Shown here in pieces: positions 1 to 64,000 of a DNA stretch of 64,000 nucleotides; within the stretch, counting starts at the first letter, position 1, and the number at the start of each line of letters is the position of its first letter. The position numbers were made by a program, and so were the translations under genes. The stretch spans positions 1-64,000 of the forward strand of contig JAABRM010000024.1 in NCBI GenBank assembly GCA_011390955.1, in the 5' to 3' direction. The stretch comes from Oscillatoriales cyanobacterium. GTDB taxonomy: Bacteria; Cyanobacteriota; Cyanobacteriia; Cyanobacteriales; Laspinemataceae. The notes under the pieces are model-generated. The model was not told the origin of the DNA, ran no database searches, and was given only the letters and a program-made list of their open reading frames with translations.

Positions 1-315
1 ACCTAATATCTCACTATTGTACCATTCCCAAAATTCAGACACTTTACTAAATGTCTTTAAGGCGTTATGTACCTTAATAGCTTTTTGGTAAGCACTGATT
101 ACATTATCAGTAGTAAATGAATTGCAATCACAACCTTTGTTTGTACGTTTGCCGGTTGCGGGATCGATAAACTGCAATCTGATATATTTATTTCGCTCTA
201 ATTTTAATCCCACTGAGTAATCCCCTAACTCAGTTACTAACTTGTGATACAGTTTTATGGTATCACCGTAATCTTGAAAAATACCGCTATTTGGGGTGTT
301 CGATTCATCACTCAT
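1..315 (-). CDS. N-terminal part of a possible tyrosine recombinase/integrase (cut by window edge)
   Basis: The frame is open from an ATG at 313-315 on the minus strand to the window edge, giving 105 residues without a stop. The protein starts MSDESNTPNSGIF and contains a Y-IRLQFIDPATGKR stretch followed by helical sequence (AYQKAIKVHNALKTFSKV). That layout resembles the arm-binding and core-binding start of cyanobacterial phage-type integrases. The catalytic domain lies outside the window, so the family is an inference from a short segment. The coding frame is fairly well supported by the absence of stops. It could instead be an unrelated conserved cyanobacterial protein. Confidence 0.42.
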   Translation of the reverse strand, partial: MSDESNTPNSGIFQDYGDTIKLYHKLVTELGDYSVGLKLERNKYIRLQFIDPATGKRTNKGCDCNSFTTDNVISAYQKAIKVHNALKTFSKVSEFWEWYNSEILG

Positions 316-478
316 TTTTCGCTCAATCCAGTAAAACCACAACAGCGAGTGAGTTAAAAGTGACGGTATATCAACGGTTGTAGCTTATAGGATATCCTAT
401 AAATAAAGACTATTTGCGACCATCCAAAAAAAGGAAAGTTGCGGCGGTTAGAAAAAATTTATCCCATTGTTAATCAAC

Positions 479-862
479 ATGACTCAAATGCCGGACAATC
501 TAAAAGCCATTGATGACAAACTCTCCCAACGTCATATCGATCTCGATCCCAATGGCTATTTTATTATTTACCTAGACCGAGAAGCAGGGCTGATTTGTGC
601 TAAACACTTTACAAATGCGATCGACGATCGCGGTTTAGCGATCGATCCCGAAACTGGCGAAGTGATTCCCGCAAGGGGTAAAGTAGAACGGACTCACACC
701 ACTATCTTTACCGGGAAAACGGCTAAACAAATTTGTGTGAAAATTTTTGAAGAAACTAGCCCAGTTCCCGTCACCATGCTGAATCATGCCGCTTATTTAG
801 GCCGCGAATTTGTTCGGGCGGAAATGGCCTTAGTCACCGGCGAGGAGTATGTGCAAGATTAA
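479..862 (+). CDS. DUF4346 domain protein
   Basis: This is a 127-residue soluble protein that matches the cyanobacterial DUF4346 family over its whole length. Recognisable blocks are HIDLDPNGYF, AIDPETGEVIPARGK and the C-terminal AAYLGREFVRAEMAL-TGEEYVQD. The function of the family is unknown. I chose the ATG at 479, whose product begins MTQMPDNLKAIDD, over an in-frame TTG twelve bases upstream that would add only MLIN. The gene stands alone: an integrase-like gene is divergent on the left, and a heptamer repeat array begins a few bases after the stop. Confidence 0.72.
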   Translation: MTQMPDNLKAIDDKLSQRHIDLDPNGYFIIYLDREAGLICAKHFTNAIDDRGLAIDPETGEVIPARGKVERTHTTIFTGKTAKQICVKIFEETSPVPVTMLNHAAYLGREFVRAEMALVTGEEYVQD

Positions 863-865
863 TTA

Positions 866-1048
866 GTTATTGGTTGTTGGTTGTTAGTTATTGGTTGTTG
901 GTTGTTGGTTGTTAGTTGTTGGTTTTTAGTTATTGGGTAGTTGTTGGTTGTTAGTTGTTGGTTGTTAGTTGTTGGCTATGGCTCTAACAAACAACAAACA
1001 ACAAACAACAAATAACCAATAACCAACAACAAACAACCAACAACTAAT
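866..1048. repeat. Heptamer (TTGTTGG-type) array in inverted arrangement
   Basis: The left half is a run of TTGTTGG, TTGTTAG and TTATTGG heptamers on the plus strand. The right half is the complementary CAACAAA/CCAATAA heptamers. The two halves can fold into one long imperfect stem between two convergent genes. This fits the short tandemly repeated repetitive sequences known from filamentous cyanobacteria. It may also act as a bidirectional terminator, which is an inference. Confidence 0.85.
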
Positions 1049-1050
1049 GA

Positions 1051-1755
1051 CTAATTAATGTACCAGTAATATGTCACCATGGGAATCACCGTGGCTAAGA
1101 TTAAGAGCACCACAACCACAATGGTGGAATTAAACGTATCGGTTTCTTCCGCCGTTTTATAGGTGCGTTCCACATCAACGGAATTGTCAAACACCGGCGG
1201 GCCGGGATCCGGTTCCCCAGATAATACCGTGGCGACGCGATCGCTGGCATCCAACAGGGCTTGATTATATTTGTCCCCTTGGATCAAAGGCACCTGAATC
1301 GTATCATTCACCACACTAGCCGCAATGTCATCGGTGAGGAGGGATTTTACTGCTTCTCCGACGCGAATTCCCGCGTTATTGGTCACGTTATCGATCGCAA
1401 TTAAGACTTGATTGGCTTGTGCTTCTGGGGTGGGAAACCACTTCTCAAATAGCTGATTAGTGAAATCTTCAATACTCAAGCCATAATCTAAACGGTGAAT
1501 CGTCACCAACCAGGGTTGATAGCCGGTTTTTTCCGCCACCGCATCAAACTGTTTGCTAATTTGGCCTTCATTCAGTCGGCTAAGAATTTCTCCATCATCC
1601 AAAACTCGACTGCGATCGGGGGGCGTCGGGGGCATTTGATACATTCCCGTCGCACTCGCAGGTAATGCCACCAACCCACTGGTTAACAGAATCGTCACCA
1701 TCACCGCGATTAGCCGCTGAGTATATTTTCTTAAAGAAAAAATTGCTTGTTTCAT
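1051..1755 (-). CDS. psb32: TPM-domain protein, Psb32/TLP18.3-like
   Basis: The protein has 234 residues. An N-terminal hydrophobic signal/anchor (about residues 15-36, ending near ASA) is followed by a TPM domain (about 45-180, with VLDDGEILS, the YQPWLVTIHRLDYG block and QVLIAIDNVTNNAGIRVGE). A C-terminal membrane segment lies at about 212-232. The pattern is that of cyanobacterial Psb32, related to the plant lumen protein TLP18.3 involved in photosystem II repair and protection. Localisation at the thylakoid, with the TPM domain in the lumen, is inferred from the topology. The gene faces the DUF4346 gene across a repeat array. The exact symbol is less certain than the TPM-family assignment. 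Confidence 0.72.
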   Translation of the reverse strand: MKQAIFSLRKYTQRLIAVMVTILLTSGLVALPASATGMYQMPPTPPDRSRVLDDGEILSRLNEGQISKQFDAVAEKTGYQPWLVTIHRLDYGLSIEDFTNQLFEKWFPTPEAQANQVLIAIDNVTNNAGIRVGEAVKSLLTDDIAASVVNDTIQVPLIQGDKYNQALLDASDRVATVLSGEPDPGPPVFDNSVDVERTYKTAEETDTFNSTIVVVVLLILATVIPMVTYYWYIN

Positions 1756-2337
1756 CTGCTTATGTAAGAAAACTGATGTTCAATATCTTACATTTAATGG
1801 TTGTTGGTTGTTGGTTGTTCGTTGTTGGTTGTTGGTTGTTGGTTGTTGGTTGTTCGTTGTTTGTGTTGTAATAAATTGTAAATAGCAAATCTGTAATAAT
1901 AGCCAGAGCGACTGCGGCGAAAGTCTTTTGGTCAAATAACTTGCCCTAATATAGCGATTGTCATAGTTATGAAGTACAAAAAAAATTTGTCATTCCCGCC
2001 TTCGCGGGAATCCAGAAAATCTCTGTAATTCCCGAACGACAATAACCGCTAAGTAGACGGGCAGAAATAAATGCACTAGATACCATATCAGAAGAAAAAC
2101 TGTCATTCCCGCCCCACGCATTCGCGGGGGTAAACTCCGACGGGAATCCACAGCCTATCGGCGGGGAACGAAAAGTGCAATTAATTATCTTCACCTACTT
2201 ATATCCATAAAATAGTCAAGACATAGAAACCCGGTTTTTTTGGCAAAACCGGCTTTCTGATTTCTGGTTGAGGCGCGATCGCTCATAAAGCTATTCTATA
2301 TTATCGCCAAAAAATATCGCAAAAAATCTGGGCAAAA
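1756..2337. repeat. Gene-free stretch filled with repeats
   Basis: I see no convincing gene here. It holds a TTGTTGG heptamer array (about 1797-1865), a MITE-like element (1950-2051), a second GTCATTCCCGCC/GGGAATCC palindromic core (about 2100-2160), and a hairpin built on AGAAACCCGGTTTT and AAAACCGGCTTTCT (about 2225-2258). The hairpin could end transcription near the Uma2 gene. Confidence 0.7.
1950..2051. mobile_element. MITE-like element, family A, copy 1
   Basis: The element begins TATAGCGATTGTCATAG and ends CGACAATAACCGCTA. The ends are imperfect inverted repeats of each other, through GAAGTACA on the left and a diverged counterpart on the right. The core is the palindrome GTCATTCCCGCC...GGGAATCC. 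Two further copies lie at 4979-5075 and 25248-25376. It carries no reading frame, so any movement would need a transposase supplied from elsewhere. Confidence 0.6.
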
Positions 2338-2979
2338 TTATGGCTGAAATTGCTGCAATAACCAAGAGACAACTTCATTTTGGCTGGTTTTACGACTGCG
2401 CTGTAATGCTTCTTCCAGAATTGACATTTCTAACCCTGGAAACACTTGGGACTCGGTAATTATGCGGCTGCCGCGATCGGCCACCGCAAAGGCAATTATT
2501 TGGACATTTTGCACATCTACAATCCAATATTCTGATACATTCAAGCTTTCATAAAGTAAGCGTTTTTCTCCTTTGTCATCTACTAAGGAAGTATTGGCGA
2601 CTTCTATGACTAAATCTGGGGCGGGATAAATATCTAAGTCAATAATCGAAGTCCCCCAAGGAATAACATTCGCATTGTCACTAACATAATAAGACACATC
2701 TGGTTGTGAGTCTTCATATCCAGTTTTGCGATAAGTGCAGTTATCTTTCCCATTAATGGGAATTCCTTTTAAAGCCGCAAAAAGTCCCATTGCGATAATA
2801 ATAATTGCATGATCCCTAGCGTGGTCTGAACCAACTGGTGACATTTCAATCCTCACTTTTCCGTTGTGGTAGTAGCATTTTGCTTTTGCTAATGCAGGGT
2901 CTTCAATAGTTTGGAGATATTCATCCCAGGTGGCTTTAACCCAGGTATCTGTAAGAATTTTTGTTTTTAGTTGACTCAT
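2338..2979 (-). CDS. Uma2 family (DUF820) putative restriction-endonuclease-fold protein
   Basis: The 213 residues fit the usual length and order of Uma2 proteins, a PD-(D/E)XK-like family greatly expanded in cyanobacteria. Visible features are the N-terminal TWDEYLQ region, EMSPVGSDHARDH, SQPDVSYYV, the core PAPDLVIEVAN strand that carries the candidate acidic residues, then a downstream lysine and the YESLNVSEYWIVD block. The biochemical role is not established for the family; nucleic-acid cleavage is inferred from the fold. It is monocistronic and upstream of the ImmA gene on the same strand, with an AGAAACC-type hairpin past its stop. Confidence 0.82.
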   Translation of the reverse strand: MSQLKTKILTDTWVKATWDEYLQTIEDPALAKAKCYYHNGKVRIEMSPVGSDHARDHAIIIIAMGLFAALKGIPINGKDNCTYRKTGYEDSQPDVSYYVSDNANVIPWGTSIIDLDIYPAPDLVIEVANTSLVDDKGEKRLLYESLNVSEYWIVDVQNVQIIAFAVADRGSRIITESQVFPGLEMSILEEALQRSRKTSQNEVVSWLLQQFQP

Positions 2980-3194
2980 AAAATACCCTCATTGTTTAGC
3001 GATAATACAGCGTTTTTCTGATGATTGAACCATAAACGTTGCATCTGTGGTCTATTCAGCAGAAGAACGCTGTAAAACCAGAATAAATATCTTTGACAAA
3101 ATTACTCTTGTTCTGGTTAAAATCAATCGTTAATGATGCTACTTTTATCCCAAAAAAAGCCCCAAAAACCCGGTTTCTTTGTCCCAATGCCTCT

Positions 3195-3875
3195 TTACCC
3201 AAACAAAGGCACATCCCCATCGATCGCCGCTTGACCGGGATAAATTTGGCGACTATTTTTCAAAACATAAATCCAGCCCAAATCTTGCAGCCGATTGACT
3301 AAATTGGAAATACTCACCCCCAGCTCATCTTTTAATTCATATAAATGAGGCCAAAGAGTTAAATCTCGTTGCTGGGCTTTAGCTAATAAAATATGTCTCG
3401 GCATCAGTAAGCAACCGGCAAAATATTGGGCTTGCCACTCAATTGATTCCAGTTCGCGGGAACTGCCTTTGCCCCGACAAAAAAACGGCTCATTACTGTT
3501 AAAAATGTCCGTTTTTTGTTCCTCCGTGGGTGATGTTATCCCATCCGCCACTTCTTGATTAATATGTAATACCCAATGACCGATTTCATGGGCCAGGGTG
3601 GACTCTTGAAACCCTTGGGGTAGATTCAATATATCCTCATTAATTTCAATTAGCCTTTGCTGGGGCAAAATTCGGGCGGCGATCGCGCCTAATTCGTCGG
3701 AGGGGATGCGTTCCCAGACCACCCCCAAGTCCAAAAAATCCGCCACCAGAGTGGCATCAAACGGCCAACTGGGGGCAAATTGGCAGCCGCGTCCCTGCAT
3801 TCGTCTCAGCAAATGACTGGCTTGATACTCAATTGCTGATTTGGAATAGAAGCGATACGGCTTGAAAATACTCAT
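3195..3875 (-). CDS. ImmA/IrrE family metallo-endopeptidase
   Basis: The 226-residue protein carries the zinc-binding HEIGH motif at about residues 96-100 (AHEIGHWVLH). A downstream helix, SIEWQAQYFAGCLLMP at about 147, supplies the expected third ligand Glu and the typical LLMP motif. This is the ImmA/IrrE (COG2856) peptidase family, whose known members cleave repressors in response to stress or DNA damage. The start codon lies three bases after the stop of the upstream XRE gene, so the two are almost certainly co-transcribed and translationally coupled. The likely substrate is the partner XRE repressor, by analogy with ImmA/ImmR and DdrO/IrrE. The family call is strong and the substrate is inferred. 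Confidence 0.85.
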   Translation of the reverse strand: MSIFKPYRFYSKSAIEYQASHLLRRMQGRGCQFAPSWPFDATLVADFLDLGVVWERIPSDELGAIAARILPQQRLIEINEDILNLPQGFQESTLAHEIGHWVLHINQEVADGITSPTEEQKTDIFNSNEPFFCRGKGSSRELESIEWQAQYFAGCLLMPRHILLAKAQQRDLTLWPHLYELKDELGVSISNLVNRLQDLGWIYVLKNSRQIYPGQAAIDGDVPLFG

Positions 3876-3878
3876 GCA

Positions 3879-4217
3879 TTATTCCCCCTCGTTCACGGTT
3901 TGAAAGACTTTCTGGGCAAATTCGGGATTTTCCTGCATTCGTCGCAACAAGGCAGGCATATCCTTATAGTTTTGCTTGAGAAACTCCTCATATTGTTGCG
4001 GCAGTCGTCCCGCTAACACGATCAACTCTTCCGGGTTTAGGCGCAGGTGCTTGGCCAAACCCCGAATGATTTCTTCCTTGGGGGCATAGTCGGCGCGATC
4101 GTTTTCCAGCTTGGACAAATAGCTGAAGTTGACCCCCAGCAGTTTGGCCAAGTCTCGCTGGCTATATCCATTGTCCTTCCGGGCTTGCAAAATCAGCTTT
4201 CCAAAGGTCTGTTCCAC
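3879..4217 (-). CDS. XRE-family HTH repressor paired with ImmA peptidase
   Basis: The protein has 112 residues. An N-terminal helix-turn-helix of the XRE/Cro type spans about residues 8-65 (ARKDNGYSQRDLAKLLGV, NFSYLSKLEND), followed by a helical tail that probably mediates dimerisation. It is the first gene of an XRE-ImmA operon. The region upstream of its start contains four copies of an 18-bp dyad (GTTGA-N8-TCAAC), described separately, which are good candidates for its binding sites. One dyad overlaps the -35 element of a plus-strand promoter for the divergent gene, so this regulator probably represses both sides. Confidence 0.87.
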   Translation of the reverse strand: MEQTFGKLILQARKDNGYSQRDLAKLLGVNFSYLSKLENDRADYAPKEEIIRGLAKHLRLNPEELIVLAGRLPQQYEEFLKQNYKDMPALLRRMQENPEFAQKVFQTVNEGE

Positions 4218-4252
4218 GGCTGTATCTCCTACTCTGTCTACATTTTAAGCAA

Positions 4253-4366
4253 TTTGACAAAAAAATCAATCTCGGTGTTGACGTTTTATTCAACCCAAGC
4301 TATACTGGATTTAGTTGATTAAAAAATCAACATTCTCCGCTCCAGTAAGTTGAATATTAAGTCAAC
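4253..4366. promoter_or_regulatory. Four 18-bp operators (GTTGA-N8-TCAAC) in the XRE/ImmA divergent region
   Basis: Dyads of identical length lie at 4277-4294, 4314-4331 and 4349-4366. All three have GTTGA and TCAAC arms with an eight-base spacer. A weaker relative (TTTGA...TCAAT) lies at 4253-4270. Centre-to-centre distances are 24, 37 and 35 bases. They sit between the XRE start and the divergent small gene, which points to cooperative binding by the XRE protein; that is an inference. Confidence 0.72.
4278..4306 (+). promoter_or_regulatory. Sigma70-type promoter for the divergent small gene
   Basis: TTGACG at 4278-4283 and TATACT at 4301-4306 are separated by exactly 17 bases and face the gene at 4475. 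The -35 box lies within the operator at 4277-4294, and the next operator begins eight bases past the -10. Binding at either would block transcription. A second, weaker plus-strand pair (TTGAAT at 4350, TATAAC at 4372, 16-base spacing) overlaps the last operator. Confidence 0.6.
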
Positions 4367-4474
4367 TTTAGTATAACACCAGCCATGTCTGACTAGATTT
4401 CTGGCTGGATTGGGCAGAGAAAGGGGATTGTCGATCGCGATCGGGTCGGTTATAGGACGCAACTGGGAGGAACC

Positions 4475-4837
4475 ATGCTGAAAACTTGGAGAGATACTCA
4501 CTACCAACTGGATAGCGAAGATTGGCTTTACATTGCCAAACATGAGGATCGCGGTGCAGCTTCCCTGGTGTGTCCCGGTTATGCCCGTGATGGCTGCGGA
4601 TTTAGCATTCACTTTACGCCAGATCATATTGAGTTATTGAAAAATCTGATTACGGTGCTGCAAAGCTGTGCTAGTCAGCCCGTGAATCAGCCCATCAATC
4701 TGTCACCTAATCAGTCAGAAATGGGCGATTCGCTTCGGGATAATTTCCCTTCACGGGAAATTGCTCACAACCGCAAAAATCGAGGAAATGCTTACAAATA
4801 TCCAGCCCCAGAAAGTCAGCGACATTTAATTCAATAG
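4475..4837 (+). CDS. Hypothetical protein, divergent from XRE/ImmA pair
   Basis: This 120-residue protein belongs to no family I recognise. The N-terminal 70 residues look like a compact domain with two cysteines (CPGYARDGCGFSIHF). The C-terminal half is polar, Asn/Gln/Ser-rich and probably disordered. A GGGAGG Shine-Dalgarno sits six bases before the ATG. Its promoter overlaps operators that probably bind the divergent XRE protein, so it is likely a regulated target of that stress switch. No transmembrane segment is visible. Function unknown. Confidence 0.55.
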   Translation: MLKTWRDTHYQLDSEDWLYIAKHEDRGAASLVCPGYARDGCGFSIHFTPDHIELLKNLITVLQSCASQPVNQPINLSPNQSEMGDSLRDNFPSREIAHNRKNRGNAYKYPAPESQRHLIQ

Positions 4838-5134
4838 TCAGCATTCAGCTATTAGCAATGTAGGGTGTGTTAGGCGGTCATATCAATAAATCACAATCAT
4901 CCATATTTTACCGCCGTAACGCACCAGATTGAATGATTTTTTATCAGCCAAAAAAATCACCATTCAGCTACCAGTATTTATAGCAATTGTCATAGTTATT
5001 ACAAAAAGACTGTCATTCCCGCGCAGGCTGGAATCCAAAAAAACTCTGTACTTAATTGGGACAATACCCGCTATATTTACGCAAGATTACCAAGATTACC
5101 ACAATTAAATTTTAACTCATAGGAGTGTTTTATC
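4838..5134. repeat. Repeat-containing gap with GTAGGGTGTG element and MITE copy
   Basis: The pair GTAGGGTGTGTTAGGCGG and CCGCCGTAACGCACCAG (about 4860-4926) is a short inverted element of a kind seen again at 7617-7770. It is followed by family A MITE copy 2. There is no gene. Confidence 0.6.
4979..5075. mobile_element. MITE-like element, family A, copy 2
   Basis: It has the same ends as copies 1 and 3: TATAGCAATTGTCATAG on the left and GACAATACCCGCTATA on the right. The core palindrome has decayed (CATTCCCGCGCAGGCTGGAATCC), so this copy looks older. It lies about 60 bases before the gene at 5135. Confidence 0.6.
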
Positions 5135-5824
5135 ATGGCTAAGAAAGCAACAATTTCCGTTTTTGGTGTCAAACCGGATAATGCCATTATTGTCCCCGAA
5201 TTACCTCTGGCAGTTCGGAATAACTGCCAAAGCGGTAAATGGACAATCGGCGATAATGAATATGGCTCTAAACTCGGCATGACCATCTTAAAATTTAGTA
5301 AATTTTTTGGCAGCTTAGGGCAAACACAAAATACAATTTGGGGACAGTTGTGGTTTGTGGCGGAATCGGGAGAATTACCCCAAAATGTGGTGATGGTGAC
5401 TTATGTGAAAGGCCGCAGTTTACGGGATTTTAATCGCTTAGTGGCCTCAGTCCAGAGCCGAGGAATCGAACCGGCAGAGGGCATTTTTGTCCCTGAATTT
5501 ATGAAACATTCCGGGCAAAAACCTGATGAAGCTGGTGTGATTAAACCCATTAACTATTATAGCCTAAAATGGAATTGGGTTGAGCGATCGGATTGGTCGA
5601 TGGTGGAAAAAGCCGCAGCGGTTTTAGATGATTCCAGCAATCACAGCCGGATGATTGATTTAGACAGTACGGCAAATATGATTTGTTTGGATAATTTGCC
5701 GCCCCATGAAATTGCCAGTTTAATGATGGCTTATACTAATGGTCACGAGTCTCATGGTGAGTTAAGTTTGGTGGGGGCTGATGAAGCTTTGCCCCGCTTA
5801 CCAGAAATGGCTGATGCGGTGTAA
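5135..5824 (+). CDS. Unrecognised 229-residue soluble protein at head of the coiled-coil cluster
   Basis: I do not recognise a family. The protein begins MAKKATISVFGVK and is mixed alpha/beta with no signal, membrane segment or coiled coil. Its middle holds a hydrophobic beta-rich region (NTIWGQLWFVAESGELPQNVV, about 65-90), and the C-terminus is acidic. An AGGAGTG Shine-Dalgarno lies upstream of the ATG. It is the first of five plus-strand genes (5135-11052) separated only by repeat arrays; the next three include two coiled-coil paralogues. Co-function is suggested by strand and order only. Confidence 0.6.
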   Translation: MAKKATISVFGVKPDNAIIVPELPLAVRNNCQSGKWTIGDNEYGSKLGMTILKFSKFFGSLGQTQNTIWGQLWFVAESGELPQNVVMVTYVKGRSLRDFNRLVASVQSRGIEPAEGIFVPEFMKHSGQKPDEAGVIKPINYYSLKWNWVERSDWSMVEKAAAVLDDSSNHSRMIDLDSTANMICLDNLPPHEIASLMMAYTNGHESHGELSLVGADEALPRLPEMADAV

Positions 5825-5825
5825 T

Positions 5826-6016
5826 TGTTAGTTGTTGGTGGTTAGTTGTTTGTTGTTTGTTGTTTGTTCATTGTTGTTTGTTGGTGGTTGGGTAGGGATA
5901 TTTCAGGAGGGATTATTTGGTTGTTTGGCTCACTCATAACCAACAACTAACAACTAACAACAAACAACAACCAACCAACAACAACCAACAACCAACCAAC
6001 AACAACCAAGCAACAA
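5826..6016. repeat. Heptamer array with inverted halves
   Basis: TTGTTGG/TTGTTTG units on the plus strand (5826-5890) are followed by complementary AACAACC units (5937-6016), forming a long potential stem. The array also produces a spurious low-complexity N-terminal extension of the next reading frame. Confidence 0.85.
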
Positions 6017-6042
6017 ATGCTTTAATCAAGAAAAAATCAGCC

Positions 6043-6345
6043 ATGAAAAAAGTTGCAGTTTCGATGAATGAGGCGTTGTGGGAAAAACGATTGCGAGGCA
6101 ATTTATCCACAATTGAACATATCCGCAAGGATGGATTTAATGATTTAAAGGCGATCGCCGATGATTTCCACCACCTCCAAACGGTTTTAACTTCTGTCCA
6201 GCATAATTATCAGGCACTTTTGGCACAAAATCAACGCCTAAAATCGATGTTGCTGAGGAGTATCGATGAGTGTTATTGCTGGCCAGGAAATCGATGCGAT
6301 CGCTGTACTAAAATAATTAAATTGCTCGGTGAATGTGGGATGTAG
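6043..6345 (+). CDS. Hypothetical 100-residue protein with Cys-rich C-terminus
   Basis: The ATG at 6043 starts MKKVAVSMNEALWEKRL. An in-frame start further upstream would add only repeat-encoded Asn/Gln/Thr residues and is rejected. The sequence is largely helical and ends in a short cysteine cluster (CYCWPGNRCDRC, four Cys) that could bind a metal. No family is recognised. It lies between the 229-residue protein and the first coiled-coil protein and may belong with them. Confidence 0.55.
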   Translation: MKKVAVSMNEALWEKRLRGNLSTIEHIRKDGFNDLKAIADDFHHLQTVLTSVQHNYQALLAQNQRLKSMLLRSIDECYCWPGNRCDRCTKIIKLLGECGM

Positions 6346-6346
6346 G

Positions 6347-6475
6347 GAATAATTGATAATTGATAATTGATAATTGATAATTGATAATTGATAATTGATA
6401 ATTGATAATTGATAATTGATAATTGATAATTTTGTTTAATTGTCAATTATCAATTGTTAATTGTTAATTATCCCC
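6347..6475. repeat. 10-mer (TGATAATTGA) tandem array with inverted end
   Basis: About eight head-to-tail copies of AATTGATAAT are followed by the partial complement CAATTATCAATTGTTAATTG, making a terminal hairpin. It is preceded by GTAGGGAATA, as at 63850. Arrays of the same type occur at 27755 and 63856. Confidence 0.85.
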
Positions 6476-6540
6476 CACACCCTTCCCGGTCAACGAATAA
6501 CTAACAACGAATAACCAATAACAATAATGGGAGTAAAACT

Positions 6541-7527
6541 ATGGCGATAATTTCACAACCAGAAACCAAAGAACAGATTTTGTCAGCGTTTCAAAAGCTG
6601 TTAGCGGAAAAGAAAAAGAATGAGTCTAAGGTTTACACCAAGGAAGAGGAAGCTAAGAAAGAAAAGAATCAAGAATTAATCGAAGTTGCCGCTAATTATA
6701 CCGTTGATAGTATTGTTAATGGGATGGCGGCGCTGCAATTAAATTTTGGCAGTGCGATCCATGATTTGTCGGAACGGTTAAGCACAGAAGTTTCTAAGCT
6801 GGATGAACTGAAACAGGCGATCGCGATCGAAAACCAGCACTTAGAAAACTTACAGCAAATTCGCTTGGTGGCGGATGCCCTACATATTTTAAACCAAGAA
6901 CACCAAGAGAAGTTACAAACCTTAGAAAGTCAAGCCGCTTTACAAAAAGAAACCATTGACAAAGAAAAAACTCAACTGCGGAAAGCCTGGGAAAAAGAAC
7001 AAGCCGAATTTGCGTTATCTGTGACAGAAGAAGATGAGTTATTAGTCAAACAACGCACCCAAGAAAAAGCGGACTATGATTATGAAATCGATCGCTTACG
7101 GAAAGTTGAACTCGATCGCTATGAACAAGCCAAGCGGGAACAAGAACGCACATTGAAAGAACAAAACCAGGAAAAAGAAAAAGATTGGCAACAGCGCGAG
7201 AAATATCTCACCGACCATCAAGCGGAATTTGCCGAAAACGAAAAGAAAATTGCTGGCTTTGAGGAAGAACTGAAGAAAGCTTATATTAAAGCCAAAGAAG
7301 AGGCGATTAAAGAAGCGGAACGGGAGGCGAAGGTAAAAACGGATCTGTTTGAGAAAGAGTGGGAATCGACCCAACAAGGGTATGATTTGAAAGTAGCGTC
7401 ATTAGAAGCGACGATTCAACGACAAAATGAACAAATGAATAATTTAATCGCTCAACTCCAAGAAGCGACCAAGCAAGCACAAGAGTTGGCGATGAAAGCG
7501 TTTCAAAGTTCCGCAAAGGACGCTTAA
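6541..7527 (+). CDS. Long coiled-coil protein, paralogue 1
   Basis: The protein has 328 residues, very rich in Glu, Lys and Gln. It is predicted to be almost entirely helical from about residue 55 onward, with heptad-like spacing in 90-325. A non-coiled conserved block near residues 60-75 (MAALQLNFGSAIHDLSERL) matches a block in the next gene (LAQLHLGFGGAVSDLSEKL). The C-terminal segments also match (LEATIQ-QNEQM and LEETIKDQNGRI). The two are therefore paralogues. Such proteins may form filaments or scaffolds, but no function is established here. A GGGAG Shine-Dalgarno precedes the ATG. Confidence 0.75.
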   Translation: MAIISQPETKEQILSAFQKLLAEKKKNESKVYTKEEEAKKEKNQELIEVAANYTVDSIVNGMAALQLNFGSAIHDLSERLSTEVSKLDELKQAIAIENQHLENLQQIRLVADALHILNQEHQEKLQTLESQAALQKETIDKEKTQLRKAWEKEQAEFALSVTEEDELLVKQRTQEKADYDYEIDRLRKVELDRYEQAKREQERTLKEQNQEKEKDWQQREKYLTDHQAEFAENEKKIAGFEEELKKAYIKAKEEAIKEAEREAKVKTDLFEKEWESTQQGYDLKVASLEATIQRQNEQMNNLIAQLQEATKQAQELAMKAFQSSAKDA

Positions 7528-7861
7528 TTGGTAAGCATTCAGCAGTTAACTATTAGCTTTGAGATTAGTATTAGGTTGGGTTTCGTTCCTCAACCCAACC
7601 TACAACATCAGCTATCGGTAGGGTGTGATACCAAATCCGGTTGTTAAAACCCGTTTATCAGGTCATATGTCATTCCCGCGAAGGCGGGAATCCACAAGCG
7701 TTTTAGGTAATGATCATAGTCAGTATATGAGAACCGGATTTGGTATGAAAGCGCAAAGCGTAACGCACCAATAAGCCATATATAGATTAATTGCATAATC
7801 CCTAAGATAGTTAATTGCCATGATAAAATGTAAAAAATAGGAGAAATTAGGAGAAATTACG
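7528..7861. repeat. Repeat-filled gap between the coiled-coil paralogues
   Basis: The gap contains a GTTGGGTTTCGTT/AACCCAACC inverted motif (about 7573-7602) and a GTAGGGTGTG...CGTAACGCACCA element that is interrupted by the MITE-like element at 7628-7746. A GGAGAAATTAGGAG ribosome-binding region precedes the next ATG. There is no gene. Confidence 0.65.
7628..7746. mobile_element. MITE-like element, family B, with perfect 15-bp ends
   Basis: ATACCAAATCCGGTT at 7628-7642 and its exact complement AACCGGATTTGGTAT at 7732-7746 bound a 119-bp element without a reading frame. Inside is the GTCATTCCCGC/GCGGGAATCC palindrome shared with family A. The element lies inside another interspersed repeat, whose two halves (GTAGGGTGTG and GCGTAACGCACCA) flank it. 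Confidence 0.65.
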
Positions 7862-8971
7862 ATGTCGAAAAAAGTTAACGCTAAAAGTACCAAGGCGGAA
7901 ATACTGGAAGCTTTGACGGAAGTAAATCAGGAAAAGTCAGACCTAGAGGCAGAAATTAAAAAACTGCATAAAGAACTTCAATCAGCAGCGAAATCTCCTG
8001 CACCGATTACCGCAACGAAACCAACAGAAACTATTAAAGGAACAGAACCTATGAAAGCGACGGTGAATGCTCAAGATAAAATGAATCAAATTATTGATAG
8101 TTTGGCTCAACTGCATTTGGGTTTTGGGGGAGCAGTGAGTGATTTATCAGAAAAACTGACTACGGAAGCTTCTACCCTGGATGATGTGCAAACTTTGGTG
8201 GCGAAAGAGTTAGAAAGTTTAAAAGAGTTACATAGTTTAGAAGATGTTGCGGATAATACTCTGGATGATTTGATTTCGTCTTATGAGGAAAATTCTAAGA
8301 CTTTTGAACGGGAGGAAAGTGAGAAAGGGGAAACTTTAGACCAAGAGATGCAAGATTTACGGAAGTCTTGGCGGAAAGAACAAGAAACTCATCAAAGTCA
8401 GATTAAAGAACGGAATGAGACCCATCATAAAAATCGCCATCGTGATGTTCAGGAATATCGCTATAATTTGGAATTAGAGCGGCAGTTGGATAGTGAAGCT
8501 TATGAAGAGAATAAAAAAGCTCTTTATAAAGAATTGAGTGAGATTAAAGCAGCCCAAGAAAAATCCTGGGGTGAACGGGAAACAACTATTAGCGATCGCG
8601 AAAAAGCCTATAGTGAAGCGAAGCAAAAAGTAGAGGCTTTTTCGGAAGAACTGGAGAAAAATATTAAGAATGGCAAGGATAATGGCCGGAATATTGGCAC
8701 CTATCAAGCTAAGGTGAAAGCGGATTTACGAGAAAAAGAAATTGAAGGCCAAAAACGCAATTATCAGTTAAGAATTGAGTCTTTAGAAGAAACAATTAAA
8801 GACCAAAATGGGCGAATTCAAAGTTTATCCAAACAACTTGATGCGGCCTTGAAACAAGTACAAGATTTGGCGGTGAAAGCGATTGAAGGGGCATCTAATG
8901 TCAGTTCTTTCCAAGCGGTGAAAGAAATTTTGTTAGAACAACAAAATAAAAATCAGCAGAAGACTAAGTAG
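7862..8971 (+). CDS. Long coiled-coil protein, paralogue 2
   Basis: The protein has 369 residues. A short N-terminal coiled coil (about 20-45) and an Ala/Pro/Thr linker (about 45-70) precede the conserved block LAQLHLGFGGAVSDLSEKL. A long Glu/Lys/Arg-rich coiled coil then runs to about 340. The layout, conserved block and C-terminal LEETIKDQNGRIQSL match the preceding gene, with an added N-terminal segment. There is no signal or membrane span, so it is cytoplasmic. Tandem duplication followed by divergence is the simplest explanation. A scaffold or cytoskeletal role is inferred from architecture only. Confidence 0.75.
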   Translation: MSKKVNAKSTKAEILEALTEVNQEKSDLEAEIKKLHKELQSAAKSPAPITATKPTETIKGTEPMKATVNAQDKMNQIIDSLAQLHLGFGGAVSDLSEKLTTEASTLDDVQTLVAKELESLKELHSLEDVADNTLDDLISSYEENSKTFEREESEKGETLDQEMQDLRKSWRKEQETHQSQIKERNETHHKNRHRDVQEYRYNLELERQLDSEAYEENKKALYKELSEIKAAQEKSWGERETTISDREKAYSEAKQKVEAFSEELEKNIKNGKDNGRNIGTYQAKVKADLREKEIEGQKRNYQLRIESLEETIKDQNGRIQSLSKQLDAALKQVQDLAVKAIEGASNVSSFQAVKEILLEQQNKNQQKTK

Positions 8972-9118
8972 GTGGTTGTTTGTTGTTGGTTATTTGTTGT
9001 TGGTTGTTTGTTGGTTGTTGGTTGTTGGTTGTTGGTTGTTGGTTGTTTGAGGGTCTTTTTGAATCACAAATAACAAATAACTAACAACTAACAACAAATA
9101 ACCAACAACCAACAACGA
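8972..9118. repeat. Heptamer array with inverted halves
   Basis: TTGTTGG units (8975-9048) are followed by complementary AACAACTA/CAACAACC units (9064-9117), separated by a short GGGTCTTTTTG spacer. It lies immediately after the stop of coiled-coil paralogue 2. Confidence 0.85.
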
Positions 9119-9189
9119 GATAATTTGGGTAGGATGGGTAGCAGGTAATCTAAAATACCGGCATAAACTGCTATCGGTTCTGGGTACTT

Positions 9190-11052
9190 ATGGAAGTAAT
9201 TAAACGAAATTGGTTAAAAATTGCGGAATATCTTTCCCTAGCTGGGGCGACGATCGCCGCGATCGCCGCCATATTTTTTGAAGCGGTAATTTATGCCGGA
9301 GTATTACTGTTTCTTTCCCTATGGCTGAATTTGATGATTAGATATCGTTGGCATCAGCTTCAGCAAGAAGAGATGATTCATGCCACCATGACATTGGAGA
9401 ATTTGCTTCTCGATCTTCGTTTGGCGATCGCGGAACGGGTGGAACAAATGAAAACGGAAATCGCCCAAGTTCATCAAACTGCCCAAAATCATGCCTCCCA
9501 TGAGGATATTGATAATTTGATTATGGCGATCGAACAGGTACAAGGAGAACTGAGTATCCTGGATGATTCCGTGATTCCCGTCAGACAACAGCTAGAAACT
9601 TTAATTACCAAAGTACAAGATTATTCCGTTGCACCACAACGCCTCGAAGATTGGCAAATACAACTGACGGAAATTCTCAATCGCTTAGAAACGCGATCGC
9701 TTTCCCAAGGAGCATTTGCCGAAATCCAGAGATTTTATCGAGAAATTGCCTATTCTATTAATGAATTAAAACAAATTAGAGCGATCGCACCCACATTCCC
9801 CACTGCATCTACTACAGACGAGCCATCAGAATTCACCGATACATTAGAAACCTTAGAAACCTCAGCAGAATTCACCGATACATTAGAAACCTCAGAAACC
9901 TCAGCAGAATTCACCGATACATTAGAACCCGCAGAACCTTTAGAATTCTCAACCCTGACCGCAGCAGTGACAAACGGCGATCGAGAAAACTGGGGAACTG
10001 CCGAACCATTTGCGGAACCCGTGACCTCATTTGTGGGGCAATTCCACCACGGCGATCGCTTCATAGAATCCCCTTTACCAACTTGGCAAACTGCCGATCG
10101 CCAAGCCGATCGATACCATCAAATCCAGCCCACTGAATCAGATATCCCGACACCCCATTTATCAGATAGATCCGCATCGGATTTACCAGAGTCGGCAACA
10201 TGGAATCAGGCAAGGCCCCAAGAACACTGGGGAACTGCCCCCATCGTTTCCCAAAGCGCCCCCGAAACAGAAACCCCGTCAGAAAGTTTGGCCATCACCC
10301 AACGGCAACCGGACTCAGAACTGCAAATACAGCAGGCAATTCCCCAGGCAATTCCCCCCAGTAACGCCTTAGCCAATCATCCACCGCAACCTATCTGGCA
10401 AACCTACGCGCCCCCAGACCCCCGATCGTTTGCCCCCAGTGGGTTTAACGATGGGTTTAACGATGGGTTTAACGATCCTTTGGCCGCAATGATGCATGAC
10501 AACACCCCTCATTTGGATCTGAGTTATACCAACCTCAGTGGCGTCAGCCTCACTGGTGCCAACTTAGCCGGGGCCACCCTGACCCAAGCAAATCTGAGTG
10601 GAACCGACCTCAGCGGGGCGGACTTACGGGGGGCAGACCTGCGTGGGGCCGATTTAAGTGGGGCAAATTTGGATGGAGCGGACTTAGAAGGGGCTAATTT
10701 AGCCGGGGCCAATCTCATGGCAGTGGATCTGAGAACCGCTGACCTCAGAGGGGCAAACCTCTGTGAAGCGAATTTAGCTGGCCAAAATCTCTGTGGATTA
10801 AACCTTTGTTATATCAACTTCAATGGCGCTAACTTAGAAGCGACCCATCTGATCGCCGCTAACCTGGCAGGGAGCCAATTAATTGCCGCCAATCTGACCT
10901 ACGCCAATTTAACGGAAGCGAATTTAGAATTTGCCAATCTCACCGATGCGAATCTAACCGGGGCAAACCTTGACCGAACCAATTTTGGGGCAGCAGACAG
11001 ACCGGCGATTCTGACAAGAACGGTGATGCCCGATGGGACTGCACATGACTAA
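9190..11052 (+). CDS. Membrane-anchored coiled-coil protein with C-terminal pentapeptide repeats
   Basis: The protein has 620 residues. Two closely spaced hydrophobic segments (about 13-52) form an N-terminal membrane hairpin. A helical, coiled-coil-prone region follows (about 55-195), then a long Pro/Thr/Glu-rich disordered linker (about 200-435). A right-handed beta-helix of A(D/N)LXX pentapeptide repeats spans about 441-606 (ANLAGATLTQANL, ADLRGADLRGADL). The linker contains three 13-residue tandem repeats (EFTDTLET...) and three GFND units, so it is still expanding at DNA level. It closes the plus-strand cluster begun at 5135. Pentapeptide proteins are common in cyanobacteria and their roles are mostly unknown. 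Confidence 0.82.
   Translation: MEVIKRNWLKIAEYLSLAGATIAAIAAIFFEAVIYAGVLLFLSLWLNLMIRYRWHQLQQEEMIHATMTLENLLLDLRLAIAERVEQMKTEIAQVHQTAQNHASHEDIDNLIMAIEQVQGELSILDDSVIPVRQQLETLITKVQDYSVAPQRLEDWQIQLTEILNRLETRSLSQGAFAEIQRFYREIAYSINELKQIRAIAPTFPTASTTDEPSEFTDTLETLETSAEFTDTLETSETSAEFTDTLEPAEPLEFSTLTAAVTNGDRENWGTAEPFAEPVTSFVGQFHHGDRFIESPLPTWQTADRQADRYHQIQPTESDIPTPHLSDRSASDLPESATWNQARPQEHWGTAPIVSQSAPETETPSESLAITQRQPDSELQIQQAIPQAIPPSNALANHPPQPIWQTYAPPDPRSFAPSGFNDGFNDGFNDPLAAMMHDNTPHLDLSYTNLSGVSLTGANLAGATLTQANLSGTDLSGADLRGADLRGADLSGANLDGADLEGANLAGANLMAVDLRTADLRGANLCEANLAGQNLCGLNLCYINFNGANLEATHLIAANLAGSQLIAANLTYANLTEANLEFANLTDANLTGANLDRTNFGAADRPAILTRTVMPDGTAHD
9829..9945 (+). repeat. 39-bp in-frame tandem repeat (three units)
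   Basis: Units start at 9829, 9868 and 9907, each beginning GAATTCACCGATACATTAGA and encoding EFTDTLE plus a variable tail. A shorter 12-bp repeat encoding GFND occurs three times near 10442-10477 in the same gene. Confidence 0.9.
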
Positions 11053-11111
11053 GCCACGCGATCGCCATTCCCCGATGTGGCGCTTCGCTTCACCGCCTGA
11101 AAAAATAAAAT

Positions 11112-11134
11112 CCCTCCAGGGGATGAATGGAGGG
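11112..11134. terminator. Possible terminator hairpin after the pentapeptide gene
   Basis: CCCTCCA (11112-11118) pairs with TGGAGGG (11128-11134) over a nine-base loop. There is no clear T-run, so termination is only possible. Confidence 0.35.
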
Positions 11135-11209
11135 ATCGGGGCTAGAAGATGTCAAACACTTTCAGTTTACTTTTATTCTCTTTGACTTTTGATTTTTTCG
11201 CTAGAGGGT

Positions 11210-11246
11210 CCCTACACATGATGGGTCTGACCCATCATGTGTAGGG
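11210..11246. promoter_or_regulatory. 37-bp near-perfect palindrome upstream of Anbu gene
   Basis: The 18-base arms CCCTACACATGATGGGTC and GACCCATCATGTGTAGGG are separated by a single T. A second hairpin, GTAGGGTGGGCAAA/TTTGCCCACTCTAC, overlaps its end (11241-11270). The latter belongs to a repeat seen at several places in the window. The palindrome may be an operator, a cruciform or a repeat remnant. Confidence 0.5.
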
Positions 11247-11317
11247 TGGGCAAAACTTTGCCCACTCTACCGAGATAGCTATAAACTTTGAATGGTTTGT
11301 ACATTAGCTCCGCTTTT

Positions 11318-12082
11318 ATGACTTATTGCTTAGGTATCATCACTCGTTCTGGATTGGTCATCGCGTCGGACTCTCGCACCAATGCGGGAGTAGACCATAT
11401 CTCTACTTACCAAAAATTATTTGATTTTTCTTTCCCTGGGGAACGAGTATTAATCTTATGTTCTTCTGGTAATCTGTCTATTACTCAAGCCATTGTCACA
11501 ATTTTGGAAAAAGAGATTCAGTCCAACGAGGCCAAAAATCTCCACAATATTCCCACTATGTATGAAGTGGCTCGCTATATTGGCAGTAAACTGCGAGAAA
11601 TTCGCAATGAAGATCGTCCTTGGCTAGAAAAAGATAGAATTGATTTTAATTGTTCCCTATTATTCGGAGGACAAATTAAAGGACAAGCCCCGGAACTGTA
11701 CTTAATTTATAGTCAAGGGAATTGTATTCACGCCACCAGAGATACGACATTTCTGCAAATTGGGGAAACGAAATATGGTAAACCCATTCTCGATCGCACC
11801 TTAACTTTTGAGACGGATTTAGAAGCAGCGGCCAAATGTGCTTTATTATCCATTGATTCTACCATGAAATCTAATATTTCTGTCGGGCCGCCCATTGATT
11901 TAATCATGTATGAAACTGATTCACTTGCGATCAAAAATCAGTTACGATTACCATTAGGAGATCCTTATTTAGCCAAAATTCGCAAATTATGGGAACGTTC
12001 GGTCAAAGAAGCCTTCGATCGAATGCCTGATATTGAATGGCAATATAAACGCGATGGGGAAGAAAATATTTTTATCGATTAA
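11318..12082 (+). CDS. Anbu-type proteasome-like peptidase
   Basis: The 254-residue protein matches predicted proteasome-type proteases (Anbu, COG3484). Features include the conserved start MTYCLGI-T-SGLVIASDSRTNAGVDHIS, the GGQIKG turn, and the C-terminal helices with LRLPLGDPYL. I chose the ATG at 11318 rather than an in-frame TTG at 11288, because it puts threonine at position 2, where removal of Met exposes the nucleophile used by Ntn-hydrolases. Anbu is often found beside transglutaminase-like, alpha-E and ATP-grasp genes; none is adjacent here. Family assignment is firm; the cellular substrate is unknown. Confidence 0.87.
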   Translation: MTYCLGIITRSGLVIASDSRTNAGVDHISTYQKLFDFSFPGERVLILCSSGNLSITQAIVTILEKEIQSNEAKNLHNIPTMYEVARYIGSKLREIRNEDRPWLEKDRIDFNCSLLFGGQIKGQAPELYLIYSQGNCIHATRDTTFLQIGETKYGKPILDRTLTFETDLEAAAKCALLSIDSTMKSNISVGPPIDLIMYETDSLAIKNQLRLPLGDPYLAKIRKLWERSVKEAFDRMPDIEWQYKRDGEENIFID

Positions 12083-12331
12083 ATTGGCTGAATTTATGTA
12101 GTTATGTAGGGTGGGCATTGCCCACCAGGATGTAGTTATGTAGTAGTTATGTAGGGTGGGCATTGCCCACCAGCATATTTTAAATTGATGTCATATATTT
12201 GGGGCAAAAGTTATGTAGGTGGGCAATGCCCACCCTACGAATTCTGAATAAAAAGAAACCGGGGTTTCTAGATAGAAGAAACCCCGGTTTCTAGATATTT
12301 CCGTATGAGGAAATATTAGGCACAGGAAATA
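12083..12331. repeat. GTAGGGTGGGCATTGCCCACC repeats and AGAAACC hairpin
   Basis: Three copies of the short palindrome TGGGCATTGCCCA or its relative lie at about 12103-12240, two of them in a direct repeat that includes ATGTAGTTATGTAG. AGAAACCGGGGTTTCT and its inverted partner follow at 12254-12292 and form a strong hairpin, plausibly a bidirectional terminator between the convergent Anbu and sodB genes. Confidence 0.7.
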
Positions 12332-12934
12332 TTAGGCAGCAGCAGCTAAGTTTTCGGCCACAAAATCCCAATTCACCAGAGAAGTGAAGAAAGTCTCAAT
12401 GTATTTGGGACGGAGGTTTTGGTAGTCCAGATAATAGGCGTGTTCCCACACATCAATCGTCAGCAGAGGGGTTTGGCCTTTGGTGACGGGGTTTTCTGCA
12501 TTCAGAGTTTTCACCACTTTCAGGGTGCCATTGTCCAACACCAACCAAGCCCAACCACTACCAAATTGAGTAGCAGCAGCATTACTCAGTTCGGTTTTGA
12601 ACTGTTCAAAGCTGCCAAAGTCCGCATTAATTTTATCGGCCAGGGCGCCGGTGGGAGTCCCACCGCCACCGGGCTTCATGCAGTTCCAGTAGAAGCTGTG
12701 GTTCCACACTTGGGCGGCATTGTTGAACACACCGGCTTTGGCGGGATCGTTGGCGGTAGCTTTGACAATTTCTTCCAAAGACTTGCCAGCCAGGTCGGTA
12801 TCCTTGATCAGGTTATTCAGGTTGTTCACATAAGCATTGTGATGCTTGCCGTGATGGAAGCTGAGAGTATTGGCTGAAATATAAGGTTCTAAAGCGTTTT
12901 GAGCGTAAGGTAGGGTCGGTAGTTCAAAAGCCAT
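12332..12934 (-). CDS. sodB: Iron superoxide dismutase
   Basis: The 200-residue enzyme converts superoxide to oxygen and hydrogen peroxide in the cytoplasm. Metal ligands are visible as His27 (SFHHGKHH), His79 (WNHSFYW) and the Asp and His of DVWEHAYYLDY near residue 160. The AAQVWNHSFYWNCM block with its upstream Gln and the Gly-rich GGGGTPTG stretch point to the iron rather than the manganese type. Length is normal for the family and there is no signal peptide. An AGGAGAG Shine-Dalgarno precedes the ATG. It is monocistronic, convergent with the Anbu gene. Confidence 0.96.
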   Translation of the reverse strand: MAFELPTLPYAQNALEPYISANTLSFHHGKHHNAYVNNLNNLIKDTDLAGKSLEEIVKATANDPAKAGVFNNAAQVWNHSFYWNCMKPGGGGTPTGALADKINADFGSFEQFKTELSNAAATQFGSGWAWLVLDNGTLKVVKTLNAENPVTKGQTPLLTIDVWEHAYYLDYQNLRPKYIETFFTSLVNWDFVAENLAAAA

Positions 12935-13459
12935 CGTGTTCTGTTCTCTCCTAAGTGCTGTGAGGTTCAGGCTGCGTTGGATGCAGCATTGACCGGCTCA
13001 GTATCGGCTTTTAGTAGATCAAAAATCCCTGACCTGAGCGTCACAAAAGTACACTTAAGATTTTATTACAGAAGGGTGACGCTGAAAAAGAGAAATATCC
13101 GAACCCGTGCAGTAGTTTCGGCAAACCGGGTTGCCAGGGATCCTATTTGCCTCGACTCTAGAGATTTTTACCAGAAACTTAATGTCTCGATCGCGCAAAA
13201 AACTTTAGAAAAACTTTAGATAATTTGTGAGCCAGATCGCGCGGCCTAGGTCAAATATTTATTTCTTGTTGACAATGTTAAGTTTTGTAAATTTAAATAA
13301 ATAAAACTATCGGTCAGATAGTGGTCTAATTTTTGGCAAATTTTGCCAAGATTAAAGTGGGTGTGGTTCATAATTTTGACTGCCCAGGGAACGGATCATT
13401 CATTGGCATCAAAGGGATGATTCAGCATAAGGATCAGTGATGTCATCCATAAGAAAATA
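12935..13459. other. Gene-free control region between sodB and a hybrid kinase
   Basis: I see no supported gene in these 525 bases. The part next to sodB should hold its promoter. Further right, TTGACA at 13269-13274 is followed by an AT-rich stretch, but no good -10 lies at the right distance, so a kinase promoter is only possible. An in-frame 80-codon run at 12977-13219 has no ribosome-binding site or family resemblance. Confidence 0.4.
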
Positions 13460-15679
13460 ATGATTTTAATGAAGAACTCACCAGAAAACATCAATAAGCA
13501 GGTTGTTCGGTTAACCGAAGAACAAGAACTGGTTCTGAACCAGGTGGATAATGCGATCGCATTTTTTAACCCGGCAGGTCAGTTAATTTTATATAACCAA
13601 CCATTACAAAACCTGTGGATCCTCGATTCAGCATGGCTAGACAGCCAGCCGCATTTCGATCAAATTGCCACTTTTATGATCGAGACGGGTTATTGGCGTC
13701 CCGAACACCAAACCCAACTCCAAGAGGCGATCGCCCAAACAGATCCACAAAAAACTACCAGTTGTCTGTTGCACATCCAACAGATGAACTTACAAGTGGA
13801 TATCACCGTGACGAGCGATCGCGGATATCTTCTGGTTTTTCGGGATTTAACCAAATATCATCGCTCTCAAGAAAGCCTGCAAGCAGAAGTCAAGCGACTC
13901 AGATTTTTGCTCGGTCTGACCCAACGGTTACAAGCCGGTGGGGATTTAATCGAAATTGGCCAATTTGCCTTAGCCTACTTGGTCAAAGCCATGAACGCCG
14001 CCTTTGGGGATGTGAAAGTGATTAGCGGTGATGCCCAAAATCGCTATGCAGGGGTCTTGAGCAATAAAATTTCCAGCCAATTTATTGCCACCTACGGGGA
14101 AGCCGTCGTTGCAGAAATGCAGGATCTACTCAATCAGGGAATTCCTTATGGTCAAGGGTTGCTGTGGGACGTGGTAGACACGGGTAAACCTGTGTTTGTG
14201 GAGAATTATGCCGAACACCCCAAAGCCGTTAACAGCTTGCGCCACCCTGGGATCGGTCAACTGGGGATTTTTCCCATTCCCGCCACCACGGGAGAAATTA
14301 TCGGGGTGCTGACTTTAGAATCTCGCACGGTGCAAAAACTCCAAGAAGCCCCGAATCAGGATTTACTGTTTGGGGCTTGTCGCTTGTTGGGAGCGGCGAT
14401 CGAACGGGCGCAAACGCAGGAAATTTTACGTCAGAAAAATCTAGAGTTGGAGCGAGCCTCCGCTTTAAAATCTCAATTTCTCGCGGCTATGTCTCACGAA
14501 CTGCGGACTCCCCTGAATAGCATTCTGGGATTTTCTGATATTTTACAACGGCAGATTGGGGGTACTTTAACCAATCGTCAGTTAAGCCATGTGAAAGCGA
14601 TTGAAAAAAGTGGTCAACATTTGCTGGGACTGATTAACGATATTTTGGACTTGTCCAAAATTGAAGCCGGTAAAGTCGATCTGGATCTAGCACCCGTGTC
14701 CATACACGAACTCTGTAGCAGTTGTCTGAAAATGATTCAGCCACGAGCGGATAAGAAAAAGTTAGCCTTATCTTTGGAGCTAGATTATCGCCTTTCTTCG
14801 GTCTTACTGGATGAACGCCGAGTCCGACAAATTCTGGTAAATTTACTTTCTAATGCGATTAAGTTCACCCCAGAAGGCGGTCAGGTGAAGCTTACTGGTA
14901 AACTGGAATCCGGCGATCGCATTCAAGGGGACTGTCGCCCCGATTGTTCTACGATCAACTCCAGCACCCCGTATCTCTGTTTAGAAGTCAAAGATTCTGG
15001 GATTGGCATTCCCCAAGAAAATTGGCATTTATTATTTAGACCATTTCAGCAAGTGGACTCATCTTTATCTCGCAGTCACGAAGGGACCGGTTTAGGCTTG
15101 GTTTTGACCAAACGGTTGGCGGAATTACATGGGGGGACAATTTCTTTTCAGTCGGAAACCGGAGTCGGCAGTAGCTTCCGGGTCTGGTTGCCGGTGACAG
15201 AAATTTTGACAAATTCTCAGGATTCTCCCTTGGAAGTGGCGCATAATCTTTCCGAACGAGATGAGCAAATCCTATCCGAGTTTACGGGTAAACGCATTTT
15301 AATTGTGGAAGATCAACCATCCAATCAAGTTTTGATGGCCGAGTACCTGGAATCTTTAGGATATTTAATTGAGTTAATTTGTGATGGACAGACGATGTTG
15401 GAAACGATTTCTTCTAATTTGATTACAGAAACATCTTTGCCAGATTTAGTCCTGATGGATATTCAACTGCCACAGATCGATGGGTTTGAGTTAATCCGCC
15501 GAATTAAAGCGCATCCCTTATGGCAAGGAGTCCCCGTGGTGGCAGTCACCGCTTTAGCCATGACCGGCGATCGCGATCGCTGTTTGGCGGCAGGGGCAGC
15601 CACTTACCTGAGCAAACCGTTTAAGCTGGCTGAATTATCATCAACAATTAAATCGATTATCGATCGCAATTCACCGTAA
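13460..15679 (+). CDS. Hybrid sensor histidine kinase (PAS-like, GAF, HisKA, HATPase, REC)
   Basis: The protein has 739 residues. In order: a PAS-like N-terminal sensor (about 15-135), a GAF domain (about 150-310), a HisKA dimerisation domain with phosphoacceptor His346 in MSHELRTPLNS, and a HATPase domain (N box LVNLLSNAIKFTPEGG, G1 KDSGIGI, G2 GTGLGL; about 395-580). A C-terminal receiver follows (about 610-735), with Asp667 in LMDIQLP and the conserved Lys in LSKPFK. No transmembrane segment is seen, so it senses cytoplasmic signals. It lies 88 bases before a REC-cyclase gene on the same strand and may signal to it. The natural ligand is unknown. Confidence 0.93.
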   Translation: MILMKNSPENINKQVVRLTEEQELVLNQVDNAIAFFNPAGQLILYNQPLQNLWILDSAWLDSQPHFDQIATFMIETGYWRPEHQTQLQEAIAQTDPQKTTSCLLHIQQMNLQVDITVTSDRGYLLVFRDLTKYHRSQESLQAEVKRLRFLLGLTQRLQAGGDLIEIGQFALAYLVKAMNAAFGDVKVISGDAQNRYAGVLSNKISSQFIATYGEAVVAEMQDLLNQGIPYGQGLLWDVVDTGKPVFVENYAEHPKAVNSLRHPGIGQLGIFPIPATTGEIIGVLTLESRTVQKLQEAPNQDLLFGACRLLGAAIERAQTQEILRQKNLELERASALKSQFLAAMSHELRTPLNSILGFSDILQRQIGGTLTNRQLSHVKAIEKSGQHLLGLINDILDLSKIEAGKVDLDLAPVSIHELCSSCLKMIQPRADKKKLALSLELDYRLSSVLLDERRVRQILVNLLSNAIKFTPEGGQVKLTGKLESGDRIQGDCRPDCSTINSSTPYLCLEVKDSGIGIPQENWHLLFRPFQQVDSSLSRSHEGTGLGLVLTKRLAELHGGTISFQSETGVGSSFRVWLPVTEILTNSQDSPLEVAHNLSERDEQILSEFTGKRILIVEDQPSNQVLMAEYLESLGYLIELICDGQTMLETISSNLITETSLPDLVLMDIQLPQIDGFELIRRIKAHPLWQGVPVVAVTALAMTGDRDRCLAAGAATYLSKPFKLAELSSTIKSIIDRNSP

Positions 15680-15767
15680 ATCCAAGTCACGTTATTGGTT
15701 ATTTGTCCGCAAGTCCTTCCCCGGAACGCGGCTCGCAAATAACCAACAACAAATCACCAAGAAAAAT

Positions 15768-17066
15768 ATGTCCCCTTTAATTTTACTGGTTGATGATGAC
15801 CTCACAAACTTACTCTTACTCGAAGAGTTATTAGGGTCTGAAGGCTATCAAACAGATTCGGCAACATCAGGAATGGAAGCATTAGAAAAATCTGGGACTC
15901 GTGTCCCAGATTTGATTTTATTGGACGTGATGATGCCGGATATGGATGGGTTTGAGGCGTGTCGCCGTCTGCGAGAAAATCCTCAATTGCAAAGTGTCCC
16001 GATTATTTTTCTCACAGCCTTAGATGATGAAGCCTCTCAAATTCAGGGGTTAGAAAGTTTAGCCGATGCTTATTTCACCAAGCCGATTAGTTCAAATTTA
16101 TTGTTAGCCAAAATATCCAGTTTGTTGCAGTTACAAACCATCCGAGAAAAACAGCAAGCAGACAAAGTTAAACCTCAGTTTGATTTGGCTTGGTCGGTGA
16201 ATGAAGAATTAATCGAAAAGTTTCGTTTGTTTGTGCCGGAGCAATTTCTTTGTCGGATTGCGCCTCAAGGGGTAGATTCAATTAGGTTGGGGAATGCGTT
16301 AGAAGAAGAAATCACGGTTTTATTTTGTGATATTCGCGGCTTTACGGCCTTGGCTGAATCCCAGGAAGCTTTAGCAACTTATGAATGGTTGAATGCTTTT
16401 TTTTCTCAAATGAGTGAGGCGATCGCTGCTAATTATGGATTTATTGATAAATATCTCGGTGACGCAATCATGGCGGTATTCGATCGACCTGGTTATCATT
16501 CCTCCGACGGGATTAATGCCGCATTAGACATGGCTTATGCTTTACAAAATTTTAACCATAATCGGCAACAATTTAATTTAGAAAATCCCCTGAGAATTGG
16601 GATCGGAATTCACACTGGTAAGGCAGTAATTGGCACCATTGGGTCGAATTCGCGCATGGATTCAACGGTGATTGGCGATGCCGTGAATACCGCATCCCGG
16701 TTAGAAGAATTAACCAAATATTACCGCTGTGATATAATTGTTAGTGAAACCGTCATTAATCAGATTTTTCAGGATTTTCAAAATCTCTCTGGGGCGGAAA
16801 ATGTTTATGTGCGATCGCTCGATCGCCTGGTACTTCGTGGCAAGACCAACCCGATTAAAATTTATGAGCTTTTGGGCAATAGTCGCCTCATTTTAGACCC
16901 TATGAAACTGAAAACAAAAGCTTTATTTGAAGCCGCTATGCAATTTTGGTTGGCTGAAGATTTTCCGCAAAGTTTAGTCAGTTTTGAGCAAGTTTTACAA
17001 GAAAATCCCCAAGATGCGATCGCTGAATTTTATGTGCAGCGTTGCCGCGAACAGATTTATTTATAG
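15768..17066 (+). CDS. Response regulator with class III adenylate cyclase domain
   Basis: The protein has 432 residues. The N-terminal receiver (about 3-120) has Asp53 in LLDVMMPD and a Lys in FTKPIS. A class III cyclase domain (about 180-375) makes cAMP from ATP. Visible metal-binding and substrate residues are Asp188 (FCDIRGF), Lys228 and Asp232 (DKYLGDAIMAVF), and the VIGDAVNTASRLEE block with its Asn and Arg. A lysine paired with threonine at the purine-recognition positions is the arrangement in cyanobacterial CyaB-type adenylate cyclases, which favours ATP over GTP. The upstream hybrid kinase is the probable phosphodonor. A tail of about 60 residues resembles a TPR-like helical pair. 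Confidence 0.92.
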   Translation: MSPLILLVDDDLTNLLLLEELLGSEGYQTDSATSGMEALEKSGTRVPDLILLDVMMPDMDGFEACRRLRENPQLQSVPIIFLTALDDEASQIQGLESLADAYFTKPISSNLLLAKISSLLQLQTIREKQQADKVKPQFDLAWSVNEELIEKFRLFVPEQFLCRIAPQGVDSIRLGNALEEEITVLFCDIRGFTALAESQEALATYEWLNAFFSQMSEAIAANYGFIDKYLGDAIMAVFDRPGYHSSDGINAALDMAYALQNFNHNRQQFNLENPLRIGIGIHTGKAVIGTIGSNSRMDSTVIGDAVNTASRLEELTKYYRCDIIVSETVINQIFQDFQNLSGAENVYVRSLDRLVLRGKTNPIKIYELLGNSRLILDPMKLKTKALFEAAMQFWLAEDFPQSLVSFEQVLQENPQDAIAEFYVQRCREQIYL

Positions 17067-17488
17067 TTGTTTGTTGTTGGTTATTTGTTGTTTGTTGTTG
17101 GTTATTTGTTATTTGTTGTTTGTTGTTTGTTGTTGGGTAGGGATTCTTTGGTTGTTATTTGTTATTTGTTATTTGTGATGTAATCTTGACTTATTTATTC
17201 GTATAAATAACCAGAATACCGTATAAATACTGACAGTATTTATACGATAATTAACTCTATAAATTTAAAATTTGGACTTAAGTATATTGGGATTAATATT
17301 GGTAAATTTACGGACTATTTAAGCATAAGTAAACCCAGAAAAAATACGGATTATTTTAAAATTTAATCGGAAAAATATTGAGAATTGTTTCTAAATCGTT
17401 AATCGAATCTTAAAAAATGGTAATATATAAAATTAAAGAGCGGTTAAATTAAATTTAATTTGCATAACCAATAATTTAAGGAGAGAAA
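17067..17488. repeat. Heptamer array, palindrome and AT-rich gap
   Basis: TTGTTTG/TTGTTGG heptamers run from 17067 to about 17178, directly after the cyclase stop. A perfect 27-base palindrome follows at 17220-17246. The rest (to 17480) is AT-rich with no gene, ending in an AAGGAGAGAAAG purine run that resembles a ribosome-binding site. Confidence 0.65.
17220..17246. promoter_or_regulatory. Perfect palindrome, possible operator
   Basis: CGTATAAATACTG and its exact complement CAGTATTTATACG flank a single central A. A half-copy (CGTATAAATA) lies just upstream at about 17200. The placement between a signalling gene and the next transcription unit suggests a regulator site, but no regulator can be named. 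Confidence 0.45.
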
Positions 17489-17700
17489 GCTACCCTTGAT
17501 TTGCCGGTGACAGAACCGGGAATTGGGATGGCTGGCACCCCTGTGGCGTCGCTATTGCCACGGTTTCCGCCCCTCGATCGTGGCAACACTCGCAACCATA
17601 CCGCCGGTTTAGGGTTGGCAATTTGTCCAAAATTACTGGAAAATTCCCCGAACACAAGTGGCTTTCATTACCGGCTTAAGCCCGTAAACCCATCGGGTTT
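17489..17700 (+). pseudogene. Decayed histidine-kinase ATPase domain remnant
   Basis: Translated in the frame of 17501, the sequence reads LPVTEPGIGMAG, then LLPRFPPLDRGNTRNH, then TAGLGLAICPKLLEN. This follows the order of the HATPase G1 box (DTGIGI), F box (LFxRFxxxD) and G2 box (GTGLGLAIC-KLVE), with key residues altered (DT to EP, GT to AG) and the spacing between boxes kept. No kinase core precedes it. I read it as the remnant of a kinase that once stood before the REC-HPt gene. Confidence 0.5.
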
Positions 17701-17726
17701 ATGATATTAATCAAGGGATTCACCCC

Positions 17727-17731
17727 GGAGG
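17727..17731 (+). promoter_or_regulatory. Shine-Dalgarno that fixes the REC-HPt start
   Basis: GGAGG lies five bases before the ATG at 17737. The earlier in-frame ATG at 17701 has no such site and would add a tail that reads through the remnant region. Confidence 0.6.
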
Positions 17732-17736
17732 AAATT

Positions 17737-18978
17737 ATGTTAACCAATACCCTAGAAACTAAGAGCGATAGCTGCGATACTATAACCTATGTACCCCAAA
17801 ATAAAGCTAATAGAAATATCAAGATTTTATTAGTTGAAGATACTCCACTGAATCGAAAAGTGATCCTAAATCAACTGAAACAAATCGGCTATCAAGCCGA
17901 TTATGTGGAAAATGGGCAAGAAGCCCTCGATCGCTTGGCGGAGGAATCTTACGATCTGATATTTATGGATTGTCAGATGCCGGTTTTGGACGGATATGAA
18001 GCGACTCGGTTAATCCGGGAAAGAGAAGGAAAAAATGCTCATACTGTGATGGTGGCTGTTACGGCTTGTGCCATGAAAGGCGATCGCGAAAAATGTCTGG
18101 CTGCGGGCATGGATGACTACCTGACTAAACCAGTCAGAATGGCAGAAATTGCCCAAGTTTTGGCGAAATGGATGCCGGAAAAATCCCCTGAGAAAAAACC
18201 AGATTTAATCGATCGCCATCGTTTGGCAGAAATTAGCGGCGGCGATCGAGCTTTTGAAATCAAATTAATCGAAAGTTATCTCCAAGAAACTCAAGGGTAT
18301 TTGACACAGTTAAACGCAGGTTTGAGCAAGTTTGATTCCGGGTTAGTGACCCAACTAGCCGAGCGAGTCACCGGTGCTAGTGCCAATGTTGGCATTAACA
18401 AGATTGCCGAAATTGCCCGCAGTTTACAAGAAATTGCGAAATTGCATCACCTAAAACCGGCGAGGGATTTAATCGGGGAATTAAATAGTCTTTTACAGCA
18501 GTTGAACGGCTATTTAGCGGAGTTAAAGTTAATCAACGGTAAATCCGTAGAAGTTAGTGATAATTTAGCCACAAATGCGCTACCGCAACTAGAATTGTCC
18601 CTAGGCGATCGCTCTCCCAGGGAAACCGGGGATGACTTAACCATTGAAGAGATTATTGACCGCGATCGCCTGCAAAAAATCAGTTTCGGGGATAAAAAGT
18701 TCATCGAACAACTGCTGATTACTTTTATCAACAATACAGAAAGTTATCTAGAACAAGCCACCACAGCTTTTGCCAAAAACGATCTGGAAACCCTCGCCCG
18801 TCGTACACATCAAATCAAGGGCAGTTCAGCTACGGTCGGGGTGCGTTTTATGCCAGAAATTGCTGCCAGGGCACAAAAGTATGCTCAAGAAAATAAACCG
18901 CAAGAGATTCCGCAATTACTACAGAAATTAAACGAAATACTGGCACGGGTTAAACATTGGCAAAGTAATGAATTTTAA
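17737..18978 (+). CDS. Response regulator with two HPt domains, the first lacking its histidine
   Basis: The protein has 413 residues. A receiver (about 25-150) has its Asp in FMDCQMPVLDGYEA and the conserved Lys in LTKPVR. Two histidine phosphotransfer domains follow. The second (about 305-405) has the normal motif RRTHQIKGSSATVG. The first (about 165-265) aligns as AERVTGASANVG, so the phosphoacceptor His is replaced by Glu and the following Lys by Thr. The protein looks like a phosphorelay hub freed from a hybrid kinase; a kinase remnant lies just upstream. The first HPt may be structural or mimic a charged state. Confident on domains, not on partners. Confidence 0.9.
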   Translation: MLTNTLETKSDSCDTITYVPQNKANRNIKILLVEDTPLNRKVILNQLKQIGYQADYVENGQEALDRLAEESYDLIFMDCQMPVLDGYEATRLIREREGKNAHTVMVAVTACAMKGDREKCLAAGMDDYLTKPVRMAEIAQVLAKWMPEKSPEKKPDLIDRHRLAEISGGDRAFEIKLIESYLQETQGYLTQLNAGLSKFDSGLVTQLAERVTGASANVGINKIAEIARSLQEIAKLHHLKPARDLIGELNSLLQQLNGYLAELKLINGKSVEVSDNLATNALPQLELSLGDRSPRETGDDLTIEEIIDRDRLQKISFGDKKFIEQLLITFINNTESYLEQATTAFAKNDLETLARRTHQIKGSSATVGVRFMPEIAARAQKYAQENKPQEIPQLLQKLNEILARVKHWQSNEF

Positions 18979-18984
18979 AAGTTG

Positions 18985-19812
18985 TTAAGAATCGTAAGGA
19001 TTCTTCGGTTTGGGGATGGGTGTAATCGAATTGGCTTGAATAGTTAATTGTCGGCGATCGCCAAATTTATCGGTAATCATCACCCCCTGGACTTCTAACC
19101 AAGTATCCGGGGGATAAGCACTGCGATTTTCCGTCAGTTTCACTGGCAAACCCACAGGATAAACATCGGCGGCACAACAAGTAATAATAAATCTGGCCAA
19201 TAAAATATATTGTTCCGGCAATTCCGGGGCATGAATCACAAACCCTTGAACATTCACCGGCTGACCCGTATAAGCATCGGGTTCGGGATAAACCGTCAGT
19301 GTTCTAACCCAGCCAATCAGCGATCGCTCTTCCGGCTTATTATTCGCATTAAAAGCTTGGGGTCTGATTCTGGTAAGCGCCGCCAAATCCCCACCAACGC
19401 TCTGACCGGCCAAAGGCACAAAATCCGTCACCTGTCTTTGCAGGGCTTTATCACTAGCAAAAACCGTCGGTTGGAACATAAAACCCACCAATGCCGCCAC
19501 CATAAACACCGTACCACTCCAACCCAAGGCCGACGAACCGGGATGTTGCATCGGGTTTGCCTGATTCAAACCCCGAGTCTTCACCGGACGACCAATCGGT
19601 AAAAGTTGCCATGCTTTAAAACTGGCAATGGCGATTAACCCCAGACCCCCACACACCGTCAGGCCAAAATAATTGGGATGGATCAGCATACTTAACTCCC
19701 CAGTCACCCAAAGTTTAATCAGTAAAACTCCCCAAGCGAAAATCGCCCCTACATCTAGCCAAGGTTGGGCTTGTTTCCAGAGAGCAGAGTTTGATTGATT
19801 AAACATAGCCAT
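18985..19812 (-). CDS. TIGR03943/DUF1980-type membrane protein, partner of the permease
   Basis: The protein has 275 residues with three membrane segments in the first half (about 20-40, 45-67, 95-113). A soluble C-terminal domain follows, with QGFVIHAPELPEQYILLARFIITCCAADVYPVG, which is typical of TIGR03943/YcgQ-like proteins. These are usually encoded next to a COG0701 permease, as here: the permease gene ends 34 bases upstream on the same strand. The pair is presumed to form one transport complex whose substrate is unknown; the conserved Cys pair (TCCAAD) suggests metal or thiol chemistry, which is an inference. Confidence 0.82.
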   Translation of the reverse strand: MAMFNQSNSALWKQAQPWLDVGAIFAWGVLLIKLWVTGELSMLIHPNYFGLTVCGGLGLIAIASFKAWQLLPIGRPVKTRGLNQANPMQHPGSSALGWSGTVFMVAALVGFMFQPTVFASDKALQRQVTDFVPLAGQSVGGDLAALTRIRPQAFNANNKPEERSLIGWVRTLTVYPEPDAYTGQPVNVQGFVIHAPELPEQYILLARFIITCCAADVYPVGLPVKLTENRSAYPPDTWLEVQGVMITDKFGDRRQLTIQANSITPIPKPKNPYDS

Positions 19813-19846
19813 AATGAAATTTGTTTTCGGAGATGTTTTCGGAGAG

Positions 19847-20962
19847 TTAACTAATATTCAGGTTATAAGCCAAACAGACCACAAAGGTGAGTTGAGCGGC
19901 GATAATCATTAAATAAGCCACGGTTTTGGGCTTGAAAATCCACAACAGCAACCCGATCGCTTTGATATCAATCATCGGCCCAAAGACCAAAAAAGCCAGT
20001 AAGGAACCAGTGGTAAAAGTAGAAGCAAAAGATAGGGCAAAAAACGCATCCACCGTGGAACAAATCGACACCACTGTGGCCAAAATCAACATAGCAATAA
20101 TCGAACTGACGGGGCCTTGTCCCAAACCAATAATAATGTCACGAGGGACGAAAATCTGAACAATAGCAGCGATCGCGCTGCCCAGAATCAACACCCCGCC
20201 CAGTTCCCGAATTTCCAGCACCATATTATCCACCACCATCGGCAACTGCTGCACCCAACGGGGCCGACGAGACAATTTAGACCCGAAATTTTGGCCGCGA
20301 TCGCGCATCGGCGCAGCTTCGCGATCGCTGACAGCAGTCCAGCCACTCTGCAAAATATTCGTTTCTAACCGTTGAGGGCTGCCGGTTTCCCCCAGCAAAA
20401 AACTGCCAGACTGTAACAGAGGCGAAATCGGCTCGTCCTGAGATTCCTGAGATGCGCCACTGTCCGATTTAGATCCGAATAAATCCGCCGGACTCATCGA
20501 CTTTGGCATCGCCCGAATCACCGCAGGTTGGAGAAACGGTCGTAAATCTTGCTGCACGCTAAACAACCAGCCCAACAGAGTGGCAATACCCAAAGAAGCG
20601 CCCAACCGCAACACCACCATTTCCGGCAACTCCCGAAACGCAGTCCAAGTAGACCAAACCACAATCGGATTCACCGTCGGCGCCGCAAACAAAAACCCAA
20701 TCGCCACCGGGGGTGGGACGCCCTGAATTAATAACCGACGGGCTACGGGTACATTCCCACATTCACAAACCGGAAAGATACAGCCAATCAAGCTGCCCAC
20801 AAACGCACCGAGAATCGGGTTGCGCGGCAACTTCGCGATCAGCTTGCGCTCTTCCACAAACAACAAAAGCACACTGGAGAAGATTACCCCCAGCAGCAAG
20901 AAAGGAATTGCTTCTGCTAAAAGACTCATCCACAGAGTAAAGGCGTAGTTTAATTGATTCAT
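19847..20962 (-). CDS. Predicted permease (COG0701, DUF318)
   Basis: The 371-residue integral membrane protein has about eight hydrophobic segments in two bundles. They are separated by a polar loop of about 110 residues (roughly 160-265) that contains the recurring QSG/SGSFLLGETGSPQ stretch. Family marks are the CIFPVCECGNVPVARRLL motif with two close cysteines after the second helix, PTVNPIVVWST, and SICSTVDAFFALSF. I start at the ATG at 20962 (MNQLNYAFTLWMSLL), because the 45 codons upstream encode unrelated residues. It is the first gene of a two-gene operon with the TIGR03943 protein. Confidence 0.86.
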   Translation of the reverse strand: MNQLNYAFTLWMSLLAEAIPFLLLGVIFSSVLLLFVEERKLIAKLPRNPILGAFVGSLIGCIFPVCECGNVPVARRLLIQGVPPPVAIGFLFAAPTVNPIVVWSTWTAFRELPEMVVLRLGASLGIATLLGWLFSVQQDLRPFLQPAVIRAMPKSMSPADLFGSKSDSGASQESQDEPISPLLQSGSFLLGETGSPQRLETNILQSGWTAVSDREAAPMRDRGQNFGSKLSRRPRWVQQLPMVVDNMVLEIRELGGVLILGSAIAAIVQIFVPRDIIIGLGQGPVSSIIAMLILATVVSICSTVDAFFALSFASTFTTGSLLAFLVFGPMIDIKAIGLLLWIFKPKTVAYLMIIAAQLTFVVCLAYNLNIS

Positions 20963-21114
20963 CCGTTTGCCGTAATTTACCAGTCTCCCCCAACAGGGTT
21001 TGCTTAGATATTCTATCGCCTGTAATTGTTTTGTTAAATATATTCCTATGAATAACCCCCTGAGAATTGCTATCCTAGAGTCTGCTACATTCAGCACATT
21101 AGGATCTGAAAAGC

Positions 21115-23397
21115 ATGAGAATATTAGTCACGGGTGGGGCGGGGTTTATTGGTTCCCACTTGATCGACCGATTAATGGAGCAAGGACACGATGTTATCTG
21201 TCTGGATAACTTTTTTACCGGCAACAAGCGGAATATCCTCACGTGGATGGATCATCCTTACTTTGAACTGATTCGCCACGATGTCACCGAACCGATTCGC
21301 CTGGAAGTAGATCAGATTTATCATTTGGCTTGTCCCGCTTCCCCGGTTCACTATCAATACAATCCCGTCAAAACGATTAAAACCAACGTAATCGGGACGA
21401 TGAATATGCTGGGGTTAGCCAAGCGGGTTAAAGCGCGATTTCTCATAGCGTCTACCTCTGAGGTCTATGGCGACCCGGACGTGCATCCCCAGACCGAAGA
21501 GTATCGGGGCAATGTGAACTGTATTGGACCGAGGTCCTGCTACGACGAAGGGAAGCGAGTCGCCGAAACCCTGGCTTTTGACTATCATCATCAAAATAAT
21601 GTGGATATTCGGGTAGCGCGAATTTTCAACAGTTTAACCGGCGACCAGCCAGTGATCTATTATCAGGGCGATCGACTCTACTGTGAATCTTTTGCTGACT
21701 GCTACGATCGCATTCACCAAGACATATCCGATATCTCAGTTCCCTGCTTTGACAGCCAAGCCAACATGGTGTTAAAACCAATCTCGGCAATTTGGAAGCA
21801 TAAAGTCACCAAAACAGGGTATGAAATTACCACAACCTGGGGCAAGCGGGTAAAAATTACCGAGGATCACAGCTTGTTTACGCGGGATGAAAATGGTTTG
21901 CCCAAGCCGGTATTTGGTAAAGACCTCCAAGTCGGTGACGATGTTGCCGTTCCAACTCATCTTCCTTTTATCGATAAATCTCTAGAGCCGTTCTACATTA
22001 CCGATAAAATATCTGGCACTGGCGTATCGATATGCCCCGAAGATGTGGTCCCATATCTAGAGCAATACCGAAAGCCAATCTACAACTACTTGCAGCAAAA
22101 AGGAATTAGCTCTCGTCAGCACTTCAGCCACCTGAAAAAATACGAAGCAGGCAATCGCATCCCCTTGGAATTATGGCAGCATTTGGGACTGCCTATTACC
22201 CCCAAAGAATGTATCGCCACGGCAAGTTCTGCCAAACGGGTCAACAACTACATCGAAGATATTGAGGCTTTACTGTGGTTTTTGGGATTTTATCTGGCAG
22301 AGGGATGCCTCGTCTATCGCCAAACGGGAGATTACCAGCTATTGTTCAGCTCTAATTTGAAATATCTGGAGAAGCTGGTGGCAGTATGCCGCTCGTTGTT
22401 TGGATGCGAGTGTGAAATTCGGTGGGATGAAGCTTCCAATAAAGCTCCCTGCGTTCGTCTCCGATCCAAAATAATCGTTGATTTGGTGGTAAATAGTTTT
22501 GGCTTTGGCAAAAATCTCAGTACCGAAAAAGATATTCCTAACTGGATTTTACAGCTACCAAAACAGCAATTAGTACATTTCTTGCACGGATTTTGGCAGG
22601 GAGATGGCAACCATGATGCCAAAACCACCGGGTCGCGGTTAATTTTGAATAGCTCTAGTCCGGCCATTATCGAGAAACTGGTGTTGATTTTGGCTAAATT
22701 TGGTATTGTGGGTTCGGTCTCGGAATTCTATACCACTGCCAGCAAATCAAATCCCAAGCAATACAAGTCTTATCGGCTGACGGTGCAAGGATTGGATCGT
22801 TATGAGATTCTCAGTCTGGCTGATAGCAAACAAACCTTGCAAGCGAAAACCACCAATCACTTGGCTTGGGCAAAAGTGAAGGAAATCTCCGCATTTGAAA
22901 TTGATGATTTTGTCTACGATTTCTCGGTGCCGGAGGGCGAAAATTTCATTGGCGGCACCTATGGAGTTTGCTGTCACAACACTTATGGCCCTCGAATGTT
23001 GGAAAATGACGGACGGGTGGTGAGTAATTTCGTGGTGCAAGCTTTGCAGGGAATTCCTCTGACGGTGTATGGGGATGGTTCCCAAACCCGCAGTTTCTGC
23101 TATGTGTCGGATTTAGTCGAAGGGCTGATTCGGTTGATGAATGGGGATTATATTGGGCCGGTGAATCTGGGAAATCCGGGCGAATATACTATTTTAGAGT
23201 TGGCCGAGAAGATTCAACAGATGATTAATCCCGATGCCCAAATTGAGTTTAAGCCCCTGCCCCAAGACGATCCTCGTCAGCGCCAACCGGATATTACTAA
23301 GGCCAAGCATTACCTAGGCTGGCAGCCGACGGTGCCTTTGGATCGAGGGTTAGAGTTGATGATTCAGGATTTCCGCGATCGCCATTCCTCGACTTAA
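21115..23397 (+). CDS. UDP-glucuronate decarboxylase (UXS-type SDR) precursor containing an intein
   Basis: The 760-residue precursor should splice to a 310-residue enzyme that converts UDP-glucuronate to UDP-xylose. The N-extein has the NAD-binding [10 protein letters not shown] (residues 7-16), a DNFFTG loop, the STSEVYGDP strand and the catalytic Tyr143 and Lys147 of SCYDEGKR. The C-extein continues TYGPRM and carries [15 protein letters not shown] and the closing [13 protein letters not shown]. The extein junction falls inside the highly conserved RIFN/TYGPRM nucleotide-sugar motif after Asn172. Spliced length is normal for the family. UDP-glucose dehydrogenase, which supplies the substrate, is the next plus-strand gene. 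Unspliced protein cannot be active. Confidence 0.93.
21631..22980 (+). mobile_element. Intein with LAGLIDADG homing endonuclease in the UXS gene
   Basis: The insert is 1350 bases (450 residues, precursor 173-622). Splicing block A begins [11 protein letters not shown] with Ser1. Block B has ITEDHSLF, with His at intein position 80. The C-terminal blocks read [15 protein letters not shown] and end GVCCHN, with Thr as the +1 residue. The centre holds two LAGLIDADG-type motifs, [12 protein letters not shown] (precursor about 386-397) and [13 protein letters not shown] (about 486-498), with their acidic residues kept. Both splicing and homing functions therefore look intact. The Cys-Cys pair next to the terminal His-Asn is unusual. 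Confidence 0.93.
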
Positions 23398-23854
23398 TTT
23401 CACTACTTTTTGCTTTTTACGGCATCCTGAGTCATATAATAGCCACCAGTAAAGATGGTTTCTGGCAAAAAGTCACAATCCCTTCGCGAAGCGTCCCGGA
23501 AGGAATCGCCGATCGGCGGGAACTGTCCGGGAAACACTCTCGAAAATCAATAATTCGAGATTTTATTGTCTGCTCCACATCAAGCCTTTATGGTTTAAAT
23601 TGGCTTGAGAATCACAGAAATACAGGTGCATCGTTTTTTTCACTTCATCAATCGTCAATCAGGCTTCTTTTCGCTTATAGCGGTTTTCTTTCTTACTAAA
23701 CCACGCTAGGGCGAAGCATTCCGGGATTTAATTTAATATTTTCAGTATCGAACTTCTGCCGGAATGCTTCGCCCCTACAGGTATTTGTGGTTTACTCGCG
23801 GAGAAAATTGCTGTAAGAACCGCTCACTGATAATAAATGAGGAGTTAAGCATAT
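23398..23854. repeat. Gap with inverted GGCGAAGCATTCCGG element
   Basis: There is no gene. A GATCGGCGGG-type hairpin lies near 23500-23522. GGCGAAGCATTCCGG (23710-23724) and its exact complement (23759-23773) bound a small AT-rich insert. GAGGAG upstream of 23855 serves as ribosome-binding site for the next gene. The promoter of the dehydrogenase gene must lie here but is not obvious. Confidence 0.55.
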
Positions 23855-25234
23855 ATGCGCGTTTGCGTCATTGGTACAGGATATGTTGGTTTAGTCACAG
23901 GTGTTTGCTTGGCTCATACAGGGCATCATGTGATCTGTGTGGATAACAACGAAGAAAAAGTCAAGATGATGAAATCTGGGCAGTCCCCGATTTATGAACC
24001 GGGACTGTCGGAGATTATGCAGTCATCTACCAGTGCGGGACGGCTAGAATTTACCAGTGATTTAGCCGCTGGGGTAAATCACGGAGAAATTCTATTTATT
24101 GCGGTGGGTACTCCACCCTTACCTACGGGAGAAAGCGATACTCGCTATGTGGAAGCGGTAGCCCGTGGGATTGGTAGCCACCTGCAAAAAGGCTACAAGG
24201 TGATTGTGAATAAATCCACGGTGCCGATTGGTTCTGGCGACTGGGTGCGGATGATTGTCCTTGATGGACTGGCGGAACGGGAAAAATCTGGAAGCAAAGG
24301 GGATGAAGTCGCCGCTAAATTGGGAATTGAATTTGATGTGGTCAGCAACCCCGAATTTTTGCGGGAAGGTTCGGCGATTTACGATACCTTTAATCCGGAT
24401 CGAATTGTCCTCGGTGGCAATAGCCAGCGGGCTCTGGATCTGATGGAAGAACTCTATCAACCCCTGATCCAGCGGAAGTTTGCGGCAGATCCTGCTTTGC
24501 CTCCTGTCCCCGTGGTGAAAACTGACCTGAGTTCGGCGGAGATGATTAAATACGCCGCGAATTCCTTCCTGGCAACAAAAATTAGTTTTATTAATGAGAT
24601 TGCTAATATTTGCGATCGCGTGGGCGCCGATGTGGTACAAGTCTCCAAAGGCATTGGCTTAGATTCTCGGATTGGCCCGAAATTCTTACAAGCGGGCATT
24701 GGTTGGGGCGGTTCCTGCTTCCCCAAAGATGTCTCGGCGATGATTCACACTGCTGACGACTATGGCTATGATGCCAAACTGCTCAAATCCGCCGTAGAAG
24801 TCAACAAACACCAGCGGGCGATCGCGATCGAAAAACTTCAGCATGAACTGAAAATCCTCAAAGGCAAAACTGTTGGTTTGTTAGGCTTGACTTTTAAACC
24901 CGATACCGATGATATGCGCGATGCCCCCGCGTTGAATATTATTGAGCAACTCAACCGCTTAGGGGCAAAAGTCAAAGCTTATGACCCAATTGTTTCTCAA
25001 AGTGGCATTGGTCAAGGACTCTCTGGCGTCCTTGTAGAAACCAGCGCCGAACAACTGGCTTTTGGCTGTGATGCATTAGTTTTGATTACGGACTGGAACC
25101 AGTTCCTGCATCTCGACTACGCAAAGATGGCTAAATCGATGAATAATCCGGTGATGATTGATGGTCGGAATTTCCTCGATCGCAAGGCCATTGAAGCTGC
25201 CGGTTTCCGTTATGTGGGTATTGGTCGCTCATAA
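23855..25234 (+). CDS. ugd: UDP-glucose 6-dehydrogenase
   Basis: The 459-residue cytoplasmic enzyme oxidises UDP-glucose twice with NAD to UDP-glucuronate. The N-terminal Rossmann fold begins VIGTGYVGLVTGVCLA. The central domain has the VNKSTVPIG strand, NPEFLREGSA and the catalytic Cys288 in GWGGSCFPKD. The C-terminal UDP-binding domain has GLTFKPDTDDMRDAP and MIDGRNFLD. Length and order are normal. With the upstream decarboxylase it makes a UDP-glucose to UDP-xylose route for exopolysaccharide or envelope glycans. Confidence 0.96.
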   Translation: MRVCVIGTGYVGLVTGVCLAHTGHHVICVDNNEEKVKMMKSGQSPIYEPGLSEIMQSSTSAGRLEFTSDLAAGVNHGEILFIAVGTPPLPTGESDTRYVEAVARGIGSHLQKGYKVIVNKSTVPIGSGDWVRMIVLDGLAEREKSGSKGDEVAAKLGIEFDVVSNPEFLREGSAIYDTFNPDRIVLGGNSQRALDLMEELYQPLIQRKFAADPALPPVPVVKTDLSSAEMIKYAANSFLATKISFINEIANICDRVGADVVQVSKGIGLDSRIGPKFLQAGIGWGGSCFPKDVSAMIHTADDYGYDAKLLKSAVEVNKHQRAIAIEKLQHELKILKGKTVGLLGLTFKPDTDDMRDAPALNIIEQLNRLGAKVKAYDPIVSQSGIGQGLSGVLVETSAEQLAFGCDALVLITDWNQFLHLDYAKMAKSMNNPVMIDGRNFLDRKAIEAAGFRYVGIGRS

Positions 25235-25247
25235 TTAGCTACTAATT

Positions 25248-25376
25248 TATAGCAATTGTCATAGTTATGAAGTACAAAAAAACCTGTCATTCCCGCCGAT
25301 GGCGGCCTTCGCGGGGGTAAACTCCGACGGGAATCCAGAAAACCTCTGTACTTCCCGAACGACAATAACCGCTATA
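25248..25376. mobile_element. MITE-like element, family A, copy 3
   Basis: Left end TATAGCAATTGTCATAG and right end CGACAATAACCGCTATA; the inner parts also pair through GAAGTACA and TGTACTTC. The core carries an extra GATGGCGGCC insertion, so this is the longest copy (129 bases). It begins 14 bases after the ugd stop. Confidence 0.65.
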
Positions 25377-25519
25377 ATCCTCCATCCGCCAGCAAATTTC
25401 ATCTAATAAGAAAGGTTCATAGGAGAGAGAAAAGAGGTGAAGAAGGTTCTCTATTCTCTCTCCTCTATTCTCTCTCCTCTCTTTTTGTCCGCCAGTTATT
25501 TTATTGGCAATTAAGAAGA

Positions 25520-25768
25520 TTATTGGTCATTGTTATACTGCTCTAAAATGCCACTTTGAATCATCAGTTTTGGCCAAATAAGCAGGAAAAAACCCATCCA
25601 AGTTAATATGGGTATTGCCACGATCGCAGTCACCCAGAGGCGATGAAATAGCAACCAACTGCCTGCAACGATCGTCATGCCGGTTAATAAAATTGACCAA
25701 GGTTGACACCACCAGGGTTTATAATTCCAAGGATTTAGCGGCCTTTCTTTGGGCATACCTTCAGGCAT
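25520..25768 (-). CDS. Small two-helix membrane protein, conserved-type in cyanobacteria
   Basis: The protein has 82 residues. The N-terminus is rich in Trp and Pro (LNPWNYKPWWCQPWSI). Two membrane helices follow (about 25-43 and 48-67), then a short polar tail. I believe it belongs to a small cyanobacterial family of unknown function (possibly DUF6737), but this is from memory of the LNPW-YKPWWCQPWSI signature. It stands alone, with a purine/pyrimidine-rich AGAGAGAAAAGAGG region and MITE copy 3 downstream. Confidence 0.62.
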   Translation of the reverse strand: MPEGMPKERPLNPWNYKPWWCQPWSILLTGMTIVAGSWLLFHRLWVTAIVAIPILTWMGFFLLIWPKLMIQSGILEQYNNDQ

Positions 25769-25911
25769 AATGATTTTTTGGTTATTAGTTATTAGTTACT
25801 TCCTTAATATTTGTCAGCCCAAAAGCTATTAAAAGCTATTTGCCTTTGATTTATCGGTTATTATCAGGATTGTTTGGGCATCAAAGGTCTGATTTTGGGC
25901 TGACAAATATT

Positions 25912-27558
25912 TTAACACCGATCCCAAATTTTAATGGTTCCGTCCTGAGAACCACTGACGATAGTTTTGCCATTTGGGGTAAACTTCAACCCCCAAACTA
26001 ATCCAGAATGTTCAGTTAAAGTTGCTTCTAACGAGGTGGCATAATTGTTAGTTTGATTACCCAGTCGCCAAATATTAATGGTGCGATCGGCACTGCCACT
26101 GGCAAGGAATTTGCCATCAGGACTAAATGCCAGACAATAAACGACATCAGTATGACCTTTCAGGGTAGTAACTATCGAGGGATTTTCTGAGGATCGATCC
26201 AGAAGCCAAATATTAATCGTGCGATCGGCACTGCCACTAGCTAAGAATTTTCCATTAGGACTAAATGCCAGACAACGGACAATATCTGAATGGCCATCGA
26301 TCACGCAAAATTCAGAGGCGTTTAATTTGCCTGAATTGTTTTCTAAATGCCATATCTTAATACTTTCGTCTAAATTACCCATAGCGAGGATTTTGCCATC
26401 AGCGCTAATGGCTTCAGACCATACGGGACCCGCGTGACTATCCAGGGTTTGAATCAGTTCGCCAGTTTTGAGATCCCAAATTTTGATGGTTTCTTCTAGG
26501 GAACGACTGATCAGCATTTCACCATCCGGGGTGAAATGCAAGGAAAAAACCCCCAGAGAATGACCTTCGAGAATATTTTGCAAAGTGGGAGGCCGATCGC
26601 CATTGCCCAAATCCCATAGTTCAATGGTTTCTTGCATTGAACCAAGGGCTAAGGTTTGCCCGTCAGGACTAAAATCTAAGCAAAATACGGGATAACGATG
26701 TTCGGCGATCGTTTGTTGGATTTGCCCAGTGGCTAAATCCCAAATATTTAAACATTGGTTTAAACCGCCACTAGCGAGTTTGGGTGACTGTCCCTCCGGT
26801 ACGCGATCGCCGGTGACGGCGAGAGATAATAAGGATTTTTCGTCATTCAGGGTTTGCGTGCAGATCCAAGTGCTTGGGGGATCAACCTCTGGGTGATTTG
26901 ACCCAGTTGCCGATGGCACTTCACCCGTAACCCCAGCGCGAGATGTTAAATAACTTTTCAGCCCGCCACTGTAGAGAAGATCCTGAAGTGTTAATCTCAG
27001 GATTGGCTGAGTGCGATCGAGCATTTCCGTCGGCAAAAACCCGGCTAAAATCAAATTATATTGGTAATTTTCTCGTTCAAAATCTTCCTCAATTAAGACA
27101 AAAACTACCACCCCATCTCGGTCAATATCATTAGGTCTTAATGGCCAAGACCCGGTTTTTCTATCACCAAAATTACCTTTAACAATTATCAAAAAATCCT
27201 GGGAATTATTTAGAGTAAAATTACCCCCATATTGGCGCGACAAATCATGGTTTCTGTCGATAATTTCGACCCATGGGTCTAAATATTGCTTAACAATTAA
27301 CTTACTAAAACTATTTTTGAGTTTTTGCTTAAATTCATCTTTATCGATATATTTTTGGTAACTTTCTGGTAGTTTTTCCGCTTTTTGCCGGGTATAGAAT
27401 TTTTGGAGACGATTCAACAAAGTGCCGGAAATTACCATTAACTCACTATGATAACCTGTGAGTTGATAATCTTTCATTTGATGCAATACTGCTGCATTTG
27501 AATTGAGTCTTTTAATGAAGTCAGCTTGTTGATCTCTGAGTATTGCGATTCCGTCCAT
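25912..27558 (-). CDS. WD40 beta-propeller protein with an unknown N-terminal domain
   Basis: The protein has 548 residues. The first 210 form a mixed domain (including YLDPWVEIIDRNHDLSRQYGG and the acidic DIDRDGVVVFVLIEEDF) that I do not recognise. Residues about 245-548 form seven WD40 blades, with repeated FSPDGKFLASGSADRTINIW; blades 5 and 6 are almost identical, indicating recent duplication. I start at the ATG at 27558, because a GGGAGGAGG Shine-Dalgarno sits just before it; an in-frame TTG upstream lacks one. Propellers normally mediate protein binding, so the N-terminal domain probably carries the activity. No kinase, caspase or NACHT motif is visible. Confidence 0.83.
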   Translation of the reverse strand: MDGIAILRDQQADFIKRLNSNAAVLHQMKDYQLTGYHSELMVISGTLLNRLQKFYTRQKAEKLPESYQKYIDKDEFKQKLKNSFSKLIVKQYLDPWVEIIDRNHDLSRQYGGNFTLNNSQDFLIIVKGNFGDRKTGSWPLRPNDIDRDGVVVFVLIEEDFERENYQYNLILAGFLPTEMLDRTQPILRLTLQDLLYSGGLKSYLTSRAGVTGEVPSATGSNHPEVDPPSTWICTQTLNDEKSLLSLAVTGDRVPEGQSPKLASGGLNQCLNIWDLATGQIQQTIAEHRYPVFCLDFSPDGQTLALGSMQETIELWDLGNGDRPPTLQNILEGHSLGVFSLHFTPDGEMLISRSLEETIKIWDLKTGELIQTLDSHAGPVWSEAISADGKILAMGNLDESIKIWHLENNSGKLNASEFCVIDGHSDIVRCLAFSPNGKFLASGSADRTINIWLLDRSSENPSIVTTLKGHTDVVYCLAFSPDGKFLASGSADRTINIWRLGNQTNNYATSLEATLTEHSGLVWGLKFTPNGKTIVSGSQDGTIKIWDRC

Positions 27559-27903
27559 GAATGCCTCCTCCCTCAAATCTTGTGGCGTTTTTACTCGATT
27601 CCTGGAAATGATTTAGATTATCATATTTCTGGGTCGATCGGCTGACCGTTGACGGCATTTCGGCTTCGCGGCAGGGGGGCAGGGGTGCAGGGGGAAGAGG
27701 GTGTAGGGTGTAGGGGTGCAGGGGGAAGAGGGTGTAGGGTGTAGGGGGTAAATTAACAATTAACAATTGATAATTGACAATTAACAAAATTATCAATTAT
27801 CAATTATCAATTATCAATTATCAATTATCAATTATCAATTATCAATTATCAATTATCAATTATTCCCTCTTCCCTACACCCTACACCCTACACCCTACAC
27901 CCT
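27559..27903. repeat. GGGGTGTAGGG and TTATCAATTA repeat block
   Basis: GTGCAGGGGGAAGAGGGTGT units (27680-27750) are followed by a tandem AATTATCAAT 10-mer array (about 27755-27860), then CCCTACACCC units (27870-27901). The G-rich left and C-rich right flanks are inverted copies, so the whole block could fold on itself. It lies between two minus-strand genes, and I see no gene in it. Confidence 0.8.
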
Positions 27904-29499
27904 TTATCTTATGGATAAAAATAGTAAGCGTTGTAAAAATTCCGTGAGAAAATCGACGGCTGTGGAAAAGCCTAATGATTCAATGGCAGCGGGTAGTTGA
28001 AACATCCAAACTTTGCCGGTGGGGGAATATCCCACATCCCCTGTTCGAGAATATGTTTTGGCTGTTCTTTGCAAATAAAAGATTAAACCGATGGGAGATT
28101 GGTTTAATTGGTTGAGATATTTTTCCGCTTGGGCGATCGCTGCCCGGTCTGGGGCATACCAAAATACCCAAATTGGTAAATGAAATTCCGATGTTGCGGC
28201 GGTTTCTTGTTCTGATTTCATGGTCAGCATCCAATCACATTGAGGTTGATGTTTTTCCGGTCTTTGTAACCGCATCAACCAGGGCTGATGATTAATTACA
28301 GTGCGAATGGTCGGGGTGGATTTATCCAGGATTAAATAATGGCCGAAATCGGGATTCTGGCGACAGGAAATCGCCGGAGAGTCTATTTGCGTTTCCGGGA
28401 AGCGCTGGATGGCCGCTGTCATAAATAAATAAACGGCATCGGCTAATATTTGGTTTCTAAATGGCCAAATTTGTTCTTTTGCTTCTTTATGGCTAATATA
28501 GTCTAAATATGCTTTATAGAAACTGCGATATAGTGGATGTTTGAGTAATACATAATTCGGTTGGGTAAATTGATAGGTTTTATCGGTAAATACTCGCGTA
28601 TTTTCTTGACGGCATTGTTGTTTTAACCGCGTAATTAAATTGCGGAGGCGCACGACTTCATCGCGATATTGCTGGGCATTACTTTTTTCATAGCGATCGC
28701 ACTCTGAATGGAGCAAGCTTCCTGCAAAATAAAGCAAAAATTTATTTTCTGTTGTATTATAATCGGCATAACGATTGATGCCGGTTAACTCTTGTTTTAC
28801 TCCAGCTTTTTCGGCGGCGGTTCTTCCCGGACGGCGAATATAGTCTCTCACCGAATAGGCATCCATTTCTTGAATGTCTCCCACCCGCATAGTTTCGCTG
28901 CGCCGTCTCAGTTGATGCCGCAAATTCGGGGTAATTGTTTGTAGTTTCTGGTGCAGATTGTAGCGACGGTTGAGGCTGACTACCACAGGTAAGGTAGCTT
29001 CCCTAATATCAAGATTATCAAGGTGCTGATTGAGTTGAGATAAATTAATTTCAAACTGATTACTGGTGAAATTTTGCCCCAAACTGTTAAATAAACTCAC
29101 TAAGGTTTTCAGCATCAGAGAAACCCGGTCATCCAGGCGATCGCCTAACTTCTGATTCCAGGTATCATGCCATTGTTTTTCTTCTTCTAATGCGGCACCA
29201 TCAAACACTTCATCCATCACCAATAATTTATCAATTGACGATGATTCTTGAGCGTGAACCGATAACTGCCACTGTTTGACTAAAGCTGCTTCAGGAGCCA
29301 TAAGATTGTCAATATCCTCTGGCAAAAGATAGGGAAAGCCAATCTCATAAACTTGGGCAGATCGATGAATTAAACCGGGCAGCCGATGAGATTTGCCATC
29401 GGAAATCAGCACTGGACGATTCTTTGCCTTGACAGGCAAATCCAGGGAAACTGCCGGATCATCGTTGAGATAAGCAAATAAATTGGCGTAAATTTTCAT
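27904..29499 (-). CDS. DUF2357 domain protein without an McrB-like partner
   Basis: The protein has 531 residues. The central and C-terminal parts match DUF2357: DYIRRPGRTAAEKAG, then NRYADYNTTENKFLLYFAGSLLHSECDRYE, then the helical RLRNLITRLKQQC and the PLYRSFYKAYLDYI segment. DUF2357 proteins are often encoded next to McrB-type GTPases or other AAA proteins in restriction-like systems. No such gene is nearby here; the neighbours are a WD40 protein and an MscS-like protein. The function is unknown and a nuclease role is inferred from the usual context only. Start codon context is weak but there is no alternative nearby. Confidence 0.72.
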   Translation of the reverse strand: MKIYANLFAYLNDDPAVSLDLPVKAKNRPVLISDGKSHRLPGLIHRSAQVYEIGFPYLLPEDIDNLMAPEAALVKQWQLSVHAQESSSIDKLLVMDEVFDGAALEEEKQWHDTWNQKLGDRLDDRVSLMLKTLVSLFNSLGQNFTSNQFEINLSQLNQHLDNLDIREATLPVVVSLNRRYNLHQKLQTITPNLRHQLRRRSETMRVGDIQEMDAYSVRDYIRRPGRTAAEKAGVKQELTGINRYADYNTTENKFLLYFAGSLLHSECDRYEKSNAQQYRDEVVRLRNLITRLKQQCRQENTRVFTDKTYQFTQPNYVLLKHPLYRSFYKAYLDYISHKEAKEQIWPFRNQILADAVYLFMTAAIQRFPETQIDSPAISCRQNPDFGHYLILDKSTPTIRTVINHQPWLMRLQRPEKHQPQCDWMLTMKSEQETAATSEFHLPIWVFWYAPDRAAIAQAEKYLNQLNQSPIGLIFYLQRTAKTYSRTGDVGYSPTGKVWMFQLPAAIESLGFSTAVDFLTEFLQRLLFLSIR

Positions 29500-29806
29500 T
29501 GAAAAAAATAATCTATTTGATAACGGGTCTAACGGATGTTGACCAGAGATTTCTTAACCAATATAACTAATCTTGCCCAATTGCCCAGCTTGTATTGTCC
29601 GTGGATGAAAATATTGGGGCCGCCATCGGTTTGGGGCCGCCATCGGTGTGGGGGTGTGGGGGAAAGTGAAAAGTTAAAAGTTAAAAGTGAAAAGAAATAT
29701 CAATATTAGACAATTCTGGCTTTCCCTGGCTAAAAAGCCCCCCTTGGAAAGGGGGGTTGGGGGGATCGATCCGGTTTGGGAAAGCCAGAATTGTCTATTC
29801 TCTTAA
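29500..29806. repeat. Gap with GCCGCCATCGGT repeats and a 91-bp inverted element
   Basis: GGGGCCGCCATCGGT occurs twice in tandem near 29620-29655, followed by AAAAGTTAAAAGTGAAAAG repeats. The MITE-like element at 29707-29797 follows, with no reading frame of note. Confidence 0.6.
29707..29797. mobile_element. MITE-like element, family C, with perfect 20-bp ends
   Basis: TAGACAATTCTGGCTTTCCC and its exact complement form the two ends. Between them, an AAGCCCCCCTTGG/AAAGGGGGGTT hairpin makes the middle. It sits just downstream of the mechanosensitive-channel-like gene and may also end its transcription. Confidence 0.65.
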
Positions 29807-31447
29807 CTATTTGTCGCTGTTTTTAAAGGTAGATAACCATTCGCGCAACTGTTCCGCTGCGACATCGCGACCCCCTAAGCCAAAGGCGATCGCCACTGCA
29901 ACAGCGATCGCGCCCAGGAGTAGACCAAAAGCTAAATTCACAATATCCGTGGCAATGCCCATTTGCTGTAACGCCATTGCCCCAGATAGGGCAATAATCG
30001 AAATTCGAGCGGTATTGGCCAAAATTTTCGCATTGGCAGTTCCGGGGCTAGAAACTAGGGTGAAAGCTAAATTGGCGAGATATAAACCCACCCCAAAGAC
30101 CAGCAGACCGACCAAAACGCCGCCAGAACCTTGGAGAATGCCTTGAGCGATTTGAGTCAGGGCGGGCATCCCCAGCACTTCACTTGCGGCTACCGCTGCA
30201 AATAGCATGATGCCAACTTGCACCACAATTCCGGCGATTTGCGAAGGAGTTTTGCTGATGGTTGCGTTTCCAGAATTTTCCTGGCGATCGGAATTAGCAG
30301 ATCCGGTGGGCAGACCCAGCCATTGGAAAATCTTGTTAAAGCCAACACTGGCGAGAATATTAGAAACCAACTCAGAAATAAATTGGCTGATGACATAGAA
30401 CACTGCAAAAATCAAAGCCGCTGTGAAAATTTGCGGGATGGTATTTAAGATTTGTTGCAGCATCGACACCGCTGGTGCGGAAATGGCCTCAATTTGCAGG
30501 GCATTTAAAGAGGCGATCGCGGTAGGAATCAGAATCAACACATAGACCACAGTGCCGATCAAGGCAGACAGAGACATGGCCCCGTCGGTTTGGGTCAGTC
30601 CTACCTTGGAACCAATTTGGTCTGTGCCCATTGCTGCCAAGACATTGGTGACAATGCGGCGCACAATCCAGGCAATAAACCAGCCAATTCCCCCAATAAT
30701 TACGGCAGTGAGAATCTTCGGTAATGCCGAGAGAATATCATCCAGGAGATTTTGGACTGGTTGCAGGGGTCCTTGCAACTGCAATGCATCCAGAATCAAC
30801 GGCAGGAAGAACAAAAACACGAACCAATACATTGCATTGGCTAAGGTTTCGTTCAACGAAAAGGGGCTTTTTTCACCGCCAGTTTGTTCGGCCAAGCGAT
30901 CGTCTAAATGGAAGCTTTGTAATCCGTGAACCACGATGGTTTTAGTAATCGTGGCCACAATCCAAGCTACGCCCAAAAGCACCGCTGCACCGCCGATTTT
31001 GGGCAGGTAGTTAAATATCTGTTGTAAAAAGCTATTGAGTGGTTGGGAAACAATATCTAAATTTAAGACATTGAAAAAGGCGACTAGGGAGAAAATCATA
31101 ATCACCCAAAAAACCACTTGAGACGCCCATTTTTCGATGGGGATTTTGGCAGCCCCGGGCGGTTGACCCATCACTTTGGCGGCGATCCAGTTGTCCATCT
31201 CCGTGGCGTCGAGGAGTTTTTTGGTTCCAGCGGCAAAAACCGTCGCCAGCATCCAGCCCAAGACCAGGATCGCCAGGGCGCCGAGTAAACTGGGCAAAAA
31301 GCTACCGACTTGCTCGCCAATTTTGTTGAGAAATGAAGTGAATGGACTCAGGGCGGAACTGACTCCATTTTCCTGGGCCAATACCAGATAAGACCCCAGT
31401 CTCAAGCCCGGTTCTGGCATGGTGGTTATGTGCAAAATTTCATTCAT
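29807..31447 (-). CDS. Mechanosensitive ion channel-like TM-helix repeat protein
   Basis: The 546-residue integral membrane protein has about ten to eleven hydrophobic helices arranged as repeated units. Each unit has an amphipathic NxLPKI/LPQIFTA-type loop leading into a long glycine-rich helix (FLPSLLGALAILVLGWMLA, YLPKIGGAAVLLGVAWIVA, ALPKILTAVIIGGIGWFIA, TIPQIFTAALIFAVFYVIS). This is the pattern of TM-helix-repeat proteins of the mechanosensitive channel superfamily (CmpX-like). It lacks a clear beta domain of MscS after the last helices. Location is the plasma membrane. Osmotic or surface-stress sensing is inferred from the family. Confidence 0.8.
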   Translation of the reverse strand: MNEILHITTMPEPGLRLGSYLVLAQENGVSSALSPFTSFLNKIGEQVGSFLPSLLGALAILVLGWMLATVFAAGTKKLLDATEMDNWIAAKVMGQPPGAAKIPIEKWASQVVFWVIMIFSLVAFFNVLNLDIVSQPLNSFLQQIFNYLPKIGGAAVLLGVAWIVATITKTIVVHGLQSFHLDDRLAEQTGGEKSPFSLNETLANAMYWFVFLFFLPLILDALQLQGPLQPVQNLLDDILSALPKILTAVIIGGIGWFIAWIVRRIVTNVLAAMGTDQIGSKVGLTQTDGAMSLSALIGTVVYVLILIPTAIASLNALQIEAISAPAVSMLQQILNTIPQIFTAALIFAVFYVISQFISELVSNILASVGFNKIFQWLGLPTGSANSDRQENSGNATISKTPSQIAGIVVQVGIMLFAAVAASEVLGMPALTQIAQGILQGSGGVLVGLLVFGVGLYLANLAFTLVSSPGTANAKILANTARISIIALSGAMALQQMGIATDIVNLAFGLLLGAIAVAVAIAFGLGGRDVAAEQLREWLSTFKNSDK

Positions 31448-31780
31448 AAGTAGTTGTCCTAAACTTCTTTAATGTGCAGACAAAACAAAAATCAATTTTC
31501 TCGTCGATTTTTCAGCATTTGTACAGCACTTGGCACTATCCTACAGGACTGAGGCTGGGAAAGTTGGCTTTGTTTTGGGTTAAGAATGGCGATTTGTTGA
31601 CAATCGCCACAATTCCTGGGATTTTGCCGCGGCTGATTCTTATGACTCAAGTTTTCGAGAACCTAATTAATTTTTGTGGATTTCGATCCCAAGCTGAATT
31701 GTTTTACTATATGCGATTAGGCGAGTTTATTTGTCGCCAGCATTGCTTTCCGGTCGATCTCACTTCGCTATAACATAAAA
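31448..31780. other. Divergent intergenic region
   Basis: This region lies between divergent genes. No good promoter pair stands out. A possible 43-codon frame (31642-31773) lacks a ribosome-binding site and is not called. No repeats of the window's main families are present. Confidence 0.4.
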
Positions 31781-32245
31781 ATGGCATATTGTCAAGTTTT
31801 TGAACAGTCAATTCAAATTCGCGCTTCCGCTACAGCGGTAGAAAGCTGTATCACGGATTTAGAACTGATGCATCGTTGGCTTAATCCGGCTTTGCGCTGC
31901 GATCCGGTGGGAGACTGGAGTACGGAATTGGGTAGTCGCAGTCGATTTAGGATTCTGGTTCCGTTGTGGCAACCGACCCTGAATAGTGTGGTGGTCGAAC
32001 GAGAACCGGGGTTGATTGTCTGGGAGTTTCAGGGGTTTTTTACGGGGCGCGATCGCTGGGAATGTCAGCCAGAGGGTAAAGGAACCCGATTAGTGAATCG
32101 TTTTGAGTTTTCGATTCCCAATCCGATTATTGCGTTTGGGTTCGATCGCTTTGCGGCCAACTGGACTCGACAAGATATGCAAGCTCAATTGCGTCGGTTT
32201 AAGCAGGTCGCCGAAAGAATTTATCTCAGTTCTGGAACGGTTTAG
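31781..32245 (+). CDS. SRPBCC (START-like) superfamily protein
   Basis: The protein has 154 residues. The helix-grip fold is suggested by the opening strand FEQSIQIRASATAVESCITDLELMHRWLNPALRC, a run of short strands (SRFRILVPLWQPTLNSVVVEREPG, LIVWEFQGFFTG), and the long C-terminal helix RQDMQAQLRRFKQVAERIY. The polyketide-cyclase/dehydrase-like branch is typical in cyanobacteria, often of unknown ligand. It is monocistronic, followed by a TGGGCAATGCCCA repeat at about 32251-32270. Confidence 0.82.
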   Translation: MAYCQVFEQSIQIRASATAVESCITDLELMHRWLNPALRCDPVGDWSTELGSRSRFRILVPLWQPTLNSVVVEREPGLIVWEFQGFFTGRDRWECQPEGKGTRLVNRFEFSIPNPIIAFGFDRFAANWTRQDMQAQLRRFKQVAERIYLSSGTV

Positions 32246-32468
32246 CTATTAGGTGGGCAATGCCCACCCTAAATTTTTGTTAACATTTTTGCGGACATTT
32301 TTTTAATTTTTTTAACAAAACACGCCTAAAATTCATATTTGGCAGAAAAAATTAGTTAAAATTATCGAGGGAGCCACAAATGTAATGGCCGCCGCTGAAT
32401 ATTCAGCATATTTCGATCGCAATTACCCTAACTTTAAAAATAAAAAATAAATTGATTTTGATTAAATT

Positions 32469-35400
32469 ATGTCAGTAAATCATCCAATAGATCCAAAAAA
32501 TGAAATAAATAAAACTGCGTTAAAAACATCCGATTTCGGACGATCGCCCCTCGAGACACCAGAAGATGAAGTTAATCATTTAGAATCAAGCTATAGCCAG
32601 GAAAAAGCTCTATTATCGGTAATTAAACTAATTCAAAAATCTCTAAATTTAGAGAGTATTTTTCAAACCGTAGTCACGGAAGTTCGTGAGGGCTTGAAAG
32701 TCGATCGCGTTGCCATTTATCGGTTCGCTCCAGCAACAGAAAATCCCGGTGTTCAGCCAGAAATAAATCTAGTAAATTTATTGGCATCCAGGGTTACGGC
32801 TTACCCGCCGGGAGAATTTGTCTGTGAAAATGTCGGGCAAAAGTTTCCTGCCGCTTTGGGGATGAAAATTCCGCATGGTGTAGGGGCGCAATGCTTGCGC
32901 CCTGCCGCCACAGAAATTGCCAATATTGTCAATTACGATCGGGGAGAAATTTGGGCTTTTAATCATATCGATGCCGCCGAATTACCATCATGGGATTGGG
33001 AAATTATGGGGCTATTGCAGGTAAAGGCAAATCTGACATTGCCGATTTTAATCGGCGAAAAAGCTTGGGGTTTGCTCTGCGTTCACCAATGTTCTGAACC
33101 GCGCCATTGGCAGGATTCAGAGATTAAATTGGCGCAAAATATTGCCCTGCAATTGGGAATTGCGGTGCAGCTTATGGAGTCGGTGCAAGAATTACGCCAG
33201 CAATCAGAGAAGTTAGCCTCAACGGTGGAGCGAGCGGTGGGACGGGAAAAGGCGGTGGCGGCGATTATTAATCGCATTCGTCGATCGCTGGATTTACCCA
33301 CGATTTTTCAAACCACCGCTTCTGAGGTGCGGCAACTTTTGCAATGCGATCGCGTGGCTATTTTTCGTTTTGAGCCCAATTCTAACTATACCGATGGGGA
33401 AATCGTTGCGGAGGATGTGGTGCCACCGTTTGTTTCCACCATTGCCCGGAAAGTTCACGACCATTGTTTTGGCGGAGAGTACGCCAGTCAGTATCAGCAG
33501 GGTCGGATGCAGGTGCTGGCGGATATCTACGCAGCAGGACTGAGTGATTGTCATCAAGCACTGCTGGAGGGGTTTCAGGTCAGAGCCAATCTGGTGGTGC
33601 CGTTATTAAAAGGGGAAAAACTCTGGGGATTAATCTGTATTCATCAATGTTCTAAACCGAGGGCATGGCAAGATCGAGAAATTGAGTTTGTCAGCCAAAT
33701 TGCCGATCATTTGGCGATCGCCCTGCAACAAGCGGAGTATGTGGCGCAACTGCAAGACCAGTCGCAGCAGTTGGTGGCGTCGGTGCGACAACAAAAAGTG
33801 TTAGCCGCTGTGATTGATAAAATTCGGCGATCGCTGAATCTAGAAACCGTATTTCAAACCACCACTGAAGAAGTTCGACATTTGCTCCAAGCTGACCGAG
33901 TAGCGATTTACCGCTTCAATGCTGATTGGAGTGGGGAATTTGTCATGGACTCCGTGGCCCAAGGGTGGACTTCCATTGTCCAGCAACGGTTAAATCGCCT
34001 GGGTTCGGGCAAAGTGGGCGAATGTGCCGTCAAAACCGATCCGGTAAATTTAGATGATTACCACCAATTTACCGATAGCTATATTCAAGAAACTGAAGGG
34101 GGTGAGTTTAAGCATGGGGAAATTTGTCTGGTTTGCCCAGATATTTACCATGCCGGGTTTCCCTCATGCTATATCGAAACTTTGGAGCGCTATGAAGCCC
34201 GGGCTTATGCGGTGGTTTCTATTTATCAAGGGGAAAAACTCTGGGGTTTATTAGCGGCTTATCAAAATTCTCAACCCCGTTATTGGCACCAGACCGATGT
34301 GAATTTTTTGCTTCAGATCGGCACGCAACTAGGAGTGGCGATCCAAGAAGCAGAGTTACTCACGCAGACGCAACAGCGATCGGTGGAGTTGGAAACCGCT
34401 TTGACGACTCAATTACGCAAACGGGCAGATGAGTTGGCAGAGGAGGCGCAACGAGAACGGGCTTTGGCGGAAGTGATTGAGAAGATCCGGCAAACTTTGG
34501 ATTTAGATACGATTTTCCATACCGCAGCTTGCGAACTGCGGCGGCAAATGCACGCCGACCGTGTGGGGGTGTTTCGGTTTGCTTCCAATTCTTGCTATGA
34601 GGGAGAGTTTATTTCCGAAGATGTCCTGCCTCCTTTTCATTCCGCATTGGCAGCCAAAGTGCGCGATCGCTGTTTTGCGGAACAGTTTGTCCACGAATAT
34701 CGCCGAGGTCGGGTTCTGAGTATTCCCGACATTTATAATGACTGCCTCAGTGATTGTCACATTAAGATTCTGGAACGGTTCCAAATTCGGGCTAATCTGA
34801 TTGTGCCGGTGTTAAAAGGAGAACAACTTTGGGGTTTACTCTGCATTCATCAATGTTCCAGTCCCCGGCATTGGCAACCCAGAGAAATTGAATTTGTGCG
34901 AAAAATCGCGATTCAATTAGGGGTCGCGGTGCAACAAGCCAAATTATTGGAACAAGCCGAACAACGGTCGGAAGCCCTGCAAGAAGCTTTGGCCCAAGTT
35001 CAAGCCCAAAAAGAACAACTCACCAGGGCGACGGAGCAAGAACGCGCCCTCGGTCAAGTGATTGATAAAATTCGCCAAACCCTAGATTTGGAAACGATTT
35101 TTCAGACTACGGCGATCGAGGTGCGGCGACTGCTGAATGCAGACCGGGTGGGAATGTTTCGCTTTGACTCTGCCATGACCCCAGAAGGGCAGGCTACAGG
35201 CAGTCAGGTTCCACCTTATTCTTGCGGGGAATTTGTGTCCGAAGACTTAATCCCCTCTTTTAGTTCCGCTTTGGCGGCCAAAATAGAGGACCATTGTTTT
35301 GGCAACCACCATGCCCTGTATTACCAACAAGGAAGAGCTTGGGCTGCCAATGATATTTATGCGGCGAATATTTCCCAGTGTCATAAGGATATTCTGGAAC

Positions 35401-37376
35401 GGTTTCAGGTGCGGGCGAATTTGGTGGTGCCGTTGCTCAAAGGCGAAGAACTTTGGGGTTTACTTTGCATTCACCAATGTTCTGGGCCGCGAGAGTGGCA
35501 AGATTGGGAAATTGAATTTGTCAAGAAAATTGCGGTGAATTTGGGGGTGGCTTTGCAACAAGCGGAACTGCTGAACCAAGCCCAGCAGCGCTCTCAGGAG
35601 TTACAAATTGCCCTGGCCCAGGTGCAAGCGCAAAAAGAACATCAGGCGAAATTGGCTCAACAAGAACGGACTTTGGCCAGAGTAATTGAACGGATTCGTC
35701 AGACTTTGGAACTGGAAGCTATATTTAGTAGCACCACTCAGGAAGTCCGCCAAATGCTTAACTGCGATCGCGTGGTGGTCTATCAGTTTAATCCCAACTG
35801 GAGCGGTCAATTTGTTTACGAGTCCCATTGCCAAGGCTGGAAATCTTTGTTAATTGGAGCAGACATCGATCCGGTTTGGCACGATCCCTATTTACAAGAG
35901 ACTCAAGGGGGCAGATATGCCAACCACGAAACTTTTGCCATTGACGATCTCGACCGAGTGGAACTAGCCCCTTGCCACAGGGAAATTCTGGAAAGCTTTG
36001 AAGTGAAAGCGTTTGCGGTGGTGCCCGTCTTTGTCGGTGACAAGTTATGGGGTTTACTGGGAGCTTATGAGCATCAGAGTCCCCGCCATTGGGAAGACCG
36101 AGAAATTGCTTTGTTAGCCCAAGTCGCGAACCAGTTGGGCGTGGGAATTAATCAGGCAGAGTTGCTCACCCAAACCAAAACTCAGTCTCGGCAACTGCGG
36201 AGCACTCTGGCGGATCTGAGTGCGATTATTGATAATTTGGCTGATGGGTTATTGGTGACTGATACTCGGGGTCGGATTACTCGCTTTAATCCCGCATTGC
36301 TGGCGATGTTTAATTTGCAAGGGGTGGATTTACGGGGACGACAGCTTGCAGAAAATTTTCCCCCTGAGTTGGCCCGGTTAGTGCTTCAGACGGAGCGATC
36401 GGAACAAAAAATTGTCACCGTTGATGTTGAACTAGAAAACCACCGCGCCGGTCAAGCCCTGGCCACCAGTATTGTCAAAGAAGCGGAAATGGATGAAGGG
36501 GAACAATGTCTCGGTTCGGTGATTTTAATCCGTGATGTCACCGTTGAGCGAGAAGTCGATCGCATGAAAACCGAGTTTCTGGCTACGGTGTCCCACGAAC
36601 TCCGCACCCCCCTGACTTCTGTACTAGGTTTTGCCTCGATTATTAAGGAAAAACTCGAAGAAACGATCTTACCGGGAATTGCTCCAGAGAATCGCAAGAC
36701 CTTTAAAGCTACTCAACGAGTTTTGGACAATATCAATATTATTGTTTCCGAGGCGGAACGCTTGACCTCTCTGATTAATGATGTGTTGGATATCGCCAAA
36801 ATGGAGGCGGGTCCTATGGAATGGGATATTAAGCCCGATGACCCGGTGCAAATCCTCAAACAAGCTTTGGCGGCGACTTCCTCTTTGTTTGAAAGGCATC
36901 GGTTGCAGTTGATTCAGGAGATTCCCCCAGAATTGCCCCAGGTTTTGGTCGATCGCGATCGCATGATCCAGGTAGTGATTAATCTGATTTCCAATGCGGT
37001 GAAATTTTCTGAACAAGGCTGCGTGATCTGTGAAGCCGCCGTGCAGCCTTGCTCCCCGGACTCTTTTGCTGCCCATATTGCCCATAAATTTACCGATCCC
37101 TTTAATTTAGGAGTTTCCCTCGATGCCGAACAAGAACTAACGATCCGCATCACGGATACGGGGATTGGTATCGCCGAAGATGACCAGAACAAAGTGTTTG
37201 AAAGGTTTAAACAAGTCGGCAATATTCTCACGAATAAGCCGAAAGGAACGGGTTTAGGTTTACCCATCTGCAAACAAATCGTGGAACACCACGGGGGTCG
37301 CATTTGGGTCGAAAGTAAACTCGGATTAGGCAGCACTTTTTCTTTCACGATCCCCATTGTCAAGCAGCGGAACTAA
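32469..37376 (+). CDS. Six-GAF photoreceptor-type histidine kinase with three DXCF cyanobacteriochrome domains
   Basis: The protein has 1635 residues with no membrane segments. Six tandem GAF domains lie at about residues 50-240, 265-430, 445-635, 670-830, 875-1040 and 1070-1230. They are linked by coiled coils (LAQVQAQKE). A PAS (about 1250-1340), HisKA (His1376 in VSHELRTPL) and HATPase (ending GTGLGLPICKQIVEHHGG) follow. GAF2, GAF4 and GAF5 each have a DXCF cysteine (Cys333, Cys735, Cys943) and a canonical CH cysteine exactly 28 residues later (361, 763, 971), the two-Cys arrangement of DXCF cyanobacteriochromes. GAF1, GAF3 and GAF6 lack it. It probably senses blue or green light and signals to the receiver gene downstream. 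Chromophore binding is inferred. Confidence 0.92.
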   Translation: MSVNHPIDPKNEINKTALKTSDFGRSPLETPEDEVNHLESSYSQEKALLSVIKLIQKSLNLESIFQTVVTEVREGLKVDRVAIYRFAPATENPGVQPEINLVNLLASRVTAYPPGEFVCENVGQKFPAALGMKIPHGVGAQCLRPAATEIANIVNYDRGEIWAFNHIDAAELPSWDWEIMGLLQVKANLTLPILIGEKAWGLLCVHQCSEPRHWQDSEIKLAQNIALQLGIAVQLMESVQELRQQSEKLASTVERAVGREKAVAAIINRIRRSLDLPTIFQTTASEVRQLLQCDRVAIFRFEPNSNYTDGEIVAEDVVPPFVSTIARKVHDHCFGGEYASQYQQGRMQVLADIYAAGLSDCHQALLEGFQVRANLVVPLLKGEKLWGLICIHQCSKPRAWQDREIEFVSQIADHLAIALQQAEYVAQLQDQSQQLVASVRQQKVLAAVIDKIRRSLNLETVFQTTTEEVRHLLQADRVAIYRFNADWSGEFVMDSVAQGWTSIVQQRLNRLGSGKVGECAVKTDPVNLDDYHQFTDSYIQETEGGEFKHGEICLVCPDIYHAGFPSCYIETLERYEARAYAVVSIYQGEKLWGLLAAYQNSQPRYWHQTDVNFLLQIGTQLGVAIQEAELLTQTQQRSVELETALTTQLRKRADELAEEAQRERALAEVIEKIRQTLDLDTIFHTAACELRRQMHADRVGVFRFASNSCYEGEFISEDVLPPFHSALAAKVRDRCFAEQFVHEYRRGRVLSIPDIYNDCLSDCHIKILERFQIRANLIVPVLKGEQLWGLLCIHQCSSPRHWQPREIEFVRKIAIQLGVAVQQAKLLEQAEQRSEALQEALAQVQAQKEQLTRATEQERALGQVIDKIRQTLDLETIFQTTAIEVRRLLNADRVGMFRFDSAMTPEGQATGSQVPPYSCGEFVSEDLIPSFSSALAAKIEDHCFGNHHALYYQQGRAWAANDIYAANISQCHKDILERFQVRANLVVPLLKGEELWGLLCIHQCSGPREWQDWEIEFVKKIAVNLGVALQQAELLNQAQQRSQELQIALAQVQAQKEHQAKLAQQERTLARVIERIRQTLELEAIFSSTTQEVRQMLNCDRVVVYQFNPNWSGQFVYESHCQGWKSLLIGADIDPVWHDPYLQETQGGRYANHETFAIDDLDRVELAPCHREILESFEVKAFAVVPVFVGDKLWGLLGAYEHQSPRHWEDREIALLAQVANQLGVGINQAELLTQTKTQSRQLRSTLADLSAIIDNLADGLLVTDTRGRITRFNPALLAMFNLQGVDLRGRQLAENFPPELARLVLQTERSEQKIVTVDVELENHRAGQALATSIVKEAEMDEGEQCLGSVILIRDVTVEREVDRMKTEFLATVSHELRTPLTSVLGFASIIKEKLEETILPGIAPENRKTFKATQRVLDNINIIVSEAERLTSLINDVLDIAKMEAGPMEWDIKPDDPVQILKQALAATSSLFERHRLQLIQEIPPELPQVLVDRDRMIQVVINLISNAVKFSEQGCVICEAAVQPCSPDSFAAHIAHKFTDPFNLGVSLDAEQELTIRITDTGIGIAEDDQNKVFERFKQVGNILTNKPKGTGLGLPICKQIVEHHGGRIWVESKLGLGSTFSFTIPIVKQRN
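32878..32903 (+). repeat. GTAGGGGCGCAATGCTTGCGCCC palindromic repeat inside GAF1 coding sequence
   Basis: GGGCGCAATGCTTGCGCCC is an interspersed-type palindrome like the GGGGCGAAGCATTCC motifs in intergenic DNA of this window. Here it lies in frame, encoding VGAQCLRP between IPHG and AATEIANIVNY of GAF1, and keeps the frame open. Confidence 0.6.
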
Positions 37377-37712
37377 CAAAATCCCTGGTCAACAAATAAC
37401 AAATAACCAATCACCAACAATCAACAACGAACAACTAATAACCAACAACCAACAACAACCAACAACCAACAACCAACAACCAACAACCAACAACCACCAA
37501 CATTATTTGGTTACAGATTGATTTAAGTATCTAGTGGTTGATCCCTAAATATAATAAAATACTGCATGAGGTCTTTTGTTTGGCCAACCAGAGTAAGTTT
37601 ACTCGGTTGTCCTGGTGGCAGGTCAATTCTGTCAATCCCGAAAATGCGCGATCGCGTAGCTCAGGCGAGGGAATCGGCCCTAAATTTATTATCCAGCCAA
37701 TTTTATGCATAA
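37377..37712. repeat. AACAACC heptamer array and leader of the receiver gene
   Basis: Heptamers of the CAACAAC/AACCAAC type run from about 37388 to 37502, right after the kinase stop. The rest (37503-37712) has a GCGATCGCG site and no supported gene. Unlike most arrays in the window this one has no inverted half. Confidence 0.7.
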
Positions 37713-38099
37713 ATGATGAACAAAAAAGTCTTAATCGTTGATGATGAACCAAATATCCTCATCTTGATGGAACAAGCCCTAGAAAAACTAGAGGAAGAAA
37801 ACGATGTAGAATTACTCACCGCTAAAAACGGTTTAGAAGCCTTGGAAATCATTAAAAGCGAAAAACCTGATTTAGTCTTCTTAGATGTAATGATGCCTAA
37901 AATGAGTGGATTAGAAGTTTGCGATACGGTGAAAAATAAATTAGCTATGCAGAATATCTATATCATTATGTTGACCGCGAAAGGTCAAGAATTTGACAAA
38001 CAAAGCGGGATTGCCGTAGGTGCAGATTTGTACATGACTAAACCATTCCGCCCCAAAGAAGTTCTACAAAAATCCCGCGAAGTTTTAGGATTATTATAG
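37713..38099 (+). CDS. Single-domain response regulator (receiver only)
   Basis: The protein has 128 residues, all of it a receiver domain: acidic pocket DDE near residues 10-12, Asp58 in FLDVMMPKMSG, Thr in MLTAKG and Lys in MTKPF. No output domain is present, so it acts by protein contact, like CheY or a phosphorelay intermediate. It lies 337 bases after the six-GAF kinase on the same strand and 600 bases before a GGDEF gene; it could link the two. Translation may start at the first or second of two adjacent Met codons. Confidence 0.93.
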   Translation: MMNKKVLIVDDEPNILILMEQALEKLEEENDVELLTAKNGLEALEIIKSEKPDLVFLDVMMPKMSGLEVCDTVKNKLAMQNIYIIMLTAKGQEFDKQSGIAVGADLYMTKPFRPKEVLQKSREVLGLL

Positions 38100-38699
38100 C
38101 CATGAATGCTTCGGGATATCATTCATTACCGACGGGTGCGGAGCCAAGATTTTTCCTGTTTTAATGCTATTAATGGTAAATTAGCGGCGCTCTCTGATGC
38201 AAAAATCCCTGGTTGACTGAAAAATCAATAAATTTCTCAGATAAATTATCAGATAAATTAATTATTATTCATGGAATCCTCTGATTCACCAATAAGTCCC
38301 TGGGGGCAATCTATTGATAAATCAGTTATGAATTATTAGAAATCCTGAACCCGATCGATCTGGTTTAAAATTGGTTAGCCAAATTAACTAGATCCAAATT
38401 ACTACCAATGCCCAATTTGAGAGTATAATTGGAGTTTAAGCATTAGTCGGAGATGCCCATGCTCAATTAAACGGCGCTTTGGTACTGATGAACCAGCAGC
38501 AATCCGCCGATCTGCTTTCAGAAATCATCTGAATTTTGAGCCATGACATTATAAGGCACTTAGCCTGAAAAAACTGCTACAAATCCTATTTAAATTTCTT
38601 GAAATAATTGTTTGAGCCAAATTTATTTTTAGGTTTTTGTCGATAATTATTTACTCAATAGTCACTTATTCCCTGAAAAGATGAAATATGAGGAATTAG
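38100..38699. other. 600-bp gap with a possible coding remnant
   Basis: No intact gene. One frame around 38437-38540 reads ALVGDAHAQLNGALVLMNQ, then LLSEII, a stop, and ILSHDI. The last piece resembles the H-box neighbourhood of a histidine kinase, but decay is too strong for a firm call. The remainder is AT-rich. The promoter of the GGDEF gene should lie near the right end. Confidence 0.3.
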
Positions 38700-40070
38700 A
38701 TGATTCATATTAATCTAAAAAAACTGATTTCTAAGCCTGATATTTCATTAGCGATGAAAAACCTGGTGGCAGCCTTAGATCCTAACATTGCGATTTGGGA
38801 TGCCAAAGGAACCATCCTAATTGGAAATGCCAATTCCCTAGAACATCTCTCACAAAAATATCCGATTAAAACGGCTTCAGAAATTGTTGGCTGGGTGACT
38901 GGATCGGAAAAAGCTGAGTTATTCGTCCAGATTATCAGTTATATTGCCAATCAAGAATTAGAAAAGAAAACTCTCGCTATTGAAACTTTGGAAAAATACG
39001 AAGAGATCAACTTTTTGTATGAGATTTCCAGTAAATTTGCGGTTTGTGTGGGGATTAAAGAGATTATTGAATTCGTGATTTCTGAAGCGCAGAAACTTAT
39101 CGGGGGAACCAATGTTTCTGTGATGTTAATTAATGAAGAAACGAAAAAACTTGAGATTATTGCCGCACGGGGTCAAGAAAATAACCAAAAAACTGTGATG
39201 GAAGCAGGGGTGGGGATTGCCGGTCATGTTTTAGCCTCTGGTGAAGCAGAAATTGTCAATGATGTGGACTCAGATCCGAGATATATTCCCGGTGAAAATC
39301 AAATTAATTCTTTATTATGTGCCCCTTTAATTGCAGCTAGTGGCACCCTGGGAGTAATTAATATTAGTAATGCCAATCCTACCCACTATACCGCTCAGGA
39401 TTTAAAACGATTTAAAGCTCTCGCTGCCCCAGCGGCAGTGGCGATTGAAAATGCCCGCTTATATGAACAACTTAGGGAATATTCGCGGAATTTAGAGCAA
39501 CAAGTAGCTCAACGAACCGCCCAACTGGAAAGAGCGAATCAGGAATTACAACGCCTTGCTAGTTTAGATGGTTTAACCCAAGTAGGCAACCGCCGCCGTT
39601 TTGATGAGTATCTGATGGAGAATTGGCAGCGGTTAATTAATGAGATTGCGCCGATGTCTTTAATTATGTGTGATGTGGACTGTTTTAAAAGTTATAATGA
39701 TAGTTATGGCCATCTGATGGGCGATGATTGTTTACAACGAATCGCGAAAGCCATTACCTGTGCGGTGAAACATCCAGCCTATTTAGTTGCCCGCTATGGA
39801 GGAGAAGAGTTTGCGATCGTTTTGCCGAATACCAGTGCTAGAGGCGGGATGTATATTGCGGAGACGATTAAGATTGAAATTGAATGGCTAAAAATTCCGC
39901 ATATTCAATCCAGCGTGAGTAAATATGTGACGGTGAGTATGGGGGTTTCTAGTACCATTCCTTCGGAGCAATATTCCCCACAGGATTTAATTGCAGCGGC
40001 GGATATTGCTCTTTATGAAGCGAAAAATCAGGGGCGCGATCGCATTGTATTTCAGGCGCTCCCTGATTAA
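38700..40070 (+). CDS. GAF-GGDEF diguanylate cyclase
   Basis: The protein has 456 residues. An N-terminal segment of about 95 residues (LDPNIAIWDAKGTILIGN, PAS-like) is followed by a GAF domain (about 105-255), a short coiled coil (RNLEQQVAQRTAQLERANQEL) and a GGDEF domain (about 285-452) with the catalytic GGEEF at about 367-371. It should make cyclic di-GMP from two GTP. The RxxD inhibitory site expected five residues before GGEEF is absent (AYLVARY), so product feedback through that site is unlikely. No cyanobacteriochrome cysteine pattern is visible. Probably cytoplasmic. Confidence 0.92.
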   Translation: MIHINLKKLISKPDISLAMKNLVAALDPNIAIWDAKGTILIGNANSLEHLSQKYPIKTASEIVGWVTGSEKAELFVQIISYIANQELEKKTLAIETLEKYEEINFLYEISSKFAVCVGIKEIIEFVISEAQKLIGGTNVSVMLINEETKKLEIIAARGQENNQKTVMEAGVGIAGHVLASGEAEIVNDVDSDPRYIPGENQINSLLCAPLIAASGTLGVINISNANPTHYTAQDLKRFKALAAPAAVAIENARLYEQLREYSRNLEQQVAQRTAQLERANQELQRLASLDGLTQVGNRRRFDEYLMENWQRLINEIAPMSLIMCDVDCFKSYNDSYGHLMGDDCLQRIAKAITCAVKHPAYLVARYGGEEFAIVLPNTSARGGMYIAETIKIEIEWLKIPHIQSSVSKYVTVSMGVSSTIPSEQYSPQDLIAAADIALYEAKNQGRDRIVFQALPD

Positions 40071-40192
40071 TCTGATGGACTGTTTGATTTAGTCAAGCAA
40101 AATCGTCATTTTATCAAACTCTTTTAGCTTTATCTTGGCTTTATCTTAGATCATTTACAAAAATTTATGCAACAATAAGTATTTATATTGTA

Positions 40193-40256
40193 GGGTGGGC
40201 AAAAGTCCACCATCATATATGGTAGGGTGGGGTGAATATTTTTGCCCACCCTACGA
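40193..40256. repeat. GTAGGGTGGG inverted repeat pair
   Basis: GTAGGGTGGGCAAAAGTCCACC and TTTTTGCCCACCCTAC face each other around a second GGTAGGGTGGG copy. The element belongs to the family seen at 11241, 12103 and 32251. It lies between convergent genes and could end transcription on both sides. Confidence 0.7.
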
Positions 40257-40267
40257 ATGTTAGGGGC

Positions 40268-40819
40268 TTATTCAAGATAACTTTTGATCTGACGTTTGAC
40301 GATGATGATTGGCGTCAGAGTCATCACCGATCCGATTAAGGAAATCGAGAAAATCACCGTTTCAAAAAAATTCGGATTATCGGTATATTCTCCCCGGTAT
40401 TTTACCCTTTCGGCAATGGCTGGATCCTCGATCGAAGCTACTGGCTGATGCTCATCAACCAAGGAATTTATCAACGGTTCTACACCCATCTCATCGTTAG
40501 TCACCGCAGCTATCCCGAAGGTAATTGCCATCTTTAGATTATCTGTTTGAGCATCTTTTTGAGCATCTGGTTGAGGTTCTTTTAATTGACCTAAGCTAAT
40601 CAAATTCTCTCCAGAAATTATCCCGATTTGATTGGGAACTATCTTGACCGATAACATTTTTTCTAAATGCCGAGAGTCAAAATTTACCGCCCCCGCTATG
40701 GCAGGATTTTCCGCCGATACAGTCAATAAACTTAAAGTGGTTGTCGCCAACGTTGCCAGTTTTATTGCCAGTTTTATTGCCGGTTTTATTGCCAGTTTTC
40801 TTTTTAGCCCAGGTTGCAT
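40268..40819 (-). CDS. Hypothetical membrane or secreted protein with repeat-expanded signal region
   Basis: The protein has 183 residues. An N-terminal hydrophobic segment (about 10-40) is partly built from a 12-bp tandem repeat (LAIKPAIKLAIKLA), so its length may vary among strains. A lumen-type soluble region follows (about 45-150, with LGQLKEPQPDAQKDAQ), then a C-terminal membrane helix (about 155-175). I do not recognise a family. The charged, cleavage-like sequence SAENPAIAG near residue 40 suggests export. Confidence 0.5.
   Translation of the reverse strand: MQPGLKRKLAIKPAIKLAIKLATLATTTLSLLTVSAENPAIAGAVNFDSRHLEKMLSVKIVPNQIGIISGENLISLGQLKEPQPDAQKDAQTDNLKMAITFGIAAVTNDEMGVEPLINSLVDEHQPVASIEDPAIAERVKYRGEYTDNPNFFETVIFSISLIGSVMTLTPIIIVKRQIKSYLE
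40753..40799. repeat. 12-bp coding tandem repeat (four units)
   Basis: On the plus strand, (A/G)TTGCC(A/G)GTTTT units repeat head to tail four times. On the minus strand they encode the Lys/Leu/Ala/Ile repeat of the signal region. Confidence 0.85.
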
Positions 40820-41379
40820 TTCTTTCTTATACCTTAATCTTTCAGGAAAAAATATTTATTTGCTCTGATTTCGTTTCCGCGAGCCAAGGCTATGGTTGTA
40901 AATGCACGACGTTTTATATCAGCTTTAGGTGAATTGTTACTTACTGTAATAAAAAAAGTCAAGTTCCAGTCATCAAAATGATGATTTTATGAATTTTTGA
41001 TAAATTAGCTAAAATATAGTTGACGTTTTTAATTTTTTATGGTAATGATTTCCCCGATACCTAGGGACGATTCAGGAATGACCCGTATATATGGGCATAT
41101 CGGTAGGAAATGATTTTTCCCTTCTCTTCCGTTTTTTCCCGTTGACCAAGGAAATGGTAAAACAACGCCCCTGGTTTGCCAACTGCCCCAGACTTTGATC
41201 GAAAAACTAGAAATTCCGGATCTAGGCTGAAAATACCGTCAAGAGTGGTATTGATGGGGTTTTTTGCCAGCATTTTTATTAAATTATCATTAAATTTACG
41301 ATAATGTGTGAATTTAATCACCCAATTTTCTAAAAAATTTGCCATGATATAAGTAGGACAAAATTACAGGAGAGGCAAA
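40820..41379. other. AT-rich gap
   Basis: No supported gene in about 560 bases. A minus-strand frame (41061-41345) lacks a ribosome-binding site and known features. The right end carries the AGGAGAGG site of the small frame at 41380. Confidence 0.35.
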
Positions 41380-41499
41380 ATGAACCACTCACCAGTAGAC
41401 AACGAAAAAGACAAAACTTTTCCCCTGCATAAATTTCTGCAAAAATTTATCCATCCCTCCAGGAAAAAAACCCCCAAGAATGAAACACAGCGTCTCTGA
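41380..41499 (+). CDS. Small protein, 39 residues
   Basis: ATG at 41380 follows AGGAGAGG (41368-41375) at a normal distance of four bases. The product (MNHSPVDNEKDKTFPL...KNETQRL) is short, basic at its C-terminus and without hydrophobic segments. A strong intrinsic terminator lies 80 bases downstream, consistent with a short independent transcript. No family is recognised, so the coding claim rests on the ribosome-binding site and the terminator. Confidence 0.4.
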   Translation: MNHSPVDNEKDKTFPLHKFLQKFIHPSRKKTPKNETQRL

Positions 41500-41577
41500 A
41501 TTGCTCGACTTTTTCTCCGGTTATTGCGTAAAACGATCGCCCCTGGGTTGACCAGGATCGGAACACAGATATGAAGC

Positions 41578-41616
41578 AACCCCGATCTCAGCAAGGCAAT
41601 GGAATCGGGGTTTTTC
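41578..41616 (+). terminator. Strong intrinsic terminator without an obvious long gene upstream
   Basis: AACCCCGAT (41578-41586) pairs perfectly with ATCGGGGTT (41604-41612), followed by a T-run (41611-41615). The only candidate upstream is the 39-residue frame or a non-coding RNA starting near 41350. Confidence 0.75.
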
Positions 41617-41909
41617 TTGACTTTTTCCCCTGGATCCCATGAATCCCCCAGCAAATTTTTTTAAACTCAAATTATCGGAGTGCTTTACTTCAGTCAACCC
41701 ATTGGGTTTTTTTACAAAACTTTAAAACTTTTTTTTTGGAAAAATAGTATAATACAAGATCGGAATCCAGGGTTTCTTAACGTTTAAGCTTCTTCACAAT
41801 TTTAACGTTTGCTCAGACAGCCCCGCTTAAATGAACAGATGAGTTTTTGACAGGTTCAAGGTTATTTACTCTAGAAAAATATTTTTCAGGCAATTTCAGA
41901 GGAAATGTT
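41617..41909. promoter_or_regulatory. Leader and promoter region of the chemoreceptor gene
   Basis: A perfect TATAAT -10 lies at 41748-41753, but the upstream -35 is weak (TTTAAA-type). This would give a leader of about 150 bases before the ATG at 41910. A GAGGAAA site precedes the start. Confidence 0.45.
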
Positions 41910-43325
41910 ATGCTGAATTTGACTCAGTTTCGGATCCGGTGGCTAATTGTCATCGGCTACTCAGTTCCCATTCTTTTATTGCTACTATCGACTTATTTGA
42001 TTCAAGGAAGCGTTCAAAGGGCATCTCGTGCAGTGAGTGAACTGGATGCCTACAATGTCGTTGAAAAACAAGGGGATGAAGTTGCTTTTGCGGTAGAACA
42101 CTTACGAGTGGTGATTCGTTGTTATATGCTGGATCCGAATGCAAAAATTTTACAGGAATTAAAACAAAATATTCAACTGTATCACAATTTAGCGGCAGCC
42201 TACCAAGCTAAGATTCAAAATTCGGAACAACAAAAAATATTTACTCAATATAAGAGCAAGATAGATGCAGAGATCGTATTTGTGGAAACCGAATTAATTC
42301 CTTTGATTAATCAAGGAAAAATCGCCGAATCTCGCCAAAAATGGCATCAAGAATACTATGGAGAGATTCAGAATGACCTGGAAACGTTGATGGGTCAGTT
42401 TCGAGAAACCGGGGACATTACATACGCAGAGATAAAACAAGAACAAGATACCGCATTAAGTCAGATAGATCCACTGATTTGGCAAGTGACGGCTGCCTCT
42501 GTAATCGTGGCGATCGCTACAGGTTTTTTGATTATTTCTGTTTTGATCCAACGCTTGAATCAAGAAGCGATCGCGATCGCTTCTTCTTGTTCGCAAATTG
42601 CCGAAACGTTCACGGAACAAGACCGGACTGCTAGTGAGCAAGCTTCGTCCGTTAATGAAACAACAATTAGTATTGAACAGTTGCGGCGATCGGCAGAAAA
42701 ATCCGCTCTGCAAGCCGAATCTGCCGCCGTGGGTGCGCGTCAGATATTACACTTGGCCAGCGGCGATCGGGAACATTCAGAAAATGGCAACGGAACCGTT
42801 TGTTTACAAAAAGCTTCAGAGGAAATTGCGGACAAAGTGCAGTCTTTGAGCGAAGAACTCAATCAAATTTATCGGATTACCAATGTAGTGACGGAATTAG
42901 CCAGTCAAACGAATATGCTGGCACTCAATGCCGCAGTGGAAGCGGTTCGCTCTGGAGATCAAGGAAGAGGATTTGCCGTTTTAGCCACAGAAATTCGTAA
43001 ACTGGCTGATGAAAGTCGCAAGGCTTCTGAACGAATTAATCAGTTAATTGAGAATCTGCAAAAATCGGCCAATTCTACGGTGAATATCACAGAAAAAGGC
43101 ACCCAGGCGGTAGAAAATATGGTCACGGCGATTAATGATATTTCTGGAAATGTGCAAGAGATTGCTTCAAATGTTCAGGAGCAAGCCAGTGCCATCAATC
43201 AAATTATGATTGCCATGAATACGATTAATACAGGAGTTCAACAAACCTCTAGCAGAATTAGTCAAACGAAATTGGGGATTGAACAACTGGATCAAACGGC
43301 GCAACATTTGAAAGCTTTGGTTTAG
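41910..43325 (+). CDS. Methyl-accepting chemotaxis protein
   Basis: The protein has 471 residues. Two membrane helices (about 10-31 and 192-212) flank a periplasmic four-helix-type sensor of about 160 residues. The cytoplasmic signalling domain has the hairpin tip [38 protein letters not shown] and long helical arms. The usual EAARAGE at the tip reads EAVRSGD here, a conservative variation found in cyanobacterial receptors. I start at 41910 because GAGGAAA lies seven bases upstream; an in-frame TTG at 41847 lacks one. It should signal through CheA to motility or phototaxis machinery. Confidence 0.93.
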
Positions 43326-43524
43326 ATTTGTCTTTTAGCTATTCTCCCTGGGGTTTCTTCCCTAAAAAATCAAGTAATTCTTGTTTCAATTGTGCCAAAT
43401 CCTGCGGTTAATCCATCGGGTTTCACTCATCTTTTGGGTAGAGAACCCAGAAACCGGGTTTGTTTTTTGGCGATCGCACTTAACTTAGGAATCCGAACCA
43501 GAAACCCGGTTTATTATGGGTAAT

Positions 43525-46500
43525 TTAGATTAATTTTAACAACGCTTGTACCGGATGCAATGGCTGCCAACCGTCAAACCGCTTGACTTGCGATCGACAA
43601 GAATATCCGGTGGCTAAAATATAGGGTTGTTCCGCTATATTCTCTGGCAATTGCCGCCCCCAACTCATCTGATAAATGCCTTGAGATTCGGCATAATGTT
43701 CCGCTTCATGGCCGTAAATTCCCGCCATGCCACAGCATCCGGTTTCTACCAGATTTAATTGTAAACCAACGGCATGAAAAATTTGTTGCCATTGTCGTTG
43801 GGAAGCTAAGACAGCGGTTTTTTCGGTGCAATGTCCGAATAATTGATAAGAGTGAGAATGGTTATTATAATGCTTAACTTGCGGCAGTCGATCTAATTGG
43901 CTGACTAAGAATTCTTGTAATAACTGGACAGGGGGGTTATTGCCGCTGGGGATAATTTTCTGATATTCGTCTCGATAGGTAAGGACGATGCTGGGTTCAA
44001 TGCCAATGATGGGGATATTTAAATCAGCAAGTTGATGGAAATAGGCACTATTTTTATGAGCGATCGCGCCAAATTGTCCTAAAAAACCTTTCACATGAAG
44101 GGGTTTACCACTGGGAAAAAATGGTGCCACATAAACCGTATATCCCAGCTTAGTCAAAAAGTCATAAGTATCTAGCACTAAGTCGGATTCATAGAAGCTA
44201 GTAAACGCATCTTGCAGTAAAATCACACTATTTAATTTTTCACTTTCACTCAGTTTGGCTAATTTATCCAGGTCAAACTCTGGGGCAGTTTTTGCGGCTA
44301 AACCTTGCTGAACTGTCACCGGACTGACTACCGGGGGATCGACCATCTTTATACTATGCTTAATCAACCAAAGCGTTAGGGAATTTTGGCTTAAGAAATT
44401 AACCAATCCTGGGGCAAAAGATTGCCATTGTGCCAAGGTTTCAATATAACCAATGAAGTAATCTCGTAATGGTCTTAAATATCGAGTATAATACAGAGAT
44501 AAAAATTTAGCTTTCATCTCTGGAATATCTACATGAATTGGGCATTGAGTCGCGCAAGCTTTGCAGGATAAACACCCGTGCATCCCGGCATAAACTTCAT
44601 GGGAAAAGTCATAAAATCCTAGATATTTTTGCAGGGTATTCCAGAGTTTAATTGGGAAATTTGAGGCAGGGAACAGGGAACAGGTCTGGGTAGGGGCAGA
44701 GGCAATATTCCCCGTTCCCTGATAACCGTTCCCCGTTCCCTTTTTTCCAATTTCTAATTGCCGTAACCATTCCCGAAGTAAACTAGCGCGACCTTTAGGA
44801 GAATGAATGCGATCGCGTGTTTCTTTGGACGAAGGACACATCACTTGATCGGGGTGATAATTAAAACAAGCCCCATTGCCATTACACTTAAATGCCGCCT
44901 CATATTCTAACTGCAACTCCGGGGAAACTTGGCGATCGAATTCTCCCCGTAACGGCGATTCTAAGGGCACAACTGCCGCATCACTACCAAAAGGCGTCAC
45001 AATTTTTCCCGGATTTAATTGATTATACGGGTCAAAAGCTGCCTTAATTTTCCGTAAATCTTCATAAAGTTCTGCCCCAAAAAATAGGGGAGTATATTCA
45101 CTTCTAAAACCCTTGCCATGTTCACCCCACATTACCCCGCCATATTTCCGCACCAAAGCCACCACTCGATCCGACAATTCTCGGATTAAAGCTGCATCTT
45201 TTGGCGCTTTCATATCCAAGGCAGGACGCACGTGAAGACAGCCTACATCAACATGGCCATACATAGCATATTCTAACTCATATTTACTCAGTAAACTTTT
45301 AAATTCTCCGATATAATTAGCTAAATTTTCTGGTGGGACGGCAGTATCTTCAATCAAAGCAATGGGTTGACGTTTTCCCGGTTTATTCCCCAATAAACCC
45401 ACCCCTTTTTTCCGCAATTCCCAAAGTTTTGCAGCTTCCTGGGCATTTTGGGCTAAATAATAACCAATTGCTTTTTGGGGGTTATTTTTACTATGTCCTA
45501 TGGCTGTACAAATTGCCTCTATATTGTCATTAACTGCCGATTCCGTTTCCCCCACAAACTCCACTAAATTAATTGCTTTAGCATCCCCAATAAAATCTTT
45601 AACTTCATCATAAATTTCATCAGTTTTAGCCAATTGTAGAATTGTTTCATCAATCGTTTCAATCGCTGCGGGTTCTGCCTTTAATAAATTTTCGGCAGCG
45701 GATAAAGCATCATCAAAACAGCGATAATGAATCACTAATAACCTTTGGGCTTTGGGAATCGGGGTTAATTTTAACTTCGCTTCCGTAATTACCCCTAAAG
45801 TACCTTCCGATCCGGCTAATAGCCAGTTTAAATTAAAAGTATTTTGGGCGCGATCGTAAACCTTAGCTAAATTATACCCGGTCATAAACCGAGTTAACTT
45901 GGGAAAAGTTTCGGCAATTAACTCTTGTTTATAACTAACAATATCATCTACTTGGCGATAAATTTCACCCAGCCGGTTTGACTGTTGTTTAACCTGGGAT
46001 AAATTGGGCAAATCAACAGAGTGGCTGTTGCCCACAGTTCCATCAGGCAAAACCCACTCTAAGGCTAAAATATGATTACTCGTGCGACCATAAATCCGCG
46101 ACCCTTTCCCACAAGCATCAGTATTAATCATCCCGCCAATCGTAGCCCGATTACTAGGGGCTAAACTGGGGGCAAAAAATACGCCGAATGGTTTTAAAGC
46201 TGCATTCAATTGGTCTAAGACAACGCCCGGTTGTACGCGCACCCAACCCGCTGCTACATTCACCTCTAAAATCTGGTTCATATATTTAGAAACATCAATC
46301 ATAATGCCGGGAGAAAGGGATTGACCATTTGTTCCCGTACCCCCACCTCTGGGAGAGAAAGTTATCTGGTGATAAGCGGGTTGATTGGCTAATTGAAATA
46401 GGTTAACTAAATCCGCAGTATTTTTGGGAAAAACGACCGCTTGGGGTAAAATTTGATAGATGCTGTTATCGGTTGCAGTAATTAAGCGACTGGCGAATTC

Positions 46501-46623
46501 ACGGCGAATTTCCCCAGAGAAAGAGGTTTTTTCTAGGGCGGCTAAAAATTCCGCATAGTCAGGTTTTAACGATTGATTTAAAGATTGATTTAAGGTTTGG
46601 TTTAGATTTAGACGAGGAATCAT
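43525..46623 (-). CDS. YdiJ-like FAD and Fe-S cluster oxidoreductase
   Basis: The protein has 1032 residues. A FAD-binding PCMH-type domain (about 60-280, with SPRGGGTGTNGQSLSPG and GGMINTDACGKGSRIYG) and the FAD-oxidase C-terminal domain (about 290-550) come first. A ferredoxin-like segment (CLSCKACATQCPIH, about 685-700) and a CCG-type C-terminal domain (ETGCCGMAGIYGHE, about 975) follow. This is the layout of YdiJ, a D-2-hydroxyacid or D-2-hydroxyglutarate dehydrogenase. Residues encoded near 44664-44746 contain a GTGNGYQGTGN stretch derived from an inserted repeat. It is alone on its strand. The exact substrate is not determined by sequence. Confidence 0.87.
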   Translation of the reverse strand: MIPRLNLNQTLNQSLNQSLKPDYAEFLAALEKTSFSGEIRREFASRLITATDNSIYQILPQAVVFPKNTADLVNLFQLANQPAYHQITFSPRGGGTGTNGQSLSPGIMIDVSKYMNQILEVNVAAGWVRVQPGVVLDQLNAALKPFGVFFAPSLAPSNRATIGGMINTDACGKGSRIYGRTSNHILALEWVLPDGTVGNSHSVDLPNLSQVKQQSNRLGEIYRQVDDIVSYKQELIAETFPKLTRFMTGYNLAKVYDRAQNTFNLNWLLAGSEGTLGVITEAKLKLTPIPKAQRLLVIHYRCFDDALSAAENLLKAEPAAIETIDETILQLAKTDEIYDEVKDFIGDAKAINLVEFVGETESAVNDNIEAICTAIGHSKNNPQKAIGYYLAQNAQEAAKLWELRKKGVGLLGNKPGKRQPIALIEDTAVPPENLANYIGEFKSLLSKYELEYAMYGHVDVGCLHVRPALDMKAPKDAALIRELSDRVVALVRKYGGVMWGEHGKGFRSEYTPLFFGAELYEDLRKIKAAFDPYNQLNPGKIVTPFGSDAAVVPLESPLRGEFDRQVSPELQLEYEAAFKCNGNGACFNYHPDQVMCPSSKETRDRIHSPKGRASLLREWLRQLEIGKKGTGNGYQGTGNIASAPTQTCSLFPASNFPIKLWNTLQKYLGFYDFSHEVYAGMHGCLSCKACATQCPIHVDIPEMKAKFLSLYYTRYLRPLRDYFIGYIETLAQWQSFAPGLVNFLSQNSLTLWLIKHSIKMVDPPVVSPVTVQQGLAAKTAPEFDLDKLAKLSESEKLNSVILLQDAFTSFYESDLVLDTYDFLTKLGYTVYVAPFFPSGKPLHVKGFLGQFGAIAHKNSAYFHQLADLNIPIIGIEPSIVLTYRDEYQKIIPSGNNPPVQLLQEFLVSQLDRLPQVKHYNNHSHSYQLFGHCTEKTAVLASQRQWQQIFHAVGLQLNLVETGCCGMAGIYGHEAEHYAESQGIYQMSWGRQLPENIAEQPYILATGYSCRSQVKRFDGWQPLHPVQALLKLI
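44664..44746. repeat. GGGAACGGGGAACGG-type repeat embedded in coding sequence
   Basis: GGCAGGGAACAGGGAACAGG on the left and its inverted partner CCCCGTTCCC...CCGTTCCCCGTTCCC on the right form an interspersed-type repeat. It is read in frame on the minus strand as a low-complexity insertion in the YdiJ-like protein, just after the first Fe-S region and before the CLSCKAC cluster. Confidence 0.6.
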
Positions 46624-46997
46624 AAGCGGGAAAGATAGAAAGAGACAGGGACAAGAAACCGGGTTTCTGCCTTAAGTTTACACTCATGGCAAAATCCCAG
46701 GGACAAGAAACCGGGTTTCTTAAGTCAACCTCTGCCTCCCCACCGAAACCTACATAGAAACCCGGTTTCTAACCGCTTCAGGTTTCTCACAGCCCCAGGG
46801 ACAAGAAACCGGGTTTCTCTAAGTCAACCTCTGCCACCCCACCGAAACCTACATAGAAACCCGGTTTCTAACCGCTTCAGGTTTAGGGGTTGCTGGTGGG
46901 GACAAGAAACCGGGTTTCTATAAGCGTTGTTGGTTGGTGGCAAAGGTTAACGCAAGAAACCCGGTTTCTGGGGTAAAATAGTGACAGTGTTGAGGGT
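46624..46997. repeat. AGAAACC palindrome array, left of the NACHT locus
   Basis: Seven copies of the odd palindrome AGAAACC(G/C)GGTTTCT lie in about 330 bases, alternating between the G-centred and C-centred form. The linkers are themselves conserved (TCAACCTCTGCC, CCACCGAAACCTACAT, CGCTTCAGGTTTCTC). GAGGG upstream of 46998 is the ribosome-binding site of the NACHT gene. Confidence 0.9.
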
Positions 46998-48662
46998 ATG
47001 ACTATGGGTGTAGGCCGATCGCTCCTAAAATTAACTATTGGGACTGGCTGTGCGTTTATGGGCTTGACCTGTTCGCCAATTCTGATCGAAGCAGGAAGTG
47101 TTTTGGGTCCAATCTTAGCCTCTTTTTTAGGAAACGTGGCCATCAGCACTACAGCTAATTCCCTTGATGACTTAACCGCAGGGCAAGACCCGGATAGGGT
47201 ATCCCTACAAAATCAGGATTTAACGCGGGCGGTGGGAAAAGCGATCGCCGCCGTTATTACCCTCGAAGCCAGAAAACACCCCGGCAAAACCCGTCAATAT
47301 TTAGAAAAAATTGCTGCCCAAGCCAAAGATAACTGGGTCAAAATCGCCCAACAGGAACTCACCCAGCAACGTTACCCCGAACTGCGAGAAGCGAAACTCG
47401 ATCAATTCCTGACTCCCGAAGAATACCAACTCACCCAACAAGGCAACCTCACCGCTACAGAATGGGGGGATATTTTCGTCCGCCTCAACATGGCAGCTTG
47501 TAAAGGGGGCGGCTTTCCCATTCCCTCGGAGGTGCGTCAACAAGTCGCGGAATTACTCCATACTACCTTCCCCAAAGCCTTGCGAGAAACCCTCAAAGAA
47601 GACTTTGCCAAGGATGGGAAAGCCTTTGCGGGGTTAACGTTGCAGTTACTCACGGGAATGCAGGCACAACTGAGGCAACTGCAAGCCAATCCAGGGGATG
47701 TCAATGCTGAGGAGTTCAGCCAAATCCTGCAACAGTTTCAGGAATTGGAAACCCAGTTACGGGGAAACGTCACCCAGCAACAGGCATTTTTTACCGATAT
47801 TTCCGGCAGGATTGATTCCGGTTTTGCGGAAGTCTGTCAACGGTTGGGGGTGATGGAAACCCAAATCGCTCAGTTGTTGCAAGGACTGGAAAGCACCCTA
47901 GAAAGTTTGGTGGCAGAAATTCGATCGCATTTTGATGCCGCTAACCCCCATCTTTCCTTAGCAGAATGGCGACCCATTGCCGAGTTAATGCTGGCTAACC
48001 GACAGGCATTAACCGCTAATCCGGCATTTAAGCGGGTGGATGTCTATGTGCCGTTGGCATTGGTGGAACGTCGCCAAACTCAGCAACGGAAACCGGGGCA
48101 AAGTTTGGAAAATCCAGAAGAGTGGGGACGGGAAGAAGAGAGAATGACTCCCATCGCCGAGGATGAGTTTTTCGATCGGGTTTTGCGGCAGGGAAAAAGT
48201 CCCCAAAGTCAGGGGCGACGGATTGCGGTGATTGGCGAACCGGGGTCAGGAAAAACGACGCGGTTACAGGCGATCGCCGATTGGATATTGGCAGAACATC
48301 TCGGCATCCCGATTTGGATTGACTTGGCACAATTTACCGAACCGACTCTGGTGGATTATCTGGAAAAATGGCTGAAGTCGGCGGGAGTTGCAGGGGCGAT
48401 CGCCTCTCTCCAAGACCATCAAGAGCATCTCTGGTTATTGATGGATGGCTTGGATGAAATGGTAGCCCGGATTGAACAGCCCCATGTGTCCCAGTTATTA
48501 ACCGGGTGGGTGGGGTTAGGACGGGCGATTATTACCTGTCGGGTGAATGTCTGGGAAGCCGATCGAAATGCCTTTTCGGGGTTTGATGTCTATCGGAATT
48601 TACCCTTTGAGGCGGATCAAATGGAAACCTTTATCCGGCGATTCTTTGCCCAGACTGATTAA
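46998..48662 (+). CDS. NACHT NTPase, N-terminal fragment (gene split by cassette)
   Basis: The 554-residue fragment starts with a hydrophobic, glycine-rich segment (about 10-50). A helical region follows (about 60-390), then the start of a NACHT domain with the Walker A motif GEPGSGKTT at about 413 and Walker B LWLLMDGLDEM at about 477. It ends ETFIRRFFAQTD, exactly where an intact protein would continue into LxxLxxPGREHLLDLVRNPLRL. That continuation is found as the start of the gene at 49607. The intervening 950 bases hold two other genes. Intact relatives are NLR-like defence or signalling ATPases. This fragment probably cannot hydrolyse NTP normally. Confidence 0.8.
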   Translation: MTMGVGRSLLKLTIGTGCAFMGLTCSPILIEAGSVLGPILASFLGNVAISTTANSLDDLTAGQDPDRVSLQNQDLTRAVGKAIAAVITLEARKHPGKTRQYLEKIAAQAKDNWVKIAQQELTQQRYPELREAKLDQFLTPEEYQLTQQGNLTATEWGDIFVRLNMAACKGGGFPIPSEVRQQVAELLHTTFPKALRETLKEDFAKDGKAFAGLTLQLLTGMQAQLRQLQANPGDVNAEEFSQILQQFQELETQLRGNVTQQQAFFTDISGRIDSGFAEVCQRLGVMETQIAQLLQGLESTLESLVAEIRSHFDAANPHLSLAEWRPIAELMLANRQALTANPAFKRVDVYVPLALVERRQTQQRKPGQSLENPEEWGREEERMTPIAEDEFFDRVLRQGKSPQSQGRRIAVIGEPGSGKTTRLQAIADWILAEHLGIPIWIDLAQFTEPTLVDYLEKWLKSAGVAGAIASLQDHQEHLWLLMDGLDEMVARIEQPHVSQLLTGWVGLGRAIITCRVNVWEADRNAFSGFDVYRNLPFEADQMETFIRRFFAQTD

Positions 48663-48704
48663 CCCAACTCATTTATAATGATCGTTAGATTTTGGATGCT
48701 CATC

Positions 48705-49115
48705 ATGTCCCTCACCATCGCTCTGAATCCTGAACTAGAAGCTAAACTCCTGGCTGAAGCAAAGCAGCAGGGTCAAAGTTTGGATACATTTCTCCAGCAA
48801 TTGCTATCTCAAGCATTGGGAGTGTCCGAGCCTGATGCTTGGTTAGGGGAGGATAGTTTAGCGGCAGATTTATACAGTCCCGTGGCTTTGTTGGATGATG
48901 ATGGGGTAATCGCGTTGGCACAGATGAAGCTAGATGCTGGGCAAAATCAGCGTTTGGGAGATTTACAAGCGAAAGGAAAGGCTCAGGGCTTAACCCAAGC
49001 GGAGCGATATGAACTATTGATGTTAATGCAGAGTTATCGTTTGGGATTATTGCGAAAATCCGAAGCCTTAGCCGAAGCCAAAGCGCGGGGTTTAAGCCCC
49101 AATCTTGCCCCATGA
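48705..49115 (+). CDS. Ribbon-helix-helix-like small protein, partner of HNH nuclease
   Basis: The protein has 136 residues. The N-terminus (MSLTIALNPELEAKLLAEAKQQGQSLDTFLQQLLSQAL) has the strand-helix-helix pattern of CopG/Arc-type DNA-binding antitoxins. The C-terminal part is helical and ends LAEAKARGL. I take the ATG at 48705, because a TATAAT-like box at 48674-48679 would start transcription just before it and an RHH domain normally begins at the N-terminus. The next gene's ATG overlaps the stop in ATGA. The pair inserts into a NACHT gene. Confidence 0.6.
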   Translation: MSLTIALNPELEAKLLAEAKQQGQSLDTFLQQLLSQALGVSEPDAWLGEDSLAADLYSPVALLDDDGVIALAQMKLDAGQNQRLGDLQAKGKAQGLTQAERYELLMLMQSYRLGLLRKSEALAEAKARGLSPNLAP

Positions 49116-49537
49116 GTTTATCTGACCCGGTACGTCAAATCGTTCGTCAACGTGCCGGAAACTGTTGTGAATATTGCTTGAGCCATCAAGATTACATTAT
49201 GGGTCGGTTACAGGTCGATCACATACTACCCGTGGCAAAGGGGGGTGGTGATGAGTTGGAAAATCTCTGTTTAGCTTGTGAATTATGTAATCAATATAAG
49301 TGGACAAAGACGAAATTCAACGATCCACAGACTGGGCAATCTATAGCTTTGTTTAATCCTCGTCAACAACAATGGTCAGATCATTTTCAATGGAGTGATG
49401 ATGGGACAGAAATTATTGGTTTGACGGCTTGTGGTCGTGCCACTGTAGCCGCATTACAGCTTAACAATTCATTGGCGGTGGTTGTGCGCCGAAATTGGGT
49501 TAGGGCTGGCTGGCATCCACCGACATTGAACACATAA
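49112..49537 (+). CDS. HNH endonuclease
   Basis: The protein has 141 residues. The HNH/McrA-type core contains CCEYC at about 18-22, VDHILPVAKGGGDELENLCLACELCNQYK (about 36-64) with His and Asn of the active site and a second CxxC. A C-terminal tail of beta character (NSLAVVVRRNWVRAGWHPP) follows. Overlap of four bases with the upstream RHH-like gene means they are translated together. Such pairs recur in cyanobacterial genomes. Here they sit inside a NACHT gene, consistent with a mobile or self-maintaining cassette. Cleavage specificity is unknown. Confidence 0.82.
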   Translation: MSLSDPVRQIVRQRAGNCCEYCLSHQDYIMGRLQVDHILPVAKGGGDELENLCLACELCNQYKWTKTKFNDPQTGQSIALFNPRQQQWSDHFQWSDDGTEIIGLTACGRATVAALQLNNSLAVVVRRNWVRAGWHPPTLNT

Positions 49538-49606
49538 AGTCGCTCCTTACCGGGACAATAAACGATGCTTTAGTGATTAGCTTTTGATTTCTCAAACAAG
49601 AATGCC

Positions 49607-52117
49607 ATGACAAATTCCACTTTAACTCCTGCCGATGCGCTAATTGCCGCCCTCCATGAACCGGGACGGGAACATCTCCTTGATTTAGTCCGCAATCCCT
49701 TGCGTTTGACCTTGCTCTGCATGACTTGGGATGGGTCATCGTTGCCGGAAACTCAGGCGGAGTTATATGAGCGTTATCTGAGAAAGATTTATGAGTGGAA
49801 TCAGAATTGGCATGAGTTGGAAAAGTATGCCGAACGTTGTGGCACGACCACCACGAAATTAAAGCAGGATTTGAATCAGCAATTGGGGGAACTGGCAAAG
49901 GCGGCGCTGAATTTGCCCCAGGAGCGATTTCGGTTATCACAGGCTTTGGTGGAACAGCATCTAGGGGAGGAATGGGATCGGACTTCCTTGGGTTATTTGG
50001 CGTTGCGGTTGGGCTGGTTAAATCGGGTGGGCAAAGATGGGCGCGGCGATAGTATTTTTGCCTTTTATCATGCCACGTTTCAGGAGTATTTTGCGGCGTT
50101 GGCGGTGGAGGATTGGGATTATTTTCTGCCTCGGAATCATGTGGATTGTCCGGTAGCGGGGAAGCGGTATCGGATTTTTGAGAAGCAGTGGAAGCAGGTG
50201 ATTTTGTGTTGGTTGGGGCGTGGGGATATTGAGGATGAGAAGAAGGAGGGTTTTATTCGTGCATTGATTGAGTTTAATGATGGCTGTGGAGAGTGGAATT
50301 TTGAGAAAGTAGATAGAGGATTTTATGAATATCATGCCTATTTTCTTGCAGCGGCGGGTGTGAATGAGTTTAAGGCTTGTTCTCTGGCAAATGAGATTAT
50401 TCGGCAGGTAGTGAAGCGGAGCACGGGTGATTTCAATAGTGAAACACAGGAGTGGCGAGATTATTTAATGCCAACCCTCGAAGGATTAAGAGAAATTATT
50501 ATCCAAGGAAAAATCCGACAAAAGTGGATTTCGGAAATTATTGCTACATCAATTTCGATTATCAAAACTACTCAGGATGAAACAGAACGCCGAAATGCAG
50601 TGAGGATTTTTGGTGAAGCTCCACAGGACAATTCAGATTTAAGTTTCGCTTGGAACACCGCTGTACAGGGGAATTTAGAGGTGATCGCCGCTTTGGTCTG
50701 GACTCTGGAAACCACTGAGAACGAACATACCTGTGATGATGCGATGTATAGTTTGGGTGAAATTGCACAGGGGAATCCAGAGGTAATCTCAGCATTAATT
50801 CGGCTTCTCGAAACAACTCAAGACGAAAAAAAATGTGAGAGTATAGCGAGAAATTTTGATAAGATTACACAAGAAACTTCATCGGTGACTAAAGATTTAA
50901 TCCGCATTATCAAGACTACTAATAATGAAAATATTCGCTGTAGTGTGATGTATCACGTTTTGAATAAAATTGCACAAGGAAATCTAGAGGCAATCACCGC
51001 TTTAGTCCGCATTCTCGAAACTACTAATGACGAAAATACCCGTTGTCATGCCGTGTATAGTTTGGGTGAAATCGCAGAAAGGAATCCAGAGGCGATCGCC
51101 GCTTTAGTCCGCATTCTCGAAACTACCGAGGATGAAGATACCTGTTGGATAGCGGCGAATAGTTTGGAGCGAATCGAACCGGGAAATCCAGCAGTGATTC
51201 CAGCCTTAATCCGGATTCTCGAAACCACTGAGGATAAAGATGTCCTTTGTACAGTAATGTATCGTTGGGATGAAATCGCACAGGGAAATCCAGAGGAGAT
51301 CGCAGCATTAATCCGCATTTTTGAAACCACCGAGGATTACAATACTCGTTGGAAAGCGGCAGAGATTGTGGGTAAAATCGCACAGGGGAATTCAGAGGCG
51401 ATCGCCGCTTCAATTCGTATTCTCGAAACTACTGAGGATGAATTCTCCGATACTCTGCCGTCGGAGTTGCCCGATCTACCATTACTCTGCTTCAACACTT
51501 CTCAAGATATCCGTTGGAAAGCGGCAGAGATTGTGGGTAAAATTGCACAAGGACATCCAGAGGCGATCGCCGCTTTAATCCAGATTCTCAAAACTACTCA
51601 GGACGAAGATACCCGTCGCAATGCACTGTATAGTTTGGGTAAAATCGCACAGGGACATCCAGAGGCGATCGCGGCTTTAATCCACCTTCTCGAAACTACT
51701 CAGGATGAACATACCCGTTTAACTGTGGCGCAAAATTTGATTCAAATTGCACAAGGACATCCAGAGGCGAACACGGCTTTAATCTGGCTTCTCGAAACTA
51801 CTCAGGATGAACATACCCGTTTAACTGTGGCGCAAAATTTGATTCAAATTGCACAAGGACATCCAGAGGCGATCGCCGCTTTAATCTGGCTTCTCGAAAC
51901 TACTCAGGACGAATATACCCGTCGCCAAGTAGCGAGAAGTTTAGGTGAAATCGCACCGGAAAATCCAGAGGCGATCGCCGCTTTAATCTACCTTCTCAAA
52001 ACTACTCAGGACGAAAATACCCGTTGCACAGTAGCGAGAAGTTTAGGTGAAATCGCACCGGAAAATCCCCAGGCGATCGCCGCTTTAATCCACTACCTTG
52101 AAACTACTTATGTTTAA
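49607..52117 (+). CDS. NACHT C-terminal part with HEAT-repeat array (fragment)
   Basis: The fragment has 836 residues. Residues 10-160 complete the NACHT module (REHLLDLVRNPLRLTLLCMTW, then FAFYHATFQEYFAALAVEDW). Residues about 290-836 are HEAT-type repeats of 34 residues (AQGHPEAIAALIWLLETTQDEHTR). Two adjacent repeats are identical over 85 bases at DNA level (51686-51770 and 51788-51872). The reading frame stops at a TAA where its repeats predict GAA, and continues in another frame after a 10-base insertion. The original protein also included the genes at 46998 and 52098. The start ATG at 49607 is created by the cassette boundary. Confidence 0.8.
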   Translation: MTNSTLTPADALIAALHEPGREHLLDLVRNPLRLTLLCMTWDGSSLPETQAELYERYLRKIYEWNQNWHELEKYAERCGTTTTKLKQDLNQQLGELAKAALNLPQERFRLSQALVEQHLGEEWDRTSLGYLALRLGWLNRVGKDGRGDSIFAFYHATFQEYFAALAVEDWDYFLPRNHVDCPVAGKRYRIFEKQWKQVILCWLGRGDIEDEKKEGFIRALIEFNDGCGEWNFEKVDRGFYEYHAYFLAAAGVNEFKACSLANEIIRQVVKRSTGDFNSETQEWRDYLMPTLEGLREIIIQGKIRQKWISEIIATSISIIKTTQDETERRNAVRIFGEAPQDNSDLSFAWNTAVQGNLEVIAALVWTLETTENEHTCDDAMYSLGEIAQGNPEVISALIRLLETTQDEKKCESIARNFDKITQETSSVTKDLIRIIKTTNNENIRCSVMYHVLNKIAQGNLEAITALVRILETTNDENTRCHAVYSLGEIAERNPEAIAALVRILETTEDEDTCWIAANSLERIEPGNPAVIPALIRILETTEDKDVLCTVMYRWDEIAQGNPEEIAALIRIFETTEDYNTRWKAAEIVGKIAQGNSEAIAASIRILETTEDEFSDTLPSELPDLPLLCFNTSQDIRWKAAEIVGKIAQGHPEAIAALIQILKTTQDEDTRRNALYSLGKIAQGHPEAIAALIHLLETTQDEHTRLTVAQNLIQIAQGHPEANTALIWLLETTQDEHTRLTVAQNLIQIAQGHPEAIAALIWLLETTQDEYTRRQVARSLGEIAPENPEAIAALIYLLKTTQDENTRCTVARSLGEIAPENPQAIAALIHYLETTYV

Positions 52118-53627
52118 CATACCCAAAAATAGCCGTGAGATAGCGGCGGAGAGTTTAGGCAAAATCGCACAGGGAAATCCAGAGGCGATCGCCGCTTTAA
52201 TTCGCTATTTTGAAACTACTGTCGAAACGACTGAGGATCAAGGTGCTCTTTTGAGAGCAGCGCAAAATTTGAGTGAAATAGATCCGGGGAATTCTAAGGT
52301 AACTACAGCATTAATCCGCATCCTCAAAATCATTGAAGATAAGTTACTGGATACTCCACCTACAGAAACGACTAAGAATAACAATACTCTTTTGATAGCA
52401 GTGCAAGATTTGAGTGAACTCCATCCGGGAAATTCTAAGGTAATTACAGCATTAATTCGCATCCTCAAAATCATTGAAGATAAATTCGAGGATAGTCCAC
52501 CTACTTATCATCTACCATCACTACTTGAGCATATTGGTGGGACTGGTATGACTGATGATGAAACAACCTTTCAGATAGCAGCGAAGACTTTGGGTAAAAT
52601 TGCACAGGGCAATTCAGATGTAATTAAGAATTTAATTTGTATTCTTGAAACTACTCGAAACGCATGGAGTCGTTTTAGTGTTGCAGATACTTTAGGTAAA
52701 ATCGCACAGGGAAATTTAGAGGCAATTGCAGCATTAATCCACATTCCCGAAATCACTAGGGATAAAGCTACCCTGGAAATAGCTACAGAAAGCTTACAAA
52801 AAATTATTACTACCCCCGAACAATATGCGGGAGTTGTATCTGCTTTGAAAGATGGTCTCAGTGAGGAAATGTATCAAAACGACTTTGATTTATTCAATAA
52901 ATGCTATGAAATTATCTCGATTTGTGCAAAAAACCTCTCCTATCCCGAATTTTACCAAGCATGGCATCATCCTTCTACTACTACTCCCTATCCCAAACTA
53001 ATGCCATTATACCTATTCTCTAGTGATTTAGAAGATTTATTAGAAGATTTATTTAGCGACCCACCAGATTTATCTCAACCTTTAGAAATATTAGATACAT
53101 CCCAACTGCCATTATACATATCTTCTAGTGATTTAGAAGATTTATTTAGCGACCCACCAGATTTATCTCAACCTTCAGAACAGTTGCAGAATAACCTCGC
53201 CCTTCTCCCCCAAATCCTCAACCAAGCCATCCAAACCCACCCCGTCAACTGCCAACCCATTTGCATCGATGGCAGCCGCTTCAGCGACCCTAGCAACCCT
53301 GCCTTGCAAATCTACACCACCTTGAAAAAAGCCGGATGTCCCGTCAGTCCCGACGGTAGACCCCGTACCATTGCCGAATTACAAGCCTACTGCGAGGATG
53401 ACCTCAGCGACCATCAAATTGCCCTCATCCTCTACGAAGAACCCACGGACCCACCGCCCCAAGGCTTTGATATCGCCGTCCTCAATCAACTCGCCCGGTT
53501 TAGCCATCCCCCCATAGCCGTAGTTCTTCCCCAACCCCTCCCGGAGTGCCGACTCCCGCAATTCCTAGAAAGCGACCCGGATTTGATTGCCAATCTCCTT
53601 CGGTGGTTGCAAAACTTGGCACGATGA
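52098..53627 (+). CDS. HEAT-repeat and C-terminal domain fragment of the broken NACHT protein
   Basis: The first true codons are near 52135, and the start shown lies in the overlap with the previous frame. Eight to nine HEAT units (GKIAQGNPEAIAALIRYFETT) run to about residue 240. A direct repeat of Ser/Asp/Leu-rich sequence (SSDLEDLFSDPPDLSQP, twice) follows. The C-terminal 150 residues form a distinct globular domain (LQIYTTLKKAGCPVSPDGRP, IALILYEEP, FSHPPIAVVLPQPLPECRL) that I do not recognise but which may be a sensor or effector. Frame and sequence show it once continued the upstream fragment. Confidence 0.72.
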   Translation: MKLLMFNIPKNSREIAAESLGKIAQGNPEAIAALIRYFETTVETTEDQGALLRAAQNLSEIDPGNSKVTTALIRILKIIEDKLLDTPPTETTKNNNTLLIAVQDLSELHPGNSKVITALIRILKIIEDKFEDSPPTYHLPSLLEHIGGTGMTDDETTFQIAAKTLGKIAQGNSDVIKNLICILETTRNAWSRFSVADTLGKIAQGNLEAIAALIHIPEITRDKATLEIATESLQKIITTPEQYAGVVSALKDGLSEEMYQNDFDLFNKCYEIISICAKNLSYPEFYQAWHHPSTTTPYPKLMPLYLFSSDLEDLLEDLFSDPPDLSQPLEILDTSQLPLYISSSDLEDLFSDPPDLSQPSEQLQNNLALLPQILNQAIQTHPVNCQPICIDGSRFSDPSNPALQIYTTLKKAGCPVSPDGRPRTIAELQAYCEDDLSDHQIALILYEEPTDPPPQGFDIAVLNQLARFSHPPIAVVLPQPLPECRLPQFLESDPDLIANLLRWLQNLAR

Positions 53628-54551
53628 ATGAGTCATAAATCGGTAGCGATCGCCTCCTACAAAACAAGAAACCGGGACAAGAAACCGGGACAAGAAACCG
53701 GGTTTCTCTAAGACAACCTCTGCCACCCCACCGAAACTTACATAGAAACCCGGTTTCTAACCGCTTCAGGTTTCTATGTAGGTTTTGGGGCTATTTGACT
53801 TCGACAAACAAGAAACCGGGTTTCTATGTAGGTTATTAGTTGGTAGCAGAGGTTAACGCAAGAAACCCGGTTTCTGGGACCCCAGGGACAAGAAACCGGG
53901 TTTCTTAAGACAACCTCTGCCACCCCACCGAAACTTACATAGAAACCCGGTTTCTAACCGCTTCAGGTTTCTATGTAGGTTTTGGGGTTAATTGACTTCG
54001 ACAAACAAGAAACCGGGTTTCTATGTAGGTTATTAGTTGGTAGCAGAGGTTAACGCAAGAAACCCGGTTTCTGGGGCCAAGGGACAAGAAACCGGGTTTC
54101 TCTAAGTCAACCTCTGTCACTCCACCGAAACTTACATAGAAACCCGGTTTCTAACCGCTTCAGGTTTCTCACCGCCCCAGGGACAAGAAACCGGGTTTCT
54201 TAAGTCAACCTCTGCCACCCCACCGAAACTTACATAGAAACCCGGTTTCTAACCCATTCAGGTTTAGGGGTTGCTGGTGGGGACAAGAAACCGGGTTTCT
54301 ATAAGCGTTGTTGGTTGGTGGCAAAGGTTAACGCAAGAAACCCGGTTTCTGGGGCCAAGGGACAAGAAACCGGGTTTCTATGAGAAATGCCTGCCACCCC
54401 ACCGAAACCTTCATAGAAACCCGGTTTCTAACCTCTCCAGGTTTCTCACCGCCCCAGGGACAAGAAACCGGGTTTCTGCAATAATTTATCTATCCTAACC
54501 GAGATTTTCGTCAATTACCCGGTTGCTCAATTCTTCAAGAGGCGATGATAT
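53628..54551. repeat. AGAAACC palindrome array, right of the NACHT locus
   Basis: About seventeen copies of AGAAACC(G/C)GGTTTCT alternate in orientation over 830 bases, with conserved linkers (GACAACCTCTGCCACC, GTTATTAGTTGGTAGCAG). A unit of about 220 bases is repeated, so the array has expanded by tandem duplication. Three GGGACAAGAAACC pieces at the start are truncated copies. The BrnT gene follows. Confidence 0.9.
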
Positions 54552-54824
54552 TTGAAATTTGAATGGCATGAAGAAAAAGCAGAAAATAACCTCAAAAAAC
54601 ACGGAATTAGTTTTGATGAAGCAAAAACCGTTTTCAATGACCCATTATCGATAACGATCGCTGATTCCCAGCACTCTGATAATGAAGAACGCTATATTGA
54701 TATTGGTCGATCTAGTCAAGGTAAGTTACTTGTTGTAGTTTACACAGAACGTCAAGCAAACATTAGAATTATTAGTTGTCGTCAAGCCACCAAAACAGAG
54801 AGAAAAATGTATGAACAATCATAA
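54552..54824 (+). CDS. brnT: BrnT-family toxin
   Basis: The 90-residue protein is of normal length. The family signature is clear: KFEWHEEKAENNLKKHGISFDEA, then VFNDPLSITIADSQHS--EERYIDIG, then RIISCRQATKTERKMYE. BrnT acts as an RNase-fold toxin (RelE superfamily) held by a BrnA antitoxin. It starts with a TTG preceded by a GAGGCG site; a nearby ATG is out of frame and closes at once. Its stop overlaps the start of the antitoxin-like gene, as is usual for toxin-antitoxin pairs. It lies between two palindrome arrays, next to the broken NACHT gene. Confidence 0.86.
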   Translation: MKFEWHEEKAENNLKKHGISFDEAKTVFNDPLSITIADSQHSDNEERYIDIGRSSQGKLLVVVYTERQANIRIISCRQATKTERKMYEQS

Positions 54825-55107
54825 TTTTGAACAGCCAAATATCCCTGATATCACTGATGATGAAATGCTTCCAGAATATGATTTTAGCGGCGGCATACGC
54901 GGCAAGCATTACCAAGCATATCGCAGAGGACATACTGTGACCATTCATCAAAATGATGGCAACGATATTGTGCAATATTTTACCCTAGAAGATGGAGCAA
55001 TTATGCTCGATCCAGATGTGCGGGAATATTTCCCTGATGCTGAAACTGTCAACAGGGCTTTACGCACCTTGATTAGTTTGTTTCCGAAAAATCGTCAGGC
55101 AATTTGA
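54811..55107 (+). CDS. BrnA-like antitoxin
   Basis: The 98-residue protein is encoded 14 bases inside the end of the BrnT gene. The N-terminus (EYDFSGGIRGKHYQAYRRGHTVTIHQNDG) matches cyanobacterial proteins found after BrnT. The C-terminal block AIMLDPDVREYFPDAETVNRALRTLI resembles the LDPDVxxxF...NxALRxxI pattern of ribbon-helix-helix BrnA antitoxins. It should neutralise BrnT and repress the operon. Family assignment is inferred from partner and pattern, not full-length identity. Confidence 0.72.
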   Translation: MNNHNFEQPNIPDITDDEMLPEYDFSGGIRGKHYQAYRRGHTVTIHQNDGNDIVQYFTLEDGAIMLDPDVREYFPDAETVNRALRTLISLFPKNRQAI

Positions 55108-55786
55108 AGTCAGGCAGGAAAGAAACCGGGTTTCTAACCGCTTCAGGTTTTGGGGTTAATTGACTTCGGCAGAGAAGAAACCGGGGCAAGAAACCGGGGC
55201 AAGAAACCGGGTTTCTATGACATTTGTTTGTTGGTGGCAAAGGTTAACGCAAGAAACCCGGTTTCTGTCGCCAAGGGACAAGAAACCGGGTTTCTTCAGA
55301 CAACCTCTGCCACCCCACCGAAACTTACATAGAAACCCGGTTTCTAACCGCTTCAGGTTTCTCACCGCCCCAGGGACAAGAAACCGGGTTTCTTAAGACA
55401 ACCTCTGCCACCCCACCGGCCCTTACATAGAAACCCGGTTTCTAACCGCTTCAGGTTTCTCACCGCCCCAGGGACAAGAAACCGGGTTTCTTCAGACAAC
55501 CTCTGCCACCCCACCGGCACCTACATAGAAACCCGGTTTCTAACCGCTTCAGGTTTCTAGACCTAGGTTTTGGGGCTACTTGACTTCGGCAGAGAAGAAA
55601 CCGGGTTTCTATAAGCGTTGTTGGTTGGAGGCAAAGGCTGACCCAAGAAACCCGGTTTCTCACCGCTTCCGGTTTCTCAGAGGATAGTTAAACAACAACC
55701 CTGTTGCTAAAAACCTAAAATAATAGTTAAATCGATCTAATGTATGAAACGCTATAGATATAGTCACTTTAAGGTAAACCATCAGC
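55108..55786. repeat. AGAAACC palindrome array between antitoxin and transketolase-like gene
   Basis: Eleven copies of the AGAAACC(G/C)GGTTTCT palindrome lie at about 55120-55675, again in alternating orientation with GCTTCAGGTTTCTCACCG linkers. The last 110 bases hold the promoter region of the next gene; no strong pair of boxes is evident. Confidence 0.88.
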
Positions 55787-57994
55787 ATGACCAGCACAGC
55801 ACCAGCCCCCACTAAAACCCCCGATTTTTGCGAAGGCATCCAATATTTTGGCGAACCGTTGCCCGGATTTGACAAATATGCCCAAGAACCCGCGATCGCC
55901 TCTGGGAAAAAAGCGATCGCCTCTCCGTCGGATCCTGCCGCCGTCTTTCAAACCCTTCTCGTTGCCGACGCCCTGCGTTACCTAACCATGCAAGTCACCG
56001 CCAGCAAAGCATCCGGCCACCCTGGTGGATTTGCCAGCAAAGCCGAAGTTTATGCCGCCTTGGTCATGCTGGGTTACAAAAATATCCTCACGGAAGTGGG
56101 CCACCATGCCCCCGGATTTTATAGTGCCATGTTCCTCGATCGCTCCTTAGAACAGATGGATATCGATAACGTGCAACAAATGCGCGATCGCTTCCGGGAA
56201 CACAAAGGACTCCTCGGCCACCTCTCCGGGCAAATTCCGGGACTTCTTGGACCTGCCGGCCCCCTGGGACAAGGGCAACACTTCGCCATGTCCGGCGCCA
56301 AACTCCACCCCGGCGTCCTATTCCCTGTCACCATTGGCGACGGTGGACTCGGCGAACCCTACATTATGAGTAGCATGGCCCACTTCCACACCGCCTATCC
56401 CAAAGTCACCAACTTCCTGCCCATCCTGGTTTGGAACGGCTACTCCCAGGAACATCACAGCATGGTTTCCACCAAACCCAACCAGGAAATGATCGAATAC
56501 TGGGAAGGCAACGGCTTCCAAGAAATCATCCTGGTCAACGCCAAAGACTTCGACGACCAAAACCAGCCCGGTGACTATGTAGACAGCACCGAATTCTCCC
56601 TAGAACAACGGCTAAAATTCACCCAAGCGGTGCTCGAAGGCGTAGACAAAGCCGCCAAATCCGCCCTTTCTGGCAAACTCACCGTCTTTATCATCAAACA
56701 ACTCAAAGGGGCCGGAGTCCACGCCCGGGGCGCCAAATCCCATAACCTCTACGCCCATCACACCCTGGACAACGCAGAAATTGTCAGCGCCCTGAAAACC
56801 CGCGCCCTGGCCCCAGAAGCATGGCAACTCGTCCGCACCAACTGCGAACGGGCCGCTGGTGGTCCTGCGGTCAAAACCGTGGTGACAGAATTTGAACTGC
56901 CCTTACCCGAACTGGGTCAACTACCCGTGCAAGAATATGCCGTTGGGGACAAGCAGGTTGCCACCACCGCAATGGGTGAATTAGTCGCCCATGTGGGCAA
57001 AACTGACCCCAATTTCATCATCTCCAACGCTGATGGTAACGCCGCTTCGGGGATTAATAATATCAACGTTGCCCTCAAAATTGCCCACCCCACCATTGAC
57101 GAACTTTACTATCAAGGGCCAGAGGGTCAAGTTTACGAACCCCTGAGTGAAGATGCTTGTGCCGGGTTAGCCGCCGGATTAGCCTTATTTGGGTCGCGGA
57201 CTCTTTGGTGTTCTTATGAATCTTTTGCCATCAACGGTTTACCAATTTGGCAAACTGTCACCCAAGCAATGGCCGAATTGCGCCGGTCTACTCCCTCCAC
57301 CATTATGTTATTAACTGCCGGGGCATTAGAACAAGGACGCAACGGTTGGACCCACCAACGACCGGAAGTGGAAAACTACTTTGCCGCCATGATGCGGAAT
57401 GGTAATGTTTTCCCCTTATTCCCCACGGATGCTAACAGTATTCAAGTCTGTTATGACTGGGCATTAACCACCAAAAATAAGGGAATTGTGATTATTGCCA
57501 GCAAGTCGCCCCTACCGATTTACACCACCTTTGAACAAACCCGTCAAGGGTTAGAGAAAGGGGCGATACTTCTCCAAGAAATTCCCGGAGAAAAGACCGT
57601 AGTTTTCCCGGTGGTTGGCGATCTGGTTTTAGCCCCAGTTTTTGCCGCTGCGGAACAATTAAAAGCCCAAGGAATTGGCTCAAAAATTATCTCAGTCATC
57701 AATCCCCGTCGCTTATATCGTGATAGCGATACTGCCTGGGCAACCTGTTCCGAACCGGATGGTCTTTTCTTAGAAGATGCTGAGTTTGAAAAGTTCTTTG
57801 GTGGCGATGCTTTAATTGCCGTTACCGGGGGAACTTCCGCCATGTTAGAACCGATTATGTTGCGTTCTACTGCCAAGCGGGATATCTTTGCTTGGAAGCG
57901 GGGCGAAACTGCTGCCAGTGCCAATGAAGTGTTAAATATGAATGGTATTACCGCAGAAAATATGGTCAAACGTGCCCATGAATTGTTAGGGTAA
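55787..57994 (+). CDS. Thiamine-diphosphate enzyme, transketolase/phosphoketolase-like
   Basis: The 735-residue protein belongs to the transketolase superfamily. The N-terminal half has SKASGHPGGFASKAE and the ThDP motif TIGDGGLGEP (about 182-191), followed by FLPILVWNGYS, a block reminiscent of phosphoketolase. The C-terminal half has the pyrimidine-binding region with LADEDACAGLAAGLALFG-like sequence (EDACAGLAAGLALFG) and GIVIIASKSPLPIY. Similar cyanobacterial proteins are annotated as transketolase, or as a xylulose-5-phosphate-acting enzyme, without proof. Its carbon-metabolism role is inferred. It is monocistronic, between palindrome arrays and the ATPase pair. Confidence 0.75.
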   Translation: MTSTAPAPTKTPDFCEGIQYFGEPLPGFDKYAQEPAIASGKKAIASPSDPAAVFQTLLVADALRYLTMQVTASKASGHPGGFASKAEVYAALVMLGYKNILTEVGHHAPGFYSAMFLDRSLEQMDIDNVQQMRDRFREHKGLLGHLSGQIPGLLGPAGPLGQGQHFAMSGAKLHPGVLFPVTIGDGGLGEPYIMSSMAHFHTAYPKVTNFLPILVWNGYSQEHHSMVSTKPNQEMIEYWEGNGFQEIILVNAKDFDDQNQPGDYVDSTEFSLEQRLKFTQAVLEGVDKAAKSALSGKLTVFIIKQLKGAGVHARGAKSHNLYAHHTLDNAEIVSALKTRALAPEAWQLVRTNCERAAGGPAVKTVVTEFELPLPELGQLPVQEYAVGDKQVATTAMGELVAHVGKTDPNFIISNADGNAASGINNINVALKIAHPTIDELYYQGPEGQVYEPLSEDACAGLAAGLALFGSRTLWCSYESFAINGLPIWQTVTQAMAELRRSTPSTIMLLTAGALEQGRNGWTHQRPEVENYFAAMMRNGNVFPLFPTDANSIQVCYDWALTTKNKGIVIIASKSPLPIYTTFEQTRQGLEKGAILLQEIPGEKTVVFPVVGDLVLAPVFAAAEQLKAQGIGSKIISVINPRRLYRDSDTAWATCSEPDGLFLEDAEFEKFFGGDALIAVTGGTSAMLEPIMLRSTAKRDIFAWKRGETAASANEVLNMNGITAENMVKRAHELLG

Positions 57995-58207
57995 AATAAC
58001 TCCGTGGTAAAGAAACCGGGTTTCTATGAGTCTTTGGGCCGGGTGACAGAGACTTAATCAAAGAAACCCGGTTTCTGACCTCTGAAAATATGGTTTCCAT
58101 GTGAACTAACCACAGAGGCACAGAGAACACAAAAAATCTAAAGACCATCTACCATATTTTCTGCTTTTTTATAATAAAATAAAACTTAATTTATGCTGGA
58201 GAAGAAT
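57995..58207. repeat. Two AGAAACC palindromes downstream of the transketolase-like gene
   Basis: One G-centred and one C-centred copy lie at about 58012-58075. The rest is the leader of the ATPase gene, with a GGAGAAG ribosome-binding site before 58208. Confidence 0.7.
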
Positions 58208-59500
58208 ATGGCAAAAATTGAGGGATTTAGAGTTAAAAATTATCAAGCTTTAAAAAATATAACAATTGGTAGATTATGGAATACAGGAACCCTAGAACCA
58301 ATTACCCCATTAACCGCAGTTATTGGTAAGAATGGGGTAGGAAAAAGCACTCTTTTTGATGCGTTTGGTTTTCTCGCCGATTGTTTAAAGCTTGGGGTGG
58401 AAGAGGCTTGCGATGCTAAAGGGCGTGGGGGATTTGGGAAATTACGCTCTCAAGGAATTAATGAGCCAATTGAATTTGAAATTTACTATAAACAAGATCG
58501 GAATGCTCGCCCAATTACCTATGAACTGTCGATTGATATTGATAGCTTCGATCGCCCTTATGTGAAAAAAGAACGACTGCGGCAGAGGCGCAAAGGTCAG
58601 CGTTATGGTTGGCCGTTTTCGTTTTTGGTACTGAATGAGGGGACAGGTGTTGTCTGGAAAGGGGAAGAAAATGGACAGCAGATCGAGGAAGGCGATCGCA
58701 ATTTTGATTTATTCCAATTAATCAAAGACATAGAAATGTCCGACGATCGAGAAGAAAGTAAAAAAACTGAATTCGTTGAACTTGACGATAAGCGTAAGTT
58801 GGGAATTGCCACCCTGGGGTCTTTGAAACAACACCCCAGAATTTCTGCATTTCGTCAGTTTATTGAAGGATGGTATCTGAGTTATTTTACTCCTGATGCG
58901 GCGCGAAGCTTGCCATTAGCAGGGCCGCAAAGACACCTGAATATACACGGAGATAACTTAGGGAATGTAGTTCAATTTATGGAAAGGGAGCATCCCAAAC
59001 GATTTAAAGCGATTCTAGAACAAATATCAAATAAAATTCCCGGTATAGAAAGAATCAGTACAGAAAAAACTCCCGATGGCCGACTATTACTCCAGTTTAA
59101 TGACCGAGGATTCACCGATCCATTTTATTCGCAAAAAATGTCCGATGGCACATTGAAAGTATTTGCATACCTTCTGCTTCTGGAAGACCCCAGCCCTTCT
59201 CCATTTATCTGTATCGAAGAACCGGAAAATGGCTTATACCATAAGTTACTAGAAACTTTAGTCGCTGAATTTCGTGTTAATGCGACGGGTCGTAAAAGTG
59301 ATTCACAGATATTTCTAACGACTCATCAACCTTATTTAGTAGATGCTTTGGAACCATCAGAAGTCTGGGTTCTAGAAAAAGGGGATGATGGCTTTGCCAA
59401 AATTAAAAGAGCCAGTGAAGATCCCATAATTAATAATATGGTGAGTGAAGGCTTACCCCTGGGAAGTCTTTGGTATAGTGATTATTTAGATGTCAGGTAA
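58208..59500 (+). CDS. OLD-like ABC ATPase (AAA family), partner of DUF4276
   Basis: The protein has 430 residues. The Walker A motif GKNGVGKST lies at about 44-52. The ABC-type signature region KMSDGTLKVFAYLLLLED (about 317-334) and Walker B ICIEEPENGLY (about 341-351) follow, then an H-loop TTHQPYLVDAL near the C-terminus. No TOPRIM nuclease domain is attached, unlike full-length OLD. I start at the ATG at 58208 because GGAGAAG sits five bases upstream; an earlier in-frame ATG lacks this. The gene after it is a TOPRIM-like DUF4276 protein, so together they resemble a split OLD nuclease, like PARIS or related ATPase/TOPRIM defence pairs. Confidence 0.84.
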   Translation: MAKIEGFRVKNYQALKNITIGRLWNTGTLEPITPLTAVIGKNGVGKSTLFDAFGFLADCLKLGVEEACDAKGRGGFGKLRSQGINEPIEFEIYYKQDRNARPITYELSIDIDSFDRPYVKKERLRQRRKGQRYGWPFSFLVLNEGTGVVWKGEENGQQIEEGDRNFDLFQLIKDIEMSDDREESKKTEFVELDDKRKLGIATLGSLKQHPRISAFRQFIEGWYLSYFTPDAARSLPLAGPQRHLNIHGDNLGNVVQFMEREHPKRFKAILEQISNKIPGIERISTEKTPDGRLLLQFNDRGFTDPFYSQKMSDGTLKVFAYLLLLEDPSPSPFICIEEPENGLYHKLLETLVAEFRVNATGRKSDSQIFLTTHQPYLVDALEPSEVWVLEKGDDGFAKIKRASEDPIINNMVSEGLPLGSLWYSDYLDVR

Positions 59501-59504
59501 TCCG

Positions 59505-60170
59505 ATGCACTTGGAAATATTAGTTGAGGATCAGTCTGGTAAAAAGGCATTAGATATTTTAGTTCCTAATATAATCGGCCCTAACCATACATTTGTGGTT
59601 CGGGCTTACAAAGGAATCGGACGTTTACCAAAAAACTTAAAAGGAACGAGCGATCCCAGCAAGCGAATATTGCTCGATCAACTCCCTAAGTTATTAAGAG
59701 GATATGGTAAAACTTTTGCCGCATACGGTAAAAATTACCAAGCTGCGGTGATTGTTATCTGCGATTTGGATGACCAATGTTTAAAAAGGTTTAAGCATGA
59801 ATTACTCAAACTCTTAAATGAATGCGATCCTCAACCATTGACTCGCTTTTGTCTGGCTATTGAGGAAGGAGAAGCATGGTTTCTGGGTGATTTAGATGCG
59901 ATCGCGAAAGCTTACCCAGATGTTAAGTCAGATATTTTGAATTCATACGTTAATGACTCTATATGTGGCACATGGGAAATATTAGCAGATGCGATTTATC
60001 CAGGAGGATCAAAAAAAATCTTAGAGCGTGGGTGGCAAGAGGTTGGTAAACAAAAGTCACTGTGGGCAGATAATATTGCTCCTCACATGAATGTCTCTGA
60101 AAATAAGTCTCCTAGTTTTCGTTATTTTTATAGCCAAATTATTGATTTAGTCTCTGAAAAAACTAGCTAA
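59505..60170 (+). CDS. DUF4276 (TOPRIM-like) protein
   Basis: The protein has 221 residues. The DUF4276 start LEILVEDQSGKKALDILVPN, the acidic strand VIVICDLDDQCLKRF and CLAIEEGEAWFLGD match a TOPRIM-type metal-binding arrangement (Glu, then DxD, then Glu). The reading frame overlaps or abuts the ATPase gene stop: an in-frame ATG at 59490 overlaps by 11 bases, while the ATG at 59505 begins MHLEILVE. I choose the latter from the family start. Effector or nuclease function in a defence pair is inferred. Confidence 0.78.
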   Translation: MHLEILVEDQSGKKALDILVPNIIGPNHTFVVRAYKGIGRLPKNLKGTSDPSKRILLDQLPKLLRGYGKTFAAYGKNYQAAVIVICDLDDQCLKRFKHELLKLLNECDPQPLTRFCLAIEEGEAWFLGDLDAIAKAYPDVKSDILNSYVNDSICGTWEILADAIYPGGSKKILERGWQEVGKQKSLWADNIAPHMNVSENKSPSFRYFYSQIIDLVSEKTS

Positions 60171-60417
60171 AAGCAAAATTTTGCTAAAGTTTGGCTGGTG
60201 ATTTACAGCGCAGATTTAACCAGCGAACACTAAGAAACCGGGTTTCTTTTTTGCTGAAAACAGATAACTGTAATTTTCACCACAGAAACCCGGTTTCTGG
60301 GCGCTCTTCCCAGACTAAGAAACCGGGTTTTTTTGCTGAAAACAGATAACTTTGATATTCTGAAAAGAACCCCGATTTCTGGGATAATACAAAAACCACC
60401 AAAGATGGGAGATAATT
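60171..60417. repeat. AGAAACC palindromes and promoter gap
   Basis: Two full copies and one truncated copy of the AGAAACC palindrome lie between about 60232 and 60330, each followed by CTGAAAACAGATAACT. A GGGAGAT Shine-Dalgarno precedes the ATG at 60418. Confidence 0.7.
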
Positions 60418-61851
60418 ATGAGTGGCGATCGCCTATATGCCCCTAGTCTATATTTATATACTTTTGCCTTAAAAGACCAGGGCAAAAACACAGCAGAACA
60501 GCCGATTTATCAGTACGGTGCAGAATTGTTAAAACAATTTCAATCACCGGCAGTACATAGGGCTGACAAACCGGAAGTAATGGCGACAAATTCGGCTAAT
60601 ATGCTGCGTTTTTCATTAGAGATGACTCCCCAAGAGAGTGAAAATCGCTTTTCTCAAAAAATTAAATTTGGAGAAAAAAATTATCCGTTTTGGGGATATG
60701 TGGCTGGTCAAGAAATTGACGATAATTGTAGTCTGTGGGTTAATCTGCATATTCCCGAACGAGAAGCTGGTTCGGGCAGTTTCCTAGAAGTACCCCTAGA
60801 ATTATTGACGGCGTTTAATCAAAAATATCGGCTGATATTAGCAACAGATAATGACTTAGAAGTAAATAAAATTTTCGGTCAAACCTTATTGTTAACCTTG
60901 GGGTTGACTCCCGATCAAAAACTCAAGGCAAAAACTGACCAAAAATATTTAAAAAATTTAAGCGATCGCGCCTTAAATGCCCTTTTAAGCCAAACTAAAA
61001 TTAAACCACCATTTAATCAAGAGGGTAAACTCCTAGGTTATCCCATTTTTGAATATGGTTTCACTTCAAATGTTGCCACAGTTTCCCATATTCTAATTTG
61101 GTTTGTCCCAGATCGATCGACGGAACAAATTTATCAAAACTGTCAGAAAGAATTTTTTCAGTTATTTTGCGATCGCCATCAAATTGTCGCGGTAGGAGTG
61201 GCAAGGGAAATGCAGGATGATTTAATCGCTGAAGCTAATCATAACATTCAGCATTTACTTGAAGAACTGGCAAATATTTACCAAAAAAATAACAGCTTAA
61301 TTCAGATTATAAAACCACTAGAAAATCACCTTAAACATATCCCAAAATTAGCTTTACAGTATGCCGAATTATTGCTAAAATTAGAAAATGGGCAGCAAGC
61401 GATCGCCTTTAGCAGCGATCGATATCAGCAAACCTTGCATCAACTAGAATCATTGGGAATTAAAGATGAATTATCTCTATTTTTTTTATCTCGTTTCATC
61501 ACACAAGCCGCCGAAAATAAGCAAAAAAAGATTCAAGGCAATATCAACAAAATTCAAGAATGGCAAATATTACTAAATCAAGGCATAATTTCCATGCAGT
61601 GCTTAATAGAATTAGGCCAAATCCAGCGAGAAAAGCGATTAATAACTCAACTAAAAGCCTTAGCCGCTGGGTTAGGAATGGCAGGAATCATAGCTGCCAG
61701 TCTTCCCTATATTTTCATCCCAGATGAAAATTTAATTATACCATTAATCAATCTAGCCGTAAATCCATTTTTTGCCAGCGTTATCTTGAGTTTAACAATG
61801 GGTTTTAGCACATATTTTACCGTTTGTAAATATTTAAATAAAACCCAATAA
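60418..61851 (+). CDS. Unrecognised protein with C-terminal membrane anchor
   Basis: The protein has 477 residues and no family I know. The first 250 residues form a mixed domain with beta character (YAPSLYLYTFALK, LEMTPQESENRFSQKIKFGEKNYPFWGYVAGQ). A long helical stretch follows (about 265-400), then two membrane helices (about 418-438 and 447-467). The ribosome-binding site is good. It follows the ATPase/DUF4276 pair on the same strand after 250 bases with repeats, so it is likely a separate transcription unit. A membrane-tethered role in an accessory system is possible but unproven. Confidence 0.55.
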   Translation: MSGDRLYAPSLYLYTFALKDQGKNTAEQPIYQYGAELLKQFQSPAVHRADKPEVMATNSANMLRFSLEMTPQESENRFSQKIKFGEKNYPFWGYVAGQEIDDNCSLWVNLHIPEREAGSGSFLEVPLELLTAFNQKYRLILATDNDLEVNKIFGQTLLLTLGLTPDQKLKAKTDQKYLKNLSDRALNALLSQTKIKPPFNQEGKLLGYPIFEYGFTSNVATVSHILIWFVPDRSTEQIYQNCQKEFFQLFCDRHQIVAVGVAREMQDDLIAEANHNIQHLLEELANIYQKNNSLIQIIKPLENHLKHIPKLALQYAELLLKLENGQQAIAFSSDRYQQTLHQLESLGIKDELSLFFLSRFITQAAENKQKKIQGNINKIQEWQILLNQGIISMQCLIELGQIQREKRLITQLKALAAGLGMAGIIAASLPYIFIPDENLIIPLINLAVNPFFASVILSLTMGFSTYFTVCKYLNKTQ

Positions 61852-62190
61852 ATATAAATAAATAATGCAATAAATCAGAGTAAGTTATAGAGCAGGTTAT
61901 AGAAGCGATCGCGCAGGATTTTTTTTGGGCTGAAAAAATTCAACAACCAGGGGAACGCCCCAAAAGAAAAAAATCCTAACTAAAAAATAAAAAAAACTTA
62001 TTGCCATTCTCATAATTTAGAGGTTTGAATCGCGGATAATAAACAGAGGGCTGGAATTGAGGTATGCTAAAAACACCGCTCAAAAATCCTGCTTTTGACG
62101 AACCTAAAGGCAAAAAAACGGTCAAGTTAAATGCTTAACCGTTTTTCCGGCTCAGTTTTCCAGGCCTGGGAAGAAGTAAACGATCTATAT
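61852..62190. other. Leader region with a hairpin overlapping a possible start
   Basis: There is no gene. AAAACGGT (62115-62122) pairs with ACCGTTTT (62138-62145) over a 15-base loop that contains an ATG, followed by a T-run. This looks like a terminator or attenuator in front of the glycosylhydrolase gene. Confidence 0.5.
62115..62146 (+). terminator. Intrinsic terminator or attenuator before the glycosylhydrolase gene
   Basis: A perfect 8-bp stem ends in TTTTT. It lies 45 bases before the chosen start of the next gene and 264 bases after the previous stop. It either ends a leader transcript or a small RNA. Confidence 0.55.
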
Positions 62191-63804
62191 ATGATGTCCT
62201 CCTCTAACACTAATCACAATATGTCTAATGGTCTGACATTGTTTTCGCAAAATGTCACCGGGAAACCAATCACTCGAATGAGTTCGCATTCGCGGTCTTT
62301 TTCCTGGCTCAAGATGACTCCCGCTTTAATTACGGCTTTCCTGACGGCCATCATCAGTCCGATGCTGCCGATTTCCGAAGCGCAAGCAGTGATGCGGGCT
62401 ACTTGTCAACTGTCCGCAGACGAGGTGGCGAAAAAAGATGACTTACGCCAAGGAGCGATCGCTGGAGATCAAACGGCGCAAGCAGAATACGAAGCACTCT
62501 TACAAGAACAAGCACAGCGCTTAAACACTTGTCGCAGCCAAAACTGGCCGAAAAATCAAGCAATTTGGGTGCGGCTATACCCTTGCGATGCCCGACCGGG
62601 AAAACTGGACGCCCTTTTAGATCGAATTGTCAGCAAAGGATACAACCAAGTCTATGTGGAAACATTCTACGATGGTCGAGTCTTACTGCCTATGGCTGAC
62701 AACCCCACCGCTTGGCCTTCGGCGATTAGAACTCCTGGGTTGGAAAATCGGGATCTCTTGGCAGAAGTAATTCAAAAAGGTCGCCAGCGGGGTCTCAAAG
62801 TGTATGCGTGGCACTTCACCATGAACTTTGGCCACAGTTATGCCCAAACCCCAGAGCGGGAAGCTGCTTTAGCCAAAAATGGTCGGGGACAAAACACGAT
62901 GAATATCCGGCAGGAATTGGGGCTGCACGCTGATGCAGAATCTCAAGAGGGTCATGTTTTTGTCGATCCATATAGTCCTCAAGCCCGAAAAGACTATAGT
63001 GTGATGATTTCGGAAGTCCTCAAGCGGCAACCCGATGGAATGTTGTTTGACTACGTGCGTTATATGCGCGGGGTGGGGCCAGCTTCGGTGGTCAGCAACG
63101 TTGACCAACTGTGGATTTACTCCCAGGCTTCGCGAGAAACTCTCTATCAACGAGCCTTGAACCAAAAAGGGCGAGAGATGATTCGCCGATTTGTGGCCAA
63201 TGGCCGAATTACGGCCCAGGATATTGCAGAAATTAATCAACAGCATCCCACTGAGGGCGAACCCCTGTGGCAAGGGCGATCGGTCGTTGCCACCAAAACC
63301 GTGGCTACCCCAGAACAGCTTCAACCTCAGTTGCAATGGGAACTGTGGTATCTGAGTGTAGCCCATGCGGTGCAAGGGATTTTGGATTTTGTGGCTTTAG
63401 CGATCGAGCCGATCGAAGCCCAGGGAATTCCTGCTGGGGCGGTGTTTTTCCCAGGGGGCAACCGTCCAGTGGGAGAACGCGGGTATGATTCCCGGTTACA
63501 GCCTTGGGATAGATTTCCTGCCAGTATGGAGTTCCATCCGATGGCTTATGCCAATTGTGGGAAAACCCACTGTATTGTGGAGGAAGTCGAGCGCGTGATT
63601 TCGATGGCGTCCCCACAAACGAGAATTATTCCCGCGTTGGCAGGAGATTGGGGTAAGTCGATTAAGGAGCGTCCCAGTTTAGAGGCCCAGATGGATGATA
63701 TCTACCGTCGATTGGGTAATCGAATTGATTCGGTGAGCCATTTTGCTTATGCATGGCAAGAACCAGAGTCCGATCGCGATCGCAAATTCTGTACGGCAGA
63801 TTAG
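62191..63804 (+). CDS. Family-10-like glycosylhydrolase (COG1649/GHL10) with export signal
   Basis: The protein has 537 residues. A signal peptide occupies about 26-54 (TPALITAFLTAIISPML, then SEAQA). After a linker the catalytic region begins AIWVRLYPCDARPGKLDALLDRIVSKGYNQVYVETFYDGRVLLP, continues with GLKVYAWHFTMNFG and HVFVDPYSPQARKDY, and has GMLFDYVRYMRG, the conserved barrel strand of GHL10-like TIM barrels. I start at 62191 rather than the ATG at 62131, which lies inside a terminator-like hairpin. It probably acts on extracellular or envelope polysaccharides. The real substrate is unknown. Confidence 0.83.
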   Translation: MMSSSNTNHNMSNGLTLFSQNVTGKPITRMSSHSRSFSWLKMTPALITAFLTAIISPMLPISEAQAVMRATCQLSADEVAKKDDLRQGAIAGDQTAQAEYEALLQEQAQRLNTCRSQNWPKNQAIWVRLYPCDARPGKLDALLDRIVSKGYNQVYVETFYDGRVLLPMADNPTAWPSAIRTPGLENRDLLAEVIQKGRQRGLKVYAWHFTMNFGHSYAQTPEREAALAKNGRGQNTMNIRQELGLHADAESQEGHVFVDPYSPQARKDYSVMISEVLKRQPDGMLFDYVRYMRGVGPASVVSNVDQLWIYSQASRETLYQRALNQKGREMIRRFVANGRITAQDIAEINQQHPTEGEPLWQGRSVVATKTVATPEQLQPQLQWELWYLSVAHAVQGILDFVALAIEPIEAQGIPAGAVFFPGGNRPVGERGYDSRLQPWDRFPASMEFHPMAYANCGKTHCIVEEVERVISMASPQTRIIPALAGDWGKSIKERPSLEAQMDDIYRRLGNRIDSVSHFAYAWQEPESDRDRKFCTAD

Positions 63805-63849
63805 TTACTTGTTCTTTTTCCCGTAACTCTTGTGCGGGGGCTTTTGGGG

Positions 63850-64000
63850 TGTAGGGAATAATTGATAATTGATAATTGATAATTGATAATTGATAATTGA
63901 TAATTTTTTTAATTGTCAATTATCAATTGTTAATTGTCAATTGTTAATTTTTCCGATGGCGACCGATGGCGGCTCCACACCCCCTTCCCTTAACCAATGA
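63850..64000. repeat. 10-mer (TGATAATTGA) array at the right edge
   Basis: AATTGATAAT tandem units, preceded by GTGTAGGGAATA, run from about 63859 to 63905. Their inverted halves (CAATTATCAATTG, GTTAATTG) follow to about 63950. GATGGCGACCGATGGCGGC and CCCCTTCCC follow to the window edge, similar to repeats at 27700 and 29640. Confidence 0.8.

Follow-up and report, generated by a model that had tools for sequence, protein, structure and literature searches.

Inteins favor proteins of DNA metabolism as hosts and also occur in metabolic enzymes (PMC7765530, excerpt). Closest in pathway to the case described here is the 'udp' intein allele in UDP-glucose 6-dehydrogenase of halobacteria, Methanocaldococcus jannaschii, and Dictyoglomus, a nucleotide-sugar enzyme acting right before UDP-glucuronate decarboxylase (UDP-xylose synthase, UXS) (PMC4071816, excerpt). 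Two neighboring intein sites within one gene, with single and double alleles, are known from the archaeal replicative helicase, for which homing has been measured, whereas for UXS we infer it from sequence. Among the closest inteins in structure are PI-PkoII (2cw7) and TliVMA (7qss), which combine the Hint splicing fold with an inserted LAGLIDADG endonuclease and reside in archaeal hosts.

The UXS gene studied here lies in a 64,000-nucleotide stretch (the window) of contig JAABRM010000024.1 from an Oscillatoriales cyanobacterium. A single open frame of 760 codons (21115–23397, plus strand) contains the UXS frame, split in frame by a 450-residue intein between the N and T of RIFN/TYGPRM (site b). 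The coordinates of the insert and the junction, as given by a first-pass annotation of this DNA, proved exact to the codon. Compared to the 'udp' allele, enzyme, site, and organisms are different, and the UDP-glucose dehydrogenase (UGD) of the window is itself uninterrupted. The features of the locus are as follows.

21115..21630, plus strand: N-extein, UXS residues 1–172, ending in RVARIFN and containing the SDR catalytic YDEGK; aligned with 4gll residues 7–178
21535..21540, plus strand: empty site a, codons S141/C142; in other cyanobacteria, including two genomes of the same genus, it is occupied by a different intein
21631..22980, plus strand: intein at site b, 450 aa, from Ser1 to His-Asn; assigned by PF14890, TIGR01445, TIGR01443, AlphaFold2, and Foldseek
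21631..21669, plus strand: block A region, including the nucleophile Ser1; SLTGDQ shared by all 28 aligned site-b inteins
21859..21870, plus strand: block B, T-E-D-H; T77, D79, and H80 invariant in 28 of 28
22282..22305, plus strand: LAGLIDADG motif 1 (LGFYLAEG, acid E224)
22579..22608, plus strand: LAGLIDADG motif 2 (acid D325); Pfam LAGLIDADG_3 spans intein residues 315–377
22912..22956, plus strand: block F with Asp430; VYDFSVP invariant in 28 of 28
22957..22980, plus strand: block G (TYGVCCHN) ahead of Thr+1; H449 and N450 shared by all 28
22981..23397, plus strand: C-extein, TYGPRM to the stop codon; aligned with 4gll residues 177–310
23855..25234, plus strand: UGD, intein-free, with three Pfam UDPG_MGDP_dh domains; next gene downstream of UXS

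The two exteins together (ORF residues 2–173 and 622–755) matched human UXS1 with E values of 5.6e-130 (4gll) and 6.1e-130 (2b69), gap-free within each piece. The Y-x3-K motif of SDR enzymes is catalytic, and its conservation (YDEGK), together with the end-to-end homology to 4gll, identifies the host as a UDP-glucuronate decarboxylase. RIFN and TYG, which flank the intein, are invariant columns in an alignment of 15 UXS sequences. A bacterial intein-like (BIL) domain was considered and rejected for the insert, since BIL domains occur in non-conserved regions of hypervariable proteins (PMC2814812, excerpt) and the insert sits between these invariant motifs rather than in a variable region. The same source states that inteins generally favor conserved sites (PMC2814812, excerpt), in agreement with the insertion into the UXS core, where only a precise loss would spare the enzyme.

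Profile searches with the 450-residue insert returned Pfam Intein_splicing (PF14890, 2.7e-18) and LAGLIDADG_3 (PF14528, 3.5e-8) as well as both NCBIfam intein ends, TIGR01445 intein_Nterm with 35.7 bits (cut-off 24.5) and TIGR01443 intein_Cterm with 25.6 bits (cut-off 15.6). These matches are far beyond chance. Ser1, T77, H80, D430, H449, and N450 are invariant in all 28 aligned site-b inteins, an alignment of the window intein and 27 named loci from which the 28th, the incomplete L038, was left out. An in-frame insertion with homologues lacking it, a Ser1 nucleophile, T77-E-D-H80, H449-N450 followed by Thr+1, and profile scores above curated cut-offs define the insert as an intein, and the two motifs with the acids E224 and D325 together with the PF14528 match define a putative LAGLIDADG homing endonuclease.

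An AlphaFold2 model of the intein, built with 28 sequences, reached a pLDDT of 91.2 and a pTM of 0.90; modeling of the complete precursor gave low values (pLDDT 73.9, pTM 0.63), and that model was left unused. In Foldseek, the best matches to the intein model were PI-PkoII, TliVMA, PhoVMA, PI-PfuI, and PI-SceI, with 2cw7 (PI-PkoII) on top (E 1.3e-29), and all top 15 matches were intein-endonuclease entries, which assigns the predicted model to the Hint fold. TM scores by query length were 0.71 for PI-PkoII and 0.65 for TliVMA. The Foldseek alignments show 20% and 14% sequence identity, respectively, and the host proteins are different; by sequence, too, 2cw7 is the nearest solved chain. A full-length LAGLIDADG intein within a UXS gene, as the first-pass annotation had put it, is thus supported by the profiles and motifs, by homologues that have or lack the insert, and by the predicted fold, and each of the splicing blocks that annotation had listed (Ser1, block-B His, His-Asn, Thr+1) as well as both LAGLIDADG motifs was confirmed.

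The site-b intein is patchily distributed. Site b is occupied in six of 59 genomes of relatives, the window's own included, and three others (G001, G002, and G015) carry an intein at another site. In the remaining 50, UXS residues 1–173 were matched in ORFs of 309–409 aa, short and uninterrupted UXS frames with no room for either intein. Within the family (14 genomes), site b is filled in two (own and G003), site a only in two (G001 and G002), and ten have UXS ORFs of 313–332 aa. Among 386 genomes of the phylum, eight, including the window's own, showed full-length matches to the site-b intein (48–100% identity), and six more showed partial matches only (27–31%) in ORFs of 1180–1643 aa. The first-pass annotation had proposed looking for inteins at RIFN/TYGPRM of UXS homologues; a scan of the genomes of 84,980 species, using two short peptide patterns of the window intein that divergent relatives may escape, found this same insertion in scattered cyanobacteria. 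The 28 site-b loci, some of which are the same contigs as in the two sets above, are all cyanobacterial by record title and span Oscillatoriaceae, Kamptonema, Microseira, Okeania, Trichodesmium, Hydrocoleum, Spirulina, Prochloron, Paraprochloron, Cyanaurora, and other cyanobacteria. The insert is present in independent assemblies, including the single-contig genomes G028 and G051. Fourteen stretches of viral contigs showed a pattern match, none of them encoding a relative; one plasmid record (a hypothetical protein) and two phage records gave weak partial matches only (22–26% identity, 54–56% of the query). No carrier of the intein was found among viral contigs, plasmids, and phages.

A second intein site in UXS (site a), empty in the window and hence beyond what the first-pass annotation could see, is located at S/CYDEGKR, where a single residue separates the junction from the catalytic Tyr; site b follows 31 codons (93 nt) downstream. 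The site-a intein (L063, L064, L065, L067, L068, L070–L073, and the double carriers) shares the host gene and a LAGLIDADG endonuclease with the site-b intein. It differs from the latter in its length of 331–349 residues (complete rows parsed), in Cys1, in a terminal Asn, or Gln in some members, followed by Cys+1, and in its insertion beside the catalytic Tyr. Five members from double carriers (L005, L007, L020, L021, and L023) match LAGLIDADG_3 and gave neither an Intein_splicing match at E 0.01 nor a TIGR intein-end match; in these five, the site-a intein is too divergent for the Pfam splicing profile. What supports the assignment as an intein is therefore its position, the residues at the junction, a T-P-N-H block B, and the existence of homologues without the insert. 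At four loci with a match span of about 1.97 kb, an insertion inside the site-b intein was considered and rejected, as these are UXS genes with the site-a intein as well.

Both inteins are present in 14 parsed loci (L041 being incomplete); the extein tree of 43 genes described below includes 13 of them. Site a is occupied in ten of the 386 phylum genomes, six without and four with site b. Among the 385 phylum genomes besides the window's own, site a is filled in ten, site b in seven, and both in four (Fisher p 7.9e-6); the association of the two inteins is at most suggestive, as three of the four double genomes share one family code and are not independent.

Occupancy is swapped within the genus of the window: G001 and G002 have site a filled and site b empty, and the window shows the reverse. 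Between the window and L063 (G001), extein DNA identity is 97.0% and dS is 0.096, and the missing site-b intein in the two sister genomes can be a gain in the window lineage or a loss in theirs. Over 24 nt to either side, the sister's empty site b differs from the window by 1 mismatch. Four of the 19 synonymously differing codons in this pair fall within codons 139–144 around site a (p 1.4e-4; p 1.7e-3 when widened to codons 137–146), a cluster pointing to a recent exchange there in the sister lineage with co-conversion of the flanks. At site b, one of the 19 lies nearby (p 0.32 and 0.47), giving no support for co-conversion in this pair.

Movement of the site-b intein is suggested by the comparison with L031 (Oscillatoriaceae M33_DOE_052). 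Silent differences between the two lineages (Nei-Gojobori) are lower in the intein (0.513) than in the extein (0.696, p 5.7e-5) and in UGD (0.759, p 3.7e-10); with extein and UGD close to saturation or saturated, the contrast serves as a rough clock. Most simply, the intein would have moved horizontally between the window and L031 lineages after their split. For the same pair, dN/dS was 0.030 in the extein, 0.105 in the intein, and 0.133 and 0.120 in the endonuclease region by two cuts, values that indicate purifying selection on the window intein. On the extein tree, the fewest state changes were 11 for site a and eight for site b, rough counts given that many of its 43 rows were picked for carrying an intein and that support is good for only 14 of the 39 inner branches. 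The intein of L018 groups with those of the window and L031 (100/100), and its extein falls outside (93/71). A transfer to the L018 lineage was considered and dropped, since a tree holding the four exteins together was not rejected (AU p 0.245); the AU p value of 0.002 for the window and L031 exteins held together alone reflects that L063 is the sister of the window, and nothing more.

Endonuclease decay was found in other members. Both catalytic acids are retained in ten of 30 distinct site-b inteins, among them the window intein (L006 and L053, being one contig, were entered as a single intein). The other 20 lack the first acid, and 17 of these lack the second as well. Within the Trichodesmium/Okeania/Hydrocoleum group, all 14 inteins have Q, K, or R in place of the first acid, E, and 13 of the 14 have N in place of the second, D, with the splicing residues kept. 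A Cys-Cys pair just before the terminal His-Asn, present in the window intein and several relatives, is not conserved, as all 14 inteins of this group end in FAHN. Each of the 14 genomes, for which completeness is not given, has one UXS match at E ≤ 1e-40, interrupted, in an ORF of 762–1139 aa. Median dN/dS in the group (90 of 91 pairs; one pair outside the extein dS limits was dropped) rises from 0.075 in the extein to 0.118 in the splicing domain and 0.345 in what was once the endonuclease region. The latter value is below 1, so this region is still somewhat constrained, perhaps for structural reasons; the PolB intein of Haloferax volcanii is reported to need its endonuclease domain for splicing (PMC10643990, excerpt). 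With these acids lost, the Trichodesmium/Okeania intein would no longer home by itself, although it is retained at almost its full length. It is conceivable, albeit unlikely in our view, that the host has recruited it as a post-translational switch for UDP-xylose synthesis or, at loci with an occupied site a, that it rides on the site-a endonuclease 93 nt away.

In the genome of the window, which is 95.1% complete, one place matches the N-terminal part of UXS at E ≤ 1e-40. As this is the sole UXS found, UXS maturation and activity should depend on splicing. UGD, encoded next downstream, catalyzes the preceding step of the pathway. A Pfam Intein_splicing search of the genome revealed four other intein hosts, DnaB, ThyX, GyrB, and RtcB, on contigs C67, C84, C41, C71, and C28 (L077–L080, L082, and L083); for RtcB, two contig ends each hold one piece, and the pieces apparently belong to one gene. 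Together with UXS, the genome thus holds at least five inteins.

Several other genes of the window were recorded. An ArsP-type permease ORF (19847–21097, minus strand) lies beside a DUF1980 protein (18985–19812, minus strand), both oriented divergently from UXS, and the longest permease ORF, by its predicted start, begins 18 bases before the UXS start codon. A histidine kinase of 1635 aa with six GAF stretches and one PAS domain (32469–37376, plus strand) is followed by a GAF-GGDEF diguanylate cyclase (38700–40070). Successive ORFs at 46998–53627 (plus strand) contain a NACHT domain (reaching the end of a 554-aa ORF), HEAT repeats, and the NACHT C-terminal modules NCAB1 and NCC-H; this is a NACHT-type protein, perhaps of defense or signaling, and looks split across several frames.

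The insert is very probably a full-length bifunctional intein, a mobile parasite that resides in a conserved metabolic gene and is tolerated through clean splicing. That the 450 residues are instead a normal UXS domain, a finding that the first-pass annotation had named as counting against an intein, is refuted by human UXS1 and the short UXS ORFs of relatives, which lack them, and the recurrence of the insert in independent assemblies speaks against an artefact; the probability of either is practically nil. A splicing-defective insert would leave a broken UXS gene, and the first-pass annotation had likewise named catalytic mutations blocking splicing in all related strains as counting against an intein. 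The splicing residues are invariant in 28 of 28, the exteins are intact, and dN/dS of both extein and intein is low, which makes this explanation very improbable.

A further explanation is conditional protein splicing, with the intein as a switch that matures UXS, and hence controls UDP-xylose and cell-surface glycans, only under a certain redox, salt, or temperature condition. The interrupted gene being the only UXS found in the genome, the position of both sites within the conserved core, and the Cys-Cys pair ahead of His-Asn are consistent with it, as are the Trichodesmium/Okeania inteins, all without the first acid, with a region still constrained and a single interrupted UXS per genome. 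However, the sister genomes of the same genus manage without a site-b intein, 50 of 59 relatives have a short UXS, and the cysteines are not conserved. An endonuclease that is live by its acids and the silent-site signal of transfer suit a parasite, and the 14 group loci, having been retrieved through the site-b intein itself, are uninformative on the frequency of its loss. We therefore regard a switch as improbable. The first-pass annotation had stated that splicing would control UDP-xylose supply; this is true in the weak sense that the sole UXS found should depend on splicing, whereas regulation of the supply by the intein is unsupported, though possible, and the patchy spread suits a parasite better.

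For the mobile intein, the following course can be proposed from the residues present. The precursor would be translated whole; Ser1 and Thr+1 would perform the acyl shifts and Asn450 would cyclize, releasing a 310-residue UXS and a free intein of 50 kDa. The LAGLIDADG domain of the latter would then cut intein-free UXS alleles at RIFN/TYGPRM, and repair would copy the intein in. Intact splicing and endonuclease anatomy, precise insertion into the core, patchy spread, the silent-site signal of transfer, and relatives with a decayed endonuclease were all observed. The insert is best read as a mobile intein of the ordinary kind whose host gene is unusual, and invasion, decay, and retention can all be seen.

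A literature search combining inteins with UDP-glucuronate decarboxylase, UDP-xylose, NAD-dependent epimerase, or cyanobacterial decarboxylase returned no UXS intein within its partial coverage, which did not extend to InBase or the large intein catalogues. This agrees with the remark in the first-pass annotation that it knew of no described intein in a sugar-nucleotide decarboxylase. Among the best 25 of 56 NCBIfam families matching the whole protein, there was no model of an intein-containing UXS. UXS is apparently an undescribed intein host enzyme with two sites, and a carbohydrate-pathway enzyme thereby joins a class whose known hosts lean to DNA metabolism. In this one gene, empty, single (a or b), and double states as well as intact and decayed endonucleases are found, with a swap in one genus, which makes UXS a convenient natural system for homing, interference between neighboring inteins, and the persistence of inteins with a dead endonuclease.
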